From contig JANYHE010000115.1 of assembly GCA_025359215.1 (NCBI GenBank), positions 81,513 to 145,512 on the forward strand: 64,000 bases of DNA, given 5' to 3'. Every line of letters begins with the position of its first letter. The first letter of the stretch is position 1. Of the stretch, positions 1 to 64,000 are shown one piece after another. The notes under the pieces were generated by a model. The model was not told where the DNA came from. It did not search any database and saw nothing but the letters and a program-made list of their open reading frames with translations. This DNA is from Hyphomicrobiales bacterium. GTDB lineage: Bacteria > Pseudomonadota > Alphaproteobacteria > Rhizobiales > Aestuariivirgaceae. The position numbers and the translations under genes were made by a program.

Positions 1-8
1 CTAAGAGA

Positions 9-1055
9 TTGAACAATAAACAAAACAGGTGCGGCATGGGTGTAGTCATTGCATTTGAAGGCGGAAGTGAAAGGCCCACAGCGAACTTAGACGCGCTTGT
101 GGCTTTGACCGCTGCAGATATGACTTTAGTCAACGAATTCATTCTTGAGAAAGCCCAGAGCCATGTGGAGTTAATTCCTGAACTTGCCGGCCACTTGATC
201 AATTCCGGCGGCAAGCGCATTCGCCCCATGCTCACACTGGCGGCAGCCCGCATGTGTGGATATTCCGGCTCTCACCACATCAAATTGGCCATGGCTGTTG
301 AATTTATGCACACCGCTACTTTGCTGCATGACGATGTGGTAGATGAAAGCGATATGCGCCGCGGCAAGCAGGCCGCCCGCATTATTTGGGGCAACCAAGC
401 ATCCGTTTTGGTGGGCGATTATCTGTTGGGTCAGGCCTTTAAGATGATGGTGGAAACCGGGTCGTTAGATTGCTTGCGCATTCTCTCGGAAGCAGCGTGC
501 ACCATTGCTGAAGGTGAAGTTTTGCAGCTTGCAGTTTCTCAAGACACATCAACCACAGAAGACTCTTATTTGAAAGTTGTTGGTGCAAAAACGGCGGCTT
601 TGTTCTCTGCTGCCGCCAGAGTGGGTGGCGTTATTGCGGGCCAACCGCGAAACGCACAGGAGGCACTGGAATCATTTGGGCGCAATCTGGGCATTGCCTT
701 TCAATTGGTTGATGACGCATTGGATTATTCAGGCAAGCAGGCCGACCTAGGAAAATCAGTCGGTGATGATTTCCGTGAGCGTAAAATCACACTTCCCGTG
801 GTGCTGTCCTTCCGCCGTGGCACCACTGAGGAGCGTAACTTCTGGAAGCGCACTATGGAAGAAGGCAATCAGACCGATGACGATCTGATCTATGCAACCA
901 AGCTGATGGAACGCCACGGCGCCTTAGCCGACACCAGCGACCGTGCCCGCCACTATGGCGCACTGGCCTGTGATGCATTGGCCATTTTTCCCGAGAGCGA
1001 ATGGAAAGCTGCCCTTCTGGAGTCGGTAGCGTTCTGCATTTCAAGAGCCCACTGA
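9..1055 (+). CDS. Polyprenyl synthetase family protein (octaprenyl/decaprenyl diphosphate synthase-like); true start may be 36
   Basis: GGKRIRPML, LLHDDVVDESDMRRG and LVDDALDYSG (two Asp-rich motifs of trans-isoprenyl diphosphate synthases). Confidence 0.92.
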   Translation: MNNKQNRCGMGVVIAFEGGSERPTANLDALVALTAADMTLVNEFILEKAQSHVELIPELAGHLINSGGKRIRPMLTLAAARMCGYSGSHHIKLAMAVEFMHTATLLHDDVVDESDMRRGKQAARIIWGNQASVLVGDYLLGQAFKMMVETGSLDCLRILSEAACTIAEGEVLQLAVSQDTSTTEDSYLKVVGAKTAALFSAAARVGGVIAGQPRNAQEALESFGRNLGIAFQLVDDALDYSGKQADLGKSVGDDFRERKITLPVVLSFRRGTTEERNFWKRTMEEGNQTDDDLIYATKLMERHGALADTSDRARHYGALACDALAIFPESEWKAALLESVAFCISRAH

Positions 1056-1058
1056 AAG

Positions 1059-1922
1059 TTACAAAACTCTTCCCGCAACAGCCGCCAATTTTTTCAAAAT
1101 TTCCGAGTCTCGCTTCTCTGGCGCTGTCATGATCGCGTTTTCAAGCGCACGGTCAGAGCCAATTGGGCATGGCTGGTGCTCGCGCGGGAAGTCTTTGGCC
1201 AGCCGCAGCACAAAGCGCTTGGCCATATCCACATTGGCTTTCATCACGGCAACCACTTGTGCCACATCAACGGCTTCATGGTGCGGGTGCCATGCATCAA
1301 AATCGGTCACCATGGCCACATTACAATAGCAAAGCTCGGCCTCACGCGCCAATTTTGCTTCGGGCATGGCTGTCATCCCAATCAAACTGGCACCCCATGA
1401 GCGATGCAACTCTGATTCGGCCCGCGTCGAAAATTGTGGCCCCTCCATCACAACCAAAGTGCCACCCCGCAGAAAGGAAATGCTTTCATCTCTCAATGCG
1501 TTTGCAGCAGCATCAACCAAAAGGGGCGACACAGGTTCACCAAACGGAACATGTGCCACGCAGCCCGTTCCAAAAAATGAACTTTCGCGCTTGTGCGTGC
1601 GATCTATAAACTGGTCGGGCAACACAAAAGTACCCGGTGGCAATTCGGCCTTCAACGACCCCACCGCCGAAAGCGAAACCAAATCTGTAACTCCCACGCG
1701 CTTCAGCGCGTCAATGTTGGCGCGGTAGTTGATGGAGCTGGGAGAAAACACATGCCCACGGCCATGGCGTGGCAAAAAAACAACGGGCAACCCTTCAATT
1801 TCACCCATGCGCAATGCGTCTGAAGGTTGGCCCCATGGTGTATCGACGCGCTGCCACCGCGCATGATCCATCGCAATGTCATAAACCCCTGAACCACCAA
1901 TTATGCCGAGAACTGATTTCAA
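1059..1922 (-). CDS. mtnP: S-methyl-5'-thioadenosine phosphorylase
   Basis: GIIGGSGVYD N-terminus, PRHGRGHVFSPSSINYRANI, VVMEGPQFSTRAES, GMTAMPEAKLAREAELCY, all MTAP family motifs. Confidence 0.92.
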   Translation of the reverse strand: MKSVLGIIGGSGVYDIAMDHARWQRVDTPWGQPSDALRMGEIEGLPVVFLPRHGRGHVFSPSSINYRANIDALKRVGVTDLVSLSAVGSLKAELPPGTFVLPDQFIDRTHKRESSFFGTGCVAHVPFGEPVSPLLVDAAANALRDESISFLRGGTLVVMEGPQFSTRAESELHRSWGASLIGMTAMPEAKLAREAELCYCNVAMVTDFDAWHPHHEAVDVAQVVAVMKANVDMAKRFVLRLAKDFPREHQPCPIGSDRALENAIMTAPEKRDSEILKKLAAVAGRVL

Positions 1923-1951
1923 TGTGACGCTCCAATAAAGATTGGATCACA

Positions 1952-2695
1952 TCAAGCCGCAGAAACCGCACCGCCGTCAAGCACCTCTTCAAACTCGAAT
2001 CGGTCGCGCCCATTGCGCTTGGCCTTATACAGGCACATATCGGCGCGCCGCAAAGTTGAAGCGATATCGGCCTCGGCCCGATCTTTCACAATGCCAATGC
2101 TGACCGTGATTTGGATTTGATGCCCACGATAATTTAACCTGTGATTGCGCAGTGCGGTTCCTAGACTCGCCGCAATTAACTGAGCTTGCTGGTGTTGAAC
2201 TGCGGGAAGATAAATCACAAATTCTTCCCCGCCCATGCGGCCAACGATGCCTGCCCCACCAACTGTCTGGGTCATGATTGTGGCCAAATGCTTTAAGGCA
2301 TCATCGCCCGCTTCATGGCCAAATGTGTCATTCACGCGCTTAAAATGATCAGCATCCACAATTGCAAGATACCCTCCAGCCTTGCGGCGTTCATTCAAGA
2401 GGTGCATGAAATGAACCCGGCTCAACAGGCCTGTCAGCGTGTCAAATTTGATGAGACTATCAAGAGTCGTCACTGTTTCATTCATCGTCTTCAACATATT
2501 TAGGGCGAACACTGAAATCGGCAGTGTAATAAAAAGCGGGATGAGACCTGAAATGAGCAGCACAGGAAATTTGATAAACATCGGCACAGCGCCCAATGCT
2601 ATCGATACGATTGTAAGCGGCACCGCAACAGCCAATGCCGTTGCCAATCCACTAAAGGCCAACACATGTCGCCACGTTGTAACGCGAAAGCTCAT
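1952..2695 (-). CDS. Membrane-anchored GGDEF-domain diguanylate cyclase
   Basis: Two N-terminal TM helices, then DxLTGL and RMGGEEFVIYLP (GGEEF active site) and VSIGI. Confidence 0.9.
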   Translation of the reverse strand: MSFRVTTWRHVLAFSGLATALAVAVPLTIVSIALGAVPMFIKFPVLLISGLIPLFITLPISVFALNMLKTMNETVTTLDSLIKFDTLTGLLSRVHFMHLLNERRKAGGYLAIVDADHFKRVNDTFGHEAGDDALKHLATIMTQTVGGAGIVGRMGGEEFVIYLPAVQHQQAQLIAASLGTALRNHRLNYRGHQIQITVSIGIVKDRAEADIASTLRRADMCLYKAKRNGRDRFEFEEVLDGGAVSAA

Positions 2696-2768
2696 TCAAT
2701 TTTCCACCTGGCTCGAAACTAAAGCAACAGCCTTGCGGAAACAAAAAGCTATTCGATAAAATTTTAAC

Positions 2769-2795
2769 AAAAAAAAGCCCGGATCACTCCGGGCT
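2769..2795 (-). terminator. Rho-independent terminator of the petABC operon
   Basis: Perfect stem GCCCGGA-TCAC-TCCGGGC (2777-2794), read on the minus strand followed by a U-tract (poly-A at 2769-2776 on plus), just after the petC stop. Confidence 0.8.
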
Positions 2796-2816
2796 CTTAA
2801 AATCATTTTTTCGAAA

Positions 2817-3632
2817 TTAGTGCAGATCGCTCCACACGCGCTTTTTCACAAAATACATAAGTCCCGCCAACACCGCGAGGTAAATCAAAACCATGAAGCC
2901 AGTCTGCTTGCGCTCTTCCATCTTTGGTTCAGCCGTCCAAGCCAGATAAGCCGAGACGTCACGCGCCATATCATCAAGCGTATTGGGTGCTCCATCGTCA
3001 AATGTCACCTGACCATCAGCAAGTGGAGGCGGCATCGAAATCCAATGACCAGATGCAAAATATTTATTGTAATATTTGCCTTCCGGTTGTTCCTTTTTCA
3101 AAGCTTCGTCTGGTTCAGAATAACCTGTGATCAATGAATAGACATATTGCGGTCCACCAATGCCGTTCACCAGTTGGTTAAAGGTTCCATGCCAGCCTTC
3201 TCGAGCCTTGGTAATCAAACTCAAATCAGGAGGGATAGCGCCGCCATTGGCCGCCGCAGCTGCCTCTGGATTTGGAAAAGGCGACGGGAAATAATCAGAA
3301 GGCAAGCCGGGGCGATCAAACATATTGCCGTCTTTGTCGGGGCCGTCCTTCACAGTGAAAGTGGCAGCCAAGGCTTTGGTCTGCTCAACAGTAAAGGCTG
3401 GCCCACCCTTGTCTGACAAATTGCGGAAGGCCACATACTTCATTGAGTGGCAGCCAGAGCAAACTTCCTTGTACACTTTATAACCGCGTTGCAATTGCGC
3501 GCGATCAAACGTTCCGAAGGGACCTTCAAAGCTATAAGATATGCCCTTTGCTGGCGTGCCTTCTTCGGCTGCCTTTGCGGGAACTGCAAAGGCCACCAAG
3601 CCAGCAACAAGGAGTGATAGTTTCTTTTTCAT
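2817..3632 (-). CDS. petC: Cytochrome c1 of the bc1 complex
   Basis: Signal peptide MKKKLSLLVAGLVAFAVPAKA; haem motif CSGCH; WISMPPPL; C-terminal TM anchor. The longer ORF (to 3860) overlaps petB, so start at 3632 preferred. Confidence 0.93.
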   Translation of the reverse strand: MKKKLSLLVAGLVAFAVPAKAAEEGTPAKGISYSFEGPFGTFDRAQLQRGYKVYKEVCSGCHSMKYVAFRNLSDKGGPAFTVEQTKALAATFTVKDGPDKDGNMFDRPGLPSDYFPSPFPNPEAAAAANGGAIPPDLSLITKAREGWHGTFNQLVNGIGGPQYVYSLITGYSEPDEALKKEQPEGKYYNKYFASGHWISMPPPLADGQVTFDDGAPNTLDDMARDVSAYLAWTAEPKMEERKQTGFMVLIYLAVLAGLMYFVKKRVWSDLH

Positions 3633-3645
3633 TGTCTTTCTCCAA

Positions 3646-4893
3646 TCACTCAGCCGGTGCCAACATTGGCTTTCTTTTCGCCAACACATCATCAGAAATT
3701 GAAGAAGGCAAAGGCTTCGGCGATTCCAGAAGACCAACCAATGGCAGAATAACAATGAAGTGGAAGAAATAATAGAAAGCCAGAATGCGGCCCCACAACA
3801 CATAACTACCTTCTGGTGGCTTTGAACCAATGTAGCCAAGGGCCACACAAACGATCGCAAACACCCAGAAGAATCCGCGGAATATCGGGCGGTAATTGCC
3901 CGAGCGAACCCGCGATGTATCCAGCCATGGCAAAGCTAACAAAATCAAGATCGAGCTGAACATCGCAATCACGCCCAGCAACTTATCAGGCACGGCACGC
4001 AAAATTGCGTAGAATGGCAAGTAATACCACTCTGGTTTAATGTGAGCCGGCGTAACCAAGGGGTTGGCAGGAACATAATTCACTGCATCGCCCATATAGT
4101 TCGGGCCGTAAAATACGAAGATGCCGTAGAATATGAAGAACACCAAAATCGCGAAACCATCTTTCATCGTGTAATAAGGATGAAACGGAACTGTATCCTG
4201 AGGCCCCTTCACGCTGATGCCTGTTGGGTTATTATTTCCTGGCACATGCAAAGCCCAGATGTGCAAGAACACCACGCCAGCCAACACAAATGGCAGCAAA
4301 TAATGCAATGAGAAGAACCGGTTCAGTGTCGGATTATCAACTGAGTAGCCTCCCCACAACCATGTGGTCACAGTGTCGCCTACGAATGGAATAGCTGAAA
4401 ACAAGTTGGTGATAACCTTAGCACCCCAGAAACTCATTTGGCCCCAAGGCAATACATAGCCCATGAATGCAGTGGCCATCATGATCAGATAAATGATCAC
4501 GCCGATCATCCACAGCACTTCGCGTGGCGCTTTATACGAACCATAATACATGCCGCGGAACATATGGATGTAAACGGCGATGAAGAACATCGATGCGCCA
4601 TTCATATGCATGTAACGCAACATCCACCCATAATTCACATCGCGCATGATGTGTTCAACTGAGCTGAACGCCATATCTGTCTGCGGTGTATAATGCATCA
4701 CCAGAACAATGCCGGTGATAATTTGCACAACCAGCATCACAGCCAAAATGCCGCCGAAAGTGAACCAATAGTTCAGGTTCTTAGGCGTTGGAAAATCCAG
4801 CGCCGTTTCTTTCACAAAGGCATAGATTGGCAGGCGCTCATGCATCCATTTGCCAAAAGCGCTGGTGGGTTGATAATTTGAAGGTCCGCTCAT
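3646..4893 (-). CDS. petB: Cytochrome b of the bc1 complex
   Basis: Multi-[39 protein letters not shown]. Confidence 0.95.
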
Positions 4894-4906
4894 GATGTTT
4901 TTTCCT

Positions 4907-5503
4907 TTAGCCTACGCGGATTTTTGTATCTGTGAGATAAACGTATGGCGGCACAGGCAAGTTCTCAGGTGCGGGACCACGCCGCACACGACCAGCCGTA
5001 TCATATTGTGACCCGTGGCAAGGGCACAGCCATCCACCCGTTGTGGCATTGCCTGTTACAACACCATAATCGCCCAAGTCACCCTGCGGCACGCAACCAA
5101 GATGCGTGCACACGCCCAGCATAACCAGAAATTGTTCTTTGCCATCCACAACGCGGTTTGCGTCGGTTGCGCCATCATTGCCCTTGGCATTGGCATTGCG
5201 CGGATTATTATCCAGAAGATCAGAAACTTTAACAGCCTTTGCCGTGTCAATATCGGCTTGGCTGCGATGACGAATGATGAGCGGATTGCCACGCCACTTG
5301 ATGATGATGGATTGGCCTTCAGCAATCGGTGCTAAATCCACTTCAACGGAAGAAAGCGCCAAAACTGAAGCATCAGGGTTCATTTGGCTGATAAATGGCC
5401 AAGCCACTAAAGCGGCCCCCACTCCAGCAACGGCACCCGTTGCGACCATCAAAAAATCGCGTCGATTAACATCTGCATGTACTGCTGTGGACACAAGCCT
5501 CAT
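4907..5503 (-). CDS. petA: Ubiquinol-cytochrome c reductase Rieske iron-sulfur subunit
   Basis: Tat-like [16 protein letters not shown]; Rieske motifs CTHLGC and CPCHGSQYD; first gene of petABC. Confidence 0.94.
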
Positions 5504-5653
5504 CCCTATTTTGTATAACCAATGGGCGCCCAAGCGTCAGTCTGAGCCACCCACCCAAATATGGCGTGTTTTTGGCATTGGCTTCACCAGAAGTCTAGCC
5601 ATAGGATGTCGCAGATGCACAATCTTTTCAAACAGGTCTAAAACGCCAGAATC

Positions 5654-6103
5654 ATGATCGAAATTGCTCTCTACCAACCAGACATCGCCCCCAATGCGGC
5701 AACAATTGCAAGGTTATGCGCCTGTTTTGACTTAAAACTGACAATTATTGAACCAGCAGGCTTTGCTTGGACTGATTCCTCCTTCCGGCGCGCTGGCATG
5801 GATTATTTGCAGCATGTCCAACTTCACCGATCAGCCAGCTGGGAAACCTTTAAAGTTGAAAAACGTTCTCAACGCATCATCTTGCTTTCAACCAAAGCAG
5901 CGCAAAGCCATGTCGATTTCAAATTTGTGAAAGGCGATATTCTAATGTTAGGCCGTGAAAGCGCTGGCGTTCCAGAAGAAATACATAACTCTTTGCCAAA
6001 CCGTGTGCGTGTGCCGATGGCTAAAAACATGCGGTCGTTGAACGTGGCAATCACTGCCGGCATTGTATCCGCCGAGGCCTTACGGCAACTCGGCGGGTTT
6101 TAA
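5654..6103 (+). CDS. trmL: tRNA (cytidine(34)-2'-O)-methyltransferase
   Basis: SPOUT family: ALYQPDIAPNAATIARLCACF, LMLGRESAGVPEEIH, RSLNVAITAGIVSAEALRQL. Confidence 0.9.
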   Translation: MIEIALYQPDIAPNAATIARLCACFDLKLTIIEPAGFAWTDSSFRRAGMDYLQHVQLHRSASWETFKVEKRSQRIILLSTKAAQSHVDFKFVKGDILMLGRESAGVPEEIHNSLPNRVRVPMAKNMRSLNVAITAGIVSAEALRQLGGF

Positions 6104-6110
6104 GGATAAC

Positions 6111-7517
6111 TTACTTCGTGAACCGAACTTGAGCCAGCGAAGTGGCAATTTGGCCAAAGGAATCCATCAATGCAGCATCATTATCGGCATTGAAGGCTTG
6201 TGCCGTTGAAGTTGCGCAGCTGGTCAACAAATCTTTCGACGACTGTTTTGTCACTTTAAAGGCAACTGTATAAATGGTGATGCCTTCGCTCTTAATATTA
6301 TTGCATAGCTGTGTGGTCAGTTTATCGGCAAGCCCGGTGTCGCTGCCCCAATGATAAGGATAATCGGGCGATTTGGTATTATCGCCATCGGTCATCAACA
6401 CCATTGATTTAATGCCCTTTAAAGCAGCCATATCAGCCTTTGACTTAGCACCCTTGATCGGTTCAGCGTCGTCTAGCAAGTTCCAACCCCACAAAAGCCC
6501 CTGCGGAATATAAGTTTCGCCAACAGCATTCATCGCGTCAATTTGGCTATTCAGAGTGGCTTGAGAATCCGTAAGCTTGGTTATTTCTTGCGGGCAACCC
6601 GTATTTTGAATGCCAGGATAAGGCGAAGACACTGAACCAATGCTCACATCCAGCGGGTTGGTTCGTGAACCCACACACCCATACCATTTATTCTCGAAGG
6701 TTTGGTCGGCGCAAGTTGTCACTGGATTTCCATAGTTCCAATCGCAAACTTGATATGTGTATGGCGTTGGCACACCATCATTATTCCATGTGCCTTTTTC
6801 ATCATGGCAGTTTGATGATTGTGCATTTGGATAAGTCACGCTGCACACGTTTTGAACCTTCGAAGAATCGGGTGGAACATTCATCCAGCTGGCATTGCGG
6901 TTCGACATTCCAACATTCACATAATCGGCAAAAGGCACAATGCCAATTTTAAGATAGCTGCTGGGCTGCTTTGATTTGAACAACGTGTCGACCAATGATT
7001 TTGATGAGGCTTTTAGCGCATCCAGACGACCTTCGCTGTTCATCGAAGCGGTGTTATCCAAAACCAACGCCACTTCTAAGGCCTGCCCGCCCATGTCAGC
7101 TTCAGATGAAGCAGAAACGTTCATGGTCTTGTAGCCGACAATGGACATAAATGACGTGTCTACTGATCCGGTAACTTTGACTTGAAACAAAGTTGAATTG
7201 CCATTGAGCCCCTTTTGAACGACAACCATATCGTTAACAGCGCTTTCTGCGCCATTGGCTTTTAAATAGTCTTTCACCAATTTTTCAATTTTAGCCTTGC
7301 CGGAAGGGCCCCACTTGGCTTTGCCTGCAACACCGGCGATGGTGGCGGCGTCAGTTGCACCTTGAAGCAAAGTCTCAGTGTTAGTTTTGTGTGCATAATC
7401 AGTCGCGACACCAACTGCTACGAATAATGGAATGAGCGCAATCGAAAACATGACGGCCATGCCACCATCGCGATTTGACAAAAATCTCTGAATTTTCATT
7501 TTACCAACCCACATCAA
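6111..7517 (-). CDS. TadE/TadG-like pilus-assembly protein with vWA domain
   Basis: N-terminal Flp-type segment DGGMAVMFSIALIPLFVAVGVATDYAH; MIDAS-like LVLDNTASMNSEGR; VLMTDGDNTKS. Confidence 0.8.
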   Translation of the reverse strand: MMWVGKMKIQRFLSNRDGGMAVMFSIALIPLFVAVGVATDYAHKTNTETLLQGATDAATIAGVAGKAKWGPSGKAKIEKLVKDYLKANGAESAVNDMVVVQKGLNGNSTLFQVKVTGSVDTSFMSIVGYKTMNVSASSEADMGGQALEVALVLDNTASMNSEGRLDALKASSKSLVDTLFKSKQPSSYLKIGIVPFADYVNVGMSNRNASWMNVPPDSSKVQNVCSVTYPNAQSSNCHDEKGTWNNDGVPTPYTYQVCDWNYGNPVTTCADQTFENKWYGCVGSRTNPLDVSIGSVSSPYPGIQNTGCPQEITKLTDSQATLNSQIDAMNAVGETYIPQGLLWGWNLLDDAEPIKGAKSKADMAALKGIKSMVLMTDGDNTKSPDYPYHWGSDTGLADKLTTQLCNNIKSEGITIYTVAFKVTKQSSKDLLTSCATSTAQAFNADNDAALMDSFGQIATSLAQVRFTK

Positions 7518-7612
7518 AATCTAACCCTTCCAAAACCTTTACAGGTCATGCTTTAAGAAGCAGTTGGAAAATACACTTAACAATCAATGTGCAATTTCGT
7601 TAAAATTGAGCG

Positions 7613-8470
7613 ATGGAACCAATGGAAGACATGAAATTAAAGAGCCGCCAATGGTTTGAAAATCTGAGGGATAAAATAGTCGCAACGCTGGAGCAGCTTG
7701 AAGATGAAGCTGAAGGACCAAACCCCGCTGGCCGCTTTGTGCAAACGCCATGGACTCGTGAAAATAAGGGTGGCGGCGGTGTCATGTCCATGCTTCATGG
7801 CCGCTTGTTTGAAAAAGCGGGCGTACATTGTTCAACTGTGCATGGCGAATTTTCACCGGAATTTAGAAAACAAATGCCCGGTGCCGAGGAAGACCCGCGC
7901 TTTTGGGCTTCAGGAATCTCACTCATCGCCCACCCCCGAAATCCAAATATTCCAACCGTTCACATGAACACGCGTTTTGTGGTCACCACTAAATCCTGGT
8001 TTGGTGGTGGCGCCGATTTAACACCCGTTCTCATGCGGCGGCGAAACCAGGAAGACCCCGACACAAAAACATTCCACGCTGCTTTTAAATCAGTCTGCGA
8101 AGCGCACACGGTGGCTGATTACCCGCGCTATAAAAAATGGTGTAATGATTATTTTCATCTGCCGCACCGCAATGAACCGCGCGGGATTGGCGGAATATTT
8201 TATGACAATCTGAACAGTGGTGACCAAGAAGCAGATTTTTCTTTCACCCGCGATGTGGGCATTGCTTTTAAAGATGTTTACCAAAAAATTGTTCGTGCCA
8301 ATATGAATACTCCGTATACAGATGAAGATCGGCAGGAACAGCTCATAAGGCGCGGTCGCTATGTGGAGTTTAATTTGCTTTATGATCGCGGCACAATTTT
8401 CGGTTTGAAAACAGGCGGCAATGTTGCAAGCATTCTCTCCTCGCTCCCCCCAGAAGTAAGGTGGCCTTAA
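7613..8470 (+). CDS. hemF: Oxygen-dependent coproporphyrinogen oxidase
   Basis: [68 protein letters not shown]. Confidence 0.95.
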
Positions 8471-9015
8471 TGGATTTAAGAAACGGCTTTGATATTTCCC
8501 GCTATATCAGAAACATTCCGGATTATCCAAAGCCCGGTATTATGTTTCGCGACATCACAACACTTCTCTCAAACCAACACGCCTTTCGCGCGGCTGTTGA
8601 TGAATTGGCTTGGCCATTTCTGCATGGCCAGTTTGATTACGTCGCAGGCATTGAAGCACGCGGGTTCATTCTGGGTGGTGCTGTGGCCCACACATTGGGC
8701 CGTGGCTTCATCCCCATCCGCAAAAAAGGCAAACTGCCAGCAAGAACCATCGGCCAAGAATACACACTTGAATATGGCGTAGACACCATCGAAATCCACG
8801 CCGATGCCATAAACAAAGGCGATAAGATTTTGCTCATTGATGACCTGATCGCCACCGGCGGCACAGCCGGAGCCGCCATCGATTTGATCCACAAAACAGG
8901 AGGCGAAGTCATCTCCGCCGCCTTCGTGATTGATCTGCCAGATTTAGGTGGTGCGGACAAACTACGAGCCAAAGGTGTGAAGGTGCACACGCTGGTGGGC
9001 TATGGCGGGCATTGA
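8461..9015 (+). CDS. apt: Adenine phosphoribosyltransferase (start possibly 8470)
   Basis: [48 protein letters not shown]-binding loop. Confidence 0.94.
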
Positions 9016-9153
9016 ATAATGTCCTCCCCAGCTTTGCGGGAGAACGAAGGAGCTTATTTTGCGCAGCAGAGTAGACAGGTTAGGGAAAGTATTTCGTGAA
9101 TAAAATTAATTGGGGCGTCACCGAAATGCCCCTACGGGTTTGGGACAACACCG

Positions 9154-9717
9154 TTGGAAATCAAAAGCAATAAAAATCGAACAATTAGTAGAGTAGTCGT
9201 ACTAAGGGATTGGAGTCTGATAATTTCTCCTTTTGCATTTGCTTTATTAATTTTTGGCCTCGAATACATATATTTTGACACTGTTACACTCACGGCATTC
9301 TACAGGTCGATATTTTGGTTTTTTAGCAATACAAGTATTGCGAAAGCTTACGATTCAACAGGCGATTTAAATTTCCTATATTTTGCAGTGTATTTTGTTT
9401 CAATGTTTCCACTGTATCTCTTCAATGTGGCAGCCTATGTATATGTAGCAAATAAGTGGGCTAAAATTGAAGAGTTAGCAAAAGAAACACAGCTAATAGT
9501 TTTCGCGGCATTTGGCTTTACTATTGTTTTTATTGCATTATTTTTGCTGTTTCCAGATGCATATACTGCGCATCGGCGAAGACCTTTCCCCCCAGATACT
9601 TTTGGGATTATTTCATATTCATTTTTTTATTGGGCGATGTGTTTTTTTACAATGCCTGCTTGGGCTATTGGCTTCTTCCATCTAAATCAAAAATTTTATT
9701 TTCTAAAAAGAAAATAG
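9154..9717 (+). CDS. Hypothetical multi-TM membrane protein (TTG start), AT-rich
   Basis: 187 aa, about four hydrophobic segments; markedly more AT-rich than neighbours; no family recognised. Confidence 0.55.
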   Translation: MEIKSNKNRTISRVVVLRDWSLIISPFAFALLIFGLEYIYFDTVTLTAFYRSIFWFFSNTSIAKAYDSTGDLNFLYFAVYFVSMFPLYLFNVAAYVYVANKWAKIEELAKETQLIVFAAFGFTIVFIALFLLFPDAYTAHRRRPFPPDTFGIISYSFFYWAMCFFTMPAWAIGFFHLNQKFYFLKRK

Positions 9718-9849
9718 CATTTAGCAATTACGGCGACAATTACGGCATTTCAGTGGGCATTTCGATGTCACTCCACTTTACTTGACGCAAAACGTTCCGA
9801 CGCCGCTCATTCATTCCACAGAGTTTATGTTTTGCTGACGACAATAGCT

Positions 9850-10947
9850 TTAAGTATTAAACCTAAAATGCATCACGTCGCCATCAGCCACTACATATTC
9901 CTTGCCTTCCAGCCTAAACTTACCTGCGAGCTTTGATCCCGCCTCGCCGTTGCCCGCAACATAATCATCATAGGCAATTGTTTCAGAGCGGATGAAGCCT
10001 TTTTCAAAATCAGTGTGGATTACACCTGCTGCGGCGGGCGCTTTGGTGCCTTGGGTGATGGTCCAGGCGCGGGCTTCTTTCGGGCCCACGGTGAAGTAAG
10101 TGAACAGGCCCAGCAACTCATAGCCAGCGCGGATCACACGGTTCAAGCCGGGCTCTGCCAAGCCAACAGCATCGAGAAAATCTTTCTGATCAGACTGTGC
10201 CATCAAAGCAATTTCACTTTCAATCTTGGCCGAAACCACCACGGCCACATTGCCTTCAGATTTAGCAAAAGCCTTCACGCGCTCAGAAAATTCATTGCCC
10301 TTGTCGGCAGCGCCCTCTTCCACATTGCACACGTAAAGCACAGGCTTTGAGCTCAGCAGCCCCAAACCTTGGAAAATCTTCTCTTCATCGGCGGTGCGTT
10401 CAGTGATGCGGGCGGGCTTGCCTTCGCGCAGCAGCACTAAGGCGCGCATCATCAGATCAGCCAGTTCCTTCTGGTCTTTGTCGCCCTGCTTGCCTTTTTT
10501 CTCGGCGGCGGGCTGGCGCTTTTCCAATGCGTCCAAATCAGCGAGCATCAATTCTGTTTCGATCACTTCAATATCAGACAAGGGATCAATCTTGCCGCTC
10601 ACATGCGTAATGTCGCCATCTTCAAAGCAGCGCACAACATGGGCAATGGCGTCCGTCTCGCGGATATTGGCGAGGAACTGATTGCCCAAGCCTTCGCCCT
10701 TGGAAGCCCCCTTCACAAGGCCCGCAATATCCACAAAGGTGAGGCGCGTGGGGATAATCTGCTGGCTGCCCGCAATCGAAGCGAGAACATCAAGGCGCGG
10801 GTCCGGCACGCCCACGTCACCCACATTGGGTTCAATGGTGCAAAATGGATAATTGGCCGCCTGTGCTGCCGATGTTTGCGTGAGCGCATTGAACAATGTT
10901 GATTTCCCAACATTCGGCAAACCCACAATGCCACATTTAAAACCCAT
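9850..10947 (-). CDS. ychF: Redox-regulated ribosome-binding ATPase YchF
   Basis: GFKCGIVGLPNVGKSTLFNALT, VDIAGLVKGASKGEGLGNQFL, C-terminal TGS domain. Confidence 0.96.
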   Translation of the reverse strand: MGFKCGIVGLPNVGKSTLFNALTQTSAAQAANYPFCTIEPNVGDVGVPDPRLDVLASIAGSQQIIPTRLTFVDIAGLVKGASKGEGLGNQFLANIRETDAIAHVVRCFEDGDITHVSGKIDPLSDIEVIETELMLADLDALEKRQPAAEKKGKQGDKDQKELADLMMRALVLLREGKPARITERTADEEKIFQGLGLLSSKPVLYVCNVEEGAADKGNEFSERVKAFAKSEGNVAVVVSAKIESEIALMAQSDQKDFLDAVGLAEPGLNRVIRAGYELLGLFTYFTVGPKEARAWTITQGTKAPAAAGVIHTDFEKGFIRSETIAYDDYVAGNGEAGSKLAGKFRLEGKEYVVADGDVMHFRFNT

Positions 10948-11029
10948 GTAAATTCTCCGAAAGCAAATTCATTTCGCGCCCTGATAGGCGGAAAACCGAC
11001 CTATGGGAACCCTCCAAAAAATGATTCTA

Positions 11030-11563
11030 TTATTGCGAACAAGTGGGGTGGGCGAAGTCCTTTTCTGCAAATCGCCGCGCAACACCATTGTCGGTCACCA
11101 CTTTACTGTTTGTCCCAACGCCGCAAAATTTTCCGTTCTCCAGCAATCGCACGACTGTGAGTTCCGAATGAGCCTTTGTCACTTCGCCCAAAGCTGCATC
11201 ATAGGCGTAAAACCGCTTGATCATGTAAAGAGGTTTAAATTTACCTTTTGTCACAACACCACCCCAGTCATAGCCACCAGGATAGAGTTGGTCGGTAGAC
11301 ACCGTAAATCCGTCCTCGTCCTTGCCATTAAAGCTGAGCGTAATGCGCGTGCCTTCATGATAAGTTTGAAAAACCTTCACACCATATTTGCTCATGCTCA
11401 CATAAGGCACATAGTCAGAGCAATTTTGGTCTTTCTCAGGATTGCAACTCGGAAGCTGTTGAGCCTCACCCAATGCCTTCTCAGTTTTCCAAACGAGTTG
11501 CGCTGCAGAACCAATAGTTGCGGTGAGAAACATCGTGACAACGATGTAAAGCAATTTGTACAT
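11030..11563 (-). CDS. Hypothetical secreted protein
   Basis: Signal peptide MYKLLYIVVTMFLTATIGSAA; no recognised domain. Confidence 0.6.
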   Translation of the reverse strand: MYKLLYIVVTMFLTATIGSAAQLVWKTEKALGEAQQLPSCNPEKDQNCSDYVPYVSMSKYGVKVFQTYHEGTRITLSFNGKDEDGFTVSTDQLYPGGYDWGGVVTKGKFKPLYMIKRFYAYDAALGEVTKAHSELTVVRLLENGKFCGVGTNSKVVTDNGVARRFAEKDFAHPTCSQ

Positions 11564-11624
11564 GTTGAGCAGCTCCATCATTTTAACGACACTGCAAGAT
11601 TTACAACTTGCAAGAATTAAAAAA

Positions 11625-12227
11625 CTACTTAGCAGCAGGCTTAGGCGCTTTTGGCGGCGGAGGGTTCACTTTCAAATGCACATGGCTTTGAAACTTGGCT
11701 TCGGCCCCTTCAACTAACATGGCGGCGTTATCGGATACCGCGTCTAACAATGCAACCAACCAGTCACGATCACTTTTAGCAAAATCACCCAGCACATGGG
11801 GCATCACCATGCGGGCATCGCCGGGGTGGCCAATGCCCAAACGCACGCGCTTAAACTCCGGCGTGATGTGCGACGAGATCGAGCGAATGCCATTATGCCC
11901 CGCCGCACCACCGCCCAGCTTCACGCGAATTTTGCCCGCTTCCAAATCCAGTTCGTCGTAAAACACAAACACTTTATCCAGCGGAATATTGTGAAAACGC
12001 ACCGCCTCGCCCACCGAACGGCCAGACTCGTTCATGAAGGTTTGCGGCTTCAGCAACAGAACTTTCTCGCCTGCCAAAACACCACCACAAATCTCGCCTT
12101 GAAACTTCTTCTTCCACGGCGAAAACTTATGCGCAGCGGCAATCACATCCACTGCCATGAAGCCAATGTTATGACGGTTCGAAGCATATTTAGCACCCGG
12201 ATTGCCAAGGCCAACAAAGAGATACAT
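11625..12227 (-). CDS. pth: Peptidyl-tRNA hydrolase
   Basis: FVGLGNPGAKYASNRHNIGFM, LLKPQTFMNESGRSV, GGGAAGHNGIRSI, RVRLGIGHP. Confidence 0.96.
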   Translation of the reverse strand: MYLFVGLGNPGAKYASNRHNIGFMAVDVIAAAHKFSPWKKKFQGEICGGVLAGEKVLLLKPQTFMNESGRSVGEAVRFHNIPLDKVFVFYDELDLEAGKIRVKLGGGAAGHNGIRSISSHITPEFKRVRLGIGHPGDARMVMPHVLGDFAKSDRDWLVALLDAVSDNAAMLVEGAEAKFQSHVHLKVNPPPPKAPKPAAK

Positions 12228-12375
12228 AGGGCCTCCTTCAATGCGCGTGTGAGTGTGGGCGGGCTATAATGGAAACCTTCAACATGCGCAAGATTGAGCC
12301 ATTTTGCTCACCACATTGATCACTGTAAATTTTCACTATAACGTTACAGTCTCAGCGGTCGTGGGGAAGTAAGAC

Positions 12376-13059
12376 ATGAGTGAAACTGAAGTTCAAAGTG
12401 AAAAAACCAAAAGCGTAAAGTTCAAATTTTTTTTCTCTCTCAAACCATTCACTCTGATTTTTGCAACTGTACTTTCATTGTTAGGCAGTTTCGGGCCTTT
12501 TATTTTTATTGAACACTTCGATGCGCAGATAGCGGCACGCGCTGCTGAAATGCGCGATATTGAGTCTCGCGTGGCCACAATGCGAACAACCCAGAATGAA
12601 TATTTCAACGCTTATGTGCAGGCTAATTTATTGTTCGCGCTAAATCCCGCAGACGTCACAGTGAACCGCGGGGTAACCGCTCAGATGTACAAGCTTTCCA
12701 TTCTCGATCGGGCATTTCCATTCCGTGCCCTGATGGGAGAAATGGCCATTGCCGGCTTGTTTGATTTCAAAACCACCAACGATCAATATCATCTGCTTTC
12801 CGAAGCGGCTCGCACAGACTTCACTTATGAAAGTTACAGCGCGCTCAACACTTATGAGCGAAGCATTCTAGATCGCGCCCAAACCTTACAAAGCAATTTG
12901 CAAGACCGTTATTTTGCAGCACAAGCAGAAAAGGCAAACAATGAAGCGGCCCGCGAAAGAAGACGTCTATGGCTGGCCGTTATGAGTGCGCTTGGCACCA
13001 TTCTTTTGCTTGCGGCCAACCTGATGGTAGAACGAAAAAAAACGGCCGACCATTTCTAA
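12376..13059 (+). CDS. Hypothetical membrane protein (two TMs with an extracytoplasmic helical domain)
   Basis: N-terminal and C-terminal TM segments; no recognised family. Confidence 0.6.
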   Translation: MSETEVQSEKTKSVKFKFFFSLKPFTLIFATVLSLLGSFGPFIFIEHFDAQIAARAAEMRDIESRVATMRTTQNEYFNAYVQANLLFALNPADVTVNRGVTAQMYKLSILDRAFPFRALMGEMAIAGLFDFKTTNDQYHLLSEAARTDFTYESYSALNTYERSILDRAQTLQSNLQDRYFAAQAEKANNEAARERRRLWLAVMSALGTILLLAANLMVERKKTADHF

Positions 13060-13070
13060 TCCGCCGTTTT
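13039..13070. terminator. Possible bidirectional terminator between convergent genes
   Basis: AAAACGGC ... GCCGTTTT inverted repeat with 16-nt loop between convergent ORFs. Confidence 0.4.
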
Positions 13071-13090
13071 CAAACTGAATCGTAAAACGC

Positions 13091-13822
13091 TTACTTCTTC
13101 TTCGCAGCAGGTGCCTTGGCAGCAGGTGCAGCACCCTTAGCCGGTGCGGCAGCTTTGCCACCCTTGGCAGGGGCAGCGGCGGCAGCGGCAGCAGGCGCTT
13201 TTTGGTTAGATGCAGGAACTTCACCTGCAACCGGTGCACCTTCAGCAGCCGCTTCTTCCTTGGCCTGAGCCGAAATGGCGCACAATGTAACGTCATCACG
13301 CACGGCAGTAGTCACACGATCTGGCAGCTTAATATCCGACAAATGGATCGACGAGTTCACTTGCATGCCAGCAAGATCAACAGTGATTTCATCAGGAATG
13401 AAGTCAGCCGGACAATAAAGGCTCACAGAATGTGAAACAATATTCAACACACCACCAGCTTTGATGCCAGGAGCAGATTCTTGGTTTTTGAAATGAACCG
13501 GAACGTTCACCGCAATGCGTGAATCCTTGCCGAGGCGCAAGAAATCAACATGCGTGATGCGATCCTTAACAGGTTCAAATTGAATATCGCGTGGAATGGC
13601 GCGGATGGTTTGACCATCAATTTCAAGATCAACCAAAGTCGACAGGAAACGGCCTGTGCCAACATGCGGCTCCACATCTTTATAGATGAGCGAGATGATT
13701 TGGGGATCTTTCTTGTCGCCATAAACGACGCCGGGAACAAGTCCCTCACGACGTACTGAGCGAGCGGCCCCCTTACCGGCCCGACCGCGAGCAGCGGCCT
13801 TAATATTTACGATTTTAGACAT
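13091..13822 (-). CDS. rplY: 50S ribosomal protein L25/general stress protein Ctc with Ala/Lys/Pro-rich tail
   Basis: GRAGKGAARSVRREGLVPGVVYGDKKDPQ; HVDFLRL; low-complexity AAAPAKGGKAAAPAKG tail; located next to pth. Confidence 0.92.
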   Translation of the reverse strand: MSKIVNIKAAARGRAGKGAARSVRREGLVPGVVYGDKKDPQIISLIYKDVEPHVGTGRFLSTLVDLEIDGQTIRAIPRDIQFEPVKDRITHVDFLRLGKDSRIAVNVPVHFKNQESAPGIKAGGVLNIVSHSVSLYCPADFIPDEITVDLAGMQVNSSIHLSDIKLPDRVTTAVRDDVTLCAISAQAKEEAAAEGAPVAGEVPASNQKAPAAAAAAAPAKGGKAAAPAKGAAPAAKAPAAKKK

Positions 13823-13918
13823 TGTATTCTCCGATTTTCACAAATGCCCGACCTTCCTCCAGGGGTGAACGACGCCGAGCACGCGGGGCTATAGGTGAAA
13901 CCGCCTAAACTTGCAAGT

Positions 13919-15430
13919 TCAAGCAAAACCCGGAAAGAAATCTGTCTTGATCCTAGATTTAGAAATGCCCAGTTCCCCCAGCGTCTTTTGAAACTTAACC
14001 ACCATGCCGCGCGGACCAGAAATATAGAACGTGCGGTCTTTATAATCTGGCATTTCGCGTTGGATTAAAGCCGCATCAATGAAGCCGCTATGCATGTTAT
14101 GCTTTGCATCTTCAGCCACCGCATAAACCGTGCGCAGGCCCAATTCGCGCTCGGCTTGGTTGAACACATCCGAATAAGCAATTTCATTGGCTTTGTTATT
14201 GCCATAGAGCAGCACCACGGAGCGCTTCTGTTGCTCATCCACCATATGTTGGATCATGCTGCGGAAGGGTGTGACACCAATACCACCGGCAATGAAGGCC
14301 AGTTTTTCATCATGGCTTTTTGGCAACACAAAACTTCCGGCCAATTGCGAACCATAAATCACATCACCGGGTTTCATTGCTAGCAAAGATTTTTTGAATG
14401 CGCTGGGCTGGGCATAAAACTTAACGCCAAGACGCAATTTATCTTCTGAAGGTGCTGAGGCAATGGTGAAGGACCTGCGATTACCACGATCATCTGGCTT
14501 GGTCACATCCATGGTCCAATCCAAATATTGTCCCGCCGCAAAAGACACAGGGCGGTTCGAGGCGAACACATAATCAAAGCAACCATGGGCTTTTTTCTCA
14601 ATGCGTTCCAACGTCAACTTGAAGCGGAACTTAGGGCTCACGATCCATGCAAAGGCATTGCCCACCAAGAAGGCCAATTCCGGTGTGAAATAGAATTCCC
14701 CAAAGTGAACATTCGGCGAAGACAATCCACCCACGATCGCGCCAAAGGCCAGGCTGGACCACAAAGCGGCAGGGGCTGTCAAAGGCTCAGTCAACATTGC
14801 AAAGCCAGCAAAGAACAAGGGCGAATAAAGGAAAGTTTGCTTCAGCGCTTCGCCATACATGTCAGGTGAAGTTGTGAAGGCCGCCATAACTAAATTCGCC
14901 AACACATAAACGCCGAACATTTCAAAGCGTTGAACTTTGCGCAGAATCAGAAAACCGCCAATCAAAACAATCGGCAATAATTCCAAATTCCCACCCACCC
15001 ACCATGTGGGTGGTTGATCAAGAATAAAACCAGATGCAACCACGCCGACAGCCACTGGATTGAAAATATGCTTGCGATAAACAGCAATCAGAAATTTAGA
15101 GGCAATGCCCGCAACAGCAGCCAAGGCCAAGCCACCCAATCCATAAAAATCAGTGGGTTCAACAGGAGGAATAATCAAAGCCAGAATAAAAGCGGTGATG
15201 TAAATGGATTCAGTGTTTGCCGGCACTTTAAAGACAAAGGCAAAAACTCTGTTGGCGATCCAACACACACCCGTGATAAAGGCCGTCGACAACACCAAAT
15301 TAAGCGGCGTGTGCGGCACTAAGCCAAAAAAACCCAGCACAAAGGCACTGCCCAGCAAGGCCATCACATAATAGAGAACCAAACGATACATGGTGATGTG
15401 ATTGAGAAAACGATCAACGATGTTCATCAT
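13919..15430 (-). CDS. RnfD/NqrB-like membrane protein fused to a ferredoxin/flavodoxin-reductase FAD/NAD-binding domain
   Basis: N-terminal ~270 aa multi-TM RnfD/NqrB-like (KHIFNPVAVGVV, MLTEPLTAP); C-terminal RRSFTIASAP (FAD), GGIGVTPFRSM (NAD), YISGPRGMV. Confidence 0.85.
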   Translation of the reverse strand: MMNIVDRFLNHITMYRLVLYYVMALLGSAFVLGFFGLVPHTPLNLVLSTAFITGVCWIANRVFAFVFKVPANTESIYITAFILALIIPPVEPTDFYGLGGLALAAVAGIASKFLIAVYRKHIFNPVAVGVVASGFILDQPPTWWVGGNLELLPIVLIGGFLILRKVQRFEMFGVYVLANLVMAAFTTSPDMYGEALKQTFLYSPLFFAGFAMLTEPLTAPAALWSSLAFGAIVGGLSSPNVHFGEFYFTPELAFLVGNAFAWIVSPKFRFKLTLERIEKKAHGCFDYVFASNRPVSFAAGQYLDWTMDVTKPDDRGNRRSFTIASAPSEDKLRLGVKFYAQPSAFKKSLLAMKPGDVIYGSQLAGSFVLPKSHDEKLAFIAGGIGVTPFRSMIQHMVDEQQKRSVVLLYGNNKANEIAYSDVFNQAERELGLRTVYAVAEDAKHNMHSGFIDAALIQREMPDYKDRTFYISGPRGMVVKFQKTLGELGISKSRIKTDFFPGFA

Positions 15431-16170
15431 GATATAACATATGCTCCAAAACCGGTTGTCATGGTGGCAATGCCTTTGGCATTCACCATGTAACCTTCAA
15501 ATCCCAACTTTTCTTCAATGAAATAAATGCCGTCTTGGCCCATGGCAAAAGCAGCAGTGGCAAATCTGTCGGCCTCTAAAACATCGGGGCCAATCACCGA
15601 CAGGCTCACGATATCCGTGATCTCTTTCGAAGCGGCATGTGGGTTATAAATATGTTGGCCGCGCACATAAGTGCCAGACGTTGCAATGCCCTGCCCACTC
15701 AAACTCACAACCTTGATCACATCTTGATCATTAAAGGGGCTGCGAATGCCGACGCGCCAATTTTCACCATCAGCATTTTTGCCCTCAGCTTGAATATCAC
15801 CACCTGCATCGACATAAAAATTCTTGGCCCCTCTGGCAGCAATAATGTGGGCCGCATTGCGAATGGCCCAGCCTTTAACAATGCCGGAAGGATCAACTTG
15901 GCCATCAGCCTTTCGCATATCAAAAAATCCGTGTGATTGATCTTTTGTGATTTCAGCCAATGAAAATACCTCCTTCATATCGTGGCTCAATTCATGCACC
16001 CGCACTTCTCCAAGATTGAAAGCGCTGATTTCACTATCGTCCTTGTACAGACTAAATCTTTGATCAACACCGTGAAAATAGTCGAAAATATCATCAATCA
16101 ATGATGGGCCCACAGCATCGACAATATCAACTGTCACAGGCATTCCCATCACGATGCGCATGTCATGCAT
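15427..16170 (-). CDS. apbE: FAD:protein FMN transferase
   Basis: ApbE family: MGMPVTVDI, RFSLYKDDSEISAFN, DPSGIVKGWAI, NFYVDAGGDIQA, GIATSGTYVRG, HIYNPHA. Confidence 0.9.
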   Translation of the reverse strand: MHDMRIVMGMPVTVDIVDAVGPSLIDDIFDYFHGVDQRFSLYKDDSEISAFNLGEVRVHELSHDMKEVFSLAEITKDQSHGFFDMRKADGQVDPSGIVKGWAIRNAAHIIAARGAKNFYVDAGGDIQAEGKNADGENWRVGIRSPFNDQDVIKVVSLSGQGIATSGTYVRGQHIYNPHAASKEITDIVSLSVIGPDVLEADRFATAAFAMGQDGIYFIEEKLGFEGYMVNAKGIATMTTGFGAYVIS

Positions 16171-16177
16171 ATGAGAT

Positions 16178-16594
16178 TTACTTATTCGACTGCTTCAAAG
16201 CATCGCGCAATGACGCAATATAAGCCCGGCTAGTGAGTGTGGCGCCCGAGATCATGTTGATGCGCGAGCTTTGCGCAGACACCACCTCTTGCAAAAGCAT
16301 GGGCAAAGCTTGGCGGTTTATCGAACGGCTTTCACCACTGTGGTTTGGAAATTTTACAGCCTTAACACCCACAATCTGGCCACCTTGCACAGTGGCCTGC
16401 ACCTGCACAGTTCCATAATAGGCATCATAATTTCCGCCAACAAAAACACCGTCATGCAAAACCGTCGATGCGGCCAGCTGTACATTTGGATCGACGATTG
16501 GCGCTACGCTCGCAGCCTGTGCAAACGTAAAACCAGCAACACTTGATAAAAGTACCAATGCAAAACGTGAAAGAATGGTCATAGGAATCCTCAA
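16178..16594 (-). CDS. Periplasmic FMN-binding domain protein
   Basis: Signal peptide FALVLLSSVAGFTFAQA; FMN_bind fold with flavinylation motif MISGATLTSRAY. Confidence 0.87.
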   Translation of the reverse strand: MRIPMTILSRFALVLLSSVAGFTFAQAASVAPIVDPNVQLAASTVLHDGVFVGGNYDAYYGTVQVQATVQGGQIVGVKAVKFPNHSGESRSINRQALPMLLQEVVSAQSSRINMISGATLTSRAYIASLRDALKQSNK

Positions 16595-16704
16595 TTAACG
16601 AGCTAATCTGAACGTCTGTATAAGGATTATGACTGACAGACGGCTGATATCCGTCGCAGCCTCATATAATTAAATCTCGGTAATCTCGTTTCGTGAACTC
16701 TTGA

Positions 16705-17466
16705 CTAGGATTTCAAACGATATCCCGTGCGGAATATCCACGCCACTGCCGTGAGGCAAATGCACAAGAACACAAACGTCATGCCCAAGCTCACAGACAG
16801 GCTCACATCTGAAATTTCGTAAAAGCTCCAACGGAAACCGCTGATCAAATAAACCACAGGATTGAACAGCGAAACGTTTTGCCAGAACTCGGGCAGCACA
16901 TGGATCGAGTAAAAACTGCCGCCCAAAAATGTCAGCGGCGTGATCACCAAGAGCGGGATGATCTGCAATTTCTCGAAGCCATCAGCCCACAGCCCGATGA
17001 TAAATCCGAACAGCGAAAATGTGATAGCCGTGAGCAGCAGAAATAAAATCATCCAAAAAGGGTGCAAAATAACCACAGGCACAAAGAATGCACTGGTGGC
17101 CAAAATCACTAGCCCTATCAGAATTGACTTTGCGGCCGCAGCACCAACAAACCCCAACACCATTTCGAGGGCTGAAACGGGCGCGGAAAGATATTCATAA
17201 ATCGTGCCTGAAAATTTCGGAAAATAAATCCCGAACGAAGCATTCGAAATGCTCTGTGTGAGAATCGAAAGCATGATCAAACCCGGCACAATAAATGCAC
17301 CATAGGAAACACCATCAATTTGCGTAATCCGCGAACCAATGGCCGCTCCAAATACAATGAAATAAAGCACCGTGGAGATCACCGGCGATATCAAGCTTTG
17401 AAACAACGTGCGGAAAAACCGCTTCATCTCATAAGTAAAAATTGCAACAACAGCGCGCCAGTTCAT
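16705..17466 (-). CDS. ABC-2 type transporter permease
   Basis: Six hydrophobic segments; [31 protein letters not shown]; overlaps ATPase gene. Confidence 0.88.
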
Positions 17467-18383
17467 TGCTTCACCAGCCCCATGAAAATATCTTCGAGTG
17501 AATTTTGTGCTGTGTGAATATCGCTATAACCAATCTTCGCCGCCTGCACATCGGCCAGCAAGCCAGCAATATCAGGCTTGCCCTTGCTCACATCATAAGC
17601 GTAAGAGATTTCACTGCCATTATTCAAAAGTTGCAAATTAAATTTGGCCAATTTTTTTGGCAGCGCCACCAGTGGTTTTTCCAAAGTTAATGTCAGTTTC
17701 TTTTGTCCCATTTTCTTCATCAGCGCCGTTTTATCTTCAACCAATATCATGGCACCTTTGCTGATCACGCCCACGCGGTCGGCCATTTCTTCGGCCTCCT
17801 CGATATAGTGCGTTGTGAGAATTATGGTGACGCCGTTATCGCGCAGCCCGCGCACCACGTTCCACATGTCCTTGCGCAGCTCCACATCCACACCCGCCGT
17901 CGGCTCATCGAGGAAGAGCACAGTTGGTTCATGAGACAGGGCCTTGGCAATCAAAACGCGGCGCTTCATACCGCCCGAAAGTGTGCCGATTTTTGAATGC
18001 TTTTTGTCCAGCAGCGAAAGTTGCTGCAAAATCTTCTCGAGATAAGCATCATCATCAGGCTTACCAAAAAGCTTACGGCTGAATTTGATGGTGTCCCAAA
18101 CGGTTTCAAAAAATGAGAGATGCAATTCCTGCGGCACCAAGCCGATCATTTTGCGCGTGGCGCGGAAATCCGTAACATTGTCATGTCCATCCACCAGCAC
18201 TGCGCCAGAAGACTTATTCACAATGCCGCAAATAACGCTGATCAGCGTGGTCTTGCCTGCCCCATTGGGCCCCAGCAAAGCAAAGATCTCGCCGCGCTTA
18301 ATATCAAGTGAGATGTCTTTTAAGGCATGAAAGCCAGTATTATAGGTTTTTGAGAGATTTTGAATTTGGATGATTGAGGTCAT
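17463..18383 (-). CDS. ABC transporter ATP-binding protein
   Basis: [38 protein letters not shown]. Confidence 0.93.
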
Positions 18384-18407
18384 TTTGGTCCTCTATCATC
18401 TTTTGCC

Positions 18408-19343
18408 TCACTCAAACAAGCTCGACACACTTTCTTCTCGGCTAGTGCGGCCAATCGCTTCACCAAGCAGCGAGGCAATTGGAATAACGCGAATATTCCG
18501 CGCCACTTTCACGGCCTCAGTGGGTTGAATCGAATCGGTGATCACCAAATTCTTCAATTTTGAATTGGTAATGCGCGAAACCGCGCCGCCCGAAAGAACA
18601 CCGTGAGTAATATAGGCCGTCACGTCTTTGGCGCCTTGTGCCAAAAGTGCTTCAGCCGCATTACAGAGCGTGCCGCCAGAATCCACAATATCGTCGATCA
18701 AAATACATGATTTTCCATCGACTGACCCGATGATGTTCATCACTTCAGATTCACCGGCGCGTTCACGACGCTTGTCAACAATTGCTAAGGGTGTATCCAG
18801 CCGCTTAGCCAGAGCCCGTGCCCGCACAACGCCGCCAATATCAGGCGAAACCACAACCGTATTTGCAATATCCATGTGTTGTTTGATATCACGCACAAAC
18901 ACTGGACCGGAGAAAAGGTTGTCGGTTGGAATATCAAAGAAGCCTTGAATTTGCCCAGCGTGCAAATCGATCGTCAAAACGCGGTCTGCGCCCGCATGGG
19001 TGATCAAATTGGAAACCAACTTTGCAGAAATAGGAGTGCGCGGGCCTGGCTTGCGATCTTGCCGCGCATAGCCGAAATAAGGAATAACAGCGGTGATGCG
19101 TTTGGCTGAAGCCCTGCGCAAAGCATCGGTGATAATCAACAATTCCATTAAATGATCGTTGGTGGGGAAAGATGTCGACTGGATAATGAACATATCTTGC
19201 CCGCGCACATTTTCTTGAATTTCAACGAACACTTCCATGTCATTAAAACGTTTTACAACGGCTTTAGTGATCGGTAAATTCAAATAAGAACAGATTGCCT
19301 CCGCCAGGGGTCGATTTGAATTCCCCGAAACGATTTTCATCAT
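18408..19343 (-). CDS. prs: Ribose-phosphate pyrophosphokinase
   Basis: [65 protein letters not shown]. Confidence 0.95.
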
Positions 19344-19423
19344 AAGTGTGAAGCCTTTATGTTCTGCAGATGGCCGCTCTATAACAACGCTGGGCCACAA
19401 GTGCAAATCTTGGCTGTTGATAG

Positions 19424-20041
19424 TTAACGAAAGCCGTCGATTAATTTGAATATGCCTGTGGCGGCGGCCTGCGCGGCAAAGCCAGCATTATCACCCCAGC
19501 CCACATTCAGCGAACCCGCGGGCACGGCATTGTTTTGTTTGATGTCGCCAAGGCTTTTGCCTTTGGGTGTCAAAACCCGCCACACCAAATGCACAGCCTG
19601 TTGACCGTTTGCCGCTGCATCAACCACCACAGACCCTTGCAGCGTCAAAGCATCATCTCGTTTTGTAGTGATCACAGGCCATCCGGCATCCTTCAATACT
19701 TTGCGCATGGCCGACGTGAGCTCTGCTCCTCCGCTGCCCGTCACAGGCAACACGGCAACGGCTTTGATCACCGTGTCGCCGGGCTTTGGCAGAACGGCGG
19801 CAGGCTCAGCCGCAACTGGCGCTTCAGCGGCAACCGCAGTGTCTGCAACTTGCGGTCCATTTAAGGTTTCCAGATCAATATCGTTCTCCGCACCCGGCCC
19901 TGCTTTCACTAAAGCCTCCCATGGCGGCCGCACCAGAGAATCAGTGTGGATAGGAAGCGGATCATCACTCAACACAGGCAATTGCGGCCCCGTACAACCC
20001 ACCAACAACACCGCGCTAAGAACCAGAAAAAATCTAATCAT
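19424..20041 (-). CDS. Hypothetical lipoprotein
   Basis: Lipobox [13 protein letters not shown]. Confidence 0.65.
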
Positions 20042-20795
20042 CCCGCAGCACTATTGTTGAAATCAACCGCCCATAATCTTTTTCATTGCGATGGGTGGCA
20101 CGGCGGTAGCTGAAAAACCATTCCTCATCTTCATAAGTGCAGAGCGCCAAATCTTGCACACTATTCAATCCAGATGCACCCAAACGATCAACTAAATACC
20201 GTGGTAAATCAAACATATAATGATCAGACTTAAGAGACGAATTGAAGTATTTCTGGTTGTTTAAATCAGCGTCGACGAACGCCTTCAAAAATTCAGAACC
20301 CACTTCGTAAGCCGCTTGCGAAATCGTAGGGCCCACAGCAGCAGCAATGTTTTCACGCTGGGCTCCCAACTTTTCCATCGCAACAATCACACTGTCGGTC
20401 ACCCCAGCCAGAGCCCCTTTCCAACCCGCATGACAAGCGCCGATCACACCTGCTTTTTCGTCAGCAAACAAAACCGAACCACAATCAGCCGTCAAAATGC
20501 CAAGTGCAATTCCAGAGGTCGCAGTTACCATGCCATCGGCCTTCGGGCGCTCCGAAAACGGCGCATCCACCACCACCACATCAGCACTGTGAATTTGATA
20601 GGTCGAAACCAAGTGCGTGTTTGCCACACCCAAACTGGCGGCTGCATGCGCTCTGTTTTGGGTCACGACTGCAACATCATCGCCAGAGCCGAGGCCACAA
20701 TTCAGCGACGAGAACAGACCTTTTGAGTGCCCCCCTTGCCGCGTGAAAAATCCGTGGTTGATTTTGGGAAATGTCAGTGATGTGGCTGTAATCAT
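20034..20795 (-). CDS. Purine nucleoside phosphorylase/polyphenol oxidase (YfiH/DUF152, laccase-domain) family
   Basis: HGFFTRQGG, VSTYQIHSADVVVVD, LTADCGSVLFAD, IGACHAGWKGAL. Confidence 0.9.
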   Translation of the reverse strand: MITATSLTFPKINHGFFTRQGGHSKGLFSSLNCGLGSGDDVAVVTQNRAHAAASLGVANTHLVSTYQIHSADVVVVDAPFSERPKADGMVTATSGIALGILTADCGSVLFADEKAGVIGACHAGWKGALAGVTDSVIVAMEKLGAQRENIAAAVGPTISQAAYEVGSEFLKAFVDADLNNQKYFNSSLKSDHYMFDLPRYLVDRLGASGLNSVQDLALCTYEDEEWFFSYRRATHRNEKDYGRLISTIVLRDD

Positions 20796-21829
20796 GTGGC
20801 ACCAAACGGATAGGTTGCATTTCCGTCCTTTTGCACCACGCACAACACTTTGAAAAGGTCTCCCATCTGATCTGCATCAATCAATCGCGCTGAAGCTGCC
20901 AAAAACGCGTCTCGCTCTGGCCCTCCAAGCTTCGCCGAAAGTTTCTCACTGCGCATTTCCAAACCCATGGCCTTCAAAAATTGCCCCTGCGTGAGCATTG
21001 GCAATAGTTTCGCATTAAAACTTTTGCCTAAAGCTTCAAAATCTACGTGGGCTGTAATATCAGCCTCTCCGGGAGTTTCTAACACATCACAAAAATTATG
21101 AGCCTTCACCGCTTGCAACGTGTCGCCAGCAGCCGAATAAAAATGCCCATAGTCAATAACCAAGGCAGCCCCTCCGAGCGAGTTGATCTGACGTCCCAAA
21201 TCTTCTCCGATAGCAAGCGATACTGATGACATTTCAAAAACACCTTCGGTCTCAAAATTCTTGTCAGTGGGTGCCAATCCCACCTTCAATTTGCCATCGT
21301 GCAAACCAACTGCGCGCTCATAGGTTTTGCCGCCTCGCATTTCAAATTGCCTGATGGGCAGAGCGTCAAAAAATTCATTGGCGATAATAAGGCATGGAAC
21401 TGCGGGTAATGTTGCAACCGTTTCATGCCACGTCACGCCCTCGCCAAGCTTTGCCTTTTGTGCTGCCCGAAGCACCGGGCTCATTTCAATTAAATGAACT
21501 TGTGCAGCCGCTAAAAATTCCGGCGCTGCTTTTGCAGCCCGTAAGAGATCCGCCATCAAAGTGCCGCGCCCTGGCCCCAACTCTACGATTGCAAATTGAG
21601 CAGGTGATCCCAGTGTCACCCACGCATTGACACACCACACGCCAATCAACTCTCCAAATACCTGGCTAATCTCGGGCGCAGTGGTGAAATCTCCCGCAGC
21701 CCCAAAAGGATCGCGGCTCATATAATAGCCATGCACCGGGTGGCCCAAACACAGTGCCATGTATCGGTCGATGCCTATTGGGCCTTCAGCCTCAATCATC
21801 TCTATGATTATTTTTTCAAGCTCTGTCAC
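20792..21829 (-). CDS. SAM-dependent methyltransferase, MidA/NDUFAF7 family
   Basis: GPIGIDRYMALCLGHPVHGYY, DFTTAPEISQVFGELIGVW, ELGPGRGTLMADLL, NEFFDALPIRQF, VIDYGH. Confidence 0.9.
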   Translation of the reverse strand: MTELEKIIIEMIEAEGPIGIDRYMALCLGHPVHGYYMSRDPFGAAGDFTTAPEISQVFGELIGVWCVNAWVTLGSPAQFAIVELGPGRGTLMADLLRAAKAAPEFLAAAQVHLIEMSPVLRAAQKAKLGEGVTWHETVATLPAVPCLIIANEFFDALPIRQFEMRGGKTYERAVGLHDGKLKVGLAPTDKNFETEGVFEMSSVSLAIGEDLGRQINSLGGAALVIDYGHFYSAAGDTLQAVKAHNFCDVLETPGEADITAHVDFEALGKSFNAKLLPMLTQGQFLKAMGLEMRSEKLSAKLGGPERDAFLAASARLIDADQMGDLFKVLCVVQKDGNATYPFGAT

Positions 21830-22625
21830 GAGACCGCCACAACAACCAAATGCCAACAATAACCAATGGCAACGACAGCACCATGCCCATCGTCACAAAT
21901 CCAGTAAGGTAACCCAGCTGCACATCAGGAACACGAAAGAACTCCACAAAGATTCGGGACATCCCATAGCCCAAAGCAAACACCCCGGAAGCCCGCCCCG
22001 GCTTGGCCAACGCGCCAAATTGATGTGTGGCAATGCGCACCGCCAAAAACAAAACCACACCTTCCAGCAGCGCTTCATAAAGCTGGCTGGGGTGGCGGCC
22101 AAAAGTTTCGCCTGGAAAAATCACGGCCCAAGGCATATCACTGGCCCGACCATAAAGTTCTGCATTGATGAAGTTGGCAACCCGCCCCAAGCCCAAACCC
22201 ACAGGCACCGAGGCCGCACCTAAATCTAACATCCGGTCCAACGTGGCACCAATATTGCGGCCATAGAAATAGCACGCTATTACAACCCCTAAAAAGCCGC
22301 CATGGAATGACATTCCACCGTCCCAAACCTTAATTATATCAAGGGGATGCTCAAAATACTTCAACGGATTGTAGAAGAGCACATAACCCAATCTTCCGCC
22401 GCCCACTACGCCCACAAAAAACCAGATAAACATATCGTCAATTTGTTGTTTGGTCATGGTGAGTTTTTGCCCAAACCACATCGCCGGATTGGCCACCAGC
22501 GCCTTCATATACCAACCGGCAAACAGCAACCCACCCACATAAGCAAGCCCATACCACTTCACGATGAAGGGTCCGTACTCGATCAAGTTTGGGCTGATGT
22601 TGGGGAATGACAAAGCTGCAATCAT
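21816..22625 (-). CDS. lgt: Prolipoprotein diacylglyceryl transferase
   Basis: GRLGYVLFYNP, DGGMSFHGGFLGV, GRVANFINAELYGR, HPSQLYEALLEG. Confidence 0.94.
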   Translation of the reverse strand: MIAALSFPNISPNLIEYGPFIVKWYGLAYVGGLLFAGWYMKALVANPAMWFGQKLTMTKQQIDDMFIWFFVGVVGGGRLGYVLFYNPLKYFEHPLDIIKVWDGGMSFHGGFLGVVIACYFYGRNIGATLDRMLDLGAASVPVGLGLGRVANFINAELYGRASDMPWAVIFPGETFGRHPSQLYEALLEGVVLFLAVRIATHQFGALAKPGRASGVFALGYGMSRIFVEFFRVPDVQLGYLTGFVTMGMVLSLPLVIVGIWLLWRSRDRA

Positions 22626-22719
22626 CGCATCCAATTGCCCCAAGCGGCAGATTCTTGCAACAGCACTTGAAGAATGTGTCGATAATCACTAGCTAAGAAT
22701 TAACAAAGGAACCATCGCC

Positions 22720-22977
22720 ATGCCCGCCACATCTTCCCGCTTTTTTGACGAACTCGCCAAGTTGATGACCAATGCTGCTGGTGCAGCCTCCGGTGTGCGC
22801 AAGGAAGTCGATAGCTTGGTGCAAACCCAAGTGGAGCGCGTGCTCAATAATCTCAATGTTGTAAAGCGCGAAGAATTTGATGTGGTGCGCGAGATGGCAG
22901 AAAAAGCACGCACTGAAAATGACAAGTTAGCAGCCCGTATCGCAGAGCTTGAGTCGAAGCTGAGCGCAACCAATTAA
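22720..22977 (+). CDS. UbiK/BMFP accessory factor family protein
   Basis: 85 aa; LVQTQVERVLNNLNVVKREEFDVVREMAEKARTEN, BMFP coiled coil. Confidence 0.85.
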   Translation: MPATSSRFFDELAKLMTNAAGAASGVRKEVDSLVQTQVERVLNNLNVVKREEFDVVREMAEKARTENDKLAARIAELESKLSATN

Positions 22978-22983
22978 ATTCAT

Positions 22984-23568
22984 GTGGAAGAATCACTGCT
23001 GCCATTGAAGCAGCAGTCACACTCCATCACATTCACCTCATCAGCGAGAATGATTCGTCCGCTGACTGAGGAATTTTTAATGACGGCATTTGCGCCTTAT
23101 CTAAACCCGCTCGACCGTGTGGAGCGTTTGGCTGAAAGCCACCATTGGAATGTGGACCGCACCAATGATCATGAGGTTGTGATGCTGGTTGGCGGCGGCT
23201 GGGCTGATCTCAATTTATCCTTCACCTGGCGCGATGATTTAGAGTCTTTGCATTTTGCCTGCATTCTGGATCTTAAAGTTCCTGAAAAGCGCCGCGATGA
23301 AGTGGCGAGGCTTCTGGCCATCATCAATGGTCAGATGATGCAAGGCCATTTTGATTTGTGGACCAATGACGGATCAATTGTCTATCGCTACACATTGTTA
23401 TTGGCAGGAGGCGCTCAAGCCAACGATGCACAATGCGAGGGCATAATCAGCATCGGCGTTGAATCAGCTCAGCGCTATTATCCCGCCATTCAATTCGTCA
23501 TCTGGGCTGGCCACAGCGCTGAAGACGCATTAGAAAATGCCATGTTAGAAACGCAAGGCGAAGCATGA
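22984..23568 (+). CDS. YbjN domain-containing protein (start uncertain)
   Basis: YbjN-like GGGWADLNLSFTWRDDLESLHFACILDLKVP; upstream of proC. Confidence 0.78.
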   Translation: MEESLLPLKQQSHSITFTSSARMIRPLTEEFLMTAFAPYLNPLDRVERLAESHHWNVDRTNDHEVVMLVGGGWADLNLSFTWRDDLESLHFACILDLKVPEKRRDEVARLLAIINGQMMQGHFDLWTNDGSIVYRYTLLLAGGAQANDAQCEGIISIGVESAQRYYPAIQFVIWAGHSAEDALENAMLETQGEA

Positions 23569-24386
23569 CGATTAATCTCACAGGCACATTGGTTTTGGCA
23601 GGAGCCGGCAAAATGGGCAGTGCCATGCTGGAAGGCTGGTTGAAAGGTGGAGCTGATCCGAAAAAGATCGTGGCCATTGATCCCATGCCTCCCAAAGAAG
23701 TGCTGGAGCTTTTGGCACGCCATAACATTAGCCACAACCCAGAAATCACATCGATCACCGATGCCGAAGTCATTGTCGTGGCTGTAAAGCCACAAGTGAT
23801 GGACGATGTTTTGCCGAATTTGGTGAGCCTGAAATCATCGCGCCCAGTCATCTTGTCAGTGGCTGCTGGAAAAACCATCGCCACCTTCGCTAAGCATTTT
23901 GGTGAAGATGCGGCGATCATTCGCACCATTCCCAACACGCCAGCTGCCATTGGCCGTGGCATCACCGCCATGTCTGCCAATGCCAATGTGTCAAAAGCCC
24001 AAATGGAATTGGCCATAGCGCTTTTGGATTCCACAGGCGAAGTGGTCACTGTTGAAAATGAATCTATGATTGATCTGGTCACTGCTGTTTCCGGTTCCGG
24101 CCCGGCTTATGTGTTTTACCTCACAGAATGCCTCGCCAATGCTGGCGTAAAAATAGGCCTACCCGTTGATCTTGCCATGCAACTTGCTCGAGCCACCGTT
24201 GCTGGTTCTGGCGAACTTATGCGCCAGACCGGTATTGATGCCGCCACTCTTCGTCAGAACGTTACCTCGCCAAAAGGCACTACTTATGCGGCATTGCAAG
24301 TGTTGATGGCTGATGATGGCATGAAGCCCCTGTTCGAAAAAGCCATCACCGCCGCCGCAATTCGTTCGAAAGAGCTGGCGACTTAA
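23565..24386 (+). CDS. proC: Pyrroline-5-carboxylate reductase
   Basis: LAGAGKMGSAMLEGWL, AVKPQVMDDVL, IRTIPNTPAAIGRGITAM, VTAVSGSGPAYVFYL. Confidence 0.94.
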   Translation: MTINLTGTLVLAGAGKMGSAMLEGWLKGGADPKKIVAIDPMPPKEVLELLARHNISHNPEITSITDAEVIVVAVKPQVMDDVLPNLVSLKSSRPVILSVAAGKTIATFAKHFGEDAAIIRTIPNTPAAIGRGITAMSANANVSKAQMELAIALLDSTGEVVTVENESMIDLVTAVSGSGPAYVFYLTECLANAGVKIGLPVDLAMQLARATVAGSGELMRQTGIDAATLRQNVTSPKGTTYAALQVLMADDGMKPLFEKAITAAAIRSKELAT

Positions 24387-24724
24387 TGGCTGAAATCACT
24401 TTCACTGATTTTGAGAAGGTCGATATTCGCATCGGCACCATCATCGGCGTCGAACCGTTTCCAGAAGCCCGAAAGCCTGCCTTTAAATTGAAAATTGATT
24501 TTGGCAATGGGATTGGTATCAAAAAATCCTCAGCGCAAATCACTAAACATTACACGGTGGAAACACTACTCGGTCGGCAAGTGGCTGCTGTGGTCAATTT
24601 TCCGCCGCGCCAAATCGGCCCTTTCATGTCGGAAGTTTTAACACTGGGCTTTCCCGATGATGCGGGCGGAGTGGTGCTCATCGGCCCCAGCGTTGCTGTG
24701 CCCAATGGCGGCAAGCTTTTTTAG
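24386..24724 (+). CDS. tRNA-binding protein, CsaA-like
   Basis: DFEKVDIRIGTIIGVEPFPEARKPAFKLKIDFG; OB-fold CsaA motif. Confidence 0.88.
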   Translation: MAEITFTDFEKVDIRIGTIIGVEPFPEARKPAFKLKIDFGNGIGIKKSSAQITKHYTVETLLGRQVAAVVNFPPRQIGPFMSEVLTLGFPDDAGGVVLIGPSVAVPNGGKLF

Positions 24725-24763
24725 CACTTGTTTGCCTCTCCCCCCTGCTCTAGCCTTATTCAC

Positions 24764-24917
24764 GCAAGGTGCCAGCGCAAGCTGGAGAATCGGGAATGCG
24801 GTTCAATTCCGCAACGTGCCCAACGCTGTAAGGTGGACGAAACGATGAATGCCATTTGCTTCTTGAGCAGAGAAGGCGTCGGATCGATTGAAACCTAAGT
24901 CAGAAGACCGGCCTTGC
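24764..24917 (+). promoter_or_regulatory. Cobalamin (AdoCbl) riboswitch upstream of bluB
   Basis: Pairing ends GCAAGG (24764-24769)/CCTTGC (24912-24917); core GAATCGGGAATGCGGTTCAATTCCGCAACGTGCCCAACGCTGTAAGGTGGACGAAA and CCTAAGTCAGAAGACCGGCC match B12-box consensus order. Confidence 0.88.
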
Positions 24918-24973
24918 ATCATAGGGGTGCCGTTTGGAAATCGGCACTTCAATTGATTAATGAGGGGACGACA

Positions 24974-25669
24974 ATGCCAAACACTTCTGGCGAATTGGCG
25001 CATGCAGCGCCATTTAATGGAGACGACAAAGACGCCGTTTATAAAGCGATTTTGACACGGCGCGATGTGCGCAGTCAATTTTTACCCCGAGAAATCCCTG
25101 ATGATGTTTTGAACCGATTGCTAATGGCAGCCCACCATGCCCCTTCAGTGGGTTTCATGCAGCCATGGAATTTCATCTTCATCAAAGCGGCAGAAACGAG
25201 GAACCGCATCAGCGATGCTTTTGCAAAGGCCAATGCGGAGGCCGCAGAGCTTTTCTCCGATAAGCGCAAAACACTTTATAGCACGCTGAAACTTGAAGGC
25301 ATAAAGCAGTCCCCCATCAATCTTTGCATCACTTGTGATCGTGAGCGTGGCGGTCCCGTGGTTCTGGGCCGCACCCATAACCGTGATACTGATCTTTATT
25401 CTACAGTCTGTGCTGTACAAAATTTGATGTTGGCCGCAAGGGCCGAAGGCATTGGCGCAGGTTGGGTGAGCATCTTCAATGATGCCGACATACGCGAAAT
25501 TCTTGCCTTGCCTGAACACGTGGTGCCCGTGGCCTATCTCTGTTTAGGCTATGTCGAAGAGCTCTTTCAGAAGCCCGAACTTGAAGTTAAAGGCTGGCGC
25601 AACCGGCTCGATTTGCAAACCCTTGTATTTCATGATCGTTGGGGTGAAAAAGACGGCGAACAGGTCTAG
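24974..25669 (+). CDS. bluB: 5,6-dimethylbenzimidazole synthase
   Basis: Nitroreductase fold with BluB motifs ILTRRDVRSQFLP, HHAPSVGFMQPWNFI, VLGRTHNRDTDLYSTVCAVQNLMLAARAEGIGAGWVSI; start after riboswitch. Confidence 0.92.
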   Translation: MPNTSGELAHAAPFNGDDKDAVYKAILTRRDVRSQFLPREIPDDVLNRLLMAAHHAPSVGFMQPWNFIFIKAAETRNRISDAFAKANAEAAELFSDKRKTLYSTLKLEGIKQSPINLCITCDRERGGPVVLGRTHNRDTDLYSTVCAVQNLMLAARAEGIGAGWVSIFNDADIREILALPEHVVPVAYLCLGYVEELFQKPELEVKGWRNRLDLQTLVFHDRWGEKDGEQV

Positions 25670-26302
25670 TTGTTGCAGGAGCATTCCGTGTCCACCATTA
25701 AAAACATTGCCGAGTTGGAAGCAATCTACAACCTTCAGCCAGCGCTGGCATCGACAGCAAAAGAGATTGAATCCATAGCGCCAGTCTATCAACGCATCAT
25801 CGAAATATCACCTTTTGTTGCGTTGGCTACCGTTGGCCCGGAAGGCCTCGACTGCTCTCCTCGTGGCGATCTCGCAGGCTTCGTGAGGGTGCTCGACTCA
25901 AAAACTCTGGCCATGCCAGATCGGCGCGGCAACAATCGTATTGATAGCTTGCGCAACATTGTGATCGATCCACGGGTGGCACTTCTTTTTTTAATCCCCG
26001 GCAGTGGCACCACATTCCGTGTGAACGGCAACGCCTATCTCACAATTGATCATGAACTTTGCCAATCATTCGCAGTGGAGGAAAAGCCGCCACGCTGTGT
26101 GATTATCGTAAAAGTGGAAACCTGTTACTTCCAATGTGCCCGCGCCATTTTGCGCTCTGGATTATGGGACCCTTCAAAATTTGTGGCGAAAGATGCCGTT
26201 CCAAGCACAGGCGATGTTTTGGAATCGCTCACAAAGGGTGAAATCAAAGCGTCTGACTATAACGGCGATTGGCCTGGCCGAGCGAAGACAAGCATGTGGT
26301 GA
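25670..26302 (+). CDS. Pyridoxamine 5'-phosphate oxidase-like FMN-binding protein (MSMEG_1061-like)
   Basis: SPFVALATVGPEGLDCSPRGDLAGFV, IPDRRGNNRIDSL-like AMPDRRGNNRIDSLRNIV, LFLIPGSGTTFRVNG. Confidence 0.85.
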   Translation: MLQEHSVSTIKNIAELEAIYNLQPALASTAKEIESIAPVYQRIIEISPFVALATVGPEGLDCSPRGDLAGFVRVLDSKTLAMPDRRGNNRIDSLRNIVIDPRVALLFLIPGSGTTFRVNGNAYLTIDHELCQSFAVEEKPPRCVIIVKVETCYFQCARAILRSGLWDPSKFVAKDAVPSTGDVLESLTKGEIKASDYNGDWPGRAKTSMW

Positions 26303-26305
26303 ACC

Positions 26306-27652
26306 TCACATTGGAATTTTAATCGCCACCCGTAATCCACCCAGCGGGCTATCTTGCAACAAAATATCGCCTCCATGCGCATGTGCAATATCAAGCGCAA
26401 TTGCCAAGCCTAAGCCCGTGCCAGTTTTATCAAGATTGCGCGCTTCGTCCAAACGCACAAAGGGGCGAAACACATCTTCACGCTGATGTGGCGGAATGCC
26501 CGGCCCATCATCATCGACATAAAGCCACAACCGTTCATCTTTCAATTCGCCCTTAACTGTCACAGTCTTGCCATAACGAACGGCATTGCCAATAATGTTG
26601 GTCAGCAGTCTTCGAAAGGCATTGGCTTTGAGCAAAATCGAAATCTCAGGAATTTCGCGATAAGAAATGCGAGAATTCTCGCGTTCAAAAGTTTGCACCA
26701 CCGCCCGCACAGCATCTGGCACGAATAGCAGTAATGCTTGTTCGCCGCCGTCGCCGCGCACAAACGCCATATAATCTTCAAGCATTTGTTGCATCTCGTT
26801 CACATCTTCGCGCAAAGGCGCGGCGCGCGGGTTATCTCCAAGCACGGCCAATTCAAGACGAAAACGCGTGAGAATTGTGCGCAGATCATGCGAAACGCCA
26901 GCCAACATGGTGGTGCGCTGCTCCACATGCCGCGCAATGCGGCGCTTCATATCTAAAAATGCCTCGCCAGCCAGTTTCACCTCTGTAGCGCCCAGCGGCT
27001 TAAATTTTCCAACCTCGCGGCCCTTACCAAATTCTTGCGCCGCTTTCGTCAGGTCTAAAATAGGCTTGATCTGATTGCGCATGAAAATCACTGCAATGCC
27101 CAGAAGTGACAATGCCGAAAGCACCATAAACGACAGCATCAACGGCGTGCCCACAGCATGTGCGCGGTCTGCATCCACACTGGTTTGAAAAATCAAACCC
27201 TTCTCCACTTCAACTCGAATTTCAACCTGACCATTGGGTGCAGAACTATTAACCCAATAATTTCGGTCGGATTCTGTGCTAAGATAATATTTAATCTTTG
27301 TATCAAAAAGCGAGAGCAAAGGAATCGCCAAGGGTTTAGGAAGCTCTTCTCCGCGACGATAATAAAAATCCATCCGCAGTTTTTGATGGGCAAGCTGTTT
27401 GATATCATCCAAAGCATGATCAGATTTATCAGACCGTTCATAGAGTGTGATCAACAAACCGATTTCATTCGAAAGCGAACGCGCCAAAACCTTGGTCACA
27501 TTATCCCAATAGCGCTCTATAATCACGCCAGCCATGAGCAGCTGCAACAACACCACAGGTGTAATCATGATTGCCAACGCACGCCCATAAAGCCCATGCG
27601 GTGCATAAGTTTCTAAAAATTCGTTGAAACGATCATAAAGCCTGTTGCGCAT
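26306..27652 (-). CDS. Sensor histidine kinase (EnvZ-like)
   Basis: Two TMs, HAMP, H-box VSHDLRTILTRFRLEL, N-box NIIGNAVRYG, DDGPGIP, GTGLGLAI. Confidence 0.92.
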   Translation of the reverse strand: MRNRLYDRFNEFLETYAPHGLYGRALAIMITPVVLLQLLMAGVIIERYWDNVTKVLARSLSNEIGLLITLYERSDKSDHALDDIKQLAHQKLRMDFYYRRGEELPKPLAIPLLSLFDTKIKYYLSTESDRNYWVNSSAPNGQVEIRVEVEKGLIFQTSVDADRAHAVGTPLMLSFMVLSALSLLGIAVIFMRNQIKPILDLTKAAQEFGKGREVGKFKPLGATEVKLAGEAFLDMKRRIARHVEQRTTMLAGVSHDLRTILTRFRLELAVLGDNPRAAPLREDVNEMQQMLEDYMAFVRGDGGEQALLLFVPDAVRAVVQTFERENSRISYREIPEISILLKANAFRRLLTNIIGNAVRYGKTVTVKGELKDERLWLYVDDDGPGIPPHQREDVFRPFVRLDEARNLDKTGTGLGLAIALDIAHAHGGDILLQDSPLGGLRVAIKIPM

Positions 27653-27654
27653 TG

Positions 27655-28341
27655 CTAAGCCTTATCCAGATATAAGGCATAACCTGCACCGCGAATGGTT
27701 TGCAGATATTTTGGATTTGAAGGATCCGCCTCAATTTTTTGCCGCAACCGATTAATCTGCACGTCCACACTGCGCACACTGTCTTCACCGCCCGATTGAG
27801 CAAGTTCAACGCGGCTCAATGGTTCTCCGGTTTTTTGCACGAGCAAGCGCAGTATGTCTTTTTCGCGCGATGTCAGCCGAACCGCTTCACCGCCGCGCAG
27901 CAATTCTCCCAGTGCAATATTAAAGCGGCAATCGCCAAACACAGCATCGCGAAGAATATCATTTTTGGGCGCAGCACGGCGCAATAGGCTTTGAATGCGC
28001 AACAACAATTCTTGCGGCTCAAACGGTTTGCTCAAATAATCGTCTACACCTGTAGTGAGCCCGGCAATGCGGTGCTGCGTTTCCGCCAATGCCGAGAGCA
28101 TGAGAATGGGAATAGCCACAGCATTCGAACGCAAATCACGGGCCAATGAAAGCCCAGTTTCGCCAGGCATCATCACATCCAGAATTATCAAATCGAAAAT
28201 AACGCCCCGCATCCGTTCGCGTGCATCTGCCGCCGATGCCGCAAGCGAAATCATGAAACCATTTTCAACTAAATAGGACCGTAGCAACTCGCGAATGCGC
28301 TTATCATCATCGACGATGAGAATGTGAGATCGCTCCGTCAT
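27655..28341 (-). CDS. Response regulator, OmpR family
   Basis: ILIVDDDKRIRELL, LIILDVMMPGETGL, DDYLSKPFEPQEL, winged-helix VDVQINRLRQKIE. Confidence 0.93.
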   Translation of the reverse strand: MTERSHILIVDDDKRIRELLRSYLVENGFMISLAASAADARERMRGVIFDLIILDVMMPGETGLSLARDLRSNAVAIPILMLSALAETQHRIAGLTTGVDDYLSKPFEPQELLLRIQSLLRRAAPKNDILRDAVFGDCRFNIALGELLRGGEAVRLTSREKDILRLLVQKTGEPLSRVELAQSGGEDSVRSVDVQINRLRQKIEADPSNPKYLQTIRGAGYALYLDKA

Positions 28342-28826
28342 TTCACTTCCCCCACCCGTAAGCTCCACTCAGCCGCCGCCTTCCGATGCTCGGGATTGAT
28401 CAGATGAAGAAGTAAATCGCGAAGCCCTACCCCACCTGTTTCCAAAGCGGCTTTCTGAAAACGTGCAATTTGTGGAGCCATCAGTTTTTGACGCAGCGCC
28501 TCGCCCGTGTCCGTTAAAAAAAGAAGTCTTTGACGTCGGTCCACCTCGCCTTCCTTCTGAAACACATAGCCTTTATCAATCAGCTCTTTCAAAACCCGCG
28601 CCAAACTTTGCTTGGTGATTTTCAAAATATCCAACAAACTGGCAACTGTCATTCCGGGATCGCGACCGACAAAATGCAAAATGCGGTGATGCGCCCGACC
28701 AAAACTTAGACCTTCCAGAATCTCATCCGGATCAGATACGAAATCGCGGTAGGCAAAAAACAACAGCTCCACCAAAGCCACTGCTTCAGCCTCTGATAAT
28801 TTATGCTTCTTGATTATGTCAGTCAT
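28338..28826 (-). CDS. MarR family transcriptional regulator
   Basis: SFGRAHHRILHFVGRDPGMTVASLLDILKITKQSLARVLKELIDKGYV..DRRQRLLFLTDTG; overlaps response-regulator start. Confidence 0.9.
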   Translation of the reverse strand: MTDIIKKHKLSEAEAVALVELLFFAYRDFVSDPDEILEGLSFGRAHHRILHFVGRDPGMTVASLLDILKITKQSLARVLKELIDKGYVFQKEGEVDRRQRLLFLTDTGEALRQKLMAPQIARFQKAALETGGVGLRDLLLHLINPEHRKAAAEWSLRVGEVK

Positions 28827-28835
28827 ATTGACATA
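28815..28835. promoter_or_regulatory. Palindromic candidate operator in the divergent marR/ilvE intergenic region
   Basis: TATGTCA-GTCATAT-TGACATA, perfect 7-bp arms, spanning the marR start codon (28826). Confidence 0.5.
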
Positions 28836-28892
28836 TATTCCAACTGTGTTAGCGTTAATCAAATTCAATGCAGAATAGTTTGGGAGATTTCA

Positions 28893-29765
28893 ATGTCCAT
28901 CATTCCTTTTGATCAACGCGATGGCCATATTTGGTTCAACGGCGAAATCATTCCGTGGAAAGATGCTAAAGTTCATGTGCTCACCCATGGCCTGCATTAT
29001 GGCTCAAGCGTGTTCGAAGGCGAACGTTCTTACGGTGGCAAGATTTTCAAATCGAAAGAGCACACCCAGCGTTTCCGCAAATCAGCCAATATTTTGGATT
29101 TTGATCTTCCGTACACGGATGTTGAAATCAATGCAGCCAAGGATGAAGTTGTAAAACTAGCGGGCGGTGGCGATCAATACGTGCGCCCAGTAGCTTTCCG
29201 TGGCAGCGAAATGATGGCCGTTTCCGCGCAGAACAACAAAATTCATGTGGCCATCGCTACTTGGGCTTGGCCTTCCATGTTTGATCCTGAAACCAAAATG
29301 AAGGGCATTAAGCTGGACATCGCTGAATATCGCAGGCCAGACCCGATGTGCGCGCCCGTTCACGCCAAGGCTGCAGGCCTTTATATGATCTGCACAATCT
29401 CAAAACACAAAGCCGAGAAAAAGGGCTATGCCGATGCCATGATGCTGGATTGGCAAGGCCGCGTGGCCGAATGCACTGGTGCCAACATCTTCTTCATCAA
29501 AGATGGCGCCATCCACACGCCCATTGCTGATTGCTTCCTCAATGGCCTCACAAGGCAAACGGTCATTTCCATAGCCAAAGCCCAAGGCATGGACGTGATT
29601 GAAACGAGAATCATGCCCGAAGAACTACCAACCTATAACGAATGTTTCATCGTGGGAAGCGCTGCTGAAGTAACACCCGTAGCCGAAATCGGCCCCTATA
29701 AATTCACTCCCGGCAACATGAGCCGCACCTTGATGGACGCCTACTCAAGTGCTGTTCGGGCATAA
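28893..29765 (+). CDS. ilvE: Branched-chain amino acid aminotransferase
   Basis: IWFNGEIIPWKDAKVHVLTHGLHYGSSVFEGER, GLTRQTVISIAK; class IV PLP enzyme. Confidence 0.92.
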   Translation: MSIIPFDQRDGHIWFNGEIIPWKDAKVHVLTHGLHYGSSVFEGERSYGGKIFKSKEHTQRFRKSANILDFDLPYTDVEINAAKDEVVKLAGGGDQYVRPVAFRGSEMMAVSAQNNKIHVAIATWAWPSMFDPETKMKGIKLDIAEYRRPDPMCAPVHAKAAGLYMICTISKHKAEKKGYADAMMLDWQGRVAECTGANIFFIKDGAIHTPIADCFLNGLTRQTVISIAKAQGMDVIETRIMPEELPTYNECFIVGSAAEVTPVAEIGPYKFTPGNMSRTLMDAYSSAVRA

Positions 29766-29817
29766 TCGCATCGACATCACCAAAACTTCGCGCTAATTTC
29801 CCTTCAGGAGTTTACGC

Positions 29818-31032
29818 ATGAAGTTATTGAATCAAATGTTGTCTGGCATCATCAAAGTGGGAACGCTTGAGATTGAAGATGCGAGTGGCAGCTTGCATGT
29901 TCATGGCGGAACCCCCGCACCTTTTGTGCGGGTAAAACTCCATGATCCCGCCCTTTATAAGATGCTTTATGTGAAGCCAGAAATGGCGGCGGGCGAGGCT
30001 TATATGGATGGCACTTTGACCATCGAAAAAGGCACACTTCGCGATTTTATTGAGCTGTTCGGTTTGAACCAAGGGACTCCCCTCAGTCCTTCTGCCGGTC
30101 TCATTGTTTCGTTTCTCGCGGGTAAACTGAAATCCAAACTGGAAGAAAACACGCTTCTGCGCTCGCGGGAAAATGTGCAGCACCACTATGACATTTCAAA
30201 TGATCTTTACAAACTTTTCCTGGATAAGGACCTGAATTATTCCTGCGCCTATTACCGCACGCCTCAAGACACCCTGGAGCAAGCACAAGAAAACAAACTC
30301 CGCCATATTGCGTCTAAGCTTGATCTCAAACCCGGACAAAAAGTCTTGGATATTGGCTGCGGCTGGGGCGGCATGAGCCTTTATTTGGCCACTCATTTTG
30401 ATGTGAAAGTTACAGGTGTCACGCTTTCAGTCGAACAGCTTAAATTTGCGCAAAGTCGCGTGGCTGAAATGGGGCTCAGCGACAAAGTGAATTTTGAACT
30501 GCGTGATTACCGCGAAGTGCAAGGCGAGTTTGACCGCATCGTTTCAGTTGGCATGTTGGAACATGTGGGACTTTCCTCATTGCCAGAATATTTTTACACG
30601 GTGCGAAGGCTGCTCAATGAAAATGGCGTCGCCCTGATCCATTCTATCTGCCGCACCGATGGCCCCGGCACCGCCGCCCCGTGGTTGAAAAAGTATATTT
30701 TCCCCGGCGGTTATTCGCCCGCATTGTCAGAAGCAGTTGCGGCCATCGAAAAAACCAAGCTTTGGATCACCGACACCGAAATCTGGCGCTTGCACTACAA
30801 ACACACCATCGCAGCATGGTCAGAACGCTTCGCCCAAAATCGCGCGAAGGCAGCTGAAATGATGGGAGAACGCTTCTGCCGCATGTGGGAGTTTTATCTG
30901 GTCACCAGCGAGTTGAGCTTCATCTATTTCCACCATGTCAATTTCCAAATCCAATTGAGCAAGTCACTGCAAACTTTGCCCCTGCAGCGCGACTATATGT
31001 TTGCGATGGAGAATCAGCTTCTCAAAAACTAA
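29818..31032 (+). CDS. cfa: Cyclopropane-fatty-acyl-phospholipid synthase family protein
   Basis: HHYDISNDLYKLFLDKDLNYSCAYY, VLDIGCGWGGMSLYLA, VSVGMLEHVG, YIFPGGYSPAL. Confidence 0.93.
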   Translation: MKLLNQMLSGIIKVGTLEIEDASGSLHVHGGTPAPFVRVKLHDPALYKMLYVKPEMAAGEAYMDGTLTIEKGTLRDFIELFGLNQGTPLSPSAGLIVSFLAGKLKSKLEENTLLRSRENVQHHYDISNDLYKLFLDKDLNYSCAYYRTPQDTLEQAQENKLRHIASKLDLKPGQKVLDIGCGWGGMSLYLATHFDVKVTGVTLSVEQLKFAQSRVAEMGLSDKVNFELRDYREVQGEFDRIVSVGMLEHVGLSSLPEYFYTVRRLLNENGVALIHSICRTDGPGTAAPWLKKYIFPGGYSPALSEAVAAIEKTKLWITDTEIWRLHYKHTIAAWSERFAQNRAKAAEMMGERFCRMWEFYLVTSELSFIYFHHVNFQIQLSKSLQTLPLQRDYMFAMENQLLKN

Positions 31033-31041
31033 ACTCTGTGC

Positions 31042-31713
31042 ATGGCTGAAACTGACCTTTATCTTCCCGTAAAATCACTGCTCGAATCCCAAGGCTATAC
31101 GGTCAAGGCCGAGGTGAATTCTTGTGATGTGGTGGCCATGCGCGGCGATGAGCCGCCGGTCATTGTCGAACTCAAAACCGGCCTCACTTTGCAACTCCTC
31201 TATCAAGCGATGGACCGTCTTTCGCTAACAGATTCAGTCTATATCGCAATCGCCCGTCCTAAGCGTGCCGTGCCTAAAGAGGCCGTGAAACTCTGCAAAC
31301 GCTTGGGTTTGGGCCTCATCGTCGTTGCAAAGTTAGGAAATGTCGAAGTCGTCACAGACCCCGCACCTTATGCGCCACGCCCCCATGCCAAACGCAAAGC
31401 GGCCTTGCTAAAAGAATTCCGCACCCGCTTGGGCGACTCCAACATTGGCGGCTCCACTAAGACCAAATTGATGACAGCCTATAAGCAAGATGCGCTGCGA
31501 TGCCTAATGCATCTCCATGTGAATGGGCCCACAAAAATTGCAAACTTGCGTCAAGAAACTAAAGTCGAACGCGCCGCCACAATTTTACGCAGCGATTATT
31601 ATGGCTGGTTTGTGAAGCAGGAGCGTGGGATTTACAGCGCGACAGCTGAGGGAAACAAAGCGATCACTCAATTCAATGCCGAAATCGCATTCCTCATTGC
31701 GCGGCCCAAATAA
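31042..31713 (+). CDS. DUF2161 PDDEXK-type nuclease-like protein
   Basis: ETDLYLPVKSLLESQGYTVKAEVNSCDVVAMRGDEPPVIVELKTGLTLQLLYQAMDR (E..D..ExK core). Confidence 0.82.
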   Translation: MAETDLYLPVKSLLESQGYTVKAEVNSCDVVAMRGDEPPVIVELKTGLTLQLLYQAMDRLSLTDSVYIAIARPKRAVPKEAVKLCKRLGLGLIVVAKLGNVEVVTDPAPYAPRPHAKRKAALLKEFRTRLGDSNIGGSTKTKLMTAYKQDALRCLMHLHVNGPTKIANLRQETKVERAATILRSDYYGWFVKQERGIYSATAEGNKAITQFNAEIAFLIARPK

Positions 31714-32341
31714 GCCCACGCTCTACAATGCTCGCCATTTGTGGCACAGCAAATTCGTCGGCTGTGTGCCCCAAAGCCGAATAAAACACGCGGCCCGCGC
31801 CATAGATTTTCTTCCACACCACAGGCATCACAACGCCCTTTGTCCATGCGCAATGTTCGCCTGTAAATGTGGTTGTGGCCAGCACTTCATTGGCTGGGTC
31901 CACATGCATATAATATTGCTCGGAGTGATAATCAAAATCACCAATGCCATGAACCAGCGCATCATCAGGCTTCACGATGTTCACACGGTAATCAATAATA
32001 TTGCCGGGGTGCGAAACCCATTGCCCGCCCGTCATGAATTGATATTCAGTTTCATTGCGAAATGAATCGCACATAGTGCCGTGAAAGCCACCAAGCCCCA
32101 CACCGCCGCGCACAGCGGCACACAGGTTTTCACATTCCTCTTTTTGAATGGTCGACATGGTGATCATCGGCACGATCAAATTTAATTCGTGGATCGCAGG
32201 ATCAGCATAGGCTGTGGTGGAATTTTCCACGCGCACATCGAAATCATGGCGCTCCAACATGCCTTTAACCACGGCAGCAGATCGATCTGGCGTGTGCCCG
32301 TCCCAACCACCCCAAACAATCAACGCTTTCTTTTTTGACAT
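31694..32341 (-). CDS. ThuA domain-containing protein (trehalose-utilisation-like glutamine-amidotransferase fold)
   Basis: ALIVWGGWDGHTPDRSAAVVKGML, GGFHGTMCDSFRNETEYQFMTGGQWVSHPG, GAGRVFYSALGHTADEF. Confidence 0.87.
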   Translation of the reverse strand: MSKKKALIVWGGWDGHTPDRSAAVVKGMLERHDFDVRVENSTTAYADPAIHELNLIVPMITMSTIQKEECENLCAAVRGGVGLGGFHGTMCDSFRNETEYQFMTGGQWVSHPGNIIDYRVNIVKPDDALVHGIGDFDYHSEQYYMHVDPANEVLATTTFTGEHCAWTKGVVMPVVWKKIYGAGRVFYSALGHTADEFAVPQMASIVERGLIWAAQ

Positions 32342-32414
32342 ACCAATCTCCAATTCCAAGCCTAGCCATTCCCCGCGATAGACGCTAGATAATCCACAGC
32401 AACAGGAAATCAAA

Positions 32415-33389
32415 ATGAAAACGCTTGATACCAAACTGACGAAAATTCGCGGCGGCAAATATACGCCAAAAGATTTCATCATCGCGGATGCGAAAGACGG
32501 TGACATGGGCTTTGGCCGCGCCGCGCCCGGCCCTAGGCGCGATGGTTCAAGCAAAATGAAAACCAAAGCCGAATATTTAGCTGCAATGTCAGAGATGACC
32601 AAATCAGGTCTCGTTGATATTATGCTGATGTCGGCCTCATCCTGCGAGGCGCTATCGGCCAAGGGCTTCTTTACAAAATCTAAAGTAACACCAGCCATTC
32701 GGTTAAACGACACAACAGATATCTGGTCGCAACGCGGCTCAAGCTATAAAGAAACGGAATCCTATCCCTTTCGCACCGCGCGCGCAGAGAAAGTTAAAAA
32801 GCTCGCTGACCTTGGCTTGTATTCCGTAACGTTCAGCAATGACGTGGAAGCCGATCTTTATTCGCTCGAAGAATATGGCAAGTTCCGCGAAGAATGTGCA
32901 ACCGCCAAGGTGCGCCACTTTCTCGAAATATTTAACCCTGCCATGGATATTGGCCTGAAAGGTGCTGACCTGGGGACCTATATAAACGACTGCATCGTGC
33001 GCAGCCTTGGTGGCGTATTAAGTAATGAACACCCACTATTTCTGAAGATGCAATATAATGGTGCAGCTGCCATGGAAGAGCTGGCAAGTTACGATCCCAC
33101 AAGGCTCATTGTGGGCATTTTAGGCGGCGCACGTGGCACCACACGCGACACATTTGAACTGGCCAGCCAATGCGAAAAACACGGAGGCCGCGTGGCATTG
33201 TTTGGTCGCAAAATCAATTTCGCCGAGGCGCCGCTGGAACTTGTCCGCCTGATGCGCGCTGTGATTGAAGGCAACATGAAATCAGCCGATGCTGTGAAAG
33301 CTTATCATGATCATATGGCCAAACATAAACTCGTGCCAGATCGTGATTTGAAGACAGACAACGAAATTACTGATCCGGTTTTGAAGTAG
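32415..33389 (+). CDS. TIM-barrel (beta/alpha-barrel) protein, putative aldolase of carbohydrate catabolism
   Basis: Barrel-like alternation; adjacent to PfkB kinase with 5-nt gap; no specific family recognised. Confidence 0.65.
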   Translation: MKTLDTKLTKIRGGKYTPKDFIIADAKDGDMGFGRAAPGPRRDGSSKMKTKAEYLAAMSEMTKSGLVDIMLMSASSCEALSAKGFFTKSKVTPAIRLNDTTDIWSQRGSSYKETESYPFRTARAEKVKKLADLGLYSVTFSNDVEADLYSLEEYGKFREECATAKVRHFLEIFNPAMDIGLKGADLGTYINDCIVRSLGGVLSNEHPLFLKMQYNGAAAMEELASYDPTRLIVGILGGARGTTRDTFELASQCEKHGGRVALFGRKINFAEAPLELVRLMRAVIEGNMKSADAVKAYHDHMAKHKLVPDRDLKTDNEITDPVLK

Positions 33390-33394
33390 GACTT

Positions 33395-34405
33395 ATGACT
33401 CGTTCCGGCATTCTCTGCGGCGTGGCATGGTGCATCGATAGCAACCTTTCTATTGCCACTTGGCCGCCAGAAGAAACAGTGGCTGTGGTGCTTTCCCAAG
33501 ATGATCAGGGCGGTTGCCCCGGCCATAACTTGTCAACCGCACTGGTAAAACTGGGAGCCCCTTTTCCAGTGAGCGCCATAGGCCTTGTGGGCGATGATGC
33601 GAACGGGAGAAAGCTGTATAAAATCTGTGATGATCATGGCATTGATCGCAGCCAGCTTGAAATGCGCATTGGGCTTTCAACATCCTATGTGATGGCCATG
33701 ACAGCAAAGGATTCCGGCAAGCGCACCTTCTTCAGCACCGCAGGCGCCCACGCCGCCCAAACCCCCGATGATTTTGATTTTACTAAATCTACTGCACGAT
33801 ATGTTCACATGGGCCTGCCCGGCTTTCATGAAAAGCTCGATTCACCATGGAAAGAAGATGCAAATGGCTGGGTAACACTTCTCAAAAAGGCGCGGGCTGC
33901 TGGGCTAAAATCAAATTTAGAAATGGCCTCATTTGACGTGAATTTAATACGCAATGTGGTGCAACCAATGCTGCCGCACCTCGATTCCCTCATCATCAAT
34001 GATTTTGAAGCAGCAGCCATTACAGGCCAGAGGATCATTGAAAATGGCTTAACTAACATTGCCACCTGTCGCATGGCGTTAGAGCAGATTATTCAAGCAC
34101 ATCATAATTTGGAATTCGCCGTCATCCATTTTCCTCTCGGCGCAATTGCTATGACGCGCAAAGGCGAGGTTTATGCACAAGCATCGGTCAACGTGCCGCG
34201 CAGCGCCATTGTGGGCTCTAATGGTGCAGGCGATTGTTTTGCCGCGGGAATTTTGATTGGCCAGCACGAAGGCTGGACCATGCAACAATCACTGAAACTC
34301 GCCCATGCCAGCGCTGCCGCCAGCCTGCGCGCCAGCTCAACCACAGCTGCTGTGGTCAATTGGAAAGAGTGTTTAGAATTGGCCGAAGCTTGGGGCTGGC
34401 GTTAG
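33395..34405 (+). CDS. PfkB family carbohydrate kinase
   Basis: GGCPGHNLSTALVKLG, GLVGDDANGRKL, GSNGAGDCFAAGILIG (PfkB signature 2). Confidence 0.9.
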   Translation: MTRSGILCGVAWCIDSNLSIATWPPEETVAVVLSQDDQGGCPGHNLSTALVKLGAPFPVSAIGLVGDDANGRKLYKICDDHGIDRSQLEMRIGLSTSYVMAMTAKDSGKRTFFSTAGAHAAQTPDDFDFTKSTARYVHMGLPGFHEKLDSPWKEDANGWVTLLKKARAAGLKSNLEMASFDVNLIRNVVQPMLPHLDSLIINDFEAAAITGQRIIENGLTNIATCRMALEQIIQAHHNLEFAVIHFPLGAIAMTRKGEVYAQASVNVPRSAIVGSNGAGDCFAAGILIGQHEGWTMQQSLKLAHASAAASLRASSTTAAVVNWKECLELAEAWGWR

Positions 34406-34407
34406 TT

Positions 34408-34896
34408 TCAAGGCCGCGGCAATGGATAAACTGTTCCGTTCAACTTATGAAAAATTGCAGCGATCAGAACCAACAAAGCACTGCCAGTCAAAACTGGAAA
34501 CAACAAAAACGACCAGCTTGTGGCCACTGAATAACCAACCAAGGCCGTGGCCCCTGCAGGTGGATGAACAATGCGCATGAACATCATGCCCATCACAGCC
34601 AAACCTACAGCTAAGCCCGCAACCGCAAAGTGTCCTGGCATTGTAAAATGCAAAAGCAAGCCAAGAAGCGCAGAAATTAAATGTCCACCAACCACATTGG
34701 CGGGTTGCGACAAGGGGCTGGCTGGCACCGCAAACTTTAAAACACAGGACGCCCCAAATGGTGCCATTAGAATGGCATAATTGCTCATGTCGGTGAACAA
34801 TCCCAACAGGGCAATGGAAATAGCAGACCCCAAACCAGCAAATAGAACAATTCGCAATTTAGGCATTGGTTGATGACGGTAGAAAAACCGTTCCAT
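34408..34896 (-). CDS. HPP family integral membrane protein
   Basis: MAPFGASCVLKFAVPASPLSQPANVVGGHLISALLG, HPPAGATALVGY. Confidence 0.9.
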   Translation of the reverse strand: MERFFYRHQPMPKLRIVLFAGLGSAISIALLGLFTDMSNYAILMAPFGASCVLKFAVPASPLSQPANVVGGHLISALLGLLLHFTMPGHFAVAGLAVGLAVMGMMFMRIVHPPAGATALVGYSVATSWSFLLFPVLTGSALLVLIAAIFHKLNGTVYPLPRP

Positions 34897-34905
34897 GGCA
34901 ATCTC

Positions 34906-35652
34906 CTATTTTAAGGCACCTTTGGATTCCAACTCATCCATAAAGCGCGCCACCTTCCATGGGCTCACTTCCACCATGGCGCCAGCCTCCAGCTTATCCA
35001 GAACGAAGGGTCCATATTGAGTGCGCACCAGCTTGTTCACCATGCCACCAAAATGCTGTACCAGTTTGCGAATTTCGCGGTTCTTGCCTTCGGTCAGTGT
35101 GACGCGGTACCAAGAATTTGTGCGCCCACCCTTGTCCACTTCTTCCACAAATTCAGCACCACGATAGCGAATGCCTTCAATCGTCACACCACGGCCCAAC
35201 GACTCAATTTGCGATTCCGAAAAGCGCCCGCGCATACGCACGCGGTAAACCCGCGCAAGCCCGGTATCAGGATGCATCATCGCTTGGGCCAAAGGCCCAT
35301 CAGTGGAAAGCATCAATAAACCTTCAGAGTTCACATCCAAGCGGCCCACTGCCATCAGGCGCGGCAGGCCGGGCTTCGTGAGTGCAGGCAATTCAAACAC
35401 TGTTGGCCGATCTTTAAAATCCCGATTGGTGACGAGAACGTCAATGGGCTTATGCAACATGAACAAACGTGGTATCGCTTTGGTATCTGGCGCAACCGGC
35501 TTGCCATCAAGAGTAACAATATCACCATCTTCAACAGGTGTTGTGGCCTCGGCTCTAATGCCTTTCACGGTCACGCGTCCTTCAGCCACCATGCGCTCAG
35601 CTTCGCGCCTGCTGCCCACGCCCGCTTTTTGAAGAAAAACATTAAGTCGCAT
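34906..35652 (-). CDS. 23S rRNA pseudouridine synthase, RluB/RsuA family
   Basis: S4 domain RLNVFLQKAGVGSRREAERMVAEGRVTVNG-like; VGRLDVNSEGLLMLSTDG; EGKNREIRKL. Confidence 0.93.
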   Translation of the reverse strand: MRLNVFLQKAGVGSRREAERMVAEGRVTVKGIRAEATTPVEDGDIVTLDGKPVAPDTKAIPRLFMLHKPIDVLVTNRDFKDRPTVFELPALTKPGLPRLMAVGRLDVNSEGLLMLSTDGPLAQAMMHPDTGLARVYRVRMRGRFSESQIESLGRGVTIEGIRYRGAEFVEEVDKGGRTNSWYRVTLTEGKNREIRKLVQHFGGMVNKLVRTQYGPFVLDKLEAGAMVEVSPWKVARFMDELESKGALK

Positions 35653-35654
35653 AA

Positions 35655-35906
35655 TTAACCCCCTGTAACAGGTGGAAAAAACGCCACTTCTTTGGCCCCA
35701 ATTATCGAGGCATCCAATGCACAATGGTTTTGATCAACGGCCACACGCACAGTGCGCAAATCTGCAAAAGCTGCGGCAACACCCGCGTCAGTGGCCACCA
35801 GATGGTTAAGCAATGCATTCACGGTGGAAACATCCGCTGGCACTGCAATCTCATCTTGGCCCCGCCCAATCATTTGCCTGAACCGCGCAAAATATAAAAC
35901 TTTCAT
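35655..35906 (-). CDS. moaD: Molybdopterin synthase sulfur-carrier subunit MoaD
   Basis: VLYFARFRQMIG start; C-terminal EVAFFPPVTGG (GG tail). Confidence 0.9.
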   Translation of the reverse strand: MKVLYFARFRQMIGRGQDEIAVPADVSTVNALLNHLVATDAGVAAAFADLRTVRVAVDQNHCALDASIIGAKEVAFFPPVTGG

Positions 35907-36499
35907 TCTTCATCCACCACATGCCGGAGGCCTGCCCGGAAATAATCATACCCTGTATAGAGCGTGAGTGCAGCCGCCACCCACAAAAACAAAATGCCCA
36001 CTTGGGTTGTGTGCGGAATAAATCTATCGCCCGTTGGCCCGGCAATTAAAAATCCAATCGCCAGAAGCTGCGCCGTAGTTTTCCACTTTGCAATTTGCGT
36101 AACCGGAACTGAAACCCGAAGTTCGCCTAAAAATTCGCGCAAGCCTGAAACTAGAACCTCACGCGCCAGAATAATAATCGCCGCCCAAATATGGCCACCA
36201 TCCAAAACCCCATCAGCCGCCAACACCAACAAGATAACTGAAACCAAAACCTTATCGGCAATGGGGTCCAGCATGCGGCCCAAAGCCGATTGCTGCTGCC
36301 ATTTGCGCGCTAAATAGCCATCCAGAAAATCGGTAATCGCCGCAATAATGTAAATACCCAGTGCAACCCACCGCGCAGGATCACCGCCCCACAGCAGAAG
36401 ACAAGCCACCACAGGCACCGCAACAATGCGACCATAGGTCAAAATATTTGGCACATTCCAAACTTTTGATCGTGGTGCCATTTGGGCCGAATTGGTCAT
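35903..36499 (-). CDS. pgsA: CDP-diacylglycerol-glycerol-3-phosphate 3-phosphatidyltransferase
   Basis: VPNILTYGRI, DFLDGYLARKWQQQSALGRMLDPIADKVLV (CDP-alcohol phosphotransferase motif). Confidence 0.94.
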   Translation of the reverse strand: MTNSAQMAPRSKVWNVPNILTYGRIVAVPVVACLLLWGGDPARWVALGIYIIAAITDFLDGYLARKWQQQSALGRMLDPIADKVLVSVILLVLAADGVLDGGHIWAAIIILAREVLVSGLREFLGELRVSVPVTQIAKWKTTAQLLAIGFLIAGPTGDRFIPHTTQVGILFLWVAAALTLYTGYDYFRAGLRHVVDEE

Positions 36500-38370
36500 C
36501 AGGTCTCCGGGTGGAAATGGTCATATATAATTTGTGCCAGCGCCGAATTCACCCCGTCAACCGCCGCCAAATCAGCCACATTGGCCTTGGAGATAGCTTT
36601 CGCCGATCCAAAGCTTTGGAGCAAGGCTTTCTTGCGTTTGGCACCTATGCCAGAAATTTCATCCAATGGATTAAGGCCAATGGCCTTTGACCGCTTGGCC
36701 CTATGAGTGCCAATGGCAAAGCGATGCGCTTCATCGCGCAGGCGCTGAATGTAATAAAGTACAGGATCACGCGCTTCGAGCATGAAACTTGGCTTGCCGC
36801 TCGTGTGAAAATGCTCGCGGCCAGCGTCTCTGTCTGGCCCCTTGGCCACCCCCACCACGGGTAAATCATGCAAGCCCAAATCCGCCAACACCGCCTGCAC
36901 CGCCGATAGCTGACCCTGCCCGCCGTCGATCAACAACAAATCTGGCCAGTTGAGCGACTCGTCATCATCCTGTTCATCGCCATGTTCTTTGATCAGGCGG
37001 GTGAAGCGCCGCGTGAGCATTTCATGCATCATCGCAAAATCATCACCGGCTTGATAGGTTTCAGCCTTGATATTGAACTTGCGATATTGCGCTTTCATGA
37101 AGCCATCTGGCCCCGCCACAATCATGCCACCCACGGCGTGCGCGCCTTGAATGTGGCTGTTATCGTAAACTTCAATACGACGCGGGCTCGAGGCCAAGCC
37201 AAACACTTTCGCCACACCTTCAAGCAATTTGCCTTGTGACGATGATTCCGCCATGCGCCGCCCATTGGCTTCCCGCGCATTGGTCACCGCATGTTCCACA
37301 AGAGACTTCTTCTCACCCCGTTGCGGCACCAAAATTTCGATCTTTTTGCCGGCATGAGCCGTGAAGGCTTCTTCCAACAAATTCCGCTCTTCAAAATCTT
37401 GGCTGATGATGATCTGCGATGGGATGGGCTTGTCATCATAGAACTGGCTGAGGAACGAGGATAGCACTTCGGCCTCTTCCATAGTCTTATCAGTCTTTGG
37501 AAAATAAGCCCGCGTGCCCCAGTTCTGGCCCGAGCGAATGAAGAACACCTGAATGCAAAACTGCCCACCCTCCAGCGCCATGCCAAACACATCGGCCTCA
37601 TCCACCGTTTGCGGGTTGATGCCTTGCGTCTGCGTGACAAAACTCATGGCTTGAATCCGGTCCCGAAACCGCGCCGCATTTTCAAATTCCAATGCGTCAG
37701 CCGCCTGTTCCATCTTCGCGGCCAACTCTGCTTTTACAGCGGTTGATTTGCTGGTGAGAAAATCTTCGGCCTCCTGCACCAGTTCAGAATAATCCTCCGG
37801 CGTGATGTAACCCACACACGGCGCAGAGCAGCGCTTGATCTGATACAGCAAACACGGCCGCGACCGATTGGCATAAACCGAGTCCGTGCAGGTGCGCAGC
37901 AGAAACGCTTTCTGCATGGTGTTGATGGCATTGTTCACAGCGCCAGCCGATGCAAACGGCCCATAATAATTGCCCTTGCGATTGCGCGCCCCACGATGCT
38001 TCGCCAGCTGCGCCACCGCATGATCTTTCGCAATCAAGATATAGGGAAACGATTTATCATCCCGAAGTAACACATTAAACTTAGGCCGTAACTTCTTGAT
38101 AAGATTCGCTTCTAACAGCAGCGCATCAGCCTCAGATTCCGTCACCACAAATTCCATATTGCAGGTGAGTGAGATCATCAAAGCAATGCGATTATTATGG
38201 CCCTGCCCCAAAGCATAATTCGAAACGCGGTTCTTCAGGTTCTTAGCCTTGCCCACATAAATGGCATCCCCCTTGGCATCAAACATCCGGTAAACGCCCG
38301 GCTTAGAAGGAAGCCGCGTGACGAAATCGCGAATGAGCTCGGTGCCAGTGAGGGGTGGTGAATCGGTCAT
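36499..38370 (-). CDS. uvrC: UvrABC system protein C
   Basis: [25 protein letters not shown] (GIY-YIG), UVR domain, [24 protein letters not shown]-terminal HhH. Confidence 0.96.
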
Positions 38371-38415
38371 GAGGAGGTTGTAGCGCACTCATTGTTAGAA
38401 AGAAAATTCCAACAC

Positions 38416-38546
38416 TTCCCCCTCCCCCTTGTGGGGAGGGCCGGGGTGGGGGTCGTTCCGGTGTCTGAATATAGAAAAGAATTCGTCTTAAAAATTAAAC
38501 GTCTGAGCGACCCCCACCCTAACCCTCCCCACAAGGGGGAGGGAAA
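38416..38546. repeat. REPIN-like inverted repeat (two ~39-bp arms, ~53-bp loop)
   Basis: Left arm TTCCCCCTCCCCCTTGTGGGGAGGGCCGGGGTGGGGGTCG (38416-38454); right arm CGACCCCCACCCTAACCCTCCCCACAAGGGGGAGGGAAA (38508-38546) is a near-perfect reverse complement; each arm also contains an internal CCTCCCC/GGGGAGG-type hairpin. Confidence 0.85.
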
Positions 38547-38565
38547 TACCGTGTTAAAGGCAACA

Positions 38566-38979
38566 TCAATCTGTCCAAGGATTATGGACTACCAGATTGG
38601 GCAACACAAAATCGTCAACATTGCGCGTTGCCAACTCACCGTGATGACGCAAAGCAATGGCAGCAATCATACCGTCAGCTGTTGAGAGAATACGGCCTTG
38701 TCTGCGTGAATGGCCCATCAGCACTCCATAATGCAAAGCGCTTTCTTGATCAAAACTATAAAGCCGTCCAGCATAACGCCGCTGCAATTCGGAGGGGAAC
38801 CCTTCCAACCTGCGAGCCCGCTCATCAGGGCGAATTTTTTCAATTCCATATATTATTTCGGCCAAAACAATTGTGGAAAGTGCAAGCGCAGTGTCGTGTT
38901 TAACCAGCCACTCAATCACTTTTCTATCTGGTGCTGCACGAACAAGTTCCGACACCACATTCGTGTCAAGAAAAATCAA
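38566..38979 (-). CDS. vapC: Type II toxin VapC (PIN-domain ribonuclease)
   Basis: MIFLDTNVVSELVR, STIVLAEIIYGIE, STADGMIAAIA, LATRNVDDF; ATGA overlap with antitoxin gene. Confidence 0.9.
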   Translation of the reverse strand: MIFLDTNVVSELVRAAPDRKVIEWLVKHDTALALSTIVLAEIIYGIEKIRPDERARRLEGFPSELQRRYAGRLYSFDQESALHYGVLMGHSRRQGRILSTADGMIAAIALRHHGELATRNVDDFVLPNLVVHNPWTD

Positions 38980-39224
38980 AGATCAATCCCTGAATTTGGT
39001 TTGCGGTCCTCGCGGATCAACGCATCCAAATCCAAATCTGTGCCATAGTCCCGCGAAAGCCGCGCATAAAAATCAAGTGCAGCCTCGCGCTGCGGTTCTT
39101 CATGGGCATAAAGCTCCAACGCCCGCTCCACCACCTGAGCAACAGTCCGCCGCTCCTTCTTGGCCAGCAAATGCGCAAGCTTGAGAGCTTTAGAGGATCG
39201 GACGGAAAGTTGTGGTTCAGGCAT
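38976..39224 (-). CDS. vapB: Type II antitoxin VapB-like (start 39224 or 39254)
   Basis: Small protein MPEPQLSVRSSKALKLAHLLAKKERRTVAQVVERALELYAHE, directly upstream of and overlapping vapC. Confidence 0.8.
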   Translation of the reverse strand: MPEPQLSVRSSKALKLAHLLAKKERRTVAQVVERALELYAHEEPQREAALDFYARLSRDYGTDLDLDALIREDRKPNSGIDL

Positions 39225-39263
39225 AGGGTCTCCGTTGAATAACTTATGACTCATTGCCGTCAG

Positions 39264-39345
39264 CCCTTCGAGGCCCACTGCGGGGGCACCTCAGGGTGAG
39301 GGAGAAAACAAATCCCTCATGCTGAGGCGCTCGGAGCGAAGCATT
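39264..39345. repeat. Second REPIN-like inverted repeat of the CCTCATnCTGAGG type common in Rhizobiales
   Basis: CCCTTCGAGGCCCACTGCGGGGGCACCTCAGGGTGAGGGA and TCCCTCATGCTGAGGCGCTCGGAGCGAAGCATTG are diverged reverse complements separated by a short loop. Confidence 0.6.
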
Positions 39346-39492
39346 GCCACGAGCGAATTTAAAGAAACGCTAGCACAGATGGCAGTTAATGGCAAGTGAT
39401 GGCGGATTCATTTTGATACGTGAATTAAACAATAGAAATCTGGGCCAGCAAGCAACTAGGCGATTGTTCAGTAAAATAAAAGAAAAGCGAAT

Positions 39493-39675
39493 TCAAAAAA
39501 TATGACGCCAATACACCAAAAAAAACGCCAAGACATAAATGCAAAGAAGCAGAACTACAAAGTTCCGATGGCGTTGCTGTTCGGTCCTGTTGTTTAGGAT
39601 TACAGCCATAAATCCAATTCCACAAGGAAATAGCCAAAAAGCAGCTCCCATTAGCCAATACAATAGTGTTAGCAA
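39493..39675 (-). CDS. Possible small two-TM membrane protein (60 aa)
   Basis: MLTLLYWLMGAAFWLFPCGIGFMAVILNN..HRNFVVLLLCIYVLAFFLVYWRHIF; AT-rich gap between vapB and folB. Confidence 0.35.
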   Translation of the reverse strand: MLTLLYWLMGAAFWLFPCGIGFMAVILNNRTEQQRHRNFVVLLLCIYVLAFFLVYWRHIF

Positions 39676-39720
39676 AACCTAATTTCCCCTCTATTAAAAC
39701 GAACGCAAATTCGCGCACCT

Positions 39721-40113
39721 TCACCTTCCCCGCTCAATCTCCACACCCACACTTCTGGCATTGGGTATAATATCAGGCTTCTCAATCCGCACCCGTGCCG
39801 CCAACACACGCTTATCGCGCAAACACGCCTCAGCAAACTTCTCCGCCAAAGTCTCCACCAAATTCACATGGCCCGCCGCAACAATCGCTTCGATTTTTCT
39901 GACCACAATTTCGTAAGACACCACGTGGTCAATATCATCGCTCATCGGGCCCTGCGCTTCTTGCACCGAGAGATCGACATTCACCACAATGCGCTGCGGC
40001 TTTACTTTCTCATGATCATAAATGCCAATCAGCGCCATCAAATCTAAATCGCGCACAAACACGTGGCGCACGCGGGCTCCGGCGCTGGCGACGTGGTGGG
40101 TTATTTTGCTCAT
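39721..40113 (-). CDS. folB: Dihydroneopterin aldolase
   Basis: HVFVRDLDLMALIGIYDHEKVKPQRIVVNVDL; VSYEIVV; HVNLVETLAEKFAEACL. Confidence 0.9.
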   Translation of the reverse strand: MSKITHHVASAGARVRHVFVRDLDLMALIGIYDHEKVKPQRIVVNVDLSVQEAQGPMSDDIDHVVSYEIVVRKIEAIVAAGHVNLVETLAEKFAEACLRDKRVLAARVRIEKPDIIPNARSVGVEIERGR

Positions 40114-40862
40114 TCATTCACCTCAACAACATCGGCAGTTTGCCACACCAGATGCTGCCCACCATCTAAAGCAATCATCTGCCCCGTGAGGGCTGGCTGA
40201 GACATAATGAATTTCGCGGCTTGCGATATCTCAGTGGGCGACGTGCCGATGCCCAGCAACGTCAAACTCTCTTGCTTGGCAAATTCCGCTGCATCCATGC
40301 GCGCTGATGGCAAGGCCGGCCCCGGCCCAATGGCATTCACGCGAATGTGTGGAGCCAACGCTTGTGCCAAAGTGCGCGTGGCCGTCCACAGGCCAGATTT
40401 TGACATGGTGTAGGAAAAGAAGCGCGGGTTCAGCTTCCACACGCGCTGATCGATAATATTGATTATGCAGCCATTTGCTCCTTTGGGGAGTTGCTTGGCA
40501 AATTCTTGCGCCAACATTATGGGCGCTCGGAGATTTATATTTTGGTGCCTCTCCCAACTGGTGAGCGTAATATCACCCACGCCATCACTTTCAAAAATTG
40601 AGGCGTTGTTGATCAGCGCCGTGAGCGGACCGATTCCCGCCACTGACTGGGCAATCAGACGTGAGGCAATATCCGCATCGGCCAAATCACCCTGCACCAC
40701 ACATGTTTTTCGGCCCATGGCGCAGATGAGTGCTGCCACTTCTTCGCCTTCAGTCTTGGAATGATTGCAATGCACCGCCACATCCCAGCCATCGGCGGCC
40801 AAATCCAATGCCATCTGGCGGCCAATGCGCTTTGCGGCACCTGTGATGAGAACAGATTTCAT
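40110..40862 (-). CDS. SDR family oxidoreductase, possibly pteridine reductase/FolM-like
   Basis: VLITGAAKRIGRQMALDLA, INNASIFESD, YTMSKSGLWTATRTLAQALAPHIRVNAIGPGPAL; overlaps folB. Confidence 0.87.
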   Translation of the reverse strand: MKSVLITGAAKRIGRQMALDLAADGWDVAVHCNHSKTEGEEVAALICAMGRKTCVVQGDLADADIASRLIAQSVAGIGPLTALINNASIFESDGVGDITLTSWERHQNINLRAPIMLAQEFAKQLPKGANGCIINIIDQRVWKLNPRFFSYTMSKSGLWTATRTLAQALAPHIRVNAIGPGPALPSARMDAAEFAKQESLTLLGIGTSPTEISQAAKFIMSQPALTGQMIALDGGQHLVWQTADVVEVNE

Positions 40863-41248
40863 TATTCGTCCTTTGGCATCATAATAACATAATGCTTCTT
40901 CACTTTGCGCACTGTCTGCCATGTGCCTTTAAAGCCTGACGGAATGATAAACGCATCGCCGCGCTTCAAGCGCCATTTCTTGCCATCTTCGGTGCGCGTT
41001 AAAACCGCCTCGCCTTGAATGAAATGGCAAAATTCCCATTCCAAATATTCAACCATCACCGTGCCCGGTGTCGATTCCCAAATGCCACAATGCAAACGGC
41101 CATCTTCACCAGAAAAATGGTTCCAAGTATTGGTTTTATAGGAACCCTTGAGCAGTTTGGATTTATCAGGCTTGCCTGCGTCTTTCTTCGGCGCGCCTTT
41201 GCCCGTGGTTTTCATCACAATGATGTCGGTTTCATTTTCCATCTTCAA
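40862..41248 (-). CDS. Cupin domain-containing protein
   Basis: CGIWESTPGTVMVEYLEWEFCHFIQGEAVLTREDG-like; KRGDAFIIPSGFKGTWQTVRKVKKHYVIM. Confidence 0.87.
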   Translation of the reverse strand: MKMENETDIIVMKTTGKGAPKKDAGKPDKSKLLKGSYKTNTWNHFSGEDGRLHCGIWESTPGTVMVEYLEWEFCHFIQGEAVLTRTEDGKKWRLKRGDAFIIPSGFKGTWQTVRKVKKHYVIMMPKDE

Positions 41249-42434
41249 TCCTTTTCAATAGTTCATCGCGGCTTGGCTTGAAATCTGAAGCCACCCACCA
41301 ATCTTCAAGTTCACCAAGTGCAGCACCCATGCCGGGGCCTGATGGAAAACTCATCGCAAGCAAATCTTTCCCCGTCACCGGAAATTTGGGCACAGGCCAT
41401 AAATTTGGCAAATCCAAAAGGGCCTTCCATTTAGCATCATCTAATTTAGCACGAGACTTGGCCCACGCCACTTGCACAGCATCGCACCATGTTTCAACTC
41501 CCAACTGATAAAGCAACACGCGCTGTTCGGCAGGTCTGAACTTCGGCGAAATATCCGGCGCAACATTTAAGCTTTCAATGCGAAAAGCTTCGTCGTTGGA
41601 AAGCCGTAATCGAGTCTGCATCTCCGCTGGCTTTTTTGCCAACACAGAAAGCCGCAACACAGCATCCGCGGGCAATCGCGCCAGCACGCGCCACTCCTCC
41701 GTGTACGGAAGAATAACTTTGAGAATGCCTGATGTCGCCATCACCTTAAGTGTTTCAACAGCGCGGGGCGCGATGATAAGCTTGATTAGCTCCTGACGAA
41801 TGCGTTCCGCAGAAATTTTCTTCAGCCCGGATTTGAGTTTGATTGATGCTGCCAATCCAACTGGACAGGGCGAGCCCTTTCCATACCAAGCATGAAATCG
41901 AAAAAATCGCAGAATGCGTAAATAATCCTCTTTGATGCGCGCTTCGGAGTTGCCAACAAACCTCACGCGCTTTCTCTGAATATCAAAATAACCCGTTGTA
42001 AAATCGTATATTTTACCCGCAGCATCGCAGTACATTGCATTCATCGTGAAGTCACGGCGCAGGGCATCAGCCTCCCAATTGTCCGTGAAGGCCACAATAG
42101 CGCGCCTGCCGTCCGTCTCCACATCAAGGCGCAAAGTGGTCACTTCAAAAGGCTGACCTTTGTTCACAACTGTAATGGTGCCATGATCAATTCCGGTGGG
42201 ATGAACACCAAAACCTGCGGCCTTGCACACACGCATTACATCATGCGGCAGCATCGTTGTGGCCAAATCAACATCGCTGATCGGCACACCTAACAGTGAA
42301 TTGCGCACTGCTCCACCCGCAACGCGCACTTCGCCACCAGCTTGGTTGATCACGCCCATCACCTCCTGCAAGCGCGGCTCGTTAAGCCATGCGGCATTAG
42401 AAAGTGATGGCAGAATTTTCGTAAAGTCGGTCAT
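41232..42434 (-). CDS. CCA tRNA nucleotidyltransferase/poly(A) polymerase family
   Basis: VRVAGGAVRNSLLGVPISDVDLATTMLP, RRDFTMNAMYCD, RILRFFRFHAWYG. Confidence 0.93.
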   Translation of the reverse strand: MTDFTKILPSLSNAAWLNEPRLQEVMGVINQAGGEVRVAGGAVRNSLLGVPISDVDLATTMLPHDVMRVCKAAGFGVHPTGIDHGTITVVNKGQPFEVTTLRLDVETDGRRAIVAFTDNWEADALRRDFTMNAMYCDAAGKIYDFTTGYFDIQRKRVRFVGNSEARIKEDYLRILRFFRFHAWYGKGSPCPVGLAASIKLKSGLKKISAERIRQELIKLIIAPRAVETLKVMATSGILKVILPYTEEWRVLARLPADAVLRLSVLAKKPAEMQTRLRLSNDEAFRIESLNVAPDISPKFRPAEQRVLLYQLGVETWCDAVQVAWAKSRAKLDDAKWKALLDLPNLWPVPKFPVTGKDLLAMSFPSGPGMGAALGELEDWWVASDFKPSRDELLKRIEDGK

Positions 42435-43032
42435 GCAAGTTCTTTATCATGCCAGCGGTCGCCCCCCAAATATATCTCTCGCCATGCGGATAAACATAAA
42501 AGTGCCGTGTCATGCCTTTCCATTCACGTGATTGTGTTTGGCGGTTGGCGGGGTCCATCAGAAATGAAAGCGGCACTTCAAAAATATCATCCACCTCATC
42601 AGGCTGGGCCTGCAAAGAAAATCCCTCGCGCACCAAAGCCACCACGGGGGTTACCATATAATGCGTGATGGTGAGATAGCCTTCCAGAAAACCAATCGGT
42701 GAAACGAACGCGGCATCTAAACCAATTTCTTCTTGCGCCTCGCGCAGTGCCGCCTCAACAGCGGTTTCTCCATCATCCATGCGTCCACCCGGAAAAGCAA
42801 TTTGTCCGGCATGTTTTGAAAGATCAGCATGGCGCTGTGTGAGCAGCACGGTGGCACCTTTGGCCCGCATGATAATTGGCACCAGAACAGCGGCAGGTTT
42901 TGTAACCACCCCATCAGGGATCATCCGCGCGCGATCATTCATATCATCATCAGATCTGTTCCATCCCAGCGGTGGGTCAGCCAATAGCCCGGCCTTGGCG
43001 CGGGCCTGAAAATCTTCAATTGAAAAACTCAT
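42397..43032 (-). CDS. CoA pyrophosphatase (NUDIX)
   Basis: GQIAFPGGRMDDGETAVEAALREAQEEIGL Nudix box. Confidence 0.92.
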   Translation of the reverse strand: MSFSIEDFQARAKAGLLADPPLGWNRSDDDMNDRARMIPDGVVTKPAAVLVPIIMRAKGATVLLTQRHADLSKHAGQIAFPGGRMDDGETAVEAALREAQEEIGLDAAFVSPIGFLEGYLTITHYMVTPVVALVREGFSLQAQPDEVDDIFEVPLSFLMDPANRQTQSREWKGMTRHFYVYPHGERYIWGATAGMIKNLHDRLYENSAITF

Positions 43033-43595
43033 AGTTCAGCAGCTCGCTGCATGGGATAAAACACGCCCGACGACCAAACGCCAAACCATTCACCTTCATT
43101 CACACCCATTGCCACCAAATCATAAAACAACGCCCGCGAAACCAAGGCCTCTAAATTCGAACGCACCAAAACATATGGTTTCAAGCCACCCGTCCCCACT
43201 TCGTCGGCAACTCGCAGCGGGTGCTCTGGCCCTACACAAATTTCATCATCCACATTGGTTTCAAAGAAAATGCATTGCTCTTGCCCTGCGCCGTCGACCC
43301 GCATTCGAATGGCCACAAAGGGCGCATCATCCACGCGTATGCCGCATTTCTCCACAGGTGTGATGAGATAATATTTGCCGTCAGCATCATAACGAAGAAT
43401 TGATGCAAATAATTTCACCAGCGGCATGCGGCCAATGGGCGAATTCATATAATACCATAGGCCATCACCCGCGATGCGCATATCAATATCGCCACAAAAT
43501 GGCGGATTCCACAGGTGCACAGGCGGCAAGCCTTTGGCTTTTGCCACATCCTGTAATCCCCGCAGGGGGTTGCTCACATCACTCGCTGCCATCAT
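43029..43595 (-). CDS. DUF1285 domain-containing protein
   Basis: PPVHLWNPPFCGDIDMRIAGDGLWYYMNSPIGRMPLVKLFASILR. Confidence 0.88.
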   Translation of the reverse strand: MMAASDVSNPLRGLQDVAKAKGLPPVHLWNPPFCGDIDMRIAGDGLWYYMNSPIGRMPLVKLFASILRYDADGKYYLITPVEKCGIRVDDAPFVAIRMRVDGAGQEQCIFFETNVDDEICVGPEHPLRVADEVGTGGLKPYVLVRSNLEALVSRALFYDLVAMGVNEGEWFGVWSSGVFYPMQRAAEL

Positions 43596-43706
43596 GTTTC
43601 CAATCTATACACAGTTTTAAATGTGAGTCGCGTGACGAAGCGCCACTTTTGCGCCATTCTCAGGCGTGAATGTGGGCGAACAAACGAAAATTGAAAAGCA
43701 GAATAA

Positions 43707-44687
43707 ATGGCAAAGCAAATAGTGAATGAATTTGAAACCGTAAGCGCCAAACTTGGTGCAGCAAAAGCCGCCCTCAATGATGTTGTGTTCGGTCAAAATG
43801 ACGTGGTTGAACTAGCGATGATTGCCATTCTCGCTGGCGGTCATGCTTTAATTGTGGGTGCGCCCGGGCTTGCTAAAACCAAACTTGCCACAGCACTGGG
43901 CACAGTTCTGGGCCTCAATGAAAAGCGCGTGCAATTCACACCCGATTTAATGCCTGCTGATATTCTGGGCTCAGAAATTCTTGATGTAGATGACAAAGGC
44001 AAGCGCGCCTTTCGCTTTGTTCCAGGCCCCGTGTTTTGCCAATTGCTGATGGCCGATGAAATCAACCGCGCCAGCCCTCGCACCCAGTCAGCCTTGTTGC
44101 AAGCCATGCAAGAGCATCATGTAACTGTGGCAGGTGAGCGCCATGATTTGCCGGAGCCCTTCCATGTTTTGGCCACGCAAAACCCTATTGAGCAAGAAGG
44201 AACTTATCCCCTGCCCGAAGCCCAGCTCGATCGCTTTCTTGTGCAAGTCGATATTTCTTATCCGCCTCTCGATGCTGAACGCCGCATGTTATTTGCCACC
44301 ACAGGCAATGAAGAAGCTGCGCCCAAAGCTGTGCTCACCACAGCAGATCTTCTGGCGGCGCAGCACCTCACCCGCACGATCCCTGTTGGCGAACAGGTGA
44401 CTGATGCGATTTTGAAAGTGGTCCGTGCGGCCCGCCCCGGCCCAGATGCGGCAGCTTATATCAATGATGCAGTGGCCTGGGGGCCAAGCCCCCGCGCCAG
44501 CCAAGCGCTGATGCTTTGCGCCCGCGCGCGCGCACTTTTGCAAGACCGCTTGTCACCTTCCATTGAAGATGTGATTGCCCTGCTGGAACCAGTGTTCAAA
44601 CATCGCATGGCACTTAATTTTGCTGCGCGCGCTGAAGGCACAACTGTTAGCCAAATAATTGCACGCCTCGCGGAAACTCTGGCCTGA
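43707..44687 (+). CDS. MoxR family AAA+ ATPase
   Basis: LIVGAPGLAKTKLATALG (Walker A), LLMADEINRASPRTQSALLQAMQE, VLATQNPIEQEGTYPLPEAQLDRFL. Confidence 0.94.
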   Translation: MAKQIVNEFETVSAKLGAAKAALNDVVFGQNDVVELAMIAILAGGHALIVGAPGLAKTKLATALGTVLGLNEKRVQFTPDLMPADILGSEILDVDDKGKRAFRFVPGPVFCQLLMADEINRASPRTQSALLQAMQEHHVTVAGERHDLPEPFHVLATQNPIEQEGTYPLPEAQLDRFLVQVDISYPPLDAERRMLFATTGNEEAAPKAVLTTADLLAAQHLTRTIPVGEQVTDAILKVVRAARPGPDAAAYINDAVAWGPSPRASQALMLCARARALLQDRLSPSIEDVIALLEPVFKHRMALNFAARAEGTTVSQIIARLAETLA

Positions 44688-44689
44688 CG

Positions 44690-45538
44690 ATGATTGCAAC
44701 CCGCGCCGAACAATTGTCGCAAAGTCTGCCGCCCCTTCTAGTGAAGGCCGAGCGGATTGCGGCAACGGTGATCTTAGGCGTGCATGGCCGCAGACGCGCA
44801 GGCCCCGGTGAAAACTTCTGGCAATATCGCAATTATAGTTTTGGCGATTCAACGCAGCGCATTGACTGGCACAGAAGTGCAAAATCTGATGCCGTGTTCA
44901 TTCGCGATAATGAATGGGAGGCAGCAAACACTTTATGGCTGTGGTCTAATGCTGGCCCGCGCATGGATTTCAAGTCGCATTTAGCATCCGAAACGAAGAA
45001 GCATCATGCGCAAATTTTGCAATTGGCATTGGCCAGTTTGGCCATTCGCGCCCATGAGCGCATTGGCGCATTGGGCAGCCCGCACCGCGCTGGTGTGGGC
45101 CGTTCTACTTTGCGAGCGATGGCTGATTGGTGCGAAAGCCAACAACCAAATTCACTGCCAAAGCCAAATCAAATGCAACGCCAATCCGCCGCAGTTTTGA
45201 TTTCTGATTTTCTTGATGATCCGGAGGACATCAAGAAGGCGCTCACCCCTTTGGCGCAAAGTGGCGTGCGTGGGCATCTTGTGCAAATTGCAGACCCCGC
45301 CGAGGAAACCCTTCCCTATGACGGTCGCGTAGAATTCCTTGGGCTTGATGGGCCCCAGCGCTTCCTCGCCCCAAAAACTGAAAATTTTCGTGAGCGTTAC
45401 ACCGCAGCCTATGCAAGCCAACGAGAGTCAGTGCGCCAGCTCGCAGGCCGTTTGGGCTGGAGCTTCACAGTTCACCGCACCGATCAACCGCTCATCAAAT
45501 GTCTCCTGGCATTGCATGCGCGGGTGAGCGATCAATAA
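44690..45538 (+). CDS. DUF58 domain-containing protein
   Basis: GRRRAGPGENFWQYRNYSFGDSTQRIDWHRSAKSDAVFIRDNEWE. Confidence 0.93.
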   Translation: MIATRAEQLSQSLPPLLVKAERIAATVILGVHGRRRAGPGENFWQYRNYSFGDSTQRIDWHRSAKSDAVFIRDNEWEAANTLWLWSNAGPRMDFKSHLASETKKHHAQILQLALASLAIRAHERIGALGSPHRAGVGRSTLRAMADWCESQQPNSLPKPNQMQRQSAAVLISDFLDDPEDIKKALTPLAQSGVRGHLVQIADPAEETLPYDGRVEFLGLDGPQRFLAPKTENFRERYTAAYASQRESVRQLAGRLGWSFTVHRTDQPLIKCLLALHARVSDQ

Positions 45539-48258
45539 TGATGTTTCTTAACAGTTTGAGTTTTGCAACACCATTGGCGCTGCTGGGTCTCGCCGCATTG
45601 CCTGTCATTTGGTGGTTGTTGCGCTTCACGCCGCCACGCCCGCTATCGGTCAAATTTCCTCCGCTACGTTTGCTGCTAAAATTGCAATCGGCAGAAGAAA
45701 CACCTCACAAAACTCCATGGTGGCTTTTATTGCTGCGCTTGGCGATGGCTGCCGTTTTGATTGTCGCTGTCGCTCATCCGCTTGCTAAGAAAGATGGGGT
45801 CTCGGTTCAAAGCACAGGCCCACTTTTGGTTATCGTTGATGATGGCTGGGCGGCGGCTAAAAACTGGCCACAGCGCCAAGAAGCCTTACATAACATTCTG
45901 GAGGACGCGCGCGACGCCAACCGCATCGTGACCCTTGCCACAACATCGCAGGCTAGCGATCTCACAAGCATGGCAGCGAGTGATGCACTCAATCTGGCCC
46001 GCACTCTAAAGCCAAAAGCTTTGAGCACGGATCGCCTGAGCCTATTTGCAAAACTGAAAGCGCAAAATGTAAAAGCGGACCAAGTTCTTTGGTTGACCGA
46101 TGGCACAGATGCCGGAACTGCATCCGCATTCAGTGCAGGCCTCACAGCATTATATGGTCAAAACTTGCAAGCTCTCACCTTCAACGAGTCCGATTTACCC
46201 ATCGCCCTCGCCCGCCCCGTGATCGACGGTGGCGATATCAAGGTCACCGCCCTGCGCAGTGCAATCGCAAAAAACAGTGCCATTATTCAAGCCGTTGCGG
46301 GCAATGGTCGGGTGCTGGCCGAAGCGCCCGTCGATTTTGCCAACGCAACCACCGTCAGCGCCAAACTCAGTTTGCCTATCGAACTCAGAAATGAAATTCA
46401 AAGCATCACCATTGCAGGCGAAAACCATGCAGGTGCCAAACAATTGCTGGATGATCGGTGGCGCAGAAAAACAGTCGCAATTCAATCAGGCACCGCACAG
46501 GAACAAGCCCAGCCCCTGCTTTCACCGCTGCATTATGTGACGCGCGCGCTGGAGCCTTATGCCGATTTGCACGAACCTGCAGACACTGCAGAATTAAAAT
46601 CTGAACTTGATGCGGGCCTTTCGATGTTGGTCTTGGCCGATATTGGAAAAATTCCGCAAGATGCTCATGACGCAATTGCGCCGTGGGTTGATAAGGGTGG
46701 CGTTTTGCTGCGCTTTGCAGGCACCCGTCTGGCTGCGAGCAGCGATGATTTAGTGCCCGTCACCTTGCGTGAGGGAGACCGCAATTTGGGCAGTGCCTTG
46801 AGTTGGGAAACTCCGCAATCCATCCAAACCTTCGGCGAAAAAAGTCCATTCGCTGGATTGACCATCGACAGCCGTGTCACAGTCAGCCGTCAAGTTTTGG
46901 CGGAACCTGATGCAGCACTGGCTGAAAAAACCTGGGTGAGCCTAAGCGATGGCACACCCTTGGTGACCGCCGCAAAAAAAGGCAAAGGCCTGATCATTCT
47001 GTTCCACATCACCGCCAATGCCGATTGGTCAAACTTGGCCCTCTCGGGCACCTTTGTTGAAATGTTGCAACGCATTGTAGACCTTGCACCAGCAGCAGGC
47101 AGCAACACGGCAACAGCGAACAACACTGAAACCAACACTGCTTTTTCTCCCCGCCTTTTGCTGGCAGGAACGGGTGAACTGGTCACACCCACCAACACAA
47201 TTGAAGCCATTCCGGTTGCTCAGTTTGATGCCGCAAAAGCCAGCCCCAAAACGCCAGCGGGGCTTTATGCCAATGGTGGCCAAGAACGCGCCATCAATCT
47301 CGATTTGAAAGAAGCCGATTTGGCACCCATCCCAGGATTGGCTTTGCAAAAAGTTGCGCCACCACAAACAACCAGTTTCGCACCACAATTATTTGTGGGC
47401 GCGGCCCTGTTGTTCCTACTTGATACAGTGGCCGCATTGCTTATGGGCGGCGGCTTCCGCCGCAGGGCCGCAACTTTTGGAATGCTCTTGAGTTTCATTG
47501 TCATTATGCCCAGCCCGCAAAATGCCAAAGCCGAAACCACCGACATGCAGGCCGCCCTCGAAACTCATCTGGCTTATGTGAAAACTGGTGACGCTGATAT
47601 CGATCAAACCAGCATGCAAGGCTTGAAAGGCTTAGGCTTGGTCATGGAAGATCGAACCTCCGCCGTGTTGGGCGATCCAGTCGCCATTAACATCGAAACC
47701 GATAATATCGTGTTTTACCCCGTGCTTTATTGGCCCGTCACCGAAGCCGCGCAGGCACCCGGCGATGCAGCATTGGCCCGCCTTGATGCCTTCATGAAAA
47801 ATGGCGGCACCATATTTTTTGATCTGCGCGATGCCGGTGGAGATTTCAACGCCAACAGCGGCACCACCGATGCCCTCAAACGTATCCTCGCAAAACTTGA
47901 TGTTCCTCCGCTAGAGCCTGTCCCAGAATCCCACGCTTTAACCCGCTCTTTCTATCTGTTGAAAGCCTTCCCTGGTCGTTATGAAGGTGGCGCATTGTGG
48001 GTGGAAGCGCAAAACGCTGGTTCCCCCACCAATAATTCTGACGGCGTCTCCGGCGTTATTATTGGCTCGAATGACTATGCCGCTGCTTGGGCCTTGAATG
48101 ATAAAGGTGAGCCCCAAAACGCAATGATCCCCGGCTCCGATCGTCAACGGGAGATGGCCTTTCGTGTGGGCGTCAACATTGTGATGTATGCTTTGACAGG
48201 AAACTACAAAACAGACCAAGTGCATGTGCCCGCCTTGCTGGAAAGGCTAGGTCAATAA
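45538..48258 (+). CDS. BatA N-terminal/DUF4159 domain membrane protein
   Basis: MMFLNSLSFATPLALLGLAALPVIWWLLRFTPPRP; C-terminal VLYWPVTEAAQAP..GGTIFFDLRDAG..AFPGRYEGG DUF4159-like. Confidence 0.9.
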   Translation: MMFLNSLSFATPLALLGLAALPVIWWLLRFTPPRPLSVKFPPLRLLLKLQSAEETPHKTPWWLLLLRLAMAAVLIVAVAHPLAKKDGVSVQSTGPLLVIVDDGWAAAKNWPQRQEALHNILEDARDANRIVTLATTSQASDLTSMAASDALNLARTLKPKALSTDRLSLFAKLKAQNVKADQVLWLTDGTDAGTASAFSAGLTALYGQNLQALTFNESDLPIALARPVIDGGDIKVTALRSAIAKNSAIIQAVAGNGRVLAEAPVDFANATTVSAKLSLPIELRNEIQSITIAGENHAGAKQLLDDRWRRKTVAIQSGTAQEQAQPLLSPLHYVTRALEPYADLHEPADTAELKSELDAGLSMLVLADIGKIPQDAHDAIAPWVDKGGVLLRFAGTRLAASSDDLVPVTLREGDRNLGSALSWETPQSIQTFGEKSPFAGLTIDSRVTVSRQVLAEPDAALAEKTWVSLSDGTPLVTAAKKGKGLIILFHITANADWSNLALSGTFVEMLQRIVDLAPAAGSNTATANNTETNTAFSPRLLLAGTGELVTPTNTIEAIPVAQFDAAKASPKTPAGLYANGGQERAINLDLKEADLAPIPGLALQKVAPPQTTSFAPQLFVGAALLFLLDTVAALLMGGGFRRRAATFGMLLSFIVIMPSPQNAKAETTDMQAALETHLAYVKTGDADIDQTSMQGLKGLGLVMEDRTSAVLGDPVAINIETDNIVFYPVLYWPVTEAAQAPGDAALARLDAFMKNGGTIFFDLRDAGGDFNANSGTTDALKRILAKLDVPPLEPVPESHALTRSFYLLKAFPGRYEGGALWVEAQNAGSPTNNSDGVSGVIIGSNDYAAAWALNDKGEPQNAMIPGSDRQREMAFRVGVNIVMYALTGNYKTDQVHVPALLERLGQ

Positions 48259-50312
48259 TGAATTTGCAATTGGAATTTGCACCGCTCATCGCTTGGCCTA
48301 TTATTTGGGTGTTTGCAGGGCTCACCCTTGCCGCTTTTATTTTGATGCTGATCAAAAGAATCCGCGGAGCAGTTTTGCGTGGGCTAACGGCGGCCATCAT
48401 CTTGGCCACCCTTGCCAATCCAACATTGCGCCAAGATGAACGCCAACCGCTCACCGATATTGTTCTGGCCGTCGTTGATGAAAGCCAAAGCCAATCCATC
48501 GGCAAGCGCACCGAACAAACGCAAAAGGCGTTAGCCGATCTCAAAGCGCGGGTGGCTCAGATGGGCAACACCGAATTGCGCGTTGTTAACATTACATCTG
48601 GCATAGCAGCCAATGCCGATGGCACCCGAATTTTCACAGCCCTTAATCGCGCTGTGGCCGATATTCCTAAAGATCGTTTTGCTGGCGCCGTGCTGATCAC
48701 CGATGGCCAAGTGCATGATGTGCCCACAAGTGCTGCTGGCCTTCCATCACCCATTCACAGCTTAATCACCGGAAGTAAGACCGAGAGTGATCGCCGTTTG
48801 GTGGTGGACCACGCACCGCGATTTGGCATTGTGGGCCAACCACAATCCATTCAGTTTCATGTCGAAGATTCAGCAGGCTCCGGCGCGCACGTCGCTGTAA
48901 CCATTCAAATTCCCGGTGAAGACCCGCGCGTGTTGGATGTGATCACCGGCGATGTGGTCGATATCCCCATGAACATGAGCCACGCTGGTCAAAATTTCAT
49001 GGAACTTTCAGCCGCGTTGCGAGAAGGTGAACTTTCAAAACAAAACAATCACGCCGTTGTGGTGGTTGAAGGCATTCGAGATCGATTGCGCGTGTTGCTC
49101 GTCTCTGGCCAACCGCACCCCGGCGAGCGCACGTGGCGTAATTTATTGAAGGCCGATGCCGCAGTGGATTTGGTGCATTTCACCATTCTGCGCCCGCCTG
49201 AAAAACAAGATGGCACGCCCACGCAAGAGCTCTCTCTGATAGCCTTTCCAACGCGCGAGCTGTTCATTGATAAGCTGAAGCAATTTGATCTTGTGATTTT
49301 TGATCGTTATCGCAGGCAGGCCATTTTGCCTGATGCCTATTTGGCCAATGTGGCTGATTATGTGCGCAGCGGCGGCGCACTGCTCATCGCCTCTGGCCCT
49401 GATTTTGCCGATCCTGAGGGCCTTTACAGCACACCACTTTCAGATGTTCTCAGCGCAGCCCCCACTGGCGCAGTCACCGAGGCGCAATTTAAACCAGCCC
49501 TCACACAAGCGGGCAACCGCCACCCCGTCACAAAGGATTTGCCCGGTGCCAATGGTGGCAAACCTACATGGGGCAGTTGGTTCCGTTTGATCGATACCAA
49601 TGTTGCGCCGGCCTCTGAAACGCTCATGTCTGGCCCTGACAACAAGCCCCTGCTGGTGCTCAGCCACATCGGCGAAGGGCGCGTGGCACAGTTGTTATCT
49701 GATCACGGCTGGCTTTGGGCGCGTGGCTTTGAAGGCGGCGGCCCGCAAACGGAATTGCTGCGCCGCATGGCCCACTGGTTGATGAAGGAACCTGATCTTG
49801 AAGAGGAAGCCCTTTCTGCCAAACAAGTTGGTGGCGATATTGTTATTGAACGCCGCAGCTTGGCAGACACCGTAAAACCAGTCACCCTCACCAGTCCTTC
49901 TGGCAAAACCCAAAGCATAACGCTGGCGCAATCTGCTCCCGGTTTATTCTCTGCCCATGTGCCAGCCCAAGAAGCAGGTCTTCACACCATGACTGATGGC
50001 ACCTTGCAGGCAGCAACGGCCATCGGCAATGCTGATGCTAAAGAAGCTACCGATATTCGTGCTACTCCCGATAAACTAGCCCCCATTGCTAAGGCCACAG
50101 GCGGTGGCATTGCATGGCTGGAAGACGGCTTTCCAAATTTCAACAAAGCCACGCCGAGCCCTTTGATGGCGGGTTCAGGGTGGATGAACTTGCGCGCCAA
50201 CGGGCTTTACCGTGTGACAGCCATCAAAGAGATTTCACTCTTCTCAACTCTGCTCAGCTTGGCGGTTCTATTAGTTGCAGCATCAGCCATGTGGTTTCGC
50301 GAAGGCCGCTGA
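48258..50312 (+). CDS. Membrane protein with glutamine-amidotransferase-like domain, last gene of the MoxR operon
   Basis: N- and C-terminal TMs; VVDESQSQSIG; VADYVRSGGALLIASGPDFADP; ATG overlaps upstream stop. Confidence 0.82.
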   Translation: MNLQLEFAPLIAWPIIWVFAGLTLAAFILMLIKRIRGAVLRGLTAAIILATLANPTLRQDERQPLTDIVLAVVDESQSQSIGKRTEQTQKALADLKARVAQMGNTELRVVNITSGIAANADGTRIFTALNRAVADIPKDRFAGAVLITDGQVHDVPTSAAGLPSPIHSLITGSKTESDRRLVVDHAPRFGIVGQPQSIQFHVEDSAGSGAHVAVTIQIPGEDPRVLDVITGDVVDIPMNMSHAGQNFMELSAALREGELSKQNNHAVVVVEGIRDRLRVLLVSGQPHPGERTWRNLLKADAAVDLVHFTILRPPEKQDGTPTQELSLIAFPTRELFIDKLKQFDLVIFDRYRRQAILPDAYLANVADYVRSGGALLIASGPDFADPEGLYSTPLSDVLSAAPTGAVTEAQFKPALTQAGNRHPVTKDLPGANGGKPTWGSWFRLIDTNVAPASETLMSGPDNKPLLVLSHIGEGRVAQLLSDHGWLWARGFEGGGPQTELLRRMAHWLMKEPDLEEEALSAKQVGGDIVIERRSLADTVKPVTLTSPSGKTQSITLAQSAPGLFSAHVPAQEAGLHTMTDGTLQAATAIGNADAKEATDIRATPDKLAPIAKATGGGIAWLEDGFPNFNKATPSPLMAGSGWMNLRANGLYRVTAIKEISLFSTLLSLAVLLVAASAMWFREGR

Positions 50313-50831
50313 AAGTTCAGCTTGGCGCTGCGGTGGCAAAACCATTCCTGAAACACCTTTCAACGCACCGGGAACAAGTTCAAGAAATAAAAACCGTGCT
50401 GGATCAACCGGTCCTGGCAGTTGCAGCAACCCCGCCGGCAGTTTTTGAAATCCCACCCGCTCATAATAGGGCGCATCCCCCACTAAAAGCACCAGTTTGT
50501 GGCCGTTTGCCTTGGCCCTCTCTAACGTGAAATTCATCAGCGCGCGCCCAATGCCCAAATTCTGCCGCGCCGGATGCACCGCCAGAGGCCCCAGCAAGAT
50601 TGCAGGCGCAAACGTTTTACCTATCACCAAAGGCCAATAACTAATCGCCCCTGCTAATCCCAATTCACTGTCACGGATAACCTGTGAAAGACCTTCGACA
50701 GGGCGACTACCTTCACGCAAGCGATAGGAGGTTTTAGTGCGCCGCCCCAAGCCAAAACTGAGGTCAAGCAAGTCTTCAACACTGCAGTCGTCAGAATGTG
50801 TCTGGGCAGAGGGTGTGAGAGTAAATGTCAT
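50283..50831 (-). CDS. GNAT family N-acetyltransferase
   Basis: LGPLAVHPARQNLGIGRALMNFTLERAKANGHKLVLLVGDAPYYERVGF. Confidence 0.92.
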   Translation of the reverse strand: MTFTLTPSAQTHSDDCSVEDLLDLSFGLGRRTKTSYRLREGSRPVEGLSQVIRDSELGLAGAISYWPLVIGKTFAPAILLGPLAVHPARQNLGIGRALMNFTLERAKANGHKLVLLVGDAPYYERVGFQKLPAGLLQLPGPVDPARFLFLELVPGALKGVSGMVLPPQRQAELSAAFAKPHG

Positions 50832-50990
50832 GGCAGTTCTCTAATCAGGGGGAACAAAGGCACTGCCGTTTCCCAAAAGGAAACCGAACAGCGTGGCTCA
50901 ACAAACTGATGAGCGTCGTCGCAAACTGATGTGTAGATTTCTAACCATAAAAATCGCGATACAGGCTCACCACCGCGCGGTCAAGCACCT

Positions 50991-51458
50991 TCACCACATT
51001 TCTGAAATGGGTTCTCCGTGTAAAATCTCGTCTAGTCGCCGCTGGGTGCCACCCGTCATATCGCTTGGCAATTGCGAAAATGGAAAGAACTTTGCTTCGG
51101 CAATTTCATTATTAGGGTTCCAGCCCGTCTTCGTAAATTTCCGAACAATGTAACAAGCCACATGATCGCCGCGGAAACTGGGCTCATTGGAGAATATCCC
51201 ATGTAAAATTGGGTCGGAACCCAAAATGCCCCCCTCCTCGCGAATTTCGCGCAATGCAGCCTGCTTCAAAGTTTCGCCGCGCTCGACCCCTCCACCCGGC
51301 AAAATCCAGCCCGCCGAATAGGTGTGGCGCACAAGCAAAACTTGATCATCTCCCAACACCGCAACGCGGGAACCCAGTGTCATGCCTCGCAATAACCGCG
51401 ATACTGGTTGCTGCACCGTTTTGGCCGCAATCTTAAAAATCATCTGTTGAATGCTCAT
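50991..51458 (-). CDS. NUDIX hydrolase
   Basis: GWILPGGGVERGETLKQAALREIREEGG. Confidence 0.92.
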   Translation of the reverse strand: MSIQQMIFKIAAKTVQQPVSRLLRGMTLGSRVAVLGDDQVLLVRHTYSAGWILPGGGVERGETLKQAALREIREEGGILGSDPILHGIFSNEPSFRGDHVACYIVRKFTKTGWNPNNEIAEAKFFPFSQLPSDMTGGTQRRLDEILHGEPISEMW

Positions 51459-51543
51459 GTCCGCCTCGCTTGTATGCCTGCCAGAATGCCTATAATTGAA
51501 CGCGCATCTCTACTGAATCGAAATCGGAAGCCACCCACCGCTT

Positions 51544-53232
51544 ATGCTGCAAGTTTTTAGAATTTTCTTCAATGCCGAAAAAACCAAACCTTGGCTGGTC
51601 TTATTGTGTTTGCTTCTGGGTGGCATAGCCGAAGCTGCCGGCATTGGCAGCATTTTGCCAGTTGCAAACGCCATGATAAACAGCAGTGGCGGCCCAACCT
51701 CACCTTTAGAACTCTATTTGCGCGCGTTTCTGTCCAGCATGGGCCTCACACCCACGCTTGAAATTCTATTGGTCATGCTTGCAAGCTTCCTTGTTTTGCG
51801 CTCAGCACTTTTGTTCACAGCAGCCACCTACACCGGCATGGCGGGAGCACGCGTGACAATTAATTTGCGCCAACGCCTGATCAAAGCACTTTTCAATGCC
51901 CGCTGGAGTTTTTACAGTGATCAAAGTGGTGGTTCAATCGCCAATGAACTCAGCAACAATGCAGGCAGAGCTGGAGATGCCTATAGTTATGCAGCCCTTG
52001 TCACCTCAATGTTATTTCAAATTGCCGCATATGTGGTGGCAGCTTTCTTGATCAACTGGCGAGTCGCTGTGGCTGCCATGCTGGGCGGCTTGCTGGTTTC
52101 AACAATTTCCGGTCAACTTGTTCGAATTTCACGTCAAACCGGTAAAAAGATTACAACTCGCGTTGCCGTATTTACCTCCGATATGATCGATGTGATGCAT
52201 AACATCAAAGCGCTCAAATCCATGGAACGATACGGACCCATGGTGAAGCGTCTTGATGAAAAACTACGCTTTATAAAGCGCAGTTTATTTCGCGCTAATT
52301 TTGCCAAAGCGGGTTTAACCCATGGCAGCGATGCTCTAATCGCAATCGTGATTTCGATAAGCGCCTATCTCGCTCACACATATGGCAACTCGACATTGCC
52401 CGAGTTGACGGTGATGGGCGTTCTATTTTTTCAACTCATCTACAGCGCATCTCGTCTACAAAAAAATTACCAGGCAGCAACAGAAATCGAAAGCGCATAT
52501 TATTCTGTGCAAGACATGATCACCAATGCCGAAGCGGCGCAAGAACCCCATGATGGCACCAAGCATCCGCAGATCAAAGCTGGCTGCTCATTTCAAAACG
52601 TATCATTTTCTCATGGCAAACAACTGATTGTTGACAGTCTTTCATTTAACATTCCTGTGAATAAAATAACCGTCCTGCAAGGTCCATCAGGTGCAGGAAA
52701 AACCACAATCATAGATTTGCTGATCGGGTTTCATCATCCACAATCAGGCACCATAAAAATTGGGGATGATGATTTGGAATCTGTAGATATTCGTCGTTGG
52801 CGCGAGCAAATTGGCTATGTCCCACAAGAACTCGTTTTGTTTCACGATACTATTCGCGCCAATATTACCTTATCAGATGACACAATTTCCGACGACGCCA
52901 TTAAATCATCTTTGATCAGCGCAGGCGCACCTGATCTTGCGCAGAGACTTGATCATGATGTAGGCGAAATGGGGGGCAAACTTTCTGGCGGCCAAAGGCA
53001 GCGAATTTCATTGGCTAGAGCTCTCGTTAAAAATCCCAAAATCCTCATTTTAGACGAAGTCACCAGCGCGCTTGATCCGGAAACAGAAGCGGCAATTGTC
53101 AGTAACATAGCAAATCTTAAAGGTGCTTACACGATTATTGCCATTACGCACCGACCAGCGTGGACGGCCATAGCCGACAAGCTCTATAAAGTTAAAGCTG
53201 GCCGCATCAGCGAATTAAAAAGGAACAAATAA
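51544..53232 (+). CDS. ABC transporter ATP-binding protein/permease (fused exporter half)
   Basis: Six-TM N-terminal domain; GPSGAGKTTIIDLL, LSGGQRQRISLARAL, ILILDEVTSALDPE. Confidence 0.92.
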   Translation: MLQVFRIFFNAEKTKPWLVLLCLLLGGIAEAAGIGSILPVANAMINSSGGPTSPLELYLRAFLSSMGLTPTLEILLVMLASFLVLRSALLFTAATYTGMAGARVTINLRQRLIKALFNARWSFYSDQSGGSIANELSNNAGRAGDAYSYAALVTSMLFQIAAYVVAAFLINWRVAVAAMLGGLLVSTISGQLVRISRQTGKKITTRVAVFTSDMIDVMHNIKALKSMERYGPMVKRLDEKLRFIKRSLFRANFAKAGLTHGSDALIAIVISISAYLAHTYGNSTLPELTVMGVLFFQLIYSASRLQKNYQAATEIESAYYSVQDMITNAEAAQEPHDGTKHPQIKAGCSFQNVSFSHGKQLIVDSLSFNIPVNKITVLQGPSGAGKTTIIDLLIGFHHPQSGTIKIGDDDLESVDIRRWREQIGYVPQELVLFHDTIRANITLSDDTISDDAIKSSLISAGAPDLAQRLDHDVGEMGGKLSGGQRQRISLARALVKNPKILILDEVTSALDPETEAAIVSNIANLKGAYTIIAITHRPAWTAIADKLYKVKAGRISELKRNK

Positions 53233-53233
53233 T

Positions 53234-54370
53234 ATGACTGCTGTGACCGTGCGCCCTGTCCTCAACAAAGCCGACAAAATAACCTTCCTAAAAGTGCCCT
53301 TCAGCATTTATGCCAATGACCCAAACTGGGTTGCACCCCTTTTTCTTGAACGACTCGAACATCTCGATGTGAAGAAAAATCCTTATTTTCAACACGCCGA
53401 AGCACAACTTTTCATTGCCGAACAAAATGGCAAGCCTGTGGGCCGCATCTCTGCTCAAATTGATCAACTCCATTTTGAGCGTTATAAAGATGCCACTGGG
53501 CAATTCGGTTTTTTAGAAGCGCATAATGATCCTGCAATTTTTAAAGCTCTGTTTGAAGCAGCCGAAAATTGGTTGCGCAGCAAAGGCATGAAGCGGGTGC
53601 TGGGCCCTTTCAGTTTTTCCATCAATGATGAGACAGGATTGTTAATCAAAGGCTTCGACACGCCACCCAATATGATGATGAGCCATGGCACACCCTTTTA
53701 CGCCGCTCATGTTGAAACCAACGGCTTTCACAAAATCAAAGATGTGTTGGCCTACTATCACGACCGTGAAAAGTTTCTGCCCCCCGCAATTGATCGGCTT
53801 TATATGCGCGGCATGGCATCTGGCGATGTGGTGATCCGGCCTTTGAACAAATCGGACATCAAAAACGAAATCAAAATCATCATGGATATCTTCAACGATG
53901 CCTGGAGTGATAACTGGGGCTTCATCCCTTTCACCGATGCTGAATTGCAAGCCTTGGCCACCAATCTCAAAATGCTAGTGCGCAGTGAAGCTGTGCAGAT
54001 TGCTAGCTACCGCGGTGAAAATGCCGCCTTCATCGTCACCTTGCCTAATCTCAACGAATGGATTGCCGGCATGAACGGCAAGTTGCTGCCGTTGAATTGG
54101 ATAAAGCTTGTGGGCAAACTGATCACCAAGAAATCAGATTCTTTCCGCGTGCCGTTGATGGGTGTTCGTAAGAAATTCCAAGATGGGGTTTTGGGTTCAG
54201 CCCTTGCCATTGGCCTCAGCAAAACCGTAGGCGAATTCCATCGTTCACGGGGTGCCAAATCAGCGGAAATGTCTTGGATTTTGGAAGACAATATTGGCAT
54301 GCGCCACATCTTGGAAACGATCGGTGCCACCGCCTATAAAACATACCGCGTTTATGAAAAGCAGCTTTGA
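53234..54370 (+). CDS. GNAT-like acyltransferase, candidate bacterial ceramide synthase (bCerS-like)
   Basis: 378 aa; VPFSIYANDPNWVAPLFLERLEHLDVKKNPYFQHAEAQLFIAEQNGKPVGRISAQID, FSINDETGLLIKGFDTPPNMMMSHGTPFYAAHVETNGF; starts 1 nt after ABC gene; near spt-like operon. Confidence 0.7.
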   Translation: MTAVTVRPVLNKADKITFLKVPFSIYANDPNWVAPLFLERLEHLDVKKNPYFQHAEAQLFIAEQNGKPVGRISAQIDQLHFERYKDATGQFGFLEAHNDPAIFKALFEAAENWLRSKGMKRVLGPFSFSINDETGLLIKGFDTPPNMMMSHGTPFYAAHVETNGFHKIKDVLAYYHDREKFLPPAIDRLYMRGMASGDVVIRPLNKSDIKNEIKIIMDIFNDAWSDNWGFIPFTDAELQALATNLKMLVRSEAVQIASYRGENAAFIVTLPNLNEWIAGMNGKLLPLNWIKLVGKLITKKSDSFRVPLMGVRKKFQDGVLGSALAIGLSKTVGEFHRSRGAKSAEMSWILEDNIGMRHILETIGATAYKTYRVYEKQL

Positions 54371-54376
54371 ACTCAA

Positions 54377-55279
54377 GTGAATTTCACTCTTGCTCATTTA
54401 TCTGATGTGCATTTGGGACCCTTGCCCAAAGGTGCAACATTTGAAAATTTCGCTTTGAAGCGTGTGATTGGTGGGCTTTCATGGTCGCTCAATCGTTATA
54501 AATTGCATCGTCCTGAAATTGCCAACGTCCTGCGCGCTGATATTCAGGCGACTAATCCTTCGCACATCGCCTTCACCGGAGATTTGGTAAACATCGCCGC
54601 CAAAGCAGAGTTCAAGCAAGGCCTTGCTTGGCTCAAGGATTTTGGCAGCGGTGATGCGATCTCTTTTACACCAGGCAACCATGATGCTTATGTGCCTGTG
54701 CCATGGGGTTCAGGTATTGGCCAATTTTCCGACTATATGTCCGGTGACATGCGAACGGACGGGGCTTTCCCTTTCGTGCGCCTCCGCCGCAATATAGCTC
54801 TGATTGGTTTGAACAGCGCCTCTAGACAAAACTTATTTCAGGCGGGGGGTGAGCTCGGTGCTGAACAGCGCAACCGCTTGACTAGCGTTTTGCGCGATCT
54901 GGGTGAACGCGGGTTTTACCGCGTTGTGATGATTCATCATCCGCCTGGCATTGGCTTGTCTCACCCCATGCGCGCATTATCAGATGCAGCTGAAACGCAG
55001 AAAATACTCACCGACGAAGGCGTTGAATTGGTTCTGCATGGCCATAACCATGTGCGAAGCTTAAATCTACTGGATGGCAAAGGTGGAAAAATTCCGCTGA
55101 TTGGAGTGCCGTCAGCTTCCATGGCCGATGCAACCAAACATCACGTTGCATCTTGGAACAGGTATGAAATTTCCAGAAATAAAGGCCAATGGCAAACACA
55201 GGTTTCAATTCGACAGTGGAACCCACAAACTAAAACCATGGTTGATGGAGAGAATTTTGCTCTACCATCGCGCACCTGA
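54377..55279 (+). CDS. Metallophosphoesterase (GTG start)
   Basis: LAHLSDVHLGPLP, ITFTGDLVN-like IAFTGDLVN, FTPGNHDAY, VMIHHPP, LHGHNH. Confidence 0.92.
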   Translation: MNFTLAHLSDVHLGPLPKGATFENFALKRVIGGLSWSLNRYKLHRPEIANVLRADIQATNPSHIAFTGDLVNIAAKAEFKQGLAWLKDFGSGDAISFTPGNHDAYVPVPWGSGIGQFSDYMSGDMRTDGAFPFVRLRRNIALIGLNSASRQNLFQAGGELGAEQRNRLTSVLRDLGERGFYRVVMIHHPPGIGLSHPMRALSDAAETQKILTDEGVELVLHGHNHVRSLNLLDGKGGKIPLIGVPSASMADATKHHVASWNRYEISRNKGQWQTQVSIRQWNPQTKTMVDGENFALPSRT

Positions 55280-55297
55280 AACACGCTAAGAGCAATC

Positions 55298-56386
55298 ATG
55301 AATTTATTTTCTCCAATGACGACAATTGCGGGTTTCTTGAGCCGAATGATCTTGCTGCGCTTTGCAACGATATTGTTTGGTATCACCGCATTTGTGCTCA
55401 CCTTGGAAGTCGTAGGTTATGTTAATGAAATCCTAGCTTTGAATGCAAACCCCCTAACGGCCATTGGCCATTATGTTCTGTTGCGCTGCCCAGCTATTCT
55501 ATCGACATTTCTGCCCATGAGTCTTTTGCTGGCCTTGCTGCTCACCATTACTGAACTCACTTACCGCAACGAAATGTCGGCCATATTTGCTTTGGGTGTT
55601 TCGCCCATTCGCCTCATCGTGATGTTATTGCCCGTTGCGCTCATTGTTGGTGGCTTGCACTTTCTGATTAACGATCAGGCCATTCCTGCCGCGGCCCCCA
55701 CCTTGAAGCAATGGGGCATCGGCGATTACGCCGCAAAGAAACTCAACGTGAGCCAATCAGACCCGATCTGGATCAGATCTGGCCCAGATATTATGCGCGC
55801 TAAAAAGGTCAGTGCAGATTCAAAATCTTTGGAAGATGTAATCGTATTTCGCCGTGAAGAATCCGGTCTGTTGAAAGAGCAAATCTACGCGCAAACGGCT
55901 GCCCAAGATGGTGATCGCTGGTTGCTAAAAAACGTAATCATCTACTACAGCAATAACCTGCCGCCTGATCGATTAGTTTCCATGGTCTACACAGGGAAAA
56001 TGCGCCCCGCCAATGTCACCAAATCAGGTGACCCTGAAGAAATGACGTTGCAAGACTTAGGCTATTTTATCAACAATGATGGTTTTGGAATCCGGCCTGT
56101 CTATGTCTATCAAACATGGTGGCACAAGCGCCTCACGCCGTTCCTGGTCTCGATCATGATGGTGGCGCTGTGTGTTCCGCTTGCCACGCGCTTCCGCCGG
56201 GGTGGCGGCCTCGGCACTCTTTTCGCGGTGGGTGTGGGGCTGGGCTTTCTCTATTTCATCAGCGACGGCATCGCCTCAACGATCGGCGAACTTGGCCTCG
56301 TTACACCTTGGCTGGCGGCATGGACCCCTGTGATCGTGTTCAGCGCCATCGCCTTGGCATTTGTGGCTCGAACCGAAAGAGCTTAG
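55298..56386 (+). CDS. LptF/LptG family permease
   Basis: N-terminal TMs, TYRNEMSAIFALGVSPIRLI; beta-jellyroll middle; C-terminal TMs with RRGGGLGTLFAVGVGLGFLYF. Confidence 0.85.
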   Translation: MNLFSPMTTIAGFLSRMILLRFATILFGITAFVLTLEVVGYVNEILALNANPLTAIGHYVLLRCPAILSTFLPMSLLLALLLTITELTYRNEMSAIFALGVSPIRLIVMLLPVALIVGGLHFLINDQAIPAAAPTLKQWGIGDYAAKKLNVSQSDPIWIRSGPDIMRAKKVSADSKSLEDVIVFRREESGLLKEQIYAQTAAQDGDRWLLKNVIIYYSNNLPPDRLVSMVYTGKMRPANVTKSGDPEEMTLQDLGYFINNDGFGIRPVYVYQTWWHKRLTPFLVSIMMVALCVPLATRFRRGGGLGTLFAVGVGLGFLYFISDGIASTIGELGLVTPWLAAWTPVIVFSAIALAFVARTERA

Positions 56387-57568
56387 TTAAACCACAACAT
56401 CCCTGAACACAGCGATGATCTTATCGATTTCCTCAAAGCTATGAGCGGCAGAAACTGAACAGCGCAGCAAACATAAGCGGTTTGGTGTACCCGGTGGAAT
56501 GGCCATATTCACATAAACGCCAGCCGCGAAAAGTGCGTTCCACTTTGCAATGGTTGTTGCCTCGTCAGGCATTTTGACAGCAATAACTGGGCTCACAACT
56601 TCACTGCCCATTTCCAAGCCTAGAGCGCGAAACCCTTCAAAAAGCCGTGTTGAATTGGCCCAGAGTTTTTCTCTCCGTTCAGGCTCAGCAGCAAGAATTT
56701 TCAAAGCTTCAAGAGAAGTCGCAACCGATGCTGGAGACGCCGATGCCGTGAACATATAGGGGCGCATGGCATAACGCAGTGTTTCAAAAAGCGGATGATT
56801 GCTGGCCCCAAAGCCACCAATGGCACCAACACTTTTGGAGAAGGTTCCAATCACAAAGTCAACGCCATCTTCAAGATTAGCTTCGTCGCCAAGGCCACGC
56901 CCGTGCGGGCCCAGCACACCAAAAGAATGCGCATCATCAACCAGCAACTGGAAATTATGTTTCTTCTTTAAAGCCACAAAATCAGCCAATGGTGCACGAT
57001 CCCCAATCATGGAATAGATGCCTTCCAGCACCACAAGCTTTCCACCTTCAGTGTTGTCATCACGCGCCATGCGCTTATCAAGATCAGCGGCATCATTGTG
57101 CCGAAAGCGCACCAATTTAGCGCCCGATAATGTGCAACCATCATAAATTGATGAATGCGAATCCGCATCGAGAAAGATTGTATCTTTGGGTCCTGCCAAA
57201 CCAGACAACATACCGAGATTGGCTTGATATCCAGTTGTGAAAACGATGCAGTGCTTCAGCCCTAAAAACTTCGCAAGCTCTGCTTCTAATTCTTTGTGCA
57301 GAATGAAGCTGCCATTAGCAATGCGTGAACCTGTTGTGCCCGTGCCAAATTCATCCAGTGCTTTTTTGCCAGCGGCAATGCAGCGCTCATCAAAAGTGAT
57401 ACCCATATAATTATTGGTGCCAGCCAGAATAATTTCGCGATTGCCAACCATGGCCCGTGTCGGTGAAATCATTTGATCATTGGTCACACCCAATGCGTTA
57501 GAGCCCTGCTCCACCATGCGCAGGAAGCGCTCTGCTATTGGTTTATGTTTATCAAGCAGGTCAACCAT
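56387..57568 (-). CDS. spt: Serine palmitoyltransferase-like alpha-oxoamine synthase
   Basis: NNYMGITFDERCIAAGKKALDEFGTGTTGSRIANGS, DDAHSFGVLGPHGRG, GTFSKSVGAIGGF (PLP Lys); preceded by dedicated ACP. Confidence 0.8.
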   Translation of the reverse strand: MVDLLDKHKPIAERFLRMVEQGSNALGVTNDQMISPTRAMVGNREIILAGTNNYMGITFDERCIAAGKKALDEFGTGTTGSRIANGSFILHKELEAELAKFLGLKHCIVFTTGYQANLGMLSGLAGPKDTIFLDADSHSSIYDGCTLSGAKLVRFRHNDAADLDKRMARDDNTEGGKLVVLEGIYSMIGDRAPLADFVALKKKHNFQLLVDDAHSFGVLGPHGRGLGDEANLEDGVDFVIGTFSKSVGAIGGFGASNHPLFETLRYAMRPYMFTASASPASVATSLEALKILAAEPERREKLWANSTRLFEGFRALGLEMGSEVVSPVIAVKMPDEATTIAKWNALFAAGVYVNMAIPPGTPNRLCLLRCSVSAAHSFEEIDKIIAVFRDVVV

Positions 57569-57571
57569 CTC

Positions 57572-57811
57572 TCACGCCTTTTTCAATTGTGATTGAACAT
57601 ACGTGGCAAGTTCACCGATGGTTCGCGTGTCTGACACCACATTCATCGGAATTTCAATATCGAAATGATCTTCCACTTCCATGATGAAATCGAGCACACC
57701 AACGGAATCAATGTTCAATTCAGCAGGAATATCAGTCTCAGCTTTAAGCTCCACATGTTCAGTGTTGAAGGGAGCAAGCAAGGCGCAAATGGCATCTATA
57801 ATATCAGTCAT
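57572..57811 (-). CDS. Acyl carrier protein
   Basis: 79 aa; NIDSVGVLDFIMEVEDHFDIEIP (phosphopantetheine Ser in DSV). Confidence 0.9.
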   Translation of the reverse strand: MTDIIDAICALLAPFNTEHVELKAETDIPAELNIDSVGVLDFIMEVEDHFDIEIPMNVVSDTRTIGELATYVQSQLKKA

Positions 57812-58758
57812 GAGGGCCTTCTAACGGCTTGTTTCAGCGGCGGCAACCAGCCTTCACGGCGATACCAGTTTAATGTTTCTATCAGGCCTTTTTCCAATCC
57901 AATCGGATGAGCGCGGTGCCAGTTATTACCACGCACCACCCAGTCCTCATGATATAACTCGCGCACCTTGGCGCGGTTCACCATGCCGGGCAGTCCTGTA
58001 AAAAACGTCCCCACTTCGGCCCCCAACGCCACCAAAGAAACCAAAACTTTGGGCAAATAAGTAAGGTGCTGCGGAAAACCTGTGTCCTTCGCAGTAATAG
58101 CCGCAAGTTCGGCCCAGCCATGGCCACCACTCATATCGTCAATTTCAAAAAGACCGGTGGATTGGCTAGTTGCGGCATCGGCCACAACAGCGGCAAAATC
58201 ATTAACATGAACCAATGAAAACCGTGCAGATGCTTTTCCGGGAACCAGAGCAACGCGCTTTTGCAATGCCGCCATCAATGGCAAAGTGGCCTTATCGCCC
58301 GGACCATAAATGGCCGATGGCCGCAAAATAACGATATCCATTTCACTTGTGGCCGCTTGCAGAAACTCCTCTGCCGCCCGCTTGCTGGCTGCATAAGCAG
58401 AGATGGAAGGGAGGCGCGCAGCCAGCGACGAAACAAACACAAAGCGCTTAACGCCCGCGGCCTGTGCGGCTTCAAACACATTCTTTGTTCCACCGAAGTT
58501 CACGCGGAAGAATTCAGCTTCAGACGTTGCGCTAATAGCACCCGCAACATGAACAACAACATCCACTTCACTGGTAAGCACCCGCAAAGCTGCAATATCA
58601 TCAAGGCCACCAGTAACAATTTTCGCCGCTGGAAACTGACCGTCGCGGGGCCGCCGCACCAGCGCTTTCACACGATGTCCATCAGCTAAAAGTGCAGAAA
58701 GAATTGGTCCACCTGCAAAACCAGTCGCTCCCGTCAGCGCGATCCGCATGGGCCTCAC
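57808..58758 (-). CDS. NAD-dependent epimerase/dehydratase family, candidate ceramide reductase (CerR-like)
   Basis: ALTGATGFAGGPILSALL, VVHVAGAISA, YAASKRAAEEFL; overlaps ACP gene. Confidence 0.82.
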   Translation of the reverse strand: MRPMRIALTGATGFAGGPILSALLADGHRVKALVRRPRDGQFPAAKIVTGGLDDIAALRVLTSEVDVVVHVAGAISATSEAEFFRVNFGGTKNVFEAAQAAGVKRFVFVSSLAARLPSISAYAASKRAAEEFLQAATSEMDIVILRPSAIYGPGDKATLPLMAALQKRVALVPGKASARFSLVHVNDFAAVVADAATSQSTGLFEIDDMSGGHGWAELAAITAKDTGFPQHLTYLPKVLVSLVALGAEVGTFFTGLPGMVNRAKVRELYHEDWVVRGNNWHRAHPIGLEKGLIETLNWYRREGWLPPLKQAVRRPS

Positions 58759-58775
58759 ATCCTCAAAATTAAAAT

Positions 58776-60563
58776 TTAATGCGCGGCAAAAACATCAATT
58801 TCACCCGCCAGATATTTCTGACGAGCACCATTGCGTGAAAGCTTGCCTGATGATGTGAAAGGTAAACTGCGCGGGGCGACCAAAAGGATTGAACAATCAA
58901 CACCTGCACTTTGATGTACAATCTTTGCCACATCACGGCGCAAGCTTTCTTGACTGGCCACATCGCTGGTGCGGCACTCGACCAGAACCACAACTTCATC
59001 ATCGCCATCTTGGCCTTCAACGGCAAAAGCCGCCACATCACCTGATTTAAGCTCAGGCAATTGCTCTGCCGACCATTCAATATCTTGCGGCCAAATGTTG
59101 CGGCCATTATGCAAGATGAGATCCTTAACGCGACCGGTGATAACAATCTCACCGTTCAACACATAACCCATATCGCCCGTATCCAAGAACCCATCAGAAC
59201 CGATGGCTTCAGCCGTGGCTTCTTCATTGTTGAAATAGCAGCTCATCAAGCTGGGGCCAGACACATAAATGCGGCCAATTTCGCGTTCGCCCAAAACGAC
59301 GCCTGCTTCATTGCGCACTTGCATCACATGGCCTTCAATGGCCTTGCCACAAATCACAAAGCTGCGGGCAACTTCATCATCACCATCCACCATTGGCACT
59401 GCTTTCTGCTGGCTGCGAATGGCGGCACGTGAAACCCGGTCCACACGCACGGGAAGGTCAGCACCCGCAAAAGAAATCGCCAAAGTAGATTCAGCCATGC
59501 CGTAGCTGGGCAAAAATGAGGTGGGGCTAAATTTGGAAACACTTAACGTATCAGCAAAGGCCTTCAACACATCAGGCCGCACCATGTCACCGCCAATGCC
59601 TGCAATGCGCCACGCTGAAAGATCCAGCGAAACCGCTTCACCATTGATCCGGCGTGCCGCTAAATCATAACCGAAGGTGGGAGAAAATGAGATTGTCGAA
59701 CGGTTTTCAGCCATCAATTTCAGCCACAATGCAGGCCTGCGGGCAAAGGCTGTCGTTGCTAAATAATCAACAGTCACCTGCGCCAGCATGGGGGCTAAGC
59801 AAAACCCAACCAAACCCATATCATGATAAAGTGGCAACCACGAAAAAGCACGATCATCGTTGCGCAGTTTCATGCCATCAAAATGCATGCCTTTGGCATT
59901 GGCCATGATGGCACGTTGCGAAATCAAAACGCCTTTTGGTGCGGAAGTAGAACCCGACGAATATTGAATATAAGCCACGTCATCAGCACTAAAACCATGC
60001 AGCTTGGTCATGCTTTCAGGCAATGAGGCAACATCATCATGAGTAAGAACAAGGGCAACACCTGCCGCATCAGCAGCAGCTTGAGCAGAGTCGAGCATTT
60101 CAGCGGGTGTAACGATGGCATGAGCGTGAGCGGCCTTCATCATGCCAGCAATACGCGTCACGTAAGATTCTTTGCCACCAATATACATGCTGTAAGGAAC
60201 GGGGCATGGAACTAAACCAGCATATTGGCAGGCAAAAAACGTGATCATAAAATCAGCATTTGTCTCAGCCACAATAGCAACCCGGTCTAAACGCTTTAGC
60301 CCGGAAGACAATAATTTACGGGCCGTGCAAAGTGCCTTGCTGCGCAATTCAGAATAAGTCAGCACCACATCCAAAGCACCGCGGCCAGTGTAAAAATTAA
60401 AGCCCGTAACGCCGCGCGCGGCATAATCCAAGCCCTGCGCCAAAGTGGAAAATCCGCCCAACTGTTGAGGTACATCGCGATTTGACCTTGGAGTGCGCGA
60501 CAAAACAGGTTCATCCGCTGGTGAGCTATTTACGGCCAAAGAGATTGTTTTCGTCAATTCCAC
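58776..60563 (-). CDS. Fatty acyl-AMP ligase/acyl-ACP synthetase
   Basis: YIQYSSGSTSAPKGVLISQRAIMAN, SWLPLYHDMGLVG, SYGMAESTLAIS, DTGDMGYVLNGEIVITGRVKDLILHNGRNIWPQDIE. Confidence 0.92.
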   Translation of the reverse strand: MELTKTISLAVNSSPADEPVLSRTPRSNRDVPQQLGGFSTLAQGLDYAARGVTGFNFYTGRGALDVVLTYSELRSKALCTARKLLSSGLKRLDRVAIVAETNADFMITFFACQYAGLVPCPVPYSMYIGGKESYVTRIAGMMKAAHAHAIVTPAEMLDSAQAAADAAGVALVLTHDDVASLPESMTKLHGFSADDVAYIQYSSGSTSAPKGVLISQRAIMANAKGMHFDGMKLRNDDRAFSWLPLYHDMGLVGFCLAPMLAQVTVDYLATTAFARRPALWLKLMAENRSTISFSPTFGYDLAARRINGEAVSLDLSAWRIAGIGGDMVRPDVLKAFADTLSVSKFSPTSFLPSYGMAESTLAISFAGADLPVRVDRVSRAAIRSQQKAVPMVDGDDEVARSFVICGKAIEGHVMQVRNEAGVVLGEREIGRIYVSGPSLMSCYFNNEEATAEAIGSDGFLDTGDMGYVLNGEIVITGRVKDLILHNGRNIWPQDIEWSAEQLPELKSGDVAAFAVEGQDGDDEVVVLVECRTSDVASQESLRRDVAKIVHQSAGVDCSILLVAPRSLPFTSSGKLSRNGARQKYLAGEIDVFAAH

Positions 60564-60655
60564 ACCAATTTCCTAGTTATCAGCTTCTTTGCTATCAAGC
60601 CAATCCAAGATACGGAAATCAATTGGTGTTTCAAATTATTACGGCCGAAATAGCG

Positions 60656-61177
60656 CTAAAAATGTAGCTTTCCCAATAAGATAGCAGCCACCAAAAGCCC
60701 TAAAACGCCGAATGCACACCCTGTGATCCAAACATAAATAAGTGATCCGAGTGAATAACCGAGGCGCGAATCTTTAAAGGGATTCGAAATGCCAGCCACA
60801 GCCCTGTCATGGATAACAATCCGGTGTGCTAAATAACGCGTCAAAAAATCAACTGTTGCTCGTAACTCACCAGACTCAAACAGTGTTTCGCGCTGCCCAT
60901 CGTGGTCTTGCACCAGCCTGTAAGTGCGTGGATCAGGCTCCATCACCACAGATGAAACAAGATCAATCCAAAGCCTCGGGTTGGCACCGGATTGAACATT
61001 AAGTTCAAAAAGCTTCAAAGCCTCAGAATGACCAGACAACAGTGGCACAAGTGAAGTGCGAAGAGTTTCCAAACGCAAAGACTTGGCATCGCGCAAGTTT
61101 AGAGCAGATTCCAATTGCGCTGACTCCGCAAGTCGCGCCTCTCGCAATGCCGCTGTTAATTTGTCCTGCTCAGTCAT
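60656..61177 (-). CDS. Hypothetical protein with C-terminal TM segment
   Basis: Coiled N-terminus; C-terminal SLGSLIYVWITGCAFGVLGLLVAAILLG. Confidence 0.6.
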   Translation of the reverse strand: MTEQDKLTAALREARLAESAQLESALNLRDAKSLRLETLRTSLVPLLSGHSEALKLFELNVQSGANPRLWIDLVSSVVMEPDPRTYRLVQDHDGQRETLFESGELRATVDFLTRYLAHRIVIHDRAVAGISNPFKDSRLGYSLGSLIYVWITGCAFGVLGLLVAAILLGKLHF

Positions 61178-61255
61178 CTATAAAATCTACCAATGGCCCC
61201 TCTGTGCCAAAACAATACAGCCGCAGTAAGACACGCAGTAATCAGGCCAAAACGC

Positions 61256-61284
61256 AAAAAAGGCGGAATTCCTTCCGCCTTTTG
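61256..61284. terminator. Rho-independent terminator (downstream of SMP-30-like gene)
   Basis: AAAAGGCGGAA-TTCC-TTCCGCCTTTT perfect 11-bp stem, A/T flanks on both sides. Confidence 0.8.
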
Positions 61285-61300
61285 TAATCACGAGGTCAAA

Positions 61301-62182
61301 TTACCACTTAACTGAATAGCCTTCGATTTCGTTTTCCAACATTTGTGGAATAACCACGGTGTGGCCATTGTTAAACTGGTCTAAGTCAGCCGAACCAGGT
61401 TTCAAATCCAAAACCGTTTCAAATGATCCATCTTTGTGAATATCATATAATGCACCAGCATTAAAATCTGTACCATAGAAGCCATCACGACCATCGCGCT
61501 CCAAACCGTCAATGGCACCAATGCCACGGCCATCACCAAGGTTTTTGAGTTCTTTAGTCTTGAGATCGATAGTCAAAAGATTACCCTTTGTGTCCATCGA
61601 GCCATCATCATGCATGCCCGTGCCAAACCCGGCCACCAACAACTTGTCACCACGGATCACGCGCAAACCGTTTGGATTTTGCAAACCTGGCTTGTCGTAC
61701 CACAGAGCCATTTTGCCATCTTTCAGCTGCCAAATTGTGGCTTTCGCAATGTCTGATGCATAAACATTCCCTTCCGCATCCACAGCTGGATCATTCAAAA
61801 ACTTGGCACCTGCAGCGTCATATTTCTGAACAATCTTGCCCGTGCGCGTATCAATTTCAACAAGCTGGTCGATATCAGTTACAAACATTTTGAAGCCGTT
61901 AATCACGATGCCTTTTGGACCGTTCAAACCGGTAATCCATTTTTGTTCAAGCATCTTGCCGTCTTTAGAAACCTTGGAAATGTAGCCATTGCCATCTTTG
62001 TCCAATGGGCCGCCGCCAATGCTCGAAACATAAAGAACGCCGTGCGCTAAATCGAGATCAACGCTTTCCGGATGGGCAAACCCACCTAAAGTCCATTTCT
62101 TCGTGGCAACCGTGTGCGCCTGAGCGAAAGTGGCGCTCATCAAAAAGCTTGCAGCCACCAAACCAACAATACCAAATTTCAT
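61301..62182 (-). CDS. Periplasmic SMP-30/gluconolactonase-like beta-propeller protein
   Basis: Signal peptide KFGIVGLVAASFLMSATFAQAH; repeated propeller motifs VYVSSIGGG, DPAVDAEGNVYASDIA, NPNGLRVIRGDKLLVAGFG. Confidence 0.82.
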   Translation of the reverse strand: MKFGIVGLVAASFLMSATFAQAHTVATKKWTLGGFAHPESVDLDLAHGVLYVSSIGGGPLDKDGNGYISKVSKDGKMLEQKWITGLNGPKGIVINGFKMFVTDIDQLVEIDTRTGKIVQKYDAAGAKFLNDPAVDAEGNVYASDIAKATIWQLKDGKMALWYDKPGLQNPNGLRVIRGDKLLVAGFGTGMHDDGSMDTKGNLLTIDLKTKELKNLGDGRGIGAIDGLERDGRDGFYGTDFNAGALYDIHKDGSFETVLDLKPGSADLDQFNNGHTVVIPQMLENEIEGYSVKW

Positions 62183-62253
62183 AAATCTCTCCCTCGGTTT
62201 CCAAAATGGAACAACGAGTTAGAGGAAGCAATTATGAGGCCAACAACTTCTGG

Positions 62254-64000
62254 TTATCCATGGTCGACCTCAGCTTGCGTGACTGTGTGTACCCAAGTGA
62301 AGGTAATAGATGCGCCCGGCGCAAGTGTTGACCACACGCCGTCATTTGCTGTTGCATCGGTAGAGGCAGCCGCACCATAAGGCCCGGGAACTGTCAGGGT
62401 TTCAGACGTAATCCCACCCGCACCCACAGGCACCACAACGGCGGGCGTGCCGTGCATGTCACTCACGGAAACATTGGTCATTGGCACGTTGCCAATATTG
62501 GTGACAGTGTAGGTGTAGGTGACAATTTCATTGAGATCAGCCTTGCCCGCTGTAAGGCCGGGTGTATCTGTTAAAACGAACGACTTTACGGTGCTCAGCA
62601 ACGGGCTAGAGGTGATGGTTGTTGAAGCAGAAGAATTGGGTGCCGTGATTGTAGCCGCTGCCGGGCTTTTGCCTGTGGCCGATGCAGTGTTAGTAACACC
62701 ATTTGCAATGCCGACACCATTTTTAACATCAGTGAGGGACAAAATATAAACAGCTGTGAAAGATTGCGATGCGCCAGCCGCTAAAGTAACGGATCCCGCG
62801 GGCGAAAACGCACCCAGCGCATTCGTTCCGGCAATGCCATTAAACTTCGGCCCTGCATCTGATGGGAACACCGTGGTCAAGGTCACACTGCCCACGTTTT
62901 TCAAAACATAAGTAAACGTAATGGTGTCGCCAGCATCGGTAATTGAGGCGCTGGTGCCAGCTGCAATTGTAGGTGCGGCGGCTGTCTTGGTCACGGTAAG
63001 ACCCGCTACAGTCGTAATTGAAGTTGAGGCTGTAGCATTAGAGGACGTCGCCGTTAATGTTCCAGAAACGCCAGTTGCTTTTGCTGTGTTTGTAACACCA
63101 TTTGCCACCCCGGCCCCGTTCATCACATCCGCTGCAGAAAGCGTGTAGGTAGCAGTAAAAACTTGATTAGCACCCACGGCAATTGAAGCTGACGCTGGTG
63201 TATAAGCACTCATCGTTCCTGTGCCAGCCACGCCATTAAATTTTGGACCAACATCCACAGGCGCAACAGTGGTGAGCGCCACCGACCCTGTGTTGGTGAC
63301 AGTATAAGTATAGGTAATTTTATCTCCAGCATCCGTCAACGTGGCGCTGGTGCCCGAGGCAACAGTGGGCGCACCCGCAGCCTTAGTAAGGCTCAATGCT
63401 GCAATCTTGATGGTGGCAACTGCAGTGTTAGAATTATCAACCCCATCATTCACAATCACATTGATCAGCTTATCCGGCCCTGCCGGATTAGCAGCGGAGC
63501 TGGAATAAGTGATCGCTTGCAAGGCCGCTTTATATTCCGCCAAAGTGCCAACACCTGAAAGTGTTATGGTTCCCGTTCCGGAATTATAGGCTGAAGCTGA
63601 AATGCTGCCGGGCAAAGCTCCCGCCGTCAAAAGATCACCCGCAGTCAAATTTGAAATTGTAATTGTGGCTGAGGAAATGGTCGTTCCATCATCACTGATC
63701 GTGTCATCGGCAGCAGCAATGGCAACCCCTGCATTGCCTTCAGCCCATGTGGTGGAATAGCTGGTACCAGAAGCTGCTGCAGAAAGATCAATGGCAGGCG
63801 GGTTGTTCAAAATAGTGGACGTCGACACGAACGCGATTGAGTCATAGGCGGCGTCTCCCACATCCGCAATCCGAATGGTGAGCGTATAAGTAGTGCCTGG
63901 CACCACGTTAAAAGCGTTGATGAAAACAGTGGTGGCACCATCCATCTTAATGTCTGAAATGGGAGGAGTGGCCACGCTGTTGTCGCGATAAAAGCCTGAG
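62254..64000 (-). CDS. DUF11-type repeat surface/secreted protein, 5' end beyond window
   Basis: Tandem ~130-aa repeats (TxxAxAPTxAxGTSATxTDAGDxITxTYxxxNxGSVxLTTVxPxDxGPKFNG..). Frame stays open to the window edge (SGFYRDNSVATPP), so the listed GTG at 63975 is internal. Confidence 0.82.
   Translation of the reverse strand, partial: SGFYRDNSVATPPISDIKMDGATTVFINAFNVVPGTTYTLTIRIADVGDAAYDSIAFVSTSTILNNPPAIDLSAAASGTSYSTTWAEGNAGVAIAAADDTISDDGTTISSATITISNLTAGDLLTAGALPGSISASAYNSGTGTITLSGVGTLAEYKAALQAITYSSSAANPAGPDKLINVIVNDGVDNSNTAVATIKIAALSLTKAAGAPTVASGTSATLTDAGDKITYTYTVTNTGSVALTTVAPVDVGPKFNGVAGTGTMSAYTPASASIAVGANQVFTATYTLSAADVMNGAGVANGVTNTAKATGVSGTLTATSSNATASTSITTVAGLTVTKTAAAPTIAAGTSASITDAGDTITFTYVLKNVGSVTLTTVFPSDAGPKFNGIAGTNALGAFSPAGSVTLAAGASQSFTAVYILSLTDVKNGVGIANGVTNTASATGKSPAAATITAPNSSASTTITSSPLLSTVKSFVLTDTPGLTAGKADLNEIVTYTYTVTNIGNVPMTNVSVSDMHGTPAVVVPVGAGGITSETLTVPGPYGAAASTDATANDGVWSTLAPGASITFTWVHTVTQAEVDHG

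Follow-up and report, generated by a model that had tools for sequence, protein, structure and literature searches.

The locus described here raises the question of what ceramides are for in a bacterium whose lineage has no lipid A genes. It lies in a 64,000-nt stretch of DNA (the window) from a Hyphomicrobiales bacterium of the Aestuariivirga group, with the ceramide core at positions 53234-60563. The lack of lipid A genes in the lineage gives the ceramides a different probable purpose: in a genus without LPS genes, the outer membrane probably has an outer face of ceramide lipids, carried there by the machine that formerly exported LPS. We estimate at roughly 0.75 the probability that the outer membrane is free of LPS and has in its outer leaflet a sphingolipid, for whose export the Lpt machine has been re-assigned. 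The enzymes belong to known kinds; what is new is the setting, Lpt without LPS outside the Sphingomonadales.

The open reading frames listed in the initial annotation were all found at their coordinates and on their strands (Table 1), and the five functional classes that it had placed side by side are indeed adjacent, as homologues of SPT, AcpR, AasR, CerR and bCerS. All five proteins have matches of 35-48% identity in the experimentally studied cluster of E. coli BL21 and of 35-54% in a Caulobacter locus, the ORFs of the latter being called by codon-position score because longest-ORF calling fails at high GC. The locus had been called near-complete; its ceramide core is in fact complete. The minus-strand genes spt, acpR, cerR and aasR are separated by +3, -4 and +17 bases, and their arrangement is therefore operon-like. 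The gene of the 378-aa protein lies on the plus strand, as had been described, but not alone: it belongs to a run of ABC exporter, bCerS, phosphoesterase and LptG genes (51544-56386) with gaps of 1, 6 and 18 bases. The reading as a ceramide locus is supported by the sequence and withstood the sequence-based tests proposed to refute it; the other three members of this run had been overlooked. Since the gene order recurs across the genus and in other families, the arrangement is not a matter of chance.

Table 1. Genes of the ceramide locus and its immediate neighbours in the window.
Product	Length (aa)	Coordinates	Strand	Basis or remark
MsbA/PglK-type ABC exporter	562	51544..53232	+	Pfam ABC_membrane + ABC_tran
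bCerS-like ceramide synthase, tandem-GNAT N-acyltransferase (putative)	378	53234..54370	+	YghO homology, AF2 model
Calcineurin-like metallophosphoesterase	300	54377..55279	+	PF00149
LptG, ceramide-locus type	362	55298..56386	+	PF03739, TIGR04408-like
Serine palmitoyltransferase (SPT), by homology	393	56387..57568	-	NF047599
AcpR, dedicated acyl carrier protein	79	57572..57811	-	PF00550; Ser36 in DSV motif
CerR, ketosphinganine/oxidised-ceramide reductase (SDR/epimerase)	316	57808..58758	-	PF01370
AasR, acyl-AcpR synthetase (fatty acyl-AMP ligase family)	595	58776..60563	-	NF006624
Protein with single C-terminal hydrophobic stretch	173	60656..61177	-	just upstream of aasR

The synthase had been taken for a serine palmitoyltransferase rather than another alpha-oxoamine synthase, and this was borne out. 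It scores 574.2 bits against the NCBIfam serine-palmitoyltransferase equivalog NF047599 (cut-off 500), and its best structure matches are Sphingomonas SPTs (442 bits against the Sphingomonas wittichii structure 2x8u, with the active-site segments conserved). In a tree that compared KBL and ALAS, it groups with the SPTs and apart from both. The KBL and two ALAS of the genome are separate genes, whose products pass the KBL and ALAS equivalogs instead. The assignment as SPT by homology, with predicted synthesis of 3-oxo-sphinganine, is supported. It is hardly credible that the protein belongs among the related alpha-oxoamine synthases (BioF, KBL, ALAS, or an enzyme that takes alanine or cysteate) and that the end product is not a ceramide: PMC10196870 reports that SPT can also take alanine or glycine, at much lower efficiency, but here the genes for AcpR, AasR, CerR and bCerS adjoin that of the synthase.

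Full-length homology links the 378-aa protein to bCerS/YghO, in agreement with the role first proposed for it; the protein is 46% identical both to E. coli BL21 YghO (379 columns) and to a protein of the Caulobacter radicis locus. Pfam and NCBIfam searches returned no family for it, with a GNAT match below threshold only; its AF2 model (pLDDT 87.5) has tandem GNATs as best PDB matches (E 7e-16). The homology and the predicted fold both support a putative bCerS-like tandem GNAT. AcpR, 35% identical to BL21 AcpR across 65 aa, is encoded directly before spt, and aasR lies in the same operon; both are homologous to tested proteins. CerR, a homologue of CC_1164/epi (35% identical to BL21 epi over 302 aa, 39% to Caulobacter CerR), carries the motifs TGATGFAG and YAASK (TGxxGxxG and YxxxK) as read off the sequence. 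AasR scores 766 bits against the FAAL model NF006624 (cut-off 600) and is 44% identical to BL21 AasR over 548 aa. The epimerase, PP-binding and AMP-binding Pfam domains all exceed their cut-offs. The start codon of aasR, a GTG, is uncertain.

By analogy with the mechanism of SPT, AcpR and AasR that has been demonstrated in both E. coli B and C. crescentus (PMC9386255), AasR would load a free fatty acid onto AcpR, and SPT would condense the AcpR-bound acyl group with L-serine to 3-oxo-sphinganine. N-acylation by bCerS and reduction by CerR, in either order, would then yield dihydroceramide. This ceramide product would take the place of LPS, the lipid A pathway having been lost.

That loss is seen as gene absences, mostly in draft genomes. 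LpxC was found in 0 of 37 genomes of the genus (29 with a completeness of 90% or more) by a search that was positive in the E. coli and Caulobacter controls. LpxB, LpxK and WaaA gave no match in any of the 18 family members tested, nor in six SPT-positive, LpxC-negative genomes of other families, while the same queries match in LPS-positive relatives. All four genes are thus missing together in 18/18 family genomes, one of which consists of four contigs with 100% completeness. LptD, in contrast, was present in 31/31 genomes searched, the studied genome having an intact gene on contig C73. In LPS-positive relatives a canonical lptF or lptG lies beside lptD; in ten LPS-less genomes, none does. 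The presence of sphingolipid genes together with the absence of lipid A genes is the pattern of an LPS-less, sphingolipid-based outer membrane of the Sphingomonas kind. One might suppose that the ceramides are accessory, and that LPS persists, synthesised by lipid A enzymes that have diverged or are non-homologous, with Lpt serving it. This appears very improbable: LptD is retained, as is KdsB (CMP-Kdo synthetase) in nearly all LPS-less genomes, and some SPT-positive relatives keep LpxC, but the joint absence of four enzymes, with queries that work in relatives, and the loss of the canonical lptFG pair as well, argue against it.

The genome has just three LptF/G homologues, i.e. the LptG of the locus, which is the sole LptG of the genome, and two LptF-like proteins. 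In a tree of LptF/G built from exact gene coordinates, the locus LptG nests in the clade of ceramide-locus LptG proteins, and the canonical LptG proteins stand separately as one clade at 100. A ceramide-locus-type LptF is encoded on contig C41, away from the ceramide locus, which ruled out the idea of half a permease, i.e. that LptF2 had been lost from the subclade of the studied genome. The Lpt bridge, with LptG from the ceramide locus and LptF from the other contig, would carry the sphingolipid across to the outer-membrane protein LptD. The cargo might instead be another surface lipid or a Kdo-containing glycan, with ceramides made and LPS absent, the position of lptG being merely historical. 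This is unlikely. In its favour, the retention of KdsB means that Kdo may still be made for some purpose, LptF is encoded elsewhere in the studied genome, and Lpt transport of a sphingolipid has so far been a proposal, with PMC11324152 calling the route unknown. On the other side, the remaining LptF and LptG are of the ceramide-locus and not of the LPS type, and in all of the genus, as well as in further families, lptG is found with bcerS. Moreover, a genome with both SPT and LpxC (G030) has both LptF/LptG pairs, one per lipid.

Among 298 Hyphomicrobiales genomes, LpxC is missing in 27 of the 37 with SPT and in 13 of the 261 without it (Fisher p 1.5e-20, kinship uncorrected). The ten SPT-positive genomes that keep LpxC indicate that the link between SPT and LPS loss is not obligatory, and the single SPT lineage shared by most LpxC-negative families in the tree indicates few independent losses. 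An SPT-like gene of another genome (G230, locus L157) was set aside, as it is below the cut-off and neither AcpR nor AasR has a match in the surrounding 20 kb.

The ABC exporter gene directly upstream of bcerS may encode the inner-membrane flippase for ceramide. It adjoins bcerS also in L033 (80% identity over the available part), L135/G028 (52%), L144/G114 (58%) and L040 (41%), and lies away from bcerS in some relatives. The phosphoesterase, whose place is conserved throughout the genus, is 37% identical over 296 aa to an ORF of the C. radicis locus and is, by position and sequence, the orthologue of the Caulobacter CC_1158-position gene. This orthology, and the complete gene set retained by relatives such as L033, would fit a ceramide decorated with phosphoglycerate (CPG/CPG2) as in Caulobacter, with the phosphoesterase taking part. 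For the studied genome (G000) such a head group is nevertheless improbable: a CC_1160-type ceramide kinase, required for CPG in C. crescentus (PMC11324152), has no match genome-wide here (29/37 genus genomes have one), and Tam41-like, CDP-alcohol transferase and nucleotidyltransferase genes are missing at the locus. The search with PF09139 for a CC_1161 homologue was silent genome-wide, and equally so in its positive control. The subclade of the studied genome has no such kinase and has a GT/DUF6492/ABC/LptF gene group away from the locus, which weakly suggests that the head group there is a sugar rather than phosphoglycerate. A broader scenario, to which we give somewhat less than even odds, is that many Hyphomicrobiales families shed LPS and re-assigned Lpt to sphingolipids through the ceramide-locus LptF/LptG, and that this subclade then exchanged phosphoglycerate for a sugar made and exported by the second GT/DUF6492/ABC/LptF locus.

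The locus resembles CC_1168-CC_1152 of Caulobacter crescentus in its aasR-cerR-acpR-spt operon and in a bcerS that stands in a separate operon with adjoining LptG2 and the phosphoesterase orthologue (PMC11324152). It differs in having no ceramide kinase, no CC_1161/CC_1159/CC_1153/CC_1152-type genes and no LptF2 neighbour, and the place that a different flippase candidate (CC_1166) occupies in Caulobacter is taken here by the ABC exporter; LpxC is kept in Caulobacter, unlike in the studied genus. With the yghO-aasR-epi-acpR-spt-lptG-lptF cluster of E. coli BL21 it shares the five enzymes, the order of the four-gene operon and an lptG convergent with spt. However, the bCerS gene there is divergent from aasR and here lies beyond lptG, the two LptG proteins are just 25% identical, and E. 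coli makes LPS. Sphingomonads have no LPS and use sphingolipids instead (PMC11324152, PMC11087976), in Sphingomonas a glycosphingolipid; with Sphingomonas the studied lineage shares the SPT family (2x8u/2jg2) and, probably, a sphingolipid in place of LPS. In Sphingomonadales the sphingolipid genes are scattered (PMC9386255, PMC11324152), whereas the core here is one tight locus, in another alphaproteobacterial order within which lipid A gene loss could be traced.

Studies of bacterial sphingolipids have called their route to the outer membrane unknown (PMC11324152, PMC11087976). In this respect, a lineage without lipid A genes, but with LptD and with the ceramide type as the one LptF/LptG pair left, represents a natural experiment. 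It points to sphingolipid export by Lpt, and allows such export to be tested free of confusion with LPS. It also suggests that LPS loss in favour of sphingolipids extends beyond sphingomonads, which bears on the essentiality of lipid A in most Gram-negative bacteria. We found no literature linking Aestuariivirga or Hyphomicrobiales to sphingolipids or LPS loss; subscription papers may hold an earlier mention.

The 173-aa protein encoded beside aasR had no match in Pfam or NCBIfam, and its ORF is kept at the same spot in most of the related loci that are long enough to show that region.

The five ORFs named in the initial annotation were all recovered at their positions; the enzymes they encode add members to families already known. 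The serine palmitoyltransferase (SPT) scored 574 bits against the curated model NF047599 (cut-off 500), and the acyl-AcpR synthetase AasR falls in the PRK09192 subfamily of fatty acyl-AMP ligases (766 bits, curated cut-off 600); NAD-dependent epimerase, phosphopantetheine carrier and AMP-binding domains were recognised by Pfam. SPT aligned along its full length to the known structure of the Sphingomonas wittichii enzyme (2x8u, 442 bits), with conservation of the PLP-lysine (GTFSKS), DADSH, aspartate/histidine (VD[DE]AH) and LLRCS segments. In trees, it grouped with other Hyphomicrobiales SPTs, apart from KBL and the two ALAS genes of the same genome (G000). The 378-aa ceramide synthase, bCerS, matched no Pfam or NCBIfam family, its sole match being a sub-threshold GNAT. 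The best PDB matches of its AlphaFold model (alignment of 26 relatives, mean pLDDT 87.5) were tandem GNAT acetyltransferases, namely MAB_4324 (E 7e-16), glucosamine N-acetyltransferase and mycothiol synthase; therefore, the term 'GNAT-like' holds, more exactly as tandem GNAT. Judging from studied homologues, the locus very probably makes ceramide, through AasR, the dedicated ACP (AcpR) and SPT (chemistry studied in PMC9386255) and then bCerS and the reductase CerR, whose order is disputed (PMC11087976).

The cluster of E. coli BL21(DE3), whose SPT, AcpR and AasR were experimentally tested (PMC9386255), has the order yghO, aasR, epi, acpR, spt, then lptG and lptF. BLASTP identities to it were 46% over 379 aligned positions (bCerS-YghO), 48% over 385 (SPT), 44% over 548 (AasR), 35% over 302 (CerR) and 35% over 65 (AcpR). 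The five proteins match a Caulobacter radicis locus at 46% (bCerS), 54% (SPT), 47% (AasR), 39% (CerR) and 35% (AcpR).

It should be noted that bCerS is the second gene of a plus-strand run of four nearly abutting genes (ABC exporter, bCerS, metallophosphoesterase and LptG; gaps of 1, 6 and 18 bases), the other three of which had been overlooked. The exporter is a candidate flippase on the basis of genome comparison. The phosphoesterase shares 37% identity over 296 residues with that of C. radicis, which by its position would correspond to CC_1158, a contributor to the ceramide phosphoglycerate CPG2 in C. crescentus (PMC11324152). This arrangement, in which the LptG gene converges on spt, is found again in the genus (the Aestuariivirga group), and other families have the same genes in the same order with phosphoglycerate-branch genes interposed.

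Relatives such as L033 carry between spt and bcerS the full Caulobacter-like set: a DAGK-type kinase, a CDP-alcohol transferase, a HIT protein, two nucleotidyltransferases and a protein identified by inspection as Tam41-like, with no Pfam match. This set is absent from that interval in the window, and a genome-wide search of G000 gave no match to the kinase. On contig C41, a gene group whose ABC exporter is a paralogue of the window's (39%) is kept in G003 (L155) and G041 (L151), and partly in G013 (L150); it is a candidate glycosphingolipid head-group and export locus. A sugar is therefore the better guess for the head group, although this is the weakest step of the argument.

G000 (3.02 Mb, 148 contigs) is 99.2% complete. 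The named records nearest to the window SPT are Hyphomicrobiales MAGs and Aestuariivirga (69-83%), and SPT was above cut-off in nearly all sampled genus members. LpxC was found in none of 37 genus genomes (29 at least 90% complete) by a search that matched in E. coli, Caulobacter, Bacteroides and Synechococcus. A concatenated E. coli query (LpxB, LpxK, WaaA, KdsB) gave no LpxB, LpxK or WaaA match in 18 family genomes, nor in six SPT-positive, LpxC-negative genomes of four other families; among LPS-positive relatives, five had all three, and a sixth, G029, only LpxB. Lipid A is very probably absent, and genome comparison suggests a cell with no LPS. KdsB was kept in nearly all of the LPS-less genomes, and the neighbourhood of the KdsB-like gene of G000 holds no obvious glycan genes.

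Among 298 Hyphomicrobiales genomes, LpxC was present in 258 and SPT above cut-off in 37. When the lists were matched by genome (the 40 LpxC-negatives being those absent from the positive list, 20 of them listed), 27 SPT-positive genomes lacked LpxC and 10 had it, versus 13 and 248 of the SPT-negative ones (Fisher p 1.5e-20, kinship ignored). On the SPT tree, LpxC state requires three changes, one within the Hyphomicrobiales family f34. In f34 (G070, G111, G175, G282 versus G145, G298), several genomes have two LpxC-like genes; some SPT-positive ones have only a weaker-scoring copy (G225, G246, G265), and in two the gene is missing altogether, a pattern that looks like ongoing loss of LpxC beside a ceramide locus. 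Beyond the order, Nitrosomonas europaea reportedly retains only one lipid A gene (PMC3087551), and N. eutropha has ceramide genes (PMC9386255).

LptD was present in all 31 genomes tested, including an intact gene in G000. Homologues of LptF/LptG number three in G000, one being the LptG of the window and the other two, both LptF-like, lying side by side on C41. In LPS-positive relatives, lptD is adjoined by lptF or lptG; neither was beside it in ten LPS-less genomes including G000 (whose contig ends about 1.3 kb past lptD; some of the stretches examined are short). A tree of 56 LptF/LptG proteins placed the lptD-side LptG in a single clade (100*) and the window LptG within the ceramide-locus clade; G030, which has SPT and LpxC, carried both permease pairs. 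Therefore, the LPS-type permease was lost with lipid A, and the ceramide-type retained. Several complete genus members, e.g. G005, have the ceramide-locus pair only. Alongside the gene content, gene order, homology, fold prediction and gene losses shown here, these comparisons suggest, with a probability of roughly 0.7, that Lpt carries sphingolipid. The sphingomonad precedent is already known. The variant seen here joins probably LPS-free Hyphomicrobiales, an Lpt system retained together with a permease of the ceramide type, and a compact locus from which the phosphoglycerate branch is missing; no description of it was found in the literature searched.

Some further genes were observed in the window and elsewhere in the genome (see table).

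Coordinates of accessory and neighbouring features
Feature	Position	Strand	Remarks
MoxR/BatA-type operon (typical)	window 43707-50312	+	a single run of MoxR AAA-ATPase, DUF58, BatA/DUF4159 and a 684-aa protein with no Pfam match
GNAT acetyltransferase and NUDIX hydrolase genes	window 50283-51458	-	retained beside the ceramide genes in much of the genus
173-aa protein	window 60656-61177	-	no known family; C-terminal hydrophobic segment; immediately upstream of aasR, conserved there in LPS-less relatives
Surface-adhesin-like repeat protein	window 62254-63975	-	long ORF at window edge; repeated DUF7507/DUF11-type domains
C41 group	L153:1862-8690 (G000, outside window)		genes for an ABC exporter, a DUF6492 protein and a GT2/GT21-like glycosyltransferase; two LptF-like genes in tandem run divergently from them
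KdsB-like CMP-Kdo synthetase	G000:C144:31797-32513 (L154:6777-7526)		retained despite missing WaaA and lipid A genes
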